Positions 1 through 42,781 of a DNA stretch of 42,781 nt are shown in pieces (position 1 is the first letter of the stretch; each line of letters opens with the position of its first letter). The notes beneath the pieces were generated by a model. That model was not told where the DNA came from. It worked only from the letters and a program-made list of their open reading frames with translations, and did no database searches. Origin of the DNA: an uncultured Prevotella sp. (GTDB taxonomy: Bacteria; Bacteroidota; Bacteroidia; Bacteroidales; Bacteroidaceae). The stretch spans positions 1-42,781 of the forward strand of contig CAKQMS010000026.1 of assembly GCA_934254985.1 (NCBI GenBank), read 5' to 3'. The position numbers and the translations under genes are program-made.

Positions 1-117
1 GAAACCAACAATTGCAGTCCAAAGGACTATAGATAGACAATTAACCCTATTCTAATTCGTCGAACTCACGTTAAATATGGTTTGTGTTTAAGCACTCGGA
101 AAAACATTCAAGTAAAC

Positions 118-150
118 TTGATGATTTTTCGCTCGTTTGCACTATCTTTG
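118..150 (+). promoter_or_regulatory. Promoter for the small membrane protein gene
   Basis: TATCTTTG at 143-150 matches the Bacteroidota -7 consensus TAnnTTTG. A TTG at 118-120 could be the -33 element, although the 22-bp spacer is slightly long. The box ends 16 bases before the ATG at 167, so the leader would be only about ten bases. Confidence 0.6.
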
Positions 151-166
151 CAAAAAAAAATAAAAG

Positions 167-505
167 ATGGAAGATAAATTTGAAATGCTTTGGCTTGAGA
201 AGCGCAAGGCTATATTAATGAACAACGAAGAGTATCGTAAAGCAACTGAAGGCTACAAGATGTCGTCGGGTGCTGACTGGCTTTTGTTTGGTATGCCTAT
301 TGTTGCAGCAATAGTAGTATTAGACCAATCGTTTTTTGCCAACGAGATGCTCAACTGGCTACTTGGTGCTGGTGTGGCAGCAGTATTGTTTGTGATAGCT
401 GTAGCCGTGAAAGCATATATTATTGGTGTGCGTCCTGTATCGGAAATTGAAGATGAGATTAAGCAACGATGCAAGGAACAATTTGAAGCTACAGGGAAGT
501 TTTAA
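167..505 (+). CDS. Small two-helix membrane protein, function unknown
   Basis: This 112-residue protein is not one I recognise. A charged N-terminal stretch (residues 1-35, rich in Glu, Lys and Arg) is followed by two hydrophobic segments at about 39-55 and 63-86, then a charged C-terminal tail. This predicts an inner-membrane hairpin with both ends in the cytoplasm. A good -7 promoter box lies 16 bases upstream and strong hairpins lie downstream, so it looks like a stand-alone transcript. It converges on the glycan operon and shows no functional link to it. The opposite-strand open frames over this stretch look like shadows, because only this frame has a promoter and plausible membrane-protein composition. 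Confidence 0.7.
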   Translation: MEDKFEMLWLEKRKAILMNNEEYRKATEGYKMSSGADWLLFGMPIVAAIVVLDQSFFANEMLNWLLGAGVAAVLFVIAVAVKAYIIGVRPVSEIEDEIKQRCKEQFEATGKF

Positions 506-528
506 ACCACAAAGCGGAAAACAACGCA

Positions 529-618
529 AAAAAATGAAGCCTGCTTCGATGCCCAACGAAGCAGGCTTCATTGGCACTTGAAGCAAGCTTCGTTGGCACT
601 TGAAGCCTACTTCATTTT
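529..618 (+). terminator. Compound hairpin after the small membrane protein gene
   Basis: A perfect 14-bp inverted repeat (TGAAGCCTGCTTCG at 535-548, its complement at 557-570) has an 8-base loop. It is followed by two copies of TTGGCACTTGAAGC (571-584 and 593-606). The block ends with CTTCATTTTTT at about 608-618, which can also pair with the AAAATGAAG at its start. The final T-run suggests transcription termination for the 167-505 gene. The internal repeats make it more elaborate than a simple terminator. Confidence 0.65.
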
Positions 619-640
619 TTACCCCAATTTTTCTGATATA

Positions 641-680
641 AAATAAAACCGCTTGAATATTCTCACGAACATTCAAGCGG
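641..680 (-). terminator. Terminator of the minus-strand glycan operon
   Basis: A 10-bp perfect stem pairs 649-658 with 671-680 around a 12-base loop. Read on the minus strand, the hairpin is followed by a TTTTATTTTAT tract. It lies about 120 bases beyond the GH2 stop codon and would end the five-gene operon. Between it and the GH2 stop (681-801) I see nothing else. Confidence 0.7.
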
Positions 681-801
681 CCCACCTAAAAAACTAATCT
701 ATTATCCCAAAACTTATTTGCTTTTTATCAAACCGTATTAATGAGTATTTAAAAACCTTATTGATGTGTTATTCTTTTAACGTATGTCCTTTTTCAAGAT
801 A

Positions 802-6305
<5,504 letters not shown>

Positions 6306-6341
6306 TGGTCTGGTTATGATATTGATAGGTAGTATACTTGG

Positions 6342-8333
6342 TTAGAGAGGCTTGTACTCTACGAATGCCTCCATAGCCTCGTAGCATGCCAAGCCCAACT
6401 TGTCGTAAAGACTTGCTGTTGCACGGTTGCGGTCCTCAGCTCTCTGCCAGAACAAACGCTCGTCGTTGCCAAGGAATGGTGCGCTCTCCATCTGTGACTG
6501 ATGCTTGAGAATAGAGTTTCTCTTTGCTCTCAACTCCTCAGGGCTCAATGGCACACACATTTCGATATTCTCGATTTCCCATTCTGCCCATGCACCACGA
6601 TACATCCAGATGCGGCAATCCTTAAGCCATTCAGCTCCAGCCTTCTTCTCTTCGTCGATGGCTGCGAGTACAGCGTCGGTACACTTCTTGTGAGTTCCGT
6701 GTGGGTCAGCAAGGTCGCCTGCAACATAAATCTGATGAGGCTTAACCTTCTGCAAAAGTGCTCTTACAACCTCAACATCCTTTTCGGTCATAGGCAACTT
6801 CTCAATCTTACCACTCTCATAGAAAGGCAAGTCGAGGAAGTGTACGTGGTCGAGTGGAATATCGTTGTAAGTACAAGCTGTACGAGCTTCACCACGGCGA
6901 ATCAATCCCTTGATAGTCAGTATGTCTCTTGTGTCGAAGTCGCTCTCCTTCTTGTTAGCGAAGAAGTTCTTTATCTCCTTATATTTGTTAGAGATAATGC
7001 TGTCCTTGGAATCTGCGAAGATCTGGTTGAAGCCATTGATGAAGTGCATGAATCTTGTTACTTCCTCGTCGCCAACAGCGATGTTACCAGAAGTCTCGTA
7101 TGCTACATGTACATCATGATTCTGCTGAACCAAGCGACGGATGGTACCGCCCATAGAGATAACGTCGTCGTCAGGGTGTGGAGAGAAAACGATAACCTTC
7201 TTAGGGTATGGATTAGCACGCTCAGGACGATATGTGTCGTCAGCATTAGGCTTACCACCAGGCCATCCTGTTATGGTGTGCTGCAAGTCGTTGAAAATCT
7301 TTATGTTAGCATTGTATGCTGAACCATAGAGAGCCAAGAGTTCGCTCAAGCCATTCTCGTTGTAATCCTTGTTAGTAAGCTTCAAGATAGGTTTGCCGAT
7401 CTTCTGGCAGAGCCATACCAATGCAGAGCGTACCAACTTGTCGGTCCATTGGCAAGATGTTACGAGCCAAGGGTGTTCGATGCGAGTAAGACGAGCTGCT
7501 GCACCAAGATCGAGCACTACCTGCACATTTGGATGAGTCTGGAGGAATGATGCTGGCAGAGTGTCGGTGATAGAATTCTCTATAACCTTCTGCATGATTT
7601 CTGCCTTTTCCTCACCCCAAGCTGTAAGGTAAATAGCCTTAGCAGAGAGTAGGGTAGCTATACCCATTGTCAATGAGCATGGAGGGATTGTTTCCTTAGT
7701 CTTTTCGCTTATTTCCATCTCTTCACGTGAGGTGTTGCCAATAAGGATAAGACGTGTTGCCGACTGAAGACCAGAACCAGGCTCGTTGGCTGCAATGTTT
7801 CCTGAGCGACCAATACCGATGAGAGCAACATCCAAACCACCGAAGGTCTTTATGCGCTGCTCATACAAGCGGCAGCAATCCTGAACAGCATCCTGAGCTA
7901 CAAAGCCGTCAAGAGTAAAGATGTTCTGCTCTTCTACATCTACGTGGTTGAGGAAGCGCTCCTTCAACTGGTTGATAGTGCGGATGGAGCTATCTTTCTG
8001 CAAAGGATAATACTCGTAAGCATTGAAAATAACTACGTTACGGAAGCTTAATGCTTTTTTCTCGTAACGACGAATAAGCTCGTGGTAAACAGCATTGAGC
8101 GATGAACCAGTGCCCAAAGCCATTACATAGAATTTGCCTTCACGCTGTGCAGCCTTAATACCAGCTTCGATGCCGTCAGCTACATGGCTTGCACCTTCAG
8201 CCATAGAAGCGAAGATGTCGGTATGTATCTTCTCCATTCTGGAGATTTCTGAATATTCTACAGTCGTCTTTGGCTTGTAGAATTCTACAGGTACTTTGTT
8301 TAGTACTATTTCTGAACTAAGATTAAGTCTCAT
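6342..8333 (-). CDS. NagB-like domain fused to LmbE/PIG-L deacetylase domain
   Basis: This 663-residue cytoplasmic protein has two parts. Residues about 30-330 have the glucosamine-6-phosphate deaminase/isomerase fold, including the phosphate loop GTGSS (74-78). Residues about 375-640 form an LmbE/PIG-L N-deacetylase domain, with the zinc and catalytic motif PHPDD (385-389) and the later ligand motif DPHGTH (543-548) intact. Proteins like this are usually annotated as glucosamine-6-phosphate deaminase. However, the positions matching E. coli NagB D72, D141 and H143 are Y106, S177 and N179; only the E148 equivalent (E184) remains. I infer that the NagB half binds sugar phosphate but does not deaminate, and that the LmbE half may remove the N-acetyl group. 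The gene sits between nagB and GH20 in an operon that lacks nagA. Domain identities are fairly sure; the function is inferred. Confidence 0.85.
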   Translation of the reverse strand: MRLNLSSEIVLNKVPVEFYKPKTTVEYSEISRMEKIHTDIFASMAEGASHVADGIEAGIKAAQREGKFYVMALGTGSSLNAVYHELIRRYEKKALSFRNVVIFNAYEYYPLQKDSSIRTINQLKERFLNHVDVEEQNIFTLDGFVAQDAVQDCCRLYEQRIKTFGGLDVALIGIGRSGNIAANEPGSGLQSATRLILIGNTSREEMEISEKTKETIPPCSLTMGIATLLSAKAIYLTAWGEEKAEIMQKVIENSITDTLPASFLQTHPNVQVVLDLGAAARLTRIEHPWLVTSCQWTDKLVRSALVWLCQKIGKPILKLTNKDYNENGLSELLALYGSAYNANIKIFNDLQHTITGWPGGKPNADDTYRPERANPYPKKVIVFSPHPDDDVISMGGTIRRLVQQNHDVHVAYETSGNIAVGDEEVTRFMHFINGFNQIFADSKDSIISNKYKEIKNFFANKKESDFDTRDILTIKGLIRRGEARTACTYNDIPLDHVHFLDLPFYESGKIEKLPMTEKDVEVVRALLQKVKPHQIYVAGDLADPHGTHKKCTDAVLAAIDEEKKAGAEWLKDCRIWMYRGAWAEWEIENIEMCVPLSPEELRAKRNSILKHQSQMESAPFLGNDERLFWQRAEDRNRATASLYDKLGLACYEAMEAFVEYKPL

Positions 8334-8367
8334 GGTTCTTTGTGTTATTTGATTGATTTATAGATGA

Positions 8368-9159
8368 TTACAGGTTGTCCTTTTCGATATCCTTGAAATA
8401 GCGATAGGTTCCAACTTTCAACTCATCTGTAGCAAGTTCGTCACAAACGATAATGCCATGCTGGTGTAGCTGCAATGCGCTGATAGTCCACTCCTGAGTA
8501 ACAGGACCTTCGATGGCAGCCTGCAAAGCACGAGCCTTGTTGTGGCCGTTGCAAAGAATCATCACTTCCTTAGCTGCCATTACGGTGCCAACACCTACAG
8601 TAAGAGCTGTGCTTGGTACAGCGTTCATGTCGCCACCGAAGAAACGTGAGTTAGCGATGCGAGTATCAGTAGTAAGAGTCTTTACTCGTGTGCGAGAGGT
8701 GAGTGAAGAGAATGGTTCATTGAAAGCAATGTGACCATCAGGACCGATACCGCCAATAAAGAGGTCGATACCACCAACTTCTTCAATCATCTTTTCATAG
8801 TTCTTGCACTCCTCTTCCAAGTTCTCGGCATTACCATTAAGAATATGAATATTCTCCTTAGGGCAGTCGATGTGGTTGAAGAGGTTGTTTGCCATAAATG
8901 AGTGATAGCTTTCTGGGTGGCTTTCAGGTAATCCAACATACTCATCCATGTTGAAGGTGAGCACATGCTTAAACGAAACTTCGCCAGCCTTCACAGCTTT
9001 TACGATTTCTGCATACATACCCATAGGTGATGAACCTGTAGGCAAACCCAAAACAAAAGGTTTTTCTGCTGTTGGTTTGAAGGCATTGATAGTCTCCACT
9101 ACATGACGAGCAGCCCAACGTGAGAGCTCTTCATAGTTTTTTTCAATAATTACGCGCAT
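8368..9159 (-). CDS. nagB: Glucosamine-6-phosphate deaminase NagB
   Basis: This 263-residue protein has the usual NagB length and aligns with E. coli numbering without shift. It carries the phosphate loop LPTGSSP (39-45), D72 in NMDEY, and D141/H143/E148 in [13 protein letters not shown]. All catalytic residues are present. The enzyme converts glucosamine-6-phosphate to fructose-6-phosphate and ammonia, linking amino-sugar catabolism to glycolysis. It is the second gene of the minus operon: the ROK kinase precedes it by 66 bases and the NagB-like/LmbE fusion follows after 34. It provides a sharp internal contrast with the neighbouring fusion protein, which has lost the same residues. Confidence 0.95.
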
Positions 9160-9225
9160 GTTTTATAAATTTTAATTTAGTTGTTTAATCTAATCTTTAA
9201 TATGTAATTAGTTTCTTAGCCTAAT

Positions 9226-10191
9226 TTATAGTTCCCAAGCTATGGCTGAAGCACCCAAGACTGCTGCTTTGGCACCATCTAAGCCACTCTTTAGGAATTT
9301 TGCCTTACCTTTATATAATGAGAGCACATTCTCATTATATGCTTCCTCCATAGGACGGAAGAGTAGGTCGCCTGCCTGTGCCAATCCTCCGAAGAAGATG
9401 AAAGCCTCTGGACTGAGGAAGGTTGCGATGTTTGCACATGCAACACCAATTCTTCTACCCGTTTGGCGGAAAACCTCTTGCGCCATAGCATCGCCAGCCA
9501 TAGCGGCTTTATATACTTCGTATGATGAGAGTTCCTCTCTTGGAATATCTCTTAATGATGTAGGCTCTGTTGAATCTTCCAACATTGCCACAGTGGTGCG
9601 AACCACACCTGTTGCTGAGCAATAAGTCTCTAAGCAACCTTTTCTGCCGCATCCGCATGGTCTACCATCTGGTTCTACAACCATGTGACCAAGTTCGCCG
9701 GCAAAACCATCGCAACCATAAATAAGTTGACCGTTGGCTACAATACCCGAACCAACACCTGTTCCCAAGGTTAGCTCTACGAAGTTTTTCATGCCAACAG
9801 CTTCGCCATATATCATTTCGCCCATAGCTGCAGCGTTTGCATCATTGGTTATGGCTACAGGAATATTCAAACGGCTAGCAAACATGTCTGCCAAAGGTAC
9901 AACACCTTTAGCCCATGCCAAGTTAGCTGCTTGCTCAATTGTTCCATTGTAGTAGTTTCCACCAGGAGCACCGATACCCATGGCATGAATCTTCTCCATG
10001 CCACCTACCTGCTCTACGATTTGCATCACTGCCTTAACAGAATCCTCAACGTATGCTTCTACGTTTTGGTATCCTTGAGTCTTGATAGAGGTAGTGGTCA
10101 ATACTTTACCTTCTCTATCGATGATGCCAAACACGGAATTAGTTCCGCCCAAATCCAGGCCGATTACTAATGACTTTGCGCCGTATTCCAT
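9226..10191 (-). CDS. ROK-family sugar kinase (probable GlcNAc/glucose kinase)
   Basis: The protein is 321 residues from the chosen ATG at 10191; the frame stays open to an ATG at 10254, but the extra 21 residues are unlike the family. The N-terminal ATP motif LDLGGTN, the catalytic aspartate in ITNDANAAAMGE, the glycine-rich LTLGTGVGSG and the ROK zinc motif CGCGRKGCLE are all present, so it should be an active kinase. As first gene of an operon with GH20 and NagB, its likely substrate is free GlcNAc, giving GlcNAc-6-phosphate. Glucokinase or N-acetylmannosamine kinase activity cannot be excluded from sequence. Its promoter lies about 115 bases upstream of the start. Confidence 0.9.
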   Translation of the reverse strand: MEYGAKSLVIGLDLGGTNSVFGIIDREGKVLTTTSIKTQGYQNVEAYVEDSVKAVMQIVEQVGGMEKIHAMGIGAPGGNYYNGTIEQAANLAWAKGVVPLADMFASRLNIPVAITNDANAAAMGEMIYGEAVGMKNFVELTLGTGVGSGIVANGQLIYGCDGFAGELGHMVVEPDGRPCGCGRKGCLETYCSATGVVRTTVAMLEDSTEPTSLRDIPREELSSYEVYKAAMAGDAMAQEVFRQTGRRIGVACANIATFLSPEAFIFFGGLAQAGDLLFRPMEEAYNENVLSLYKGKAKFLKSGLDGAKAAVLGASAIAWEL

Positions 10192-10306
10192 ATTCCGATA
10201 CTTTGTCTTTGAAGTTGATTTGTGATACCTATATAATAGGTGTATTAACTTCACTTAATCAATTTCTTTATTAATGATTGCTTAGTTACTAAAATATTTT
10301 ATTTTG

Positions 10307-10336
10307 CAAAGTTACACCATTTATCCTTACAAGCAA
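10307..10336 (-). promoter_or_regulatory. Promoter of the minus-strand kinase-nagB-GH20-GH2 operon
   Basis: On the minus strand, TAACTTTG (plus-strand positions 10307-10314) matches the -7 box TAnnTTTG. A TTG (10334-10336) lies 19 bases upstream, as expected for the -33 element. The transcript would have a leader of about 110 bases before the kinase ATG at 10191. Confidence 0.6.
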
Positions 10337-10389
10337 GTATTTTAAGGTTAATATTTCTAAAACTAATTAACTTTTGTGTTTTTAGTCTT

Positions 10390-10500
10390 ATATAAGTGTT
10401 CATAAGTGGAAAGTGTACACTATATCAATTAGTTACGAATTTCAAGTTTTATTTCAGTTTTTCTCTTTCTCAACCCTATATATATAATAAGGTATATAGG
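10390..10500. promoter_or_regulatory. Candidate operator palindromes between the divergent promoters
   Basis: Two dyads lie midway between the divergent promoters. One is a perfect 10-bp palindrome AGTGTACACT (10412-10421), nested in a looser inverted repeat of ATATAAGTGT (10390-10399) and ACACTATAT (10417-10425). The other has arms CCTATATA (10475-10482) and TATATAGG (10493-10500). Their position suits binding by the adjacent ROK repressor, but that assignment is inference. The rest of the 430-bp gap is AT-rich and shows no reading frame I would support. Confidence 0.4.
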
Positions 10501-10572
10501 AAAGCGCGATGTTGAAAAAGTATCAAAATGAATTATTTTACTATGCTTTAAGGTTTATTAACTCTAAAAACC

Positions 10573-10602
10573 TTGCTGCAATATATAAAACGACTATCTT
10601 TG
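10573..10602 (+). promoter_or_regulatory. Promoter of the ROK-family regulator gene
   Basis: TATCTTTG at 10595-10602 matches the -7 box, and TTG at 10573-10575 lies 19 bases upstream as the -33 element. The ATG at 10622 is 19 bases beyond the box, so the leader is very short. Confidence 0.65.
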
Positions 10603-10621
10603 CAAATAAAAAAAATTAGTT

Positions 10622-11830
10622 ATGAAGTCAGACTTACTAAAATATATTAGAAAGATAAATTCCAAGCCTTCTGCACAGCGCAGATTGTTGGAGCAATTTA
10701 TCTCTAATGGAGCTTCAACAATCCCTGAGATGTCGAAGGGGATTGGCGTGAGTCTGCCTACTGCTACTACCGCTCTCAATGACCTGATCAAGGCTGGTCT
10801 CGTTCGCGAGGTGGGAAAGAGAGATAACTCTTCTGGTCGCATTCCAATGGAGTACGACTTGGTTCCGACGGCAGGCTACTTTGTTGGTGTAAATCCAGAG
10901 ATGGATTGTTTAGCACTTGCAGCAACCGATTTCTGTGGGAATCTGGTAACAGAAAAGATAAGAATACCCTATACATATGAAAACACACCTGAGAGTTTGG
11001 AAAAACTTAGCGCTATAGTAAATGACTTTATCGCAGGTCTTCCATTCGGCAAAGAGGAAATCCTACAGGTTTGTGTGAATGTTGCAGAACGTGTGAATCC
11101 TTTCGAGGGTAGAGCATATAACATGTATACATTCCTGGATAAATCTCTTGCCGAAGTACTCACAGGATTAATCCAACTTCCAGTTTGCATAGAGAATGAT
11201 ACTCGAAGCATGGCTTTCGCAGAATTCTGCAAAGGATGTTGCAAAGGAATGAAAGATGTAATCTTCGTCAACATCTGCTGGGGCTTGGGAATCGGAATTA
11301 TCATCGACGGTAAACTCTACTATGGTAAGTCGGGATATTCTGGTGAATTTGGTCACATGACTGCCTACAACAACAACATTATCTGCCATTGCGGTAAGAT
11401 AGGATGTATTGAAACAGAAGTTTCGGGCAGAGCTCTCAAGAGAAAGTTGACACAGAAGATCCTTGAAGGAAAAGTCTCAATACTTTCCGATAATGTTTTA
11501 AATAAGAAACAAGAACTCTCGTTGCATGATATCTTGGATGCCATTGCTAAAGAAGATGTGCTTAGTGTAGCAACTTTACAACAAATAGCCGACGAGCTCG
11601 GCAAGCAGTTGGCTGGCATCATCAATATCTTCAACCCAGAGATGTTGGTAGTAGGAGGTGAGATGTCGGCAACAGGCGACTACTTGACATTACCTGTCAA
11701 CATGGGAATCAAAAAACATTCGCTCAACATCATGAACGAAGATTCTCAGATTGTCACCTCTGAACTCAAAGGACTCGCCGGTATCACAGGCGCTTGCCTC
11801 ATGGCAAGACACAGACTCCTAAATGAATGA
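10622..11830 (+). CDS. ROK-family transcriptional repressor (NagC/XylR-type)
   Basis: This 402-residue protein has an N-terminal winged helix-turn-helix (about 12-75; the recognition region includes VSLPTATTALNDLIKAGLV) joined to a ROK sugar-sensing domain (about 80-400). The zinc motif CHCGKIGCIE and the sugar-binding END motif are kept. The ATP-binding DxGxT motif at the start of the ROK domain is missing (FVGVNPEMD instead). This is the pattern expected of a sugar-responsive repressor rather than a kinase. It is divergent from the kinase-nagB operon and upstream of the fucosidase and SusC/D genes, so it is the natural controller of both arms. The inducer is probably an amino sugar or its phosphate. 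No hybrid two-component system or ECF sigma pair is present nearby. Confidence 0.9.
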   Translation: MKSDLLKYIRKINSKPSAQRRLLEQFISNGASTIPEMSKGIGVSLPTATTALNDLIKAGLVREVGKRDNSSGRIPMEYDLVPTAGYFVGVNPEMDCLALAATDFCGNLVTEKIRIPYTYENTPESLEKLSAIVNDFIAGLPFGKEEILQVCVNVAERVNPFEGRAYNMYTFLDKSLAEVLTGLIQLPVCIENDTRSMAFAEFCKGCCKGMKDVIFVNICWGLGIGIIIDGKLYYGKSGYSGEFGHMTAYNNNIICHCGKIGCIETEVSGRALKRKLTQKILEGKVSILSDNVLNKKQELSLHDILDAIAKEDVLSVATLQQIADELGKQLAGIINIFNPEMLVVGGEMSATGDYLTLPVNMGIKKHSLNIMNEDSQIVTSELKGLAGITGACLMARHRLLNE

Positions 11831-11929
11831 AGCTAAAAAACAGTATCATATATCATCCAATAGTGTAATCACTAACTAAACCTAAGTGTTACTACTATAA
11901 CCTAAACAACCTAATAATTAAGCAGTAAT

Positions 11930-13372
11930 ATGAAGAAGTCTCTTCTCTTCGCGTTTTTACTGGGAACAGCTATGACAGCTACAGCCCAGCGCAACGCCAA
12001 CCAGGTGGAACCTGTTCTACCTATCCCTACTGCCAAGCAAGTGGAATGGCAAAAGTTAGAAACTTACGCCTTTATCCATTTTGGTCTTAACACCTTTAAT
12101 GATAAGGAGTGGGGATATGGCAACACAGACGTGAAGACCTTCAATCCTACAAAATTGGATTGCGAACAATGGGCTAAGACCTTGGTTGCAGCAGGAATGA
12201 AAGGAGTAATCCTTACCGCCAAACATCACGACGGTTTCTGCCTTTGGCCTACACACACTACCGACTATTGCATCCGCAATACACCTTATAAGAATGGTGA
12301 AGGTGACTTGGTAGGCGAACTCTCCAAAGCTTGCAAGAAATACGGATTGAAGTTTGGAGTTTACCTCTCGCCTTGGGATAGAAACCAAGCAAGTTACGGT
12401 TCTCCATATTACGTTAAATTCTATCATCGCCAACTCACAGAATTGCTTAGCAACTACGGTGAACTCTTCGAAGTTTGGTTTGATGGAGCCAATGGTGGTG
12501 ATGGTTGGTATGGCGGAGCAGAAGAAAAGAGAACTATTGACCGAAGAAACTACTACAACTTCCCACGAATCTTCGAAATTGTAGATAGCCTTCAACCAAA
12601 AGCCACAGTATTTGGCGATGGTGGTCCAGGATGCCGCTGGGTAGGCAATGAAAATGGTTTTGCTGGCGAAACTTGCTGGTCGATGATACCTGCAAATACA
12701 GTTTTCCCAGGATTCAAGAACTATAAGCAGCTCCAGTATGGATGGGAAGACGGAAATCAGTGGACTCCAGCCGAGTGTGATGTATCAATCAGACCAGGAT
12801 GGTTCTACCACGAGAGCGAAGATGGCAAAGTGAAGAGTGTTGACGACCTCTGCAATCTCTACTACCGAAGTGTAGGTCACAATGCAACAATGCTTCTCAA
12901 TTTCCCAGTAGATAAAAATGGTCTTATCCACCCTGTAGACTCAGCAAACGCTGTTAATTTCCACAAAAAGATACAGCAAGAGTTGGCAGTTGACCTTTTG
13001 AAAGGTGTAACTCCTAAAGTTGACAGCCAGCAAGGCAAAAATGGAGGAAAGAATATCACCGACGGCAACTACGACACCTTCTGGGCTTCAAAGAAAGTAA
13101 AAGGAGCAAGCATTGAGTTTCAACTTGGCAAGGCAAAACAGATTTCACGCCTTATGCTTCAAGAGTACATTCCGTTGGGACAACGTGTAAAAGCCTTCTC
13201 GGTATACTACCTGCAAGGAAAAGAATGGGTGAAACTCGATCCTAATGAAGAAACAACAACTATCGGCTACAAGCGTATACTACGCTTTGATGAAATAACA
13301 ACCAATGGCATACGCGTCGTATTTGATGATGCAAAGGGATGCCCTGTAATTAATTCTGTTTCAGCATATTAA
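11930..13372 (+). CDS. GH29 alpha-L-fucosidase with C-terminal F5/8-type domain
   Basis: This 480-residue exported enzyme has a signal peptide ending near residue 19 (TATA-Q). The GH29 catalytic barrel spans about 30-340. HFGLNTF (50-56), KHHDGF (98-103) and the nucleophile D185 in EVWFDGANG mark the active site. The C-terminal 130 residues resemble a discoidin/F5-8C carbohydrate-binding domain (KNITDGNYDTFW at about 369-380). The domain layout suggests the branched-linkage (alpha-1,3/1,4) type of GH29, but I cannot prove it from sequence. It would remove fucose from Lewis-type or core positions so that GH2 and GH20 can proceed. It starts 99 bases after the repressor gene, and a GH16 remnant follows directly. 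Confidence 0.93.
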   Translation: MKKSLLFAFLLGTAMTATAQRNANQVEPVLPIPTAKQVEWQKLETYAFIHFGLNTFNDKEWGYGNTDVKTFNPTKLDCEQWAKTLVAAGMKGVILTAKHHDGFCLWPTHTTDYCIRNTPYKNGEGDLVGELSKACKKYGLKFGVYLSPWDRNQASYGSPYYVKFYHRQLTELLSNYGELFEVWFDGANGGDGWYGGAEEKRTIDRRNYYNFPRIFEIVDSLQPKATVFGDGGPGCRWVGNENGFAGETCWSMIPANTVFPGFKNYKQLQYGWEDGNQWTPAECDVSIRPGWFYHESEDGKVKSVDDLCNLYYRSVGHNATMLLNFPVDKNGLIHPVDSANAVNFHKKIQQELAVDLLKGVTPKVDSQQGKNGGKNITDGNYDTFWASKKVKGASIEFQLGKAKQISRLMLQEYIPLGQRVKAFSVYYLQGKEWVKLDPNEETTTIGYKRILRFDEITTNGIRVVFDDAKGCPVINSVSAY

Positions 13373-13381
13373 TATATAAAT

Positions 13382-13561
13382 ATGCATTTAGAAAAAGAAA
13401 AATTGCAATTCCCATTCTGTGACTTCAAGTTCAATCTTATTCTTAACTGCTCACTCGGTGGAACCCTCAATGGCAACAAAACCTGGGCTGGTGAGATTCA
13501 CGACGAGGAACTACCTGTAGAAATGTGGGTAGACTGGGTGAAAGTGGTAAAAACAAAATAG
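13382..13561 (+). pseudogene. C-terminal remnant of a GH16 endo-glycanase
   Basis: A 59-codon open frame fills the gap between the fucosidase and SusC. From about residue 9 on, its product reads like the final strands of a GH16 enzyme: LILNCSLGGTLNG, then AGEIHDEELPVEMWVDW and VKVV. These correspond to the family's usual ILNLAxGG...IDDSxFPxxMxVDYVRVY ending. The catalytic ExDxxE region and everything before it are absent, and the fucosidase stop lies only nine bases upstream. I read it as a deletion remnant of a GH16 gene, perhaps an endo-acting O-glycanase or beta-galactanase. A tiny functional gene is possible but unlikely. Confidence 0.75.
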
Positions 13562-13616
13562 TTAACTCAATATGAACAACAATTCGAATTTATTCACTAA
13601 CATTATATTTAACCTT

Positions 13617-16610
13617 ATGGACAAAAGAGCAAATTTGTATTTTGCGGCTCTCTTAGGTGCTATGTCTCCTATATGTGCCGCCCCTGCATTTGCAAACCAG
13701 ACCTATTCGGCAACTGCATTGCAGCAACAGAGTGCTTGCACTGGTACAGTAACTGATTCTAATGGTGAGCCTGTTATTGGCGCAACTATCAGAATTGAAG
13801 GTATGACCGGTGGTACAGTAACTGACATCGACGGTAACTTTACCCTTAACAAGGTAGCTAAGGGTGCTAAGCTTACAGTTACTTATGTTGGTTTCACGGC
13901 ACAGACCGTTACATGGACAGGCGCTCCATTGAGCATTACTTTGCAAGATGACGCTAACATGTTGGAAGAGACCGTGGTAATCGGTTACGGTACAGTTAAG
14001 AAAGCTGACTTGGCAGGTTCTGTAGCTGTTATGGATGGCAAGGCATTTAAGGATCAGCCAGTTCCTCGTATCGAAGATGCACTCAACGGACGTATGTCAG
14101 GTGTACAGGTAATGTCAAGTGGTGTTCCTGGTGGTGCAATGAAGATTCGTGTACGTGGTACAAGCTCTGTAAACAAGAGCAACGACCCTCTCTATGTAGT
14201 AGACGGTATCGTACGTGAAACAGGTCTTGAGGGTATCAACCCTGAGGATATCCAGAGCATCCAGGTTTTGAAGGACGCTTCTTCTACAGCTATCTATGGT
14301 GCACGTGGTGCTAATGGTGTTGTAATGGTACAGACCAAGACTGGTAAGGCAGGTGCTACACAGGTAACATTTGATGCTACATTTGGTGTATCTAACGCTT
14401 ACAACTTGCCAGAGGCAATGAGCGCTAAGCAGTATGCACAGGCTTTGGTTGATTACAAGGGTGTGTCTCAAGATGCAGTTCAGGGTTACTTGAACGGTAG
14501 CAAGTCTGGTATCGATTGGATGGATCAGCTCACTCAGACTGGTATTACACAGAACTATAAGGTGGCAGTTTCTCAAGGTAACGAGAAAACTCAGACTTAC
14601 TTCTCTGCCAACTATATGGATCAGAAGGGTGTAATCACAGATACCAATTCTAAGCGTTATGCAGTTAAGGCTAACATGCACAACAAGATTTTCGATTGGT
14701 TGGAGATGACTACCGATATCAACCTTTCTCAGACAGACAACTCTGGTGCAAGTTTCGTTCAGAACCAGGAAAACCCTATCTGGGTAGGATTGAACTACTC
14801 TCCTACAATGGAGATGATGGATGCTAATGGTAATTATAACAAGGACCCATATAACTGTATCCAGAACAACCCTTATGGAATCGTTCATGGTACTCAGAAT
14901 GATCGTAAGCGTACAATGGTTAATGGTCACGTTGATTTGAAGTTCAACATCCTCAAGGGCTTGACATTCACAACAACCAACGCTATCGACTACAATGATT
15001 ATAAGTCGTACAGCTTCACTTCTGCAAAGGTTAACAAAGCTGGTAACAACATGGGTAATAGCGATGCAACTGTTACTGCTTTGCAGTCTACCAACAACTT
15101 GACCTATATGGGCAAGTGGGGTGAGCACAACTTGACAGCTACTGGTGTATGGGAAGTTTCTTCTAACGAGGTTCGTCGTTTGGGCTTAACAGGTACTGGT
15201 CTTGCTCACGAGCAATTGGGTTACTGGAATGTTGCAGATGCAACTACGAAGACTCCTTCAAACGGTTATAGCAAGTGGACAATGCTCTCTGGTGTAACTC
15301 GTTTAATGTACAACTACGCTGACCGTTATATGTTGACTGGTACATTCCGTGCCGATGGTTCAAGCCGCTTTACTAACAAGAAGTGGGGTTACTTCCCATC
15401 TGTAGCTGCTGCATGGACCGTTTCAAACGAAAAGTTCTGGAAGCCTCTCAGCAATGCTGTTGAATACTTGAAGATTCGTGCAAGCTACGGTATCATTGGT
15501 AACCAGGATATCTCTCCTTATTCTACTCTTGGTGCATTGGGTACTACAGGTTTCTCATATGGTACAAATCAGTCATATACAGGTTACTGGGCAAATGGTC
15601 TTGCAACACCTGACTTGACATGGGAGAAGGTTCATCAGTTCGACCTTGGTATTGATCTCGGCTTCTTCGGCAACCGTTTGAGCGTTAGCTTAGACGTATT
15701 TAGCAAGAAGACTAAGGACGCTCTCTTGCAGACATCTTCTCCTGGCTACTTGGGCGGAACAAGATATTGGGTTAACGCTGGTGAGGTTAGCAACAAGGGA
15801 TTCGATGTTACTATCAATGGTCAGATTCTCCAGACTAAGGATTGGAAATGGTCTACAACCTTGAACGCAAGCTACATCAAGAACGAGGTTACAAAGATGA
15901 CTGCTGAGGATCCTGTCATTTATGGTCAGACTCCTTCTCCAGGTACTATTGATCCATGTACTATCATCAAGGAAGGTGAGGCTATCGGTACATTCTACGG
16001 CTTCAAGTGGGCTGGTGTAAAAGAGAATGACAAGGGTCAGTTTGTAGATATGTATTATGCTGCAGATGGTTCTATAACAGCTACTCCTGATGCTTCTAAG
16101 GATCGCTTCGTATTGGGTCGTTCAAATCCTGATGTAACATTCGGTTGGAACAATAGCGTTTCATATAAGAACTGGGACTTCAACGTATTCTGTAATGCAG
16201 CATTCGGTGCTAAGCGTTTGAACATGGTACGTTTCGCAATGAACTCAATGGTAGGTGCTTCAATGTTTGTAACTGATAAGGATTACTTCAACAATGTTGG
16301 TGTAACAATGCCTACAATGGGTGCAGAGAACAAGACTTATGGTAACTCAGACAAGTGGCTTGAGAAGGCTGACTACTTCCGTTGCGAGAATATCAGCATC
16401 GCTTACACATTCCCACGTAGCGTAACTAAGTTGGCAGACATCCGTCTTTCACTCTCAGCTCAGAACCTCTTCACAATTACAAGCTATAAGGGTATTGACC
16501 CTGCAGGTGGTTCATTCGGTGGTGACAATGTTGACCGTGACAATGGTTTGGATATGGGTGCTTATCCTAATCCACGTACCATCACAATGGGCGTTCGTGT
16601 AAACTTCTAA
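13617..16610 (+). CDS. SusC-like TonB-dependent outer-membrane transporter
   Basis: The protein is 997 residues from the ATG at 13617, which places a normal signal peptide at the N-terminus (ending AAPAFA). An in-frame ATG at 13572 would add 15 residues before it and is less likely. A carboxypeptidase-regulatory-like domain (about 40-115; GTVTDSNGEPVIGATIR) is followed by the TonB-box-like EETVVIGYGTVKK, a plug domain (about 135-240) and a long beta-barrel ending in the aromatic residue typical of outer-membrane proteins (GVRVNF). It imports oligosaccharides captured by SusD. Together with SusD it defines the locus as a polysaccharide utilisation locus. The glycan is inferred from neighbours, not from this sequence. 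Confidence 0.95.
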   Translation: MDKRANLYFAALLGAMSPICAAPAFANQTYSATALQQQSACTGTVTDSNGEPVIGATIRIEGMTGGTVTDIDGNFTLNKVAKGAKLTVTYVGFTAQTVTWTGAPLSITLQDDANMLEETVVIGYGTVKKADLAGSVAVMDGKAFKDQPVPRIEDALNGRMSGVQVMSSGVPGGAMKIRVRGTSSVNKSNDPLYVVDGIVRETGLEGINPEDIQSIQVLKDASSTAIYGARGANGVVMVQTKTGKAGATQVTFDATFGVSNAYNLPEAMSAKQYAQALVDYKGVSQDAVQGYLNGSKSGIDWMDQLTQTGITQNYKVAVSQGNEKTQTYFSANYMDQKGVITDTNSKRYAVKANMHNKIFDWLEMTTDINLSQTDNSGASFVQNQENPIWVGLNYSPTMEMMDANGNYNKDPYNCIQNNPYGIVHGTQNDRKRTMVNGHVDLKFNILKGLTFTTTNAIDYNDYKSYSFTSAKVNKAGNNMGNSDATVTALQSTNNLTYMGKWGEHNLTATGVWEVSSNEVRRLGLTGTGLAHEQLGYWNVADATTKTPSNGYSKWTMLSGVTRLMYNYADRYMLTGTFRADGSSRFTNKKWGYFPSVAAAWTVSNEKFWKPLSNAVEYLKIRASYGIIGNQDISPYSTLGALGTTGFSYGTNQSYTGYWANGLATPDLTWEKVHQFDLGIDLGFFGNRLSVSLDVFSKKTKDALLQTSSPGYLGGTRYWVNAGEVSNKGFDVTINGQILQTKDWKWSTTLNASYIKNEVTKMTAEDPVIYGQTPSPGTIDPCTIIKEGEAIGTFYGFKWAGVKENDKGQFVDMYYAADGSITATPDASKDRFVLGRSNPDVTFGWNNSVSYKNWDFNVFCNAAFGAKRLNMVRFAMNSMVGASMFVTDKDYFNNVGVTMPTMGAENKTYGNSDKWLEKADYFRCENISIAYTFPRSVTKLADIRLSLSAQNLFTITSYKGIDPAGGSFGGDNVDRDNGLDMGAYPNPRTITMGVRVNF

Positions 16611-16638
16611 ATTAAACAATCTAAAAACTGTAATAATT

Positions 16639-18492
16639 ATGAAAACTAAGAAATTATTATATATGGGTTGTCTCATGGCAGCATCCTTGTTTACCTTCTC
16701 GTCTTGTGGCGACTTCTTGGATGAGGAACCAAAGGGACTATTATCTCCAGAAAACTTCTTCGCAAGTGAAGAGGATCTTAATGCAAGTGTTAACGCATTG
16801 TATGATAGAATCAACCAGACACAGAGCTGGACAAACCCTATGTACCCACAGTGGCAGGGTGATGATATCACTGCTAACCCAGGTTCTAACAAACAGGCTT
16901 GTGCAGCCCTCGATGCTTTTGCATCTGATGGTGCTAACAAGGGTGTAACAGATGCATGGAATCAGCACTACTCTGTAATCAAAGCAGCTAACTTGATTAT
17001 TGCTGGTGCAAATAATGCACAGGTAGATCAGGCTAAGATTAATGTAGCTTTGGGTAATGCTCACTACTGGCGTGCTTACGCTTACTTCTATTTGGTTCGC
17101 GTATTTGGTCCTATTCCATTGATTACATCAACTAATACAGATCAGTTGACAGTAACTCCAGAAAGCATTGAAAAAGTATATGAGTTAATCGTTAAGGACT
17201 TGCAGGATGCAGTTAATGAGCTTCCTACAAAGTATGAAAAGGATCCAGCTCGCTTGTTCGGTGTAGACGTATGGACTACTAAACAGGCAGCACAGTCTAC
17301 ATTGGCAGCTGTTTATATGTCAATGGCTGGTTATCCTCTCAACAAGGGTACAGAGTATTACAAACTCGCTGCCGAGCAGGCTAAGGCTGTCATCGATGGC
17401 AATGGTACTTATGGCTTCATCTTGAATCAAAATTGGAAGGATGTTTACTCAATGGGTAACAACTACAACATGGAAACCGTGGTTGGTATCAACAACGACG
17501 CCAAAGGTTGGTGGGATCATGACTCACAGCTTTCATCTTGCTGCCGCTTCGAAGGTCTCGGCGATAGTGGCTGGGGCGACGCTTGGGGTGAAATAGCATT
17601 CTGGAAGAGATACCCAGAGGGTGCACGTAAGGATGCCATCTATGCTCCTAAGGTAACAATGCAGGAAGGCAATAAAATTACAGAGTCTTATGACTGGTGG
17701 GAAATCTCACCTACTGATGTTTGGAAAGCAGAGGATATGCCTTCAGATCCTAAGAAGTTGGAAGAAAAGAAAGCTGAGCTTGACAAGATTATCGATAAAG
17801 AAACTAAGGATATCGCTGCAGGTAAGTTAACAGAGGAAACCAGAACTAAGAGAAAGGTTAATGGCGTTTATGAATACCATAAGTACTGGAAGGGTAAGCC
17901 ATTCGTTGAGGCTAACCACCCAATGTTCTGTATCTTTACTGTAAATTGTGATGAGAATGGTAATATGCTTCGTGAGGCTTACGATTATACTAAGCCTAAC
18001 TGGGCTGGTATGATTAACGACCGTCGTCACAACCTTATCCGCTATTCAGAGGTTCTCCTTTGGTATGCAGAGAGCGCAGCTCGCGCAGGTCTTTCTGACT
18101 TGACTCTTGCAAAGAAGTGCTTGAAGGACGTTCGTAAGCGTGCCGTTACAGATTACGAAAACGTAACACTTAGCGATGGTACTACCGTTAAGATCGATAA
18201 CATGAGCGCTGCTCAGCTTGCTGATGCTTGTTACATCGAGCACGGATGGGAAGTTGCAGGAAACTGGGTATCAATGGTTACTCGTCGCGCTGATGAGCTT
18301 CGTATGAACGAACTCCAGAAGAATTTCAACTACCGTGTTGCTAATGCTCCTCTTGTTGTTGCAAAGGATGCTACAGGCAATGATATTAAGGTAAAGGAGC
18401 AGGTTTCTGTTTCAGGTTCTTGGTCAGAGAGCAGAATCTACTGCCCATATCCAACATCTGACGGTGAGAAGAATCCTAACTTGAAGAACTAA
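16639..18492 (+). CDS. SusD-like surface glycan-binding lipoprotein
   Basis: This 617-residue protein starts with a lipoprotein signal and lipobox (LFTFSSC, Cys about 23) followed by GDFLDEEPKG, the characteristic mature start of SusD proteins. TPR-like helices (HYWRAYAYFYLVRVFGPIPLI at about 141-161) and the C-terminal RagB/SusD region are recognisable. A charged stretch near residues 373-405 (many Lys and Glu) looks like an extra surface loop. The gene starts 28 bases after SusC and ends at a strong terminator. No SusE/SusF-like surface proteins follow, which is common in minimal loci. It presents glycans to the SusC pore. Confidence 0.94.
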   Translation: MKTKKLLYMGCLMAASLFTFSSCGDFLDEEPKGLLSPENFFASEEDLNASVNALYDRINQTQSWTNPMYPQWQGDDITANPGSNKQACAALDAFASDGANKGVTDAWNQHYSVIKAANLIIAGANNAQVDQAKINVALGNAHYWRAYAYFYLVRVFGPIPLITSTNTDQLTVTPESIEKVYELIVKDLQDAVNELPTKYEKDPARLFGVDVWTTKQAAQSTLAAVYMSMAGYPLNKGTEYYKLAAEQAKAVIDGNGTYGFILNQNWKDVYSMGNNYNMETVVGINNDAKGWWDHDSQLSSCCRFEGLGDSGWGDAWGEIAFWKRYPEGARKDAIYAPKVTMQEGNKITESYDWWEISPTDVWKAEDMPSDPKKLEEKKAELDKIIDKETKDIAAGKLTEETRTKRKVNGVYEYHKYWKGKPFVEANHPMFCIFTVNCDENGNMLREAYDYTKPNWAGMINDRRHNLIRYSEVLLWYAESAARAGLSDLTLAKKCLKDVRKRAVTDYENVTLSDGTTVKIDNMSAAQLADACYIEHGWEVAGNWVSMVTRRADELRMNELQKNFNYRVANAPLVVAKDATGNDIKVKEQVSVSGSWSESRIYCPYPTSDGEKNPNLKN

Positions 18493-18522
18493 AACTCAGT
18501 GGGTACTCACTCACAACATAGA

Positions 18523-18550
18523 GGGGATGCCAAACGGCATCCCCTTTTTT
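18523..18550 (+). terminator. Strong intrinsic terminator after SusD
   Basis: A perfect 9-bp GC-rich stem (GGGGATGCC / GGCATCCCC) has a 4-base loop and is followed by TTTTTT. It separates the SusC/D transcript from the sulfatase cluster, so the latter needs its own promoter or readthrough. Confidence 0.9.
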
Positions 18551-18623
18551 CTAATTAAGCAATCTGTTTTATGACTAACTAAACAATCAGTTTTATTGCT
18601 AACTAAACAATCAGTTTTTATGG
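18551..18623 (+). repeat. Three tandem 24-25-bp repeats overlapping a sulfatase start
   Basis: Units at 18551-18574, 18575-18598 and 18599-18623 share the core CTAAYTAARCAATCWGTTTT. The third copy contains the proposed start codon of the first sulfatase (ATG 18620-18622), and a partial CTAAC follows it. Copies two and three are nearly identical; copy one has diverged. Confidence 0.85.
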
Positions 18624-20311
18624 CTAACAATAATAAAAACCAAATCAATCGCTCATTGCTGGCTATGGCAGCCCTGCAGGCAATGCCATTGTCTATATTT
18701 GCACAGAATGCAGGAGATAGACCTAATATATTATATATAATGTGTGACGACCATGCTATGCAAGCCATTAGCGCATACGGTAGTCCAATATCTAAACTTG
18801 CTCCTACACCAAATATCGACCGACTTGCAGAAAGAGGTATGAAGTTTAACGAGGCTTTTGTTGAAAATTCACTCTCTACTCCAAGTCGTGCTTGTTTGAT
18901 GACTGGTTTGTATAGTCACCAGAATGGTCAGCGCCAGTTGGCAGAAGGTATCGACACCACAAAGACCTTCTTCTCTGAGATGTTGCAAGATGCAGGCTAT
19001 GAGACAGCAGTTGTGGGCAAGTGGCATATGTCGTGCACTCCTAAGGGCTTCGATTATTATCATGTGTTGAACAATCAAGGACAGTATTATAACCCAACTT
19101 TCGCATCTACTGGAAATTATGGCGACTACAAGCAAGAGATGGGCTATGCTACCGACCTCATCACCGACCATGCTATCGAATACCTTGACCAAAGAGACCA
19201 AAACAAGCCTTTCTGCTTGTTGGTTCACCACAAGGCTCCTCATCGTATTTGGATGCCAAATACCAAATATGTGAGCAAGTATGCCAATGTAGACTTCCCA
19301 TTGCCAGAAACATTCTGGGATGATTATGAGTCGCGTGGTTCTGCTGCTTCTACTCAGAAAATGTCTATCGACAAATATATGGAGATGGTGCGCGACCTTA
19401 AGGTTCCTGAGATGTACGACCCTTCGACTCCAGAAGGACGCGACTCTTATGCTGGACTACAGAGCGAGCTCGGCCGTATGACTGCAGAGCAACGCGAAGC
19501 TATCGACGCATATTATATGCCACGCAACCGTGAATTCTTGAGCAAGAATCTCACAGGCAAGGAACTAATAGAATGGAAATATCAAAACTATATTCGTGAC
19601 TATATGGCTGTTATCGCTTCTGTAGATGAGAGCGTAGGCAGACTGTTGGATTATCTCGATAGCCACAACCTTACCGATAACACCATCATCGTATATACCT
19701 CCGATCAAGGTTTTTATATGGGTGAGCATGGATGGTTTGATAAGCGATTTATGTATGAGGAGTCTTTCCACACTCCATTAATAATAAGCTATCCTAAGCA
19801 TATACAGCCACAGAGCGTATGCAACCAGATGGTGCAGAATATCGACTTTGCTCCTACATTCCTCGATTTGGCAGGAGTAGAAAAGCCTAAGTATATGCCT
19901 GGCACATCATTGCAACCTTTGTTTGCAGGCAAACCTGTGAAGAAATGGCGCAAGAGCCTTTACTATCATTATTACGACTATCCTACATATCACCTTGTTC
20001 GTAAACATGACGGTGTGCGCACAGAGCAGTATAAGCTCATACATTTCTATGGAAAGGGTGGTGAGAGAGCCGTTGCTGAAAACAAATATCAGCGTGAGCC
20101 TGGAACATCAGAGTATGGTTGCTTCCAGTATCTTAAGTCTATCAACTATATCAGCGACGATGCCGACATCGACTACTACGAGCTTTACGACATCAAGGCA
20201 GACCCTAACGAGATGCACAACATCTATGGTCAGCCAGGTATGCAGAAGGTAGAGAAAGAAATGAAGAAGATTCTGGCTACATATCGCAAGAATCTGAATG
20301 TAGATGAATAA
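18620..20311 (+). CDS. Serine-type sulfatase, similar to GlcNAc-6-O-sulfatases
   Basis: The protein is 563 residues from ATG 18620; an upstream in-frame TTG at 18596 lies in a tandem repeat and would spoil the signal peptide (ending near SIFAQ). The type I sulfatase signature STPSR (86-90) is followed by ACLMTG, so S86 would become formylglycine. Metal ligands are DD (43-44), and DQGFYMGEHG lies further on. The long middle segment and the GEHGWFDKRFMYEES motif recall, from memory, the mucin-desulfating N-acetylglucosamine-6-sulfatase group; the substrate is a suggestion only. It heads a cluster of sulfatase, sulfatase, maturase, sulfatase and sialidase. The gap to the next gene is 24 bases. 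It is probably periplasmic. Confidence 0.92.
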   Translation: MANNNKNQINRSLLAMAALQAMPLSIFAQNAGDRPNILYIMCDDHAMQAISAYGSPISKLAPTPNIDRLAERGMKFNEAFVENSLSTPSRACLMTGLYSHQNGQRQLAEGIDTTKTFFSEMLQDAGYETAVVGKWHMSCTPKGFDYYHVLNNQGQYYNPTFASTGNYGDYKQEMGYATDLITDHAIEYLDQRDQNKPFCLLVHHKAPHRIWMPNTKYVSKYANVDFPLPETFWDDYESRGSAASTQKMSIDKYMEMVRDLKVPEMYDPSTPEGRDSYAGLQSELGRMTAEQREAIDAYYMPRNREFLSKNLTGKELIEWKYQNYIRDYMAVIASVDESVGRLLDYLDSHNLTDNTIIVYTSDQGFYMGEHGWFDKRFMYEESFHTPLIISYPKHIQPQSVCNQMVQNIDFAPTFLDLAGVEKPKYMPGTSLQPLFAGKPVKKWRKSLYYHYYDYPTYHLVRKHDGVRTEQYKLIHFYGKGGERAVAENKYQREPGTSEYGCFQYLKSINYISDDADIDYYELYDIKADPNEMHNIYGQPGMQKVEKEMKKILATYRKNLNVDE

Positions 20312-20335
20312 TTAGAAAATTAAAGTCTCGACTTT

Positions 20336-21874
20336 ATGAAAAAAACAAGCAAGGCAATATTTCTAACGGGGGTAGGCATGACATGCCTACCTTCCTTGGT
20401 TTGGGCAAAGCAGAATGTGCAGCAACCAAACATCCTCTTCATCCTTTGCGACGATATGGGATATGGCGACCTGGCTTGCTATGGTCAGCCGTATATTCAC
20501 ACACCAAATATCGACCAGATGGCACGCGAGGGTATGCGCTTCACTCAGGCATACGCAGGTTCGCCAGTTTCTGCACCATCGCGAGCTACCATTATGACAG
20601 GCCAGCATACTGGACATACCCACGTTAGAGGCAACAAAGAATATTGGCGCGGAGTGCCAATGGTGAAGTATGGAGAAAACGAAGAGTATTCTGTAGTAGG
20701 TCAGGAACCTTACGACCCACAGCATAAGATACTGCCAGAGATACTCAAAGACAAAGGCTATCGTACAGGAGTGTTTGGTAAGTGGGCAGGAGGCTACGAG
20801 GGTTCGGCTTCTACTCCAGATAAGCGTGGCGTAGATGAATTTTATGGCTACATCTGCCAATTTCAAGCCCACCTATATTATCCTAACTTCCTGAATCGCT
20901 ATAGCAAATCGTTGGGTGATACCGCTGTGGTGAGAGAGGTGATGGAGCAAAACATCCAGTATCCGATGTTTGGCAAAGACTATTTTAAGCGCACGCAATA
21001 TTCTGCCCGTATCATCCACGACAAAGCTTTGGAGTGGATAGACAAGCAAGATGCACAACATCCTTTTGTAGGATTCTTGACTTATACCTTGCCACATGCC
21101 GAACTTGCACAACCTGAAGACTCTATCTTGGAGAACTATCAGAAGCAGTTCTTTAACGATAAGACTTGGGGCGGATGGGAAGATTCAAGATACAATTCTT
21201 CTGTTCATACCCACGCACAGTTTGCAGGCATGATAACTCGTCTCGACCAATATGTAGGCGAAGTATTCGCAAAACTTAAGGCTAAAGGTTTGGACAAGAA
21301 TACCGTGGTAATCTTTACTTCCGACAATGGTCCTCACGAAGAGGGTGGTGCCGACCCAGAATTCTTTGGACGTGATGGTAAGCTAAAGGGATTGAAGCGC
21401 CAATGCTATGAGGGTGGCATACGCATACCTTTCATTGCATGGTGGCCAGAGCATATCAAGGCAGGAGTAGTCAACGACACCCAGTTTGCGTTCTACGACC
21501 TAATGCCAACATTCTGCGACTTGGCAGGAATTAAAAACTTTGCTAAGCGCTACACCAATAAGAAATTGGCTGGCGATGGCTTCGATGGTATCTCTATTGC
21601 TCCTACACTCTTGGGCAACGATGCAGAACAAAAACACCACGAATATCTATATTGGGAATTCCATGAGACCGACCAAATAGGTGTGAGAAAAGGCGACTGG
21701 AAGCTCGTGGTAGAGAAAGGCGAACCTCGACTCTACAACTTGGCAACGGATATTCACGAAGATCACAATGTGGCAGCCGAACATCCTGAGCTGTTGGCAG
21801 AACTATTGGCAGCAATCTTAAAGGAGCATACCGATAGTCCAGACTTTCAGATCACATTACCACGATTCCCATAG
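20336..21874 (+). CDS. Serine-type sulfatase (arylsulfatase A family)
   Basis: This 512-residue exported protein has a signal peptide ending near residue 24 (LVWA). The signature SAPSR (79-83) is followed by ATIMTGQ, making S79 the residue to be converted to formylglycine. Metal ligands DD (39-40), the FGKWAGG lysine region and TSDNGPHEEGG are present. The C-terminal subdomain ends with the common LYNLATDIHEDHNVA stretch. The acceptor sugar cannot be read from the sequence; 3- or 6-O-sulfated galactose or GalNAc would suit the neighbouring galactosidase and hexosaminidase. It lies 24 bases after the first sulfatase and 22 bases before the maturase gene, indicating one transcript. Confidence 0.92.
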   Translation: MKKTSKAIFLTGVGMTCLPSLVWAKQNVQQPNILFILCDDMGYGDLACYGQPYIHTPNIDQMAREGMRFTQAYAGSPVSAPSRATIMTGQHTGHTHVRGNKEYWRGVPMVKYGENEEYSVVGQEPYDPQHKILPEILKDKGYRTGVFGKWAGGYEGSASTPDKRGVDEFYGYICQFQAHLYYPNFLNRYSKSLGDTAVVREVMEQNIQYPMFGKDYFKRTQYSARIIHDKALEWIDKQDAQHPFVGFLTYTLPHAELAQPEDSILENYQKQFFNDKTWGGWEDSRYNSSVHTHAQFAGMITRLDQYVGEVFAKLKAKGLDKNTVVIFTSDNGPHEEGGADPEFFGRDGKLKGLKRQCYEGGIRIPFIAWWPEHIKAGVVNDTQFAFYDLMPTFCDLAGIKNFAKRYTNKKLAGDGFDGISIAPTLLGNDAEQKHHEYLYWEFHETDQIGVRKGDWKLVVEKGEPRLYNLATDIHEDHNVAAEHPELLAELLAAILKEHTDSPDFQITLPRFP

Positions 21875-21896
21875 ACCATATTATATATAATATATT

Positions 21897-23120
21897 ATGA
21901 CTGACAACATAGCAACTCCATTTGCCAAGCCTCTGTATGTGATGCTGAAACCTGCAGGTGCGCATTGCAACTTGGCATGCAAATATTGTTATTACTTAGA
22001 AAAGAACAACCTCTACGACAAATCTCATCGCCATATTATGAGCGACGAGATGTTGGAGCAGTTCACACGAGAGTATATAGAGGCGCAAACCATGCCACAG
22101 GTGCTATTCACATGGCATGGTGGCGAACCATTGATGCGCTCCATTGATTTCTATAAGAAGGCGTTGGCTCTGCAAAAGAAATATGCACGAGGGCGCCGCA
22201 TAGATAATGTTATCCAAACCAATGGCACTATGCTAACAGACGAATGGTGTGAATTCTTTGCACAGAATAATTGGCTGGTTGGCATCTCTATCGATGGACC
22301 ACAGGAGTATCACGATCATTACCGACTAACCACCACGGGAAACCCTTCGTGGCAGAAGGTGATGCACGGCATAGAACTCTTGAAGAAGCATCATGTGGAA
22401 TGGAATGCTATGGCGGTGGTGAACGCATATAATGCCGACCATCCTTTGGAGTTTTATCATTTCTTTAAGGATAATGGTTGTCAGTATTTGCAGTTTACTC
22501 CTATCGTGGAACGACTCACTAAGCATCAGGATGGACGCACATTGGCAAGTCTTGCCGACAATCATGAGATTCCGCTTGCAGACTTCTCGGTGACGCCAGA
22601 GCAATGGGGCAACTTCCTTTGTGCTATCTTCGACGAGTGGGTGCACAATGATGTGGGCAAGATGTTTGTGGAAATCTTCGACTGCACTCTTGCCAACTGG
22701 ATGGGAGTGTTGCCAGGCATCTGTGCTTATTCAAAGAATTGCGGTCATGCAGGTGTTATGGAGCATAATGGCGATGTATATTCCTGCGACCACTTTGTGT
22801 TCCCTGAATATAAGCTTGGCAACATTCGCGACCATACCTTGATAGAAATGCTATATGGCGACAAGCAGCATGCCTTTAGTCGACTGAAGCATACCTCATT
22901 GCCTCGCCAATGCAAGGAGTGTGATATGGAGTTTGCATGTCATGGCGAATGTCCAAAGAATCGCTTCGAGAAAGATAAGTATGGCGAGCCGGGTTTAAAC
23001 TATCTCTGCAAAGGCTACTACCAATATTATTCGCATGTGGCACCATATATGGACTTTATGAAGCGCGAACTACAAGCACAGCGTCCGCCTGCTAACATCA
23101 TGGAAGCTTTGAAGAAGTAA
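21897..23120 (+). CDS. Anaerobic sulfatase-maturating radical SAM enzyme (anSME)
   Basis: This 407-residue cytoplasmic protein has the radical SAM cluster motif CNLACKYC (C24, C28, C31). Its C-terminal SPASM region carries further cysteines (CAYSKNCGHAGVMEHNGDVY, then SCDHF, and CKECDMEFACHGECPKNRF) that bind auxiliary iron-sulfur clusters. The family oxidises a Cys or Ser in sulfatases to formylglycine before export. Its position inside a block of three sulfatases that all have serine at the target position strongly supports that role. The last codons and stop fall in a 25-bp tandem repeat. A general peptide-modifying SPASM enzyme is the only alternative, and the context argues against it. 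Confidence 0.95.
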   Translation: MTDNIATPFAKPLYVMLKPAGAHCNLACKYCYYLEKNNLYDKSHRHIMSDEMLEQFTREYIEAQTMPQVLFTWHGGEPLMRSIDFYKKALALQKKYARGRRIDNVIQTNGTMLTDEWCEFFAQNNWLVGISIDGPQEYHDHYRLTTTGNPSWQKVMHGIELLKKHHVEWNAMAVVNAYNADHPLEFYHFFKDNGCQYLQFTPIVERLTKHQDGRTLASLADNHEIPLADFSVTPEQWGNFLCAIFDEWVHNDVGKMFVEIFDCTLANWMGVLPGICAYSKNCGHAGVMEHNGDVYSCDHFVFPEYKLGNIRDHTLIEMLYGDKQHAFSRLKHTSLPRQCKECDMEFACHGECPKNRFEKDKYGEPGLNYLCKGYYQYYSHVAPYMDFMKRELQAQRPPANIMEALKK

Positions 23121-23167
23121 CATCACGGATGCCTTGAAGAATTAACATCATGGAAGCTATGAAATAG
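23093..23167 (+). repeat. Three tandem 25-bp repeats spanning the anSME stop codon
   Basis: Units at 23093-23117, 23118-23142 and 23143-23167 have equal length, each beginning TAACATCA. They differ from one another at three to seven positions. The first unit codes for the end of anSME, and the second begins with its stop codon. The repeats fill most of the gap before the next sulfatase. Confidence 0.9.
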
Positions 23168-23205
23168 TAATTATCAAAAACCTCTATTCACTAACAATAA
23201 CCAAT

Positions 23206-24735
23206 ATGAATAAGACTTATATTTCTATTGCCCTTTTGTCGCCATTTGTCTGTTCGTCGACAATGGCAAAGAAAGCAAAAGTAGACAAAGAACATCCTAA
23301 CGTCATCATAATTCTTGCCGACGACCTCGGCTATGGCGACTTGGGATGCTATGGTGCAAAGAATGTGCAGACACCAAATGTAGACAAACTGGCAAACCAG
23401 GGTATTCGCTTCACCGATGCTCACGCCATAGCCTCTACCAGCACTCCTTCGCGTTATTCGCTTTTGACTGGAGAATACGCTTGGCGCAAGCCTGGCACCG
23501 ATGTGGCTCCAGGCGATGCTGGAATGATAATCCAACCTTCGCAGTTTACTATGGCTGATATGTTTAAGAGTGTGGGCTATTCTACTTGCGCCATAGGCAA
23601 ATGGCATCTTGGATTAGGCTCAGAGACAGGTAAGCAAGACTGGAATGCACCATTGCCTTCGGCATTGGCAGACATAGGTTTCGACTACCATTATATCATG
23701 GCTGCCACAGCCGACCGTGTGCCTTGTGTATATATAGAAAATGGTAAGGTGGCAAACTATGATTCTTCGGCTCCTATTGAGGTTAGCTATGAAAAAAACT
23801 TTGAAGGCGAACCTACAGGCAAGGACAATCCAGAACTTTGCTACAATATGCAGTCGAGCCACGGACATAACATGTCTATCGTGAATGGCATTGGCAGAAT
23901 AGGATATATGAAGGGAGGCGGCAAGGCGCTATGGAAAGATGAGAATATAGCAGACTCTATCACCGCTCATGCCATAGACTTCATTAAGAAGAATAGCGAT
24001 AATCCTTTCTTCCTATATTTCGCTACTAATGATGTGCATGTGCCTCGTTTCCCTCACGACCGCTTCCGTGGTAAGAGTAGCATGGGTGTGCGTGGAGATG
24101 CTATAGTGCAGTTTGACTGGTCGGTAGGCAAGATTATGGAAACCTTGGATAAACTTGGTATTGCCGACAATACCATCGTGCTGTTGACAAGCGACAATGG
24201 TCCTGTGGTCGACGATGGATATCAAGACCGTGCAGAGGAACTGTTGAATGGGCATAAGCCTGCAGGTCCTTGGCGTGGCAACAAGTATAGCGCTTTCGAG
24301 GGTGGTACCGCTATTCCTGTTATCGTGCGTTGGCCTATGGCTGTGAAGGGTGGACAAACATCAGATGTGTTGATGTCGCAGATTGACTTCATGGCTTCTT
24401 TTGGTAATCTGATAGGTGCTAAATTCCCAAAGGGTAGTGCGCCAGATAGCGAAAACCGCATAGGCAACTTGCTTGGCACAGATTCCTCTCATCGCCCTTG
24501 GGTTGTGGAAGAGTCAAACAATCGTGTACTTTCTATCCGCACTAAGGAGTGGAAGTATATTGAGCCAAACGATGGTTCGAAGATGATTCAATGGGGTCCG
24601 AAGATAGAAACAGGCAACGACCCTAATCCTCAGCTTTATCGAATCTCCGACAATCTATATGAGCAAGATAATGTTGCAGAATCTAATCCACAGGTGGTAT
24701 TCGAGATGCAGAATATCTTGCGAAGAGTGAGATAA
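23206..24735 (+). CDS. Serine-type sulfatase (arylsulfatase A family)
   Basis: This 509-residue protein has a short N-terminal export signal (about residues 1-21). The signature STPSR (79-83) before YSLLTGEYAWR makes S79 the formylglycine precursor. Metal ligands DD (39-40), the catalytic-site GKWHLGLG and TSDNGPVVDDG are kept. A central insert (about 150-250) containing VPCVYIENGKVANYD and a histidine-rich NMQSSHGHNM sets it apart from the two upstream sulfatases, so it probably acts on a different sulfate position. The exact subfamily is uncertain. It follows the maturase by 85 repeat-filled bases and precedes the sialidase by 45. Confidence 0.92.
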   Translation: MNKTYISIALLSPFVCSSTMAKKAKVDKEHPNVIIILADDLGYGDLGCYGAKNVQTPNVDKLANQGIRFTDAHAIASTSTPSRYSLLTGEYAWRKPGTDVAPGDAGMIIQPSQFTMADMFKSVGYSTCAIGKWHLGLGSETGKQDWNAPLPSALADIGFDYHYIMAATADRVPCVYIENGKVANYDSSAPIEVSYEKNFEGEPTGKDNPELCYNMQSSHGHNMSIVNGIGRIGYMKGGGKALWKDENIADSITAHAIDFIKKNSDNPFFLYFATNDVHVPRFPHDRFRGKSSMGVRGDAIVQFDWSVGKIMETLDKLGIADNTIVLLTSDNGPVVDDGYQDRAEELLNGHKPAGPWRGNKYSAFEGGTAIPVIVRWPMAVKGGQTSDVLMSQIDFMASFGNLIGAKFPKGSAPDSENRIGNLLGTDSSHRPWVVEESNNRVLSIRTKEWKYIEPNDGSKMIQWGPKIETGNDPNPQLYRISDNLYEQDNVAESNPQVVFEMQNILRRVR

Positions 24736-24763
24736 AACGAGATAGAGTGAGATAGAAAAAGAA
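24724..24763 (+). repeat. 20-bp tandem duplication spanning a sulfatase stop codon
   Basis: AGAGTGAGATA occurs at 24724-24734 and again at 24744-24754, a 20-bp period. The first copy holds the final codons and stop of the third sulfatase. Confidence 0.7.
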
Positions 24764-24780
24764 ATCATAAAATTACCAAT

Positions 24781-26004
24781 ATGAAGAAATGTAATTTATT
24801 AAAGAGATTATCGCAGCGCAGATTTTTTGCAGCAGCCATAGCATGGCTGTTGTTTGCTGCGCCTGTTATTGCCTCCGACATCTTGTTTAAAAAAGAAGTA
24901 GGCGAGTATCGTATTCCTGCTATCGTGGAATGTAAATCGGGCAAGCTGATAGCATTCTCCGACCATCGCTACGACGGTACAGATATCGGATGGGGACACC
25001 ATATAGACATCGTATTAAAGGTAAGCTGCGATGGTGGCAAGACATGGAGCCAAGATGAGCTGATGGTGGCTAAAGGCGGTAGCAGAATAGAAACCGACTT
25101 TGATTGCGGTCATGGAGATGCTGCAGCTGTGGTAGATCGTAAGACTGGTGAGATTCTTATGATGTGTGCTTCGGGTGGTATCGGCTTTTGGGATTCAAAC
25201 CGTGAGAATCCTATCAAGGTGGGCAGATACTACAGCAACGACGAGGGTAAGACTTGGAAAGGTGAAGAGGTTACACGCCAAATCTATGACCTTATGCCAG
25301 ATATAAAAGGTGGATTTTTTACCAGCGGAAGAATATTGCAGAGCAGCAGAATAAAAGTGGGAAGCCATTATAGAATTTATTCGGTGTTTGCAACAGACAA
25401 AGGCAACCGTGTGCTATATAGCGACGACTTCGGTAAAAACTGGGGTGTGCTTGGTGCGCAGTCGAATGCTACAGAAGCAGCACCAAAGGGTGACGAGGCA
25501 AAGGTTGAAGAACTTCCTAATGGCGATATCTTGCTGAGTAGCCGTGTTAAGAGTGGCAGATATTTCAATATCTATAACTACGACAATGCCAAGGCTGCTA
25601 CAGGCAAATGGGCAGAGGTAGTATTCTCTTCTGCCGAATGCAACGGTATCGCAGCAAGCGATAATGCTTGCAATGGCGAACTGGTGTTGGCTAAAGCTAA
25701 AAAGAACGGCAAGAAAACAAACCTTTTGTTGCAGAGTGTGCCTTTAGGACCTAAGCGCTCAAATGTGGCTATATTCTATAAGGAGATAAAGAATGCTGCC
25801 GACTATGCCAATCCTCAAACTATTGCCAAGGATTGGGAAGGATGCTTCAAGGTTAGCAATACCGACTCTGGGTATTCTACCATGATTCAAGACCGCAAGG
25901 GAAACATCTTATTCCTTATGGAAGAGAATTTCTTGGTAGACCATTACGACATAGTGTTCGATAAACTGACTATAAGTCAGATTACCGGCAATAAATACGA
26001 ATAG
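24781..26004 (+). CDS. GH33 exo-alpha-sialidase
   Basis: This 407-residue exported protein has an N-terminal signal ending near residue 31 (APVIA-S). YRIP (43-46) is the family's first arginine-triad motif. Three Asp-box repeats follow: SCDGGKTW (82-89), SNDEGKTW and SDDFGKNW. ELPNGDILLSSRV, SGYSTMIQDRKG and the late LMEE region match the positions of the other catalytic arginines, the tyrosine and its glutamate partner. It would remove terminal sialic acid in the periplasm or at the surface. It is the last gene of the sulfatase cluster. No sialic-acid lyase, epimerase, kinase or transporter genes are in the window. The six-bladed propeller fills the protein, with no extra binding module. Confidence 0.9.
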   Translation: MKKCNLLKRLSQRRFFAAAIAWLLFAAPVIASDILFKKEVGEYRIPAIVECKSGKLIAFSDHRYDGTDIGWGHHIDIVLKVSCDGGKTWSQDELMVAKGGSRIETDFDCGHGDAAAVVDRKTGEILMMCASGGIGFWDSNRENPIKVGRYYSNDEGKTWKGEEVTRQIYDLMPDIKGGFFTSGRILQSSRIKVGSHYRIYSVFATDKGNRVLYSDDFGKNWGVLGAQSNATEAAPKGDEAKVEELPNGDILLSSRVKSGRYFNIYNYDNAKAATGKWAEVVFSSAECNGIAASDNACNGELVLAKAKKNGKKTNLLLQSVPLGPKRSNVAIFYKEIKNAADYANPQTIAKDWEGCFKVSNTDSGYSTMIQDRKGNILFLMEENFLVDHYDIVFDKLTISQITGNKYE

Positions 26005-26028
26005 CATTTTTTAGCTATCTTAAGCTAT

Positions 26029-27150
26029 TTACATCATCAAATCGCTCATCACCATATCGCTCACATATAAGCCCTTGCGACTTAAGCTCAGACGATTGTC
26101 TGTTAGGGTTAATAAGCCTTGGGCGATATGGCGTTGAGCCTCGGTGAGTAGATGATGACGATATTTTTCTTCCAACCCATTGATGTCGATACCTTCCTTT
26201 GTTCTAAGGGCTGTTGTTATGAGGTCGTCGTAGTGGGTGTCGCTATCGATAACCTCACTCTCAGAAGGCAATATGCCATTGCTTATTGCCTCGATATATT
26301 TCTTTATGTTGTCTACGTTCCAACTTCTTGTTGCCTTGTTGTAGGAATGAGCCGAAGCACCTATGCCGAGGTAGGGAATGTCGTGCCAATAGCTGCTGTT
26401 GTGGCATGAGCGAAACGAGGTGCCATCGGCAGCTATGCGAGCAAAGTTGCTTATCTCGTAGTGGTCGTAGCCATTAGCGCTAAGGGTGTCTATCAATACA
26501 TTATACATTTCAAGGCTCAGCTCTTCGTCAATCTCCTTCACCTTTCCTTGCTCAAGCATTCTGCCAAGAGTAGTTCCCTCTTCATACATCAAACTATAGG
26601 CAGATATATGCTCTGGCTTTAGGGCGAGAGCCTGACGGATATCGGAGCGCCAATCGTCGAGAGTTTCTTCAGGAAAACCAAACATAAGGTCGATGCTGAT
26701 ATTATGAATTCCAGCTTGGCGCAGAATGTCGACAGCACGTATAGCCTCGCTGGCATCATGGCGACGATGCAGAAACTTCAAACGATTATTGTCGAAAGTC
26801 TGCATGCCCATGCTCACACGGTTTACGGGCAAGCCACGCAGCAATTCAGTAGTAACATCGTCGGGATTACACTCCATAGTAATCTCGGCATTGGGGTCTA
26901 CATCATACACCTTATATATATATAGGAACAGACGCTCGAGATTTTCGTGCGTAAGTTGCGATGGTGTGCCACCACCAAGATATATTGTTGAGATATGCTT
27001 ATCCGCATCGGGCAAGGCAGCTCTAAGCTCCATCTCTCGGCATAGAGCATCTACATATTTATCTTGAAGCTCGGGCAGGGTGGTGGAGTAGAATCCGCAA
27101 TAAATGCAGCGGCTTGCACAAAAGGGTATGTGAATGTATAATCCTGTCAT
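26029..27150 (-). CDS. hemW: Radical SAM heme chaperone HemW-like protein
   Basis: This 373-residue protein has the motif CASRCIYC (C11, C15, C18) without the fourth cysteine that marks true coproporphyrinogen dehydrogenase HemN. IYLGGGTPSQL, SMGMQTF, SIDLMFGFPEE and the C-terminal HemN-like domain place it in the HemW group. The family is often annotated as oxygen-independent coproporphyrinogen III oxidase, but HemW proteins are linked to heme delivery. The gene converges on the sialidase gene, with 24 bases between the stops, and is not part of the glycan locus. Its -7 promoter box almost touches the start codon. Confidence 0.88.
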   Translation of the reverse strand: MTGLYIHIPFCASRCIYCGFYSTTLPELQDKYVDALCREMELRAALPDADKHISTIYLGGGTPSQLTHENLERLFLYIYKVYDVDPNAEITMECNPDDVTTELLRGLPVNRVSMGMQTFDNNRLKFLHRRHDASEAIRAVDILRQAGIHNISIDLMFGFPEETLDDWRSDIRQALALKPEHISAYSLMYEEGTTLGRMLEQGKVKEIDEELSLEMYNVLIDTLSANGYDHYEISNFARIAADGTSFRSCHNSSYWHDIPYLGIGASAHSYNKATRSWNVDNIKKYIEAISNGILPSESEVIDSDTHYDDLITTALRTKEGIDINGLEEKYRHHLLTEAQRHIAQGLLTLTDNRLSLSRKGLYVSDMVMSDLMM

Positions 27151-27157
27151 AATGGTG

Positions 27158-27165
27158 CAAAATTA
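27158..27165 (-). promoter_or_regulatory. -7 box just upstream of hemW
   Basis: TAATTTTG on the minus strand matches TAnnTTTG and ends seven bases before the hemW ATG. No good -33 element is seen at the usual spacing. If it is real, the transcript would start at or next to the start codon. Confidence 0.4.
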
Positions 27166-27331
27166 CTAATAACTATTTGCAAAATACTAATAAGTGTAAA
27201 AATATTGCCATCTTTATGCTCTTTTTCTTGGTTGTGTCGCAAAAAAGTTCTAACTTAGACGGCAGAATTTGAGTTTTACTCTATTCTAACCTTTTACAGA
27301 ACTATATTACTAACAACTTAAATCTTTTGAT

Positions 27332-29485
27332 ATGAGAGTATATCAGACTAATGAAATCAAAAACATTGCCCTTGTTGGCAGTGCGGGTTCAGGCAAGACC
27401 ACTCTTGCCGAGAGTATGTTGTTTGAAGCAGGCATCATTAAGCGCCGTGGCACAGTGGAAGCCAAAAATACGGTTAGTGATTATTTCCCTGTAGAGCAGG
27501 AATATGGATATTCTGTATTCCCAACTGTATTCCATGCAGAATGGAATAATAAGAAACTCAACATCATCGACTGCCCAGGTTCTGATGACTTCGTGGGTGG
27601 TACCATCACAGCACTCAACGTAACAGATGAGGCTGTTATTCTTATCAACGGACAGTATGGTCCTGAGGTTGGTACTCAAAACCATTTCCGCTACACCGAG
27701 AAACTTAAGAAACCTGTAATCTTCCTTATCAATCAGCTTGATAGCGATAAGTGCGACTTTGACGCTATCATCGCAAGCATGCAGGAGATTTATGGTCCTA
27801 AGTGTGTTCAGATACAATATCCTATTTCTACAGGCCCTGGCTTCAATTCTTTGATCGACGTGCTGTTGATGAAGAAGTATTCATGGAAGCCTGAGGGTGG
27901 CGCTCCTATCATTGAGGATATCCCTGCAGAAGAAATGGACAAAGCCATGGAGCTCCACAAGGCTCTCGTTGAGGCTGCAGCCGAGAACGATGAGGGATTG
28001 ATGGAGAAATTCTTCGAGGAGGAAGCTCTTTCCGAAGATGAACTTCGCGAGGGTATCCGCAAGGGTTTGGTTACACGCTCTATATTCCCAGTATTCTGCG
28101 TTTGCGCAGGCAAGGATATGGGTGTACGTCGCTTGATGGAATTCTTGGGCAATGTAGTTCCTTTCGTTAGCGAGATGCCTAAGTTGCACAACACTCGTGG
28201 CGAAGAGGTTACTCCTGATTCTAATGGTCCTGAGTCATTGTATTTCTTCAAGACTGGTATGGAGCCACATATCGGTGAGGTTTCTTACTTTAAGGTGATG
28301 AGTGGTAGCGTTAAGCCAGGCGACGACTTGTCGAATGCTGACCGTGGTTCTAAGGAGCGTATTGGTCAGATTTATGCTTGCGCTGGTGCTAACCGTATTC
28401 CTGTAGATCAGCTTTGCGCTGGCGATATCGGCTGTACTGTTAAGCTTAAGGACGTGAAGACAGGAAATACTCTCAACGGTAAGGATACAGAACAGCATTT
28501 CGACTTCATTAAATATCCTAACTCTAAATATTCTCGTTCTATCAAGGCTGTTAACTCTGCTGAAACAGAGAAGCTTATGGCTGCTATGCTGAAGATGCGC
28601 CAAGAAGATCCAACATGGGTAGTAGAGCAGTCTAAGGAGTTACGCCAGACTATCGTTCATGGTCAGGGCGAATTCCACCTTCGCACATTGAAGTGGCGTT
28701 TGGAGAACAACGAGAAGATTCAGGTGCAGTTTGGTGAACCAAAGATTCCTTATCGCGAAACTATCACAAAGATGGCTCGTGCCGAATATCGTCATAAGAA
28801 GCAGAGTGGTGGTGCCGGACAGTTTGGTGAAGTTCACCTTATCGTAGAGCCATACGCAGAGGGTATGCCAGACCCAACAACATATAAGTTTAATGGTCAG
28901 GAGTTCAAGATGAACATCAAGGGCCGTGAGGAAGTTAACCTCGAGTGGGGTGGCAAGTTGGTATTCATCAACTCTGTAGTAGGTGGTGCTATCGATGCTC
29001 GCTTCATGCCTGCTATCCTCAAGGGTATCATGGAGCGCATGGAGTCTGGTCCGTTGACAGGTAGCTACGCTCGCGACGTACGAGTTATCGTTTATGACGG
29101 TAAGATGCACCCAGTAGACTCTAACGAACTCTCGTTCATGCTCGCAGCTCGTCATGCCTTCTCAGAGGCATTCAAGAATGCAGGTCCTAAGATTCTCGAG
29201 CCTATCTATGACCTCGAGGTTTATGTACCTTCTGACTTCATGGGCGATGTGATGAGCGACCTTCAGGGACGTCGTGCCCTCATCATGGGTATGGACTCTG
29301 AGGCTGGTTATCAGAAGCTTCAGGCTAAGATTCCATTGAAGGAACTCTCTAACTATAGTATTGCATTGAGTTCATTGACTGGTGGCCGTGCTTCATTTAC
29401 AACAAAGTTCGCAAGCTACGAACTTGTTCCTAACGATATCCAACAGCAGCTCATCGATGCTCACGCTTCTGAGGAAGAGGAATAA
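27332..29485 (+). CDS. EF-G paralog (EF-G2 type) lacking the GTPase histidine
   Basis: This 717-residue protein has the full EF-G domain order: G domain (about 8-275), domain II (300-390), domain III (400-475), domain IV (480-600) and domain V (605-700). The P-loop GSAGSGKT (16-23) is intact. The G3 motif is DCPGSDDF (80-87), where canonical EF-G has DxPGHxDF, so the catalytic histidine is S84. The switch I RGITI is replaced by YGYSV (58-62), and the G4 motif is NQLD (134-137). This matches, from memory, the Bacteroides EF-G paralog reported to support translocation without GTP hydrolysis during carbon starvation. It is not next to ribosomal genes. It has its own long upstream region, but I could not recognise a promoter there. 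Confidence 0.88.
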   Translation: MRVYQTNEIKNIALVGSAGSGKTTLAESMLFEAGIIKRRGTVEAKNTVSDYFPVEQEYGYSVFPTVFHAEWNNKKLNIIDCPGSDDFVGGTITALNVTDEAVILINGQYGPEVGTQNHFRYTEKLKKPVIFLINQLDSDKCDFDAIIASMQEIYGPKCVQIQYPISTGPGFNSLIDVLLMKKYSWKPEGGAPIIEDIPAEEMDKAMELHKALVEAAAENDEGLMEKFFEEEALSEDELREGIRKGLVTRSIFPVFCVCAGKDMGVRRLMEFLGNVVPFVSEMPKLHNTRGEEVTPDSNGPESLYFFKTGMEPHIGEVSYFKVMSGSVKPGDDLSNADRGSKERIGQIYACAGANRIPVDQLCAGDIGCTVKLKDVKTGNTLNGKDTEQHFDFIKYPNSKYSRSIKAVNSAETEKLMAAMLKMRQEDPTWVVEQSKELRQTIVHGQGEFHLRTLKWRLENNEKIQVQFGEPKIPYRETITKMARAEYRHKKQSGGAGQFGEVHLIVEPYAEGMPDPTTYKFNGQEFKMNIKGREEVNLEWGGKLVFINSVVGGAIDARFMPAILKGIMERMESGPLTGSYARDVRVIVYDGKMHPVDSNELSFMLAARHAFSEAFKNAGPKILEPIYDLEVYVPSDFMGDVMSDLQGRRALIMGMDSEAGYQKLQAKIPLKELSNYSIALSSLTGGRASFTTKFASYELVPNDIQQQLIDAHASEEEE

Positions 29486-29490
29486 AATAT

Positions 29491-29695
29491 AAGTGAAGAG
29501 TGAAGAATTTAAGTGAAGAGTGAAGAACGAAGAGTGAAGAATCTAATGGTTTATAAAACTATTTAATTCTTAGCCTTCCCCTTCACCCTCCACTTTCACT
29601 CTTCACTTTTCACTTTTATTATTTACCTCACAAACTATTTAATTCTTCACTCTTCGTGATTCACTTAAATTCTTCACTCTTCACTCTTCACTTTT
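29491..29695. repeat. Large imperfect inverted repeat built of GTGAAGA heptamers
   Basis: The left arm (29491-29542) is made of GTGAAGA-type units, and the right arm (29642-29695) holds the reverse complement TCTTCAC-type units. A further short run lies between them (about 29581-29616). The arms match over roughly 45 bases with a few gaps. AACTATTTAATTCTT is also duplicated (about 29568 and 29634). Folded, this would be a long hairpin between the EF-G2 and nfeD-like genes, and may act as terminator or mRNA stabiliser. Confidence 0.85.
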
Positions 29696-29705
29696 CGTTT
29701 AAATT

Positions 29706-30293
29706 ATGGTAGACAACTTTTATAATTGGTTTATGATGCTCCCAGCCTTGGAACAGGTGTTTTGGGTTTGCGCAATGATTAGCTCATTCTTTTTTGTAAT
29801 TCAACTCTTACTTACGCTCATCGGAATGGACTCAAGTGATGTTTGTGTCGACTTTGATGGTCCCGACACAATGGATCTTGGCGGAGGAGTTTCGCTCTTT
29901 ACAGTTCGTGCCTTCGTTAATTTCCTCTTGGGTTTTGGCTGGGGTGGTCTCAGCGTATGCCAACTCACTCGCAATGTCTTAGTAATAGTTCTTGTAGCTT
30001 TGGCTACAGGAGTTTTGTTTGTGTGGGTGATAAGGCTCCTTTATAAGAATGTTCGCCATCTTGAATATAATGCCGCTTTCAATATTGAAGAATGCGTAGG
30101 CAAAACAGCCACCGTATATCTTCGTATTCCTGCCAATAATGTAGGAGTAGGCAAGGTGCAGATTAGCGTGCGTGGTTCTGTGCACGAAATAGATGCCTGC
30201 AGCGATGGAGAATTTATTCCTACAGGTGCCAAGGTGCGCATTTTGGAGGTTATTGACAAGGATATATTAAAAGTAGAAAAACTAAATAAATAA
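29706..30293 (+). CDS. NfeD-like membrane protein, partner of flotillin
   Basis: This 195-residue protein has an N-terminal hydrophobic helix (about 14-40), then one or two more membrane segments (about 68-115), and a C-terminal OB-fold-like domain (about 130-193). GKTATVYLRIPANNVGVGKV and GAKVRILEVIDKDILKVEKL are typical of NfeD proteins. The next gene, eight bases downstream, codes for a flotillin; the pair is a classic conserved unit thought to organise membrane microdomains. A TTCACTC-type array ends about ten bases before its ATG and probably occupies the region where the promoter or leader should be. Confidence 0.85.
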   Translation: MVDNFYNWFMMLPALEQVFWVCAMISSFFFVIQLLLTLIGMDSSDVCVDFDGPDTMDLGGGVSLFTVRAFVNFLLGFGWGGLSVCQLTRNVLVIVLVALATGVLFVWVIRLLYKNVRHLEYNAAFNIEECVGKTATVYLRIPANNVGVGKVQISVRGSVHEIDACSDGEFIPTGAKVRILEVIDKDILKVEKLNK

Positions 30294-30300
30294 TAATATT

Positions 30301-31668
30301 ATGATTGAATCTGTTTATGTGATTTTAGCTTTGGTGGTGCTTGTTGTGGGCACTCTCCTTGCTTTAATTAATCGTTATCGCCGTTGTCCATCAGACAAGA
30401 TTTTGGTTATCTATGGTGGACGAAAGTCTAAATCGTCGGCAAAGTGTGTGCATGGTGGTGGTGCCTTCGTGTGGCCTATCATAGAAGACTATCAGTATCT
30501 TAGTCTTACACCTATTTCTATAGATGCCAACCTTACCAATGCACTTTCTAAGCAGAATATCCGTGTGGATGTGCCTTGCCGATTTACCGTTGGTGTTTCT
30601 ACCGAGCCTGATAGCATGGCTGCCGCCGCTGAGCGTTTGCTTGGTCTTAGTGCTGGCCAGATTCAGGAGTTGGCTCGCGATATTCTCTTTGGTCAGCTTC
30701 GTCTTGTTATTGCTACAATGAGCATCGAGGAGTTGAATTCCGACCGCGATAAGTTCCTTGAGAGTATCTCTGCCAATGTAGAGGTAGAGTTGAAGAAGAT
30801 TGGTTTGCGACTCATCAACGTCAATGTTACCGATATCAAGGACGAATCGGGATACATCGAGGCTCTTGGTCGTGAGGCTGCCGCTAAGGCTATCAATGAG
30901 GCTAAGGTGCGTGTGGCTGAGCAAGATAAGATAGGTGAAATTGGTAAGGCAGAAGCCGACCGTGAAACTCGCGTTCGTACTGCTGAGGCTAATGCCGAGG
31001 CTGTGAAGGGTGAGAACGAGGCTAAGGTTGCCATCGCTGCTTCCGAGGCTTACCGTCGTGAGCGTGAGGCTGAGGCTCAGCGCAAGGCTATAGCATCAGA
31101 GAAGGTGCAAGAGGCTAAGGCTTTGGAAGAGGCTTATGCTGCACAGAAGATTGCCGAGGAGGCTCGTGCAGAGCGTGAGCGTTCTACTCAGAATGCCAAC
31201 ATCCTTGTGCCACAAGAGATAGAGAAGCGCCGTCGTATCATCGAGGCTGAAGCTGAGGCTGAGAAGGTTCGCGTAAATGCTAAAGGTGAGGCTGATGCTA
31301 CATTCGCTAAGATGGAAGCAGAGGCTAAGGGTCTTTATGAGGTGCTCACCAAGCAGGCTTCGGGTTATAAGGAGATGGTGCTTGCAGCAGGTGGCGATGC
31401 CAACAAGGCTTATATGCTGTTGTTGCTCGAGAAGTTGCCTGAACTCGTTAAGACTCAGGTGGAGGCTGTCAAGGGTATCAATATCGACCACGTTACTGTT
31501 TGGGATGGTGGCAACTCAGCCGATGGCAAGGGTTCTACTGCCAACTTCGTTTCAGGCTTGATGAAATCTGTTCCTCCTCTCCAAGAGCTCTTCGATATGG
31601 CAGGACTTAAGCTCCCTGAGTATTTGGCTAAGGAGCAAGAAAAGAAAGAAGAGAAGAACGAAGAGTGA
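30301..31668 (+). CDS. Flotillin-like SPFH-domain protein
   Basis: This 455-residue protein has an N-terminal membrane helix (about 4-24), an SPFH/band-7 domain (about 30-190), a long Ala/Glu/Arg-rich coiled coil (about 190-345; repeated EAEA and EAKA) and a C-terminal region (350-430) ending in KKEEKNEE. It matches the FloT/YuaG type that works with NfeD proteins. The partner gene lies directly upstream, and a perfect terminator lies downstream. The last codons and stop (GAA GAG TGA) fall in a sequence identical over 21 bases to part of the repeat upstream of nfeD, so the C-terminal tail may have been made by repeat invasion. Confidence 0.92.
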   Translation: MIESVYVILALVVLVVGTLLALINRYRRCPSDKILVIYGGRKSKSSAKCVHGGGAFVWPIIEDYQYLSLTPISIDANLTNALSKQNIRVDVPCRFTVGVSTEPDSMAAAAERLLGLSAGQIQELARDILFGQLRLVIATMSIEELNSDRDKFLESISANVEVELKKIGLRLINVNVTDIKDESGYIEALGREAAAKAINEAKVRVAEQDKIGEIGKAEADRETRVRTAEANAEAVKGENEAKVAIAASEAYRREREAEAQRKAIASEKVQEAKALEEAYAAQKIAEEARAERERSTQNANILVPQEIEKRRRIIEAEAEAEKVRVNAKGEADATFAKMEAEAKGLYEVLTKQASGYKEMVLAAGGDANKAYMLLLLEKLPELVKTQVEAVKGINIDHVTVWDGGNSADGKGSTANFVSGLMKSVPPLQELFDMAGLKLPEYLAKEQEKKEEKNEE

Positions 31669-31673
31669 AGAAT
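31653..31673 (+). repeat. Heptamer-type repeat copy covering the flotillin stop codon
   Basis: These 21 bases are identical to 29522-29542 in the EF-G2/nfeD spacer. The flotillin stop TGA (31666-31668) lies inside it. Confidence 0.85.
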
Positions 31674-31693
31674 TAAATAGTGAATAATAGAAT

Positions 31694-31736
31694 AAAAAGG
31701 TGGCGCATATCAATAATGATAAAGCGCCACCTTTTT
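31694..31736. terminator. Bidirectional-type terminator after the flotillin gene
   Basis: A perfect 13-bp stem (AAAAAGGTGGCGC, 31694-31706, with its complement 31724-31736) has a 17-base loop, A-rich on the left and T-rich on the right. It ends the nfeD-flotillin transcript. The following 150 bases up to the kinase promoter are AT-rich with no gene seen. Confidence 0.9.
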
Positions 31737-31881
31737 CTATTTACTATTTTATACCCTCTCTTATGTTTCTCTTTTCTGTATTTACTTAAATATATCTAAC
31801 TAAAATCTATTAAAAGTGTTAATATTGGCGAATAAGGTGCATTTTGTTAACGTTGAAATGTTAATCAATTAAGATAATAAC

Positions 31882-31889
31882 TATCTTTG
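31882..31889 (+). promoter_or_regulatory. -7 box immediately before the sensor kinase gene
   Basis: TATCTTTG matches TAnnTTTG and ends four bases before the ATG at 31894. No well-spaced -33 TTG is seen. The predicted transcript would begin at about the start codon. Confidence 0.5.
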
Positions 31890-31893
31890 CGAC

Positions 31894-33456
31894 ATGAAGA
31901 AGAAAACGATATGGATTATAGCCATAATAATGGGACTGTCGTTTGTGGTTCTGCTCGGACTGCAGCTCACATACATCCAGGAAATGGCTAATATGAAAAA
32001 GGAACAGTTCGACGAGTCGGTGAACCGTGCGCTGTACCAAGCTTCAAGAAACTTGGAGTTGAACCAAACTCTTAAGTACTTGGAGAAGGATGTCAACGAA
32101 ACTGAGCGCAAAGCCTTTAAGCGCGACTCTGTGGGCACACGTAGTGGCGATTTAGACGATGGCACCGTTCAGCATTCGCACCAATATTCGGTGATAGGCA
32201 AGGATGGCACCATATACTCTTCGTTCGAGCTAAAGACTATTGCCACACGACCTTCGCAGATGCCTAAGGCAATGATATTGCGATCAGACCGCAATTCTAT
32301 TTCTGAGGCAAGCAAGTCGCTACAGGAGATAGTGAAGAATAGATATGTATACCAGAAAGCGCTACTTGACGAGGTTGTTTACAACATCCTCTACCAGGCT
32401 TCTGAGAAACCATTGAAGGAACGCATCAACTTCCGACTCCTCGACCAAGATATCAAGGCAGAGCTGATGAACAATGGTATCAATATTCCATATCACTTCA
32501 CCGTAACCACCCAAGACGGTCGCGAGGTTTACCGCTGTCCTGACTATACTGGCGATGGCATAGAATATACCTACTCGCAGGTGCTCTTCCGCAACGACCC
32601 TGCCAACAAGATGGGAGTAGTGAAGATTCACTTCCCCGACATGAGTAGCTATATCTATTCAAGCATCCGCTTCATGATACCTTCTGTGGTGTTCACATTG
32701 GTGCTGCTCGTAACCTTTATCTTCACCATCGTGGTGATATTCCGCCAAAAGAGATATTCGGAGATAAAGAACGACTTCATAAACAATATGACCCACGAGC
32801 TCAAGACTCCTATCGCCAGCATCTCGCTTGCTGCTCAGATGCTCAATGACAAGAGCGTGACAAAGAGCGAGAAGATGATGGAACACCTCGGAGGTGTAAT
32901 CAACGACGAGACAAAGCGACTGAGATTCCTCGTAGAGAAGGTGTTGCAGATGTCGATGTTTGACAAGAAGAAGGCGGTATTCAAGAAAAAGGAACTCGAC
33001 CTCAACGAGATGGTGGAGAATACAGCAAAGTCGTTCTCGCTCAGAGTGGAGCATACTGGCGGTAAGATATATACCGAGATTGAGGCTATCGACTCTACGA
33101 TGTATGTCGACGAGATGCACTTCCAGAATGTCATCTTCAACCTCATGGACAACGCCGTGAAATATCGCAAGATGGATAAGCCACTCGATATTTATCTTCG
33201 CACATGGAACGACGACGAGCATCTTTACCTCTCTATCCGCGACACAGGATTGGGTATAAAGAAGGAGAACCTAAAGAAGATATTCGATAAGTTCTACCGC
33301 GTGCATACTGGAAATGTCCACGATGCCAAGGGCTTCGGTCTCGGCTTGGCTTACGTCCACAAGGTTGTCGACCTTCACGATGGCGAGATAAAGGTAGAGA
33401 GCGAATATGGCAAGGGTACCACTTTCACCATCAAGCTACCTGTTATAAAAGGGTAG
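31894..33456 (+). CDS. rprX: Sensor histidine kinase, RprX-like
   Basis: This 520-residue protein has two membrane helices (about 6-28 and 260-283) flanking a periplasmic sensor domain of about 230 residues. A HisKA domain follows, with the phospho-acceptor H301 in NNMTHELKTP, and then a HATPase domain with its N box (LMDNAVKY), G1 (DTGLGIK) and G2 (GFGLGLAYV) motifs. Length and N-terminus resemble RprX of Bacteroides, first described in relation to tetracycline resistance; the gene name rests on memory. The response regulator follows after 77 bases. The helix begins at residue 5, which supports this start codon even though the -7 box is so close. Confidence 0.88.
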   Translation: MKKKTIWIIAIIMGLSFVVLLGLQLTYIQEMANMKKEQFDESVNRALYQASRNLELNQTLKYLEKDVNETERKAFKRDSVGTRSGDLDDGTVQHSHQYSVIGKDGTIYSSFELKTIATRPSQMPKAMILRSDRNSISEASKSLQEIVKNRYVYQKALLDEVVYNILYQASEKPLKERINFRLLDQDIKAELMNNGINIPYHFTVTTQDGREVYRCPDYTGDGIEYTYSQVLFRNDPANKMGVVKIHFPDMSSYIYSSIRFMIPSVVFTLVLLVTFIFTIVVIFRQKRYSEIKNDFINNMTHELKTPIASISLAAQMLNDKSVTKSEKMMEHLGGVINDETKRLRFLVEKVLQMSMFDKKKAVFKKKELDLNEMVENTAKSFSLRVEHTGGKIYTEIEAIDSTMYVDEMHFQNVIFNLMDNAVKYRKMDKPLDIYLRTWNDDEHLYLSIRDTGLGIKKENLKKIFDKFYRVHTGNVHDAKGFGLGLAYVHKVVDLHDGEIKVESEYGKGTTFTIKLPVIKG

Positions 33457-33533
33457 CCATCGTAATCAAATGAAAGAAACCAAATAAAAAGGAATTAAAT
33501 AACGAAATAATTAATAAATAAAAAAATACAACT

Positions 33534-34232
33534 ATGGAAGAGAATTTGAAAATCTTGTTGTGCGAGGATGATGAAAACCTCGGCATGTTGCTCCGTGAAT
33601 ATCTTCAGGCTAAGGGCTATGAGGCTGTGCTTTGTCCTGATGGCGAAGCTGGTTACAGAGAATTCCAAAAGACAAAGTTTGATATCTGCGTGCTCGACGT
33701 GATGATGCCTAAGAAGGATGGTTTCTCGCTCGCACAGGATATTCGCCAGCAGAATGCTGAGTTGCCAATCATCTTCCTCACCGCTAAGACATTGAAGGAA
33801 GATATCCTTGAAGGTTTCAAGATTGGTGCCGACGACTATATCACCAAACCTTTCTCTATGGAAGAGCTTGTGATGCGTATCGAGGCTATCCTCAGACGAG
33901 TAAAAGGTAAGAAGACTCGCGAGAATACTATCTATCATATAGGTCGCTTCACTTTCGATACTCAGAAGCAGCTCCTCTCTATCGGAGATAAGCAGACTAA
34001 GCTCACCACAAAGGAGAATGAGCTCCTCGCTCTGCTCTGCGCTCATGCCAACGAAATATTGCAGCGCGACTATGCTTTGAAGACTATCTGGATTGACGAC
34101 AACTACTTCAACGCTCGCTCTATGGATGTTTACATCACCAAGCTTCGTAAGCACCTCAAGGAGGATGATCAGATTGAAATCATCAACATCCACGGTCGTG
34201 GCTACAAGCTCATCACACCAGAAGAAGAATAA
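33534..34232 (+). CDS. rprY: OmpR-family response regulator, RprY-like
   Basis: This 232-residue protein has a receiver domain (1-120) with acidic residues E11-D12-D13, the phospho-acceptor D55 in VLDVMMPKKDG and the conserved lysine in YITKPF. A winged-helix DNA-binding domain follows (about 130-228), containing LTTKENELLALL and NARSMDVYITKLRKHL. It is the partner of the sensor kinase immediately upstream and probably shares its transcript. The terminator 20 bases downstream ends the unit. Its targets cannot be read from this window. Confidence 0.92.
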   Translation: MEENLKILLCEDDENLGMLLREYLQAKGYEAVLCPDGEAGYREFQKTKFDICVLDVMMPKKDGFSLAQDIRQQNAELPIIFLTAKTLKEDILEGFKIGADDYITKPFSMEELVMRIEAILRRVKGKKTRENTIYHIGRFTFDTQKQLLSIGDKQTKLTTKENELLALLCAHANEILQRDYALKTIWIDDNYFNARSMDVYITKLRKHLKEDDQIEIINIHGRGYKLITPEEE

Positions 34233-34251
34233 AACATTTTACTATAAAAAT

Positions 34252-34289
34252 AGCCAACCCTTCCACCTCGGAGGGGCTGGCTTTATTTC
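34252..34289 (+). terminator. Terminator after the response regulator
   Basis: AGCCA (34252-34256) and CCCT (34258-34261) pair with AGGG (34272-34275) and TGGCT (34278-34282), with a small bulge. TTTATTT follows. It ends just before the endonuclease III start at 34300. Confidence 0.65.
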
Positions 34290-34299
34290 ATTATACAGC

Positions 34300-34941
34300 A
34301 TGACAAGAAAAGAGCGCTACACCTTCATCCTTGATTATTTTGGCAAGAAAATGCCCGTTGTTACCACAGAGCTAAATTTCGGCAACGCCTTCCAGTTGCT
34401 CGTTGCTACTATGCTTAGTGCGCAATGCACCGACGCTCGTGTAAACATGGTAACGCCAGCCCTCTTTGCCCGCTATCCTAATGCCGCAGAAATGGCGAAG
34501 GCAGAAGTGGGGGAAGTATTGGAATATGTGAAGAGCGTTAGCTATCCTAATGCCAAAGCTAAGCATTTGGTAGAAATGGCGCAGATGCTCACCGATGCTT
34601 ATGGTGGCGAGATGCCCGATAGTATTGACGAGCTTACAAAGCTCCCTGGTGTAGGCAGAAAAACAGCCAACGTGATGCTTGCTGTATGGTTTGAGAAACC
34701 TGCTATGGCTGTAGACACTCATGTGTTTAGAGTGAGCCATAGGTTAGGGCTTGTTTCCGATTCCGACAACACTCCGCAGAAGGTGGAAACAACATTGATG
34801 AAGAATATCCCACCCTCGCTTGCCAGTCGCGCCCACCATTGGCTACTATTGCATGGACGATATGTATGCAAGAGCCAAAAGCCTAAATGCGATGAATGCG
34901 AACTAAAGGCTGTATGCAAACATCCTAATCCTAAGTCCTAA
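34300..34941 (+). CDS. nth: Endonuclease III (DNA glycosylase/AP lyase)
   Basis: The protein is 213 residues from ATG 34300; the frame stays open upstream through the response regulator gene, but that part is a shadow. The helix-hairpin-helix LPGVGRKTANVML, catalytic K121 and D139 (VDTHVFR), and the iron-sulfur pattern C-x6-C-x2-C-x5-C near the C-terminus are all present. It removes oxidised pyrimidines in base excision repair. Length and residue numbering match the E. coli enzyme within one residue. A heptamer array follows the stop codon. Confidence 0.95.
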   Translation: MTRKERYTFILDYFGKKMPVVTTELNFGNAFQLLVATMLSAQCTDARVNMVTPALFARYPNAAEMAKAEVGEVLEYVKSVSYPNAKAKHLVEMAQMLTDAYGGEMPDSIDELTKLPGVGRKTANVMLAVWFEKPAMAVDTHVFRVSHRLGLVSDSDNTPQKVETTLMKNIPPSLASRAHHWLLLHGRYVCKSQKPKCDECELKAVCKHPNPKS

Positions 34942-34963
34942 CTTCATTACTTCCATTTAATTT

Positions 34964-34998
34964 TTCACTCTTCACTCTTCACTCTTCACTCTTCACTA
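34964..34998 (+). repeat. Five tandem TTCACTC heptamers
   Basis: Units start at 34964, 34971, 34978, 34985 and 34992. The first four are perfect and the last ends in A. The array ends three bases before the ATG of the next gene (35002), where promoter or leader sequence would be expected. Confidence 0.92.
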
Positions 34999-35001
34999 AA
35001 A

Positions 35002-35937
35002 ATGCTTTCCCTACTATTAGCCTCTTTCCTAACCCTCGTAGAACTTAACTGCGAGAATCTCTTCGACTGCCACCACGACAGCCTAAAACAAGACTATGCT
35101 TTTCTGCCCGATGGCACATACCATTGGACACCTAATAAATATTGGAAGAAGCTAAACAACATAGGGCAGACAATATTATCGTGTAGCGATTCTACCACGC
35201 TGATGGTGCCCGACATCGTAGCCCTAACCGAAGTAGAAAACGACTCCGTGATGCGTGACCTTACTAAGCGTTCGCTATTGCGAAATGCAAAATACGAATA
35301 TATCATGACCTCTTCGCCCGACATTCGAGGCATTGATGTGGTGCTGATGTATTCGCCAGCAGCTTTTCATCCTCTTTTTCATGCCTCCATACCTGTACCT
35401 ATGCCTGAGGGCTCACGTCCTACGCGCGATATATTGTATGTAAAGGGCGAAACTCATGCCATAAATAGCTTGCACCTCTTTGTTGTGCATGCGCCAAGTA
35501 GGGCAGGAGGCGAACTAAGAACAAGGAAATTTCGTATGCTCGTGGCTGAGAAGGTGTGCCATGTCATAGACTCCATCAATAATGCCGATAAGGATGCCCA
35601 CATCGTTGTCGTGGGCGACTTCAACGACTATGCCAAGGATGCTTCGCTAAAATATTTCAGCAACCATGGTATGACAAACATTTCAGCCTCGGCAAAAGGC
35701 AGTAATGGCGCTAAGGGCACTTATAGATATCAGGGAGAGTGGGGAAGTCTTGACCACATATTGATAAATGACAATATGCTGAAAAGACGATTGTCGTGCC
35801 GCATCAACGATGCACCATTCCTCACAGAGGAAGATGCAAAGTTTGGCGGACGTAAGCCACGCCGCAACTTTGTTGGCCCATCATGGCGCAATGGCTATAG
35901 CGACCATCTGCCATTAGTAGCGGTATTTAGCCATTAA
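35002..35937 (+). CDS. Endonuclease/exonuclease/phosphatase-family protein
   Basis: This 311-residue protein has the fold's metal and catalytic motifs in order: ELNCENLFD (about 14-22), VVVGDFNDYA, SLDHILIND and the final GYSDHLPLVAVFS. The family includes DNases, phosphodiesterases and sphingomyelinases, so the substrate is open. A short hydrophobic N-terminus runs straight into the first catalytic strand; it is a poor signal peptide, whereas relatives I recall have a longer one. The true start could have been disturbed by the heptamer array three bases upstream, but no earlier in-frame ATG was found. The gene converges on the protease gene, with 51 bases between. Confidence 0.85.
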   Translation: MLSLLLASFLTLVELNCENLFDCHHDSLKQDYAFLPDGTYHWTPNKYWKKLNNIGQTILSCSDSTTLMVPDIVALTEVENDSVMRDLTKRSLLRNAKYEYIMTSSPDIRGIDVVLMYSPAAFHPLFHASIPVPMPEGSRPTRDILYVKGETHAINSLHLFVVHAPSRAGGELRTRKFRMLVAEKVCHVIDSINNADKDAHIVVVGDFNDYAKDASLKYFSNHGMTNISASAKGSNGAKGTYRYQGEWGSLDHILINDNMLKRRLSCRINDAPFLTEEDAKFGGRKPRRNFVGPSWRNGYSDHLPLVAVFSH

Positions 35938-35988
35938 AGCATTATTAAGCCATTAATGGCAGAATTCCTTAGTTGCGGTATTGGCTTT

Positions 35989-37218
35989 TTAGTTTGTTGT
36001 ATCTTGTGCCCACTTGGTGTTTCTCCATCCGCGCTCAGCCACAGGGTTGATGCTTGGGGCAGAAGTTGTTAGACCAGAGAATTCGTTTACTGTGATGTAT
36101 GTCGGACCTTGATAATAATAAAGGTACGAATACAGTTTTTCTGTCGATTTCTTATATTTCACAACCTTATCAAGCTGCTTTGTAAACTTAGTTTTCAAAG
36201 CCTCGTCTTGGCAAAGATTGTCTACATAGCTGCCAAGGTCGTAGAACATGGCGGTATTGAAACCATCAAGCACCTGCACACTATCCCGCAGCGAAGCGTC
36301 GAAAGAATAAGAAGCATTTATCTCCTTCATAATCTTTGCCAAGTCGTCCATTTGTCGGCAGTCGATGGCTGCAATCGAACCATAAGGATAAGAATATGAA
36401 GAAAAGAAATTATAGTAGGTATTCACCATCTGACTATAGTCGGGAGTAGCCGAAGCCAATGAGCTCCACATAGCTTTATATGGCATACCCACAGCCATAA
36501 TCTCGCTCGTTGATGCCACCATAAAGTTTGTCACATCCTTCATCTCGTAGGCTGTCTCCACGTTTGCCATATAGCAGTTGTCGAACAATATGTATTGCAT
36601 CTTGGTGTTAGTCTGCTTTATAGCTTCCGAAAGGGTACTGATGTCGATACGATATTCTTCTAACCCAGAGCCTACAGCACCTAAGAATCTTGTCAGAGGA
36701 TAGTTGCCTATCTTGCCTTGCGCATACTGCATGCCATAGGCTTTAGCCATGTTAGGATAATCCAGCCAATCATTTTTGCCCGTCCATCCTGTGCCGTGGC
36801 AACCAATAATCATAGCATAGTTCAAAGCATTAGAGCGCTCCTTCACCTTATTTATTATAGTGGCTATGCCCTCGGCTGTGGTGCAGTCTTTAGAGTTGTA
36901 AGACTGTATGGTGTCGTTTTTGCAAACGCTATTCTTATATATGATTTCGTATAGATAGGCTTTGCTACTGTTGCTTGCTGCAGCCACAAAGAGTCGAGTG
37001 TTTTTGAGTCCCTTCTGAGCCTTTATGCCAGCTTTTATGCTGTCGAGATTAGCCATCAGCGATTGGTGCAAACTATTGTCGCTCCAAGGCATAAACACCA
37101 ATATCGACTGCTGCGTATAACCAGTTTCTTCCTGCTCATCTTTATCTGAGCAGGATGAAAATATGGTAGTCATAGCCATCATCATAGCGATGGCTATGAA
37201 AGATAGTCGGTTGTGCAT
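35989..37218 (-). CDS. Clostripain-family (C11) cysteine protease lipoprotein
   Basis: This 409-residue protein starts with a lipoprotein signal (lipobox IFSSC, C23). The peptidase C11 catalytic pair is H141 in IIGCHGTGW and C215 in LFDNCYMANVETAYEM. Family members cut after Arg or Lys, and some Bacteroidota members activate other surface or secreted proteins. This one would sit on the periplasmic or outer face of a membrane. It lies four bases after valS on the same strand, so it is probably co-transcribed with a housekeeping synthetase, an odd partner. I see no substrate gene nearby. Confidence 0.87.
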   Translation of the reverse strand: MHNRLSFIAIAMMMAMTTIFSSCSDKDEQEETGYTQQSILVFMPWSDNSLHQSLMANLDSIKAGIKAQKGLKNTRLFVAAASNSSKAYLYEIIYKNSVCKNDTIQSYNSKDCTTAEGIATIINKVKERSNALNYAMIIGCHGTGWTGKNDWLDYPNMAKAYGMQYAQGKIGNYPLTRFLGAVGSGLEEYRIDISTLSEAIKQTNTKMQYILFDNCYMANVETAYEMKDVTNFMVASTSEIMAVGMPYKAMWSSLASATPDYSQMVNTYYNFFSSYSYPYGSIAAIDCRQMDDLAKIMKEINASYSFDASLRDSVQVLDGFNTAMFYDLGSYVDNLCQDEALKTKFTKQLDKVVKYKKSTEKLYSYLYYYQGPTYITVNEFSGLTTSAPSINPVAERGWRNTKWAQDTTN

Positions 37219-37222
37219 ACTT

Positions 37223-39922
37223 TTATTTCTTGAGTTCTGCGATAGTCTCTTTCAAGGCTGCAATCTTCTCCTCAGAGTCGCTCTTCTTCTTGCGCTCAAG
37301 AGCCACAACAGCCTCAGGAGCGTTAGCCACGAACTTCTCGTTAGATAGCTTCTTGTTGATGCCAGCCAAGAATCCCTCAAGGTGCTTGAGCTGAGCCTCT
37401 GCCTTTTCGATTTCAGCAGCCACATCAATCTTGTCGCCAAGTGGTACGGCATATTCTGTTGTGCCAACCATGAATGCTGATGCTGTGCCGCCCTTTTCGC
37501 TAACCACAGCAATCTCGTCGAGATTAGCCATCTTTGCCAATACGCAGTTGTAAGCCTCAAGCTCGTTTGCACCTACAATCTGCAACTTCAAAGCCTCGCG
37601 TGGCGAGATGTTCTTCTGGTTGCGGATAGTGCGCACGCCACCGATAATCTGTTTCAGCAGTTCGATGTTTGCTGTCAGTGCCTGCTCGTCGGCAGTAGGA
37701 GCCTCGAGTTCCAACTTGTCGCTCATGATAGACTCGCCATCCTTGCGCTCGTAGATGTTCTGCCACAACTCTTCGGTGATGAAAGGCATGAATGGGTGGA
37801 GCATCTTAAGCAATGTCTCGAAGAAGCGGAGAGTAGCATCGTATGACGCCTTGTCCATAGGCTTCTGATATTCAGGCTTCACCATCTCGAGATACCAAGA
37901 TGAGAACTCATCCCAGAACAAGCGATATACTGCCATCAAGGCCTCGGAGATACGATACTTCTTAAACAAGTCGTTGACCTCAGTATTCACCTCCTTCAAT
38001 TTAGCCTCAAACCACTTCACAGCCACCTTGTTAGCCTCAGGCTGCTCGATGTCGGCAGTCTCCCATCCCTTAACCAGGCGGAAGGCATTCCATATCTTGT
38101 TGTTGAAGTTACGTCCCTGCTCGCAAAGGCTCTCGTCGAAGAGGATGTCGTTGCCTGCAGGAGCCGAGAGCATCATACCCATACGTACGCCGTCGGCACC
38201 AAACTTCTCGATAAGTTCGATTGGGTCAGGCGAGTTGCCGAGCGATTTCGACATCTTGCGACCAAGCTTATCGCGCACGATACCTGTGAAGTATACATTC
38301 TTGAATGGGAATTTGCCCATGTATTCCTCGCCAGCCATAATCATACGTGCCACCCAGAAGAAGATGATATCCGGACCAGTCACCAAGTCGCTTGTTGGAT
38401 AATAATAGTTTATCTCCTCGTTGCCAGGGTTGTTGATACCGTCGAAGAGCGAGATAGGCCACAACCATGATGAGAACCATGTGTCGAGAGCATCCTCGTC
38501 TTGCTTCAAGTCTTCGAGCTTCATGTCAGCCTTGCCAGACTTCTGCTGTGCAAGCTTCAAAGCCTCTTCTGCAGTCTCTGCCACTACGAAGTCGTTTTCG
38601 CCCTCGCCATAGAAGTAGGCTGGAATACGATGACCCCACCATAGCTGACGCGAGATACACCAGTCCTGAATGTTGTCGAGCCAGTTCTTGTATGTGGTCT
38701 TGTATTTTGCAGGATAGAAGTTCATTTCGCCATCCATTACAGGAGGCAAAGCGATGTCGGCAAAGTGCTGCATCTTGAGGAACCATTGCAACGAGAGGCG
38801 TGGCTCGATTACGGTGTCAGGATTACGCTCCGAATAGCCCACCTTGTTGTTATAGTCTTCCACGCGCTCCATCAATCCTGCAGCCTCAAGATCCTTTGTA
38901 ATAACCTTGCGGCATTCGAAACGGTCCATGCCTACATATAGTGGCGACTGCTCCGAGATAGTACCGTCGGCATTAAAGATGTCGATAGTCTCAAGGTTAT
39001 GAGTCTTGCCGAGCATGTAGTCGTTGGTGTCGTGGGCTGGAGTAACCTTCAAACATCCAGTACCAAACTCTACGTCTACATAGCGGTCTTCGATAACAGG
39101 AATCACTCTGTTTACCAATGGCACGATAACTTTCTTGCCCTTCAACCATTGGTTCTTTGGGTCCTTAGGGTTGATACACATAGCGGTATCGCCCATGATA
39201 GTCTCAGGACGAGTTGTAGCCACTACAGCATAATATCCCTTTTCATCCTTGTGGATGATGTTGCCCTCAGCCTTCAGCGCCTCCTCGTTGTCGAGGGCTG
39301 TAAGTCCGTCAACATAATATTTCAGATGATATAGCTTCGACTGCTCGTCTTTGTAAACCACCTCTTCGTTGCTCAAAGCGGTCTGTGCCTTTGGATCCCA
39401 GTTTACCATGCGCAAGCCACGATAAATGAGTCCCTTGTTGTATAGGTCTACAAACACTTTGATAACGCTCTCCGAACGCTTCTCGTCCATGGTAAAGGCT
39501 GTGCGGTCCCAGTCGCACGAAGCACCCAAACGGCGCAACTGCTTCAGGATGATGCCACCATGCTCGTGAGTCCAGTCCCAAGCGTGCTTCAAGAATTCCT
39601 CACGGCTCAAGTCGTGCTTCTTGATGCCCTGCTCAGCCAAACGCTTCACCACCTTAGCCTCGGTAGCGATAGATGCGTGGTCGGTACCTGGCACCCAGCA
39701 TGCGTTCTTGCCCTCCATGCGTGCACGGCGCACAAGGATATCCTGAATAGTGTTGTTGAGCATGTGTCCCATGTGCAACACACCAGTTACGTTTGGTGGA
39801 GGTATTACTATAGTGTATGGTTCTCTACCGTCTGGCTTGCTGCTGAAAAGTTTGTTGTCAAGCCAGTACTGATACCATTTCGACTCCACAGCTTGTGGGT
39901 CGTATTTGCTTGCTAATTCCAT
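37223..39922 (-). CDS. valS: Valyl-tRNA synthetase
   Basis: The protein is 899 residues from ATG 39922; the frame extends 24 codons further upstream, but that part is unlike the family and overlaps the promoter region. The class I motifs are HMGH (50-53, in [14 protein letters not shown]) and KMSKS (556-560). The editing domain (about 200-350) includes [13 protein letters not shown]. The C-terminal coiled-coil arm (about 830-899), rich in Lys and Glu, is typical of ValRS. It charges tRNA-Val and is essential. The protease gene follows with a four-base gap. Confidence 0.97.
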
Positions 39923-39964
39923 ATTGTTATTTGTTTTACTTGTTTTCTTATTATAAAATCGGTG

Positions 39965-39972
39965 CAAAATTA
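39965..39972 (-). promoter_or_regulatory. -7 box for valS
   Basis: TAATTTTG on the minus strand lies about 42 bases upstream of the valS ATG and matches TAnnTTTG. I did not find a convincing -33 element. Confidence 0.4.
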
Positions 39973-39994
39973 CGAAATTTTCGCCTAAAACCAT

Positions 39995-40002
39995 TAACTT
40001 TG
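39995..40002 (+). promoter_or_regulatory. -7 box for mazG
   Basis: TAACTTTG matches TAnnTTTG and lies 70 bases upstream of the mazG ATG. It is back-to-back with the valS box. No clear -33 element is visible. Confidence 0.45.
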
Positions 40003-40072
40003 CACAAATAAATAGGGGTAAGGCTCAATAATGGACAAACTATAGCCACAACTCTACAAAAATCATATCATA

Positions 40073-40924
40073 ATGCATACACGTGAAGAAAAACTAAAGG
40101 CTTTTGGCAGAATGCTCGATGTGGTAGACACTCTGCGCGAAAAATGTCCTTGGGATCGCAAGCAAACCAACGAGTCGTTGCGACCAAACACCATCGAAGA
40201 GGTGTTTGAACTTGCCGATGCCATTTCAAAATCTGATACCCACAACATCTGCAAGGAGCTTGGCGATGTGCTGCTCCATATCAGCTTCTATTCTCGCATA
40301 GGTTCCGAGACTGGCGATTTCGACATTGCCGATGTCTGCAATGCCCTTGTCGACAAGCTGATATTCCGTCATCCGCACGTATACCATCCTTCGCAGATTG
40401 GCGCTCCCGACCCTAAGCCATTGCCTTATGGCGAAGATAAGGCTGAGAATGCTGATGGCGAAGAGGTGAAAACGGCTCAGCAGGTGATACAAAACTGGGA
40501 ACAGCTGAAGCTGAAAGAGAAGGATGGCAACAAGACCGTACTCTCGGGTGTGCCTAATGCGCTACCTTCGCTCATCAAAGCTTATCGCATACAGGACAAG
40601 GCTCGCAACGTGGGCTTCGATTGGGAAGACAAGGGCGACGTCTGGGCAAAGGTGCGTGAAGAACTTGGCGAACTGGAAACAGAACTTCGCAACGAAGACC
40701 GCGACCGCTCTGAGGCTGAGCTTGGCGACTTCATATTCAGCGTGGTAAATGCTGCACGCCTATATAAGCTCAATCCTGACAACGCTCTTGAGCGCACCAA
40801 CCAAAAGTTCACTCGACGCTTCAACTATATCGAGGCTAAAGCTAAGGCTGCTGGTCGCAACATCAAAGACCTGACCTTGGGCGAAATGGATCAGCTTTGG
40901 AACGAGGCTAAAGCGCAGGAGTAG
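40073..40924 (+). CDS. mazG: Nucleoside triphosphate pyrophosphohydrolase MazG
   Basis: This 283-residue protein has two MazG-type domains. The first (about 10-125) carries LREKCPWDRKQTNESL, the metal-binding EEVFELADAI and the later ELGDVLLHI. The second (about 150-280) carries REELGELETE and EAELGDFIFSVVNAAR. The family hydrolyses non-canonical NTPs to NMPs and pyrophosphate, cleaning the nucleotide pool. It is divergent from valS and is followed after 51 bases by a small lipoprotein gene. Confidence 0.93.
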   Translation: MHTREEKLKAFGRMLDVVDTLREKCPWDRKQTNESLRPNTIEEVFELADAISKSDTHNICKELGDVLLHISFYSRIGSETGDFDIADVCNALVDKLIFRHPHVYHPSQIGAPDPKPLPYGEDKAENADGEEVKTAQQVIQNWEQLKLKEKDGNKTVLSGVPNALPSLIKAYRIQDKARNVGFDWEDKGDVWAKVREELGELETELRNEDRDRSEAELGDFIFSVVNAARLYKLNPDNALERTNQKFTRRFNYIEAKAKAAGRNIKDLTLGEMDQLWNEAKAQE

Positions 40925-40975
40925 AGTCCTTCCGACTTAGTCCCCCCGATGACTAAAATGTAAACCCCTAAAAAT

Positions 40976-41554
40976 ATGAAATATATGAAGAAAACAATAA
41001 CACGTTTATCATCATTGTCTGTTGTGGCTTTGATGCTATTTGCAGCCTGCGACTCACGCCATGCTGCACAGCCTGCCGACTCTGATGCCGACACCACTAT
41101 CACAGAGGCTATTGCCGACAGCTCAGTATATGGCATTGTGGGCGAGGGTACAGCCATGCACACCCTTGAGGTTATTACCGACGTTGGCGACACGCTCGAA
41201 TTTGTGCTTGCTGATGCCGATACTGATGTGCCTACAGTTCTTGGTGGTCTTTTGGCTGGCGACCGTGTGGCAGTAGTTTCCCACAAGGCTGATGGCGAAC
41301 AGGTGGCTGACAAGGTTGTCAACATCACATCGCTTTTGGGCAAATGGACCAGCATCGACAAGAGTTTCGAAATTCGCGAAGGAGGCATCGTGGAGTCGAC
41401 TGTAAAAGCTGAAACAAATCCATGGACATCGTGGAAACTCAACAATGGCAACATCATCCTTAACTCCGACACTTTCCAGATTGATGTGCTCGGTCCCGAC
41501 TCTCTATGCCTGGAGACCGCCGACGGCATCTTCGCTTACAAGAGACAACAATAA
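40976..41554 (+). CDS. Small lipoprotein, function unknown (lipocalin-like end)
   Basis: This 192-residue protein has a lipoprotein signal with lipobox LFAAC (C25). The mature N-terminus is acidic (DSDADTTITEA). The middle (about 50-110) looks like an OB-fold-type small domain, GIVGEGTAMHTLEVITDVGD onward. The C-terminal half (about 115-190; LLGKWTSIDKSFEIREGG and the repeated short strands) resembles lipocalin-like domains of Bacteroidales lipoproteins. I do not recognise a specific function. A second ATG three codons in is an equally plausible start. It lies six bases before the RNase Z gene, so they share a transcript. Confidence 0.8.
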   Translation: MKYMKKTITRLSSLSVVALMLFAACDSRHAAQPADSDADTTITEAIADSSVYGIVGEGTAMHTLEVITDVGDTLEFVLADADTDVPTVLGGLLAGDRVAVVSHKADGEQVADKVVNITSLLGKWTSIDKSFEIREGGIVESTVKAETNPWTSWKLNNGNIILNSDTFQIDVLGPDSLCLETADGIFAYKRQQ

Positions 41555-41560
41555 CAGACC

Positions 41561-42475
41561 ATGGAACCATTCAGAGTTTATATCCTCGGTTGCGGTAGCG
41601 CCACACCAACATTGAAACATAACTGTTCGTCGCAGATAGTAGAAGTCCGCGGCAAATGCTTCATGGTAGATTGTGGCGAGGGCACCCAAATGCAGTTGCG
41701 CTTGTCGCGTATCAAGTTCACACGCCTCAGCGCCGTCTTCATCTCCCATCTGCATGGCGACCATTGCTTTGGTCTCATTGGCTTAATCTCCACCTTTGGC
41801 ATGCTTGGTCGCACAGCACCTTTGCATATCTATGCTCCTGCAGGTTTCGAGCCTATGCTCAATGCCATGCTCGAAATGTTTTGTCAGGGACTGGAATACG
41901 AGGTGGTGTTTCATGGCGTAGACACCACGCAGAATAAAGTTATCTACGAAGACCGCAGCCTGACTATCGAAACCATACCGCTGTCGCATCGCATAGCATG
42001 TTGCGGATTCCTGTTCCGTGAAAAACCTGGCAACAGGCATATCAATCGCGAAATGGTGGACTTCTATCATGTGCCTTTGTCGCAGCTCAACAATATCCGT
42101 GCGGGAGCCTCGTGGACAACCGAAGAGGGCGACGTTATTCCAAACGAGCGTCTCACATTCCCTGCCGACCCTGTGCGCAGCTACGCCTATTGTTCCGACA
42201 CCCGCTATATGGCGCAGCTATACAAGCTTGTCGAGAATGTCACCTTATTATACCACGAAGCCACCTACGCTTCCGATTCCGAAGATCGTGCTCGTCTCTA
42301 CTATCATTCCACGGCTGCTCAGGCTGCCCGTGTGGCTCGAGATGCTCATGTCCAGACCCTCATGCTCGGACATTTCTCGTCGCGCTACGAGAATGAGAAA
42401 ATTCTGTTGGCCGAGGCTCAAGCCATTTTCCCTTGCACCATCCTCGCCAACGAAAAACTCTCGGTGGAGTTGTAA
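41561..42475 (+). CDS. rnz: Ribonuclease Z
   Basis: This 304-residue protein has the metallo-beta-lactamase motif HLHGDH (63-68), the N-terminal GCGSATPT, and DCGEGTQMQL (37-46). Later metal and catalytic motifs are YCSDTRY, LYHEATYA and LGHFSSRY near the C-terminus. The length fits the short bacterial enzyme. It trims tRNA 3' ends. The gene overlaps nothing, and a 22-bp-period repeat array begins two bases after its stop. Confidence 0.95.
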   Translation: MEPFRVYILGCGSATPTLKHNCSSQIVEVRGKCFMVDCGEGTQMQLRLSRIKFTRLSAVFISHLHGDHCFGLIGLISTFGMLGRTAPLHIYAPAGFEPMLNAMLEMFCQGLEYEVVFHGVDTTQNKVIYEDRSLTIETIPLSHRIACCGFLFREKPGNRHINREMVDFYHVPLSQLNNIRAGASWTTEEGDVIPNERLTFPADPVRSYAYCSDTRYMAQLYKLVENVTLLYHEATYASDSEDRARLYYHSTAAQAARVARDAHVQTLMLGHFSSRYENEKILLAEAQAIFPCTILANEKLSVEL

Positions 42476-42477
42476 TC

Positions 42478-42609
42478 CGACAGTTCGTTGTGTTTCGTGC
42501 GACTATTCGCTCCTGCAGTTTCGATTATTCGCATGTGCTTTTTCGATTACTCGCGTGGCGCCTTTCGGGTAGTCGCATAAGCTTGTGCGCCTTATCGGCT
42601 TTTTAGGAC
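42478..42609 (+). repeat. About six 22-bp-period repeats after RNase Z
   Basis: Units start at 42478, 42500, 42522, 42544, 42566 and (degenerate) 42588. Each begins with a core like CGAYTAYTCGC, followed by 11 bases ending mostly in T. With the preceding G, the second unit's core is an imperfect palindrome, GCGACTATTCGC. No reading frame I would support crosses it. The remaining 172 bases of the window (42610-42781) are AT-rich with nothing recognised. Confidence 0.8.
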
Positions 42610-42781
42610 TTTGTGTGCAGTTGTTGCTGCGCTATTTGCTGTGAGAATTAATAATTGCTTGTGGCTCGTTGTATTTCTGATGCGAAGTTACAACATTCGG
42701 ATAGTCTGTCTTTTCCTGAATAAGGTTGACTCTATTTTACCTCTTTAATTTAACATTTCAAATTCCGTACTGATTTAGTTG

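Follow-up and report, generated by a model that had tools for sequence, protein, structure and literature searches.

A gene on the minus strand of a contig from an uncultured Prevotella sp. (positions 6342-8333 of the 42,781 nucleotides analysed here, hereafter the window) encodes a protein of 663 amino acids, with an ATG start, in which a NagB-like half is joined to a half of the LmbE (PIG-L) family. The initial annotation remarked that proteins of this build usually go by the name of a deaminase, and the four relatives whose protein name could be read all bear the name 'glucosamine-6-phosphate deaminase'. The locus raises the question of what such a protein does when the deaminase residues of its NagB-like half have been replaced and a complete NagB is encoded next to it. 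The reading that we consider moderately probable, from comparison of sequences, is that the LmbE half would be the missing deacetylase of GlcNAc-6-P (or GlcNAc), left over from a two-step ancestor in which the NagB half has since decayed.

The fusion protein and the genes around it

The fusion architecture was borne out by domain searches, with Glucosamine_iso at residues 45-266 and PIG-L/LmbE at residues 381-559, and the protein clearly belongs to NF002557 / PRK02122, which it matches at 1000.7 bits (cut-off 384) over model positions 4-652 of 653. Its NagB-like half (residues 36-281; 7491..8228, minus strand) carries Y106, S177 and N179 at the positions of NagB D72, D141 and H143 when aligned with the window NagB, just as first described; E148 (E184 in the fusion) and K208 are retained. 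On the NagB equivalog model TIGR00502 the fusion scores 171.6 bits, below the cut-off of 236.9, whereas a relative that keeps D72 (L083) scores 257.8. The LmbE half (residues 377-663; 6345..7205, minus strand) has a predicted zinc site formed by H386, D389 and H548 and a catalytic D388, roles which we assign from what is known of the LmbE family. In an alignment of 123 homologs, from which 7 of the 130 listed sequences were absent (among them the zinc-dead L143 discussed below), the PHPDD motif (H386, D388, D389) and H548 of DPHGTH are invariant and H545 is nearly so, which agrees with the earlier description of both motifs as intact. PF02585 (PIG-L) matches at 65.4 bits against a gathering cut-off of 28.2, with H-P-D-D and the distal His present, and by domain score and motif the protein is a member of the LmbE/PIG-L zinc N-deacetylase family, its activity being predicted. 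An AlphaFold model has a mean pLDDT of 91.6, and the fold of the LmbE half resembles those of BshB and diacetylchitobiose deacetylase.

The fusion is the third of five genes in a minus-strand run separated by gaps of 66, 34, 36 and 14 bp. The first is a ROK-family sugar kinase (9226..10254, GTG start as listed; PF00480, 206.3 bits), which scores 230.4 bits on TIGR00744, under the cut-off of 260.35, and so is left without a substrate assignment; it likely makes a sugar 6-phosphate. It is followed by the stand-alone glucosamine-6-phosphate deaminase NagB (8368..9159; TIGR00502, 425.7 bits against 236.9), in which alignment finds all four catalytic residues, as the initial annotation had it. Downstream of the fusion by 36 bp lies a GH20 beta-N-acetylhexosaminidase (3963..6305; PF00728, 387.1 bits), and the run ends with a GH2 beta-galactosidase-like protein (802..3948; PF02836, 317 bits; PF02929, 223.6 bits). 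Family searches detected no NagA among the five run proteins, which upholds the observation that the run has a sugar kinase and NagB but no nagA. A divergent ROK-family regulator with a winged helix (10622..11830, plus strand; PF00480, 165.6 bits, and PF13412) is NagC/Mlc-like, although on the NagC model it reaches 165.9 bits, under the cut-off of 650. Further along the plus strand (11930-26004) there is a polysaccharide-utilisation-like locus with an alpha-L-fucosidase, a SusC/SusD pair, three sulfatases, a BNR-repeat-like protein and, amid the sulfatases, a radical SAM/SPASM protein that may be a sulfatase-maturating enzyme; its content suggests that sulfated host glycans are the target.

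The neighbourhood was compared among those 55 of 80 named loci whose flanks reach 4 kb or more on either side (the other 25, with shorter flanks, were dropped). A NagB-like gene lies within 5 kb of the fusion in 44 of the 55 and a GH20 gene is near it in 17, while a ROK kinase is found in only one. Around fusions that keep D72, by direct match, GH20 is near in 7 of 64 loci and NagB in none. A GlcNAc signature was also sought in 117 neighbour proteins of the D72-keeping fusions (of 124 picked, 7 were left out by a size limit) and is not strong, the set containing 9 MFS proteins, 7 LacI-type binding domains and 2 GH20 proteins. In the nearest named relative, S. copri iA622 (L001 in genome G001), nagB is on another contig (G001:C39), away from the fusion, and the order kinase, nagB, fusion therefore varies among close relatives.

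Two forms of the fusion and the decay of either half

A set of 211 aligned fusion sequences, the window protein included and five being repeat fetches, falls into two forms, with D72 retained in 109 and lost in 102. In the D72-keeping form E148 and K208 are present in 109/109 and H143 in 108/109, with T, S, N or once Q at position 141. In the derived form, which lacks D72, position 72 is Y in 94, S in 4, G in 2, A in 1 and N in 1, and position 143 is Asn in 98 of the 102. The derived form is found in the window protein and in the 80 named relatives nearest to it (out of 406), whose titles place nearly all of them in Prevotellaceae. Whether the Tyr/Ser/Asn changes are fixed can be answered in part from these 81 copies: Y72 and N143 occur in all of them, but Ser141 is variable (I 34, M 28, S 12, V 5, A 1, N 1). 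Loss of D141 was tried as a sign of inactivity and is refuted as such, since the B. subtilis NagB (2bkv/2bkx) has Asn here and D72-keeping fusions have T, S, N or Q; because that deaminase works with Asn at 141, the NagB halves of the D72 form may well be active. Arg172, which binds phosphate in E. coli NagB, is mostly replaced in both forms, so that 'active' NagB halves remain predictions. The zinc residues are intact in 210 of the 211 sequences, the exception being L143. E73, N147, K208, S151 and R158 are kept in at least 99 of the 102 derived copies, and the derived NagB half would thus keep its fold and perhaps a ligand site. It has nevertheless diverged further: at an LmbE identity of 0.80-0.85 the identity of the NagB half is 0.634 in the derived form versus 0.781 in the D72 form, and at 0.65-0.70 it is 0.440 versus 0.641.

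Residues were then set against gene content in 123 Bacteroidota genomes, draft and metagenome assemblies among them, typed on one or two fusion copies each. D72 and H143 are both kept in 104, of which 14 have a separate nagB over the cut-off, and one or other residue is lost in 19, of which 18 have one (Fisher p 4e-12, kinship ignored). All 19 genomes with a decayed NagB half keep the zinc site. On a tree of the LmbE half decay of the NagB half arose about three times, always in the member of the pair that has a separate nagB, but a sign test on three pairs cannot reach significance (median p 0.25) and one of the three events (G262) is on a long branch of unsure placement. Scores from 25 genomes (some of the order sample, and G384) separate in the same manner, with the 13 NagB halves that lack D72 or H143, G262 included, at 154-211 bits and the 12 that keep both at 244-271 bits, below and above the nagB cut-off of 236.9 respectively. 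When a separate over-cut-off nagB was sought again in 43 genomes of the phylum sample none was found except a fragment of 371 aa at a contig end in G107. As far as these sequences can tell, decay of the NagB half goes along with the presence of a separate nagB, a relationship absent from the initial annotation.

The residue survey indicates that in the clade of the window protein the NagB half has very probably ceased to be a deaminase, while most typed relatives look like bifunctional, two-step enzymes. That the NagB half, its altered residues notwithstanding, could still act as a deaminase or isomerase, with the database name correct, seems to us very improbable: D72 has become Y, S, G, A or N and H143 has become N in nearly all derived copies, a separate NagB accompanies 18 of the 19 residue-lost genomes, and the half both diverges faster and scores under the nagB cut-off.

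Decay has also gone the other way. L143 (G261) and the related L234 (G384) have lost their zinc ligands (RPADD...GTR) but their NagB half keeps NLDEYY and GRSGHIGFNEPG and scores over the nagB cut-off. An over-cut-off nagA occurs in both genomes, and so does a separate nagB; as the zinc-dead copies are a single lineage, the comparison of nagA in 2/2 with a background of 24/100 (p 0.06) is that of one event. Since G261 and G384 carry a separate nagB, and 14 of the 104 genomes keep both residues together with one, the presence of a separate nagB is not always accompanied by decay of the NagB half.

Some further sequences stand beside this survey. In G344, a genome of about 1.2 Mb, the fusion (L228, 6992-8980, minus strand) has a decayed NagB half and there is no separate nagB; its neighbours are SurE, a carbon-nitrogen hydrolase and a peptidyl-arginine deiminase-type gene. 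In G254 the two halves lie unjoined at the ends of two contigs and were excluded from the residue counts. 'NagB-only' pieces in G107 were considered as a loss of the LmbE half and dropped, the pieces ending at contig ends. A second protein with NagB followed by LmbE, of about 780 aa (L229:6047-8431 and L230:6106-8469, both minus strand), has similar frames of 758-812 aa in 22 of 28 genomes; it keeps HIDEF and GPDGH, has Thr at the E148 position and a PHHDD motif. Its match to NF002557, 188-207 bits against 384, is below the cut-off, and it thus seems to form a family of its own that shares this architecture.

nagA and other candidate deacetylases

If the LmbE half is to fill the place of NagA, the genomes concerned would be expected to lack one. 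For the window organism this was argued from the genomes of its relatives: nagA is over the cut-off in 0/8 close relatives, two having weak partial matches only (21-24 bits). No second LmbE protein was detected at E 0.001 in 11 derived-form genomes, in all of which the fusion is the sole PIG-L protein and hence the only candidate of LmbE type. BshC is absent from the same 11 genomes (0/11) and present in 5/5 tested genomes with the D72 form. That count makes a bacillithiol role unlikely, and with it the proposal that the LmbE half is a BshB-type deacetylase of low-molecular-weight thiols joined by chance to a NagB relic, which we find scarcely credible. The earlier suggestion of the LmbE half as missing deacetylase thus gains from the lack of nagA in the close relatives, from its being the sole LmbE protein and from its preserved zinc site, but it has to accommodate nagA in 2 of the 19 genomes with the decayed form (G273 and G358).

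The accompanying expectation that the fusion would anti-correlate with nagA across Bacteroidota does not hold as a general rule. In 247 genomes the fusion is over the cut-off in 100, many with several copies, and nagA is over its own cut-off in 34, or present in 42 with long weaker matches. With this wider nagA set, 24 genomes have both, 76 the fusion alone, 18 nagA alone and 129 neither, so that nagA occurs in 24/100 fusion genomes, which is, if anything, co-occurrence above chance (odds ratio 2.3, p 0.02); under the strict cut-off it occurs in 18/100 (p 0.13). The link at phylum level is therefore weakly positive and the rule was rejected. An order sample of 119 genomes, whose sets were sorted by hand, has the fusion in 26 and nagA in 8. 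Exclusion is seen in the separate-nagB genomes of the phylum sample, where nagA is found in 0/19 with the fusion versus 14/23 without (fusion only 19, nagA only 14, both 0, neither 9), and is limited to these; in the order sample the figures are 3/16 versus 3/12 (fusion only 13, nagA only 3, both 3, neither 9). The two samples together give fusion only 30, nagA only 17, both 3 and neither 18 (n=68).

Where nagA and the fusion meet they are in some cases adjacent. In G076 a fusion whose zinc site is intact has an over-cut-off nagA as its immediate upstream neighbour; the run, which is sialic-acid-like, also has an N-acylglucosamine 2-epimerase, a sialate-type acetylesterase and an MFS transporter. 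In G358 a fusion whose NagB half has decayed has two nagA-like genes close by on its upstream side. In both places the deacetylase of the fusion would be redundant or serve another sugar. Such cases, with the many genomes that have several copies and the 18 of 68 nagB genomes with neither gene, favour the idea that the fusion acts on a different N-acetyl sugar (derived from ManNAc, GalNAc or MurNAc, or in a sialic-acid branch) and that GlcNAc is used through an unrecognised enzyme or not at all; a limited literature search also found no direct test of P. copri growth on GlcNAc. NagB acts on GlcN-6-P, however, and a NagB-like gene within 5 kb in most of the named loci, together with the GH20 gene that follows the fusion in the window, speaks for GlcNAc, and we regard another sugar as distinctly unlikely. 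Six of the 24 genomes that have nagA as well as the fusion place nagA no more than 1.5 kb from a NagB-like gene scoring below the nagB cut-off (G179:C62, G211:C61, G166:C40, G170:C37, G198:C11 and G107:C14); these pairs suggest a parallel route, maybe for a separate amino sugar such as GalNAc.

We return to the deacetylase of GlcNAc-6-P or GlcNAc as the reading preferred here. Counted against it are the nagA-like genes of 24 fusion genomes (out of 100) and of two genomes (out of 19) with the decayed form, some adjoining the fusion, and the 18 of 68 separate-nagB genomes with neither nagA nor the fusion. G344, which has a decayed NagB half but lacks a separate nagB, the replacement of Arg172 in most copies of either form, and a ROK kinase close to the fusion at a single one of the 55 loci count against it too. 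A result from F. johnsoniae also weighs against it: removing the chitin-locus 'nagB' (Fjoh_4557) left growth on chitin unchanged, according to the portion of PMC5127042 available, in which the authors attribute this to three further nagB-like genes, report that the Fjoh_4557 protein could not be expressed and predict a NagA (Fjoh_3974). Fjoh_4557 is 'nagB' by label and may not be the fusion. The predicted replacements named in the accessible part of PMC5583593 include none for NagA, and the accessible parts of PMC12506151 and PMC9120202 contain no direct test of Prevotella on GlcNAc alone.

A proposed route and its relation to known enzymes

The ancestor of the family may have combined zinc deacetylation of the LmbE type with deamination by NagB in a single chain, taking GlcNAc-6-P through GlcN-6-P to fructose-6-P. 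The deaminase step would now belong to a separate NagB in Prevotellaceae and their kin, where the NagB half of the fusion has lost its acid/base residues and a cytoplasmic deacetylase would be left. In the window, GH20 would free GlcNAc, the ROK kinase would convert it to GlcNAc-6-P if this is its substrate, the LmbE half would remove acetate (from GlcNAc-6-P as first candidate and free GlcNAc as second) and NagB would yield fructose-6-P and ammonia, with the dead NagB half serving perhaps as a scaffold, in oligomer formation or in ligand sensing. The initial annotation would have this half hold GlcNAc-6-P or a related sugar phosphate, a possible role; of the residues concerned, K208 and E73 are retained and Arg172 is mostly gone. 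In favour of the scheme, the LmbE half is joined to the enzyme that acts directly after it in the pathway.

The order of the middle steps might be reversed, with the LmbE half acting in the cytoplasm on unphosphorylated GlcNAc or chitobiose-type sugars, the ROK kinase then phosphorylating glucosamine and NagB completing the route. The nearest solved LmbE enzymes (diacetylchitobiose deacetylase, BshB and MshB) do use unphosphorylated amino sugars or conjugates, and the kinase, below its cut-offs, has no assigned substrate that would argue otherwise. Against this, fusion to an active-looking NagB half in most typed relatives fits GlcN-6-P as the product, and a free GlcN intermediate would need to leave the protein and return; we judge the reversed order unlikely, if worth keeping in mind.

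A broader proposal, to which we give about an even chance, is that this family as a whole turns GlcNAc-6-phosphate into fructose-6-phosphate within a single chain in Bacteroidota, LmbE-type deacetylation replacing NagA, and that either half is free to decay, the other being kept, when a stand-alone NagB or NagA duplicates it. If so, a single annotated 'deaminase' family would hold bifunctional enzymes, pure deacetylases and pure deaminases, and the loss of opposite halves in different lineages would amount to a natural experiment. The deacetylase reading, if true, would fill a missing amino-sugar step in Prevotella/Segatella, correct the database name of a very large family (at least 7998 matching candidates) and add a phosphorylated amino sugar to the substrates of LmbE-type deacetylases, a case on which a literature search found no paper.

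Among known systems the closest is NF002557 / PRK02122 itself ('glucosamine-6-phosphate deaminase-like protein'), which has the same full-length architecture as the window fusion; the model carries no assigned function, and the clade of the window protein differs by its lost deaminase residues. NagA (TIGR00221), the N-acetylglucosamine-6-phosphate deacetylase, shares the proposed reaction and the place in the pathway. It is an amidohydrolase family enzyme, and since the two families are unrelated and a search with TIGR00221 gave no NagA match in the fusion, the latter could at most be an analogue. The LmbE half shares its zinc motif, fold and, by prediction, N-deacetylation of amino sugars with the diacetylchitobiose deacetylase (Dac) of Thermococcales and with BshB and MshB. 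Judging partly from the titles of structure entries, the substrates of those enzymes are unphosphorylated sugars or conjugates; the solved enzymes are single-domain, whereas the LmbE domain of the window is joined to a NagB half and encoded in a run with nagB. Compared with the NagB proteins of E. coli (1dea) and B. subtilis (2bkv), the window fusion has D72 and H143 replaced, and the Asn at 141 of the latter indicates that this position alone is not critical.
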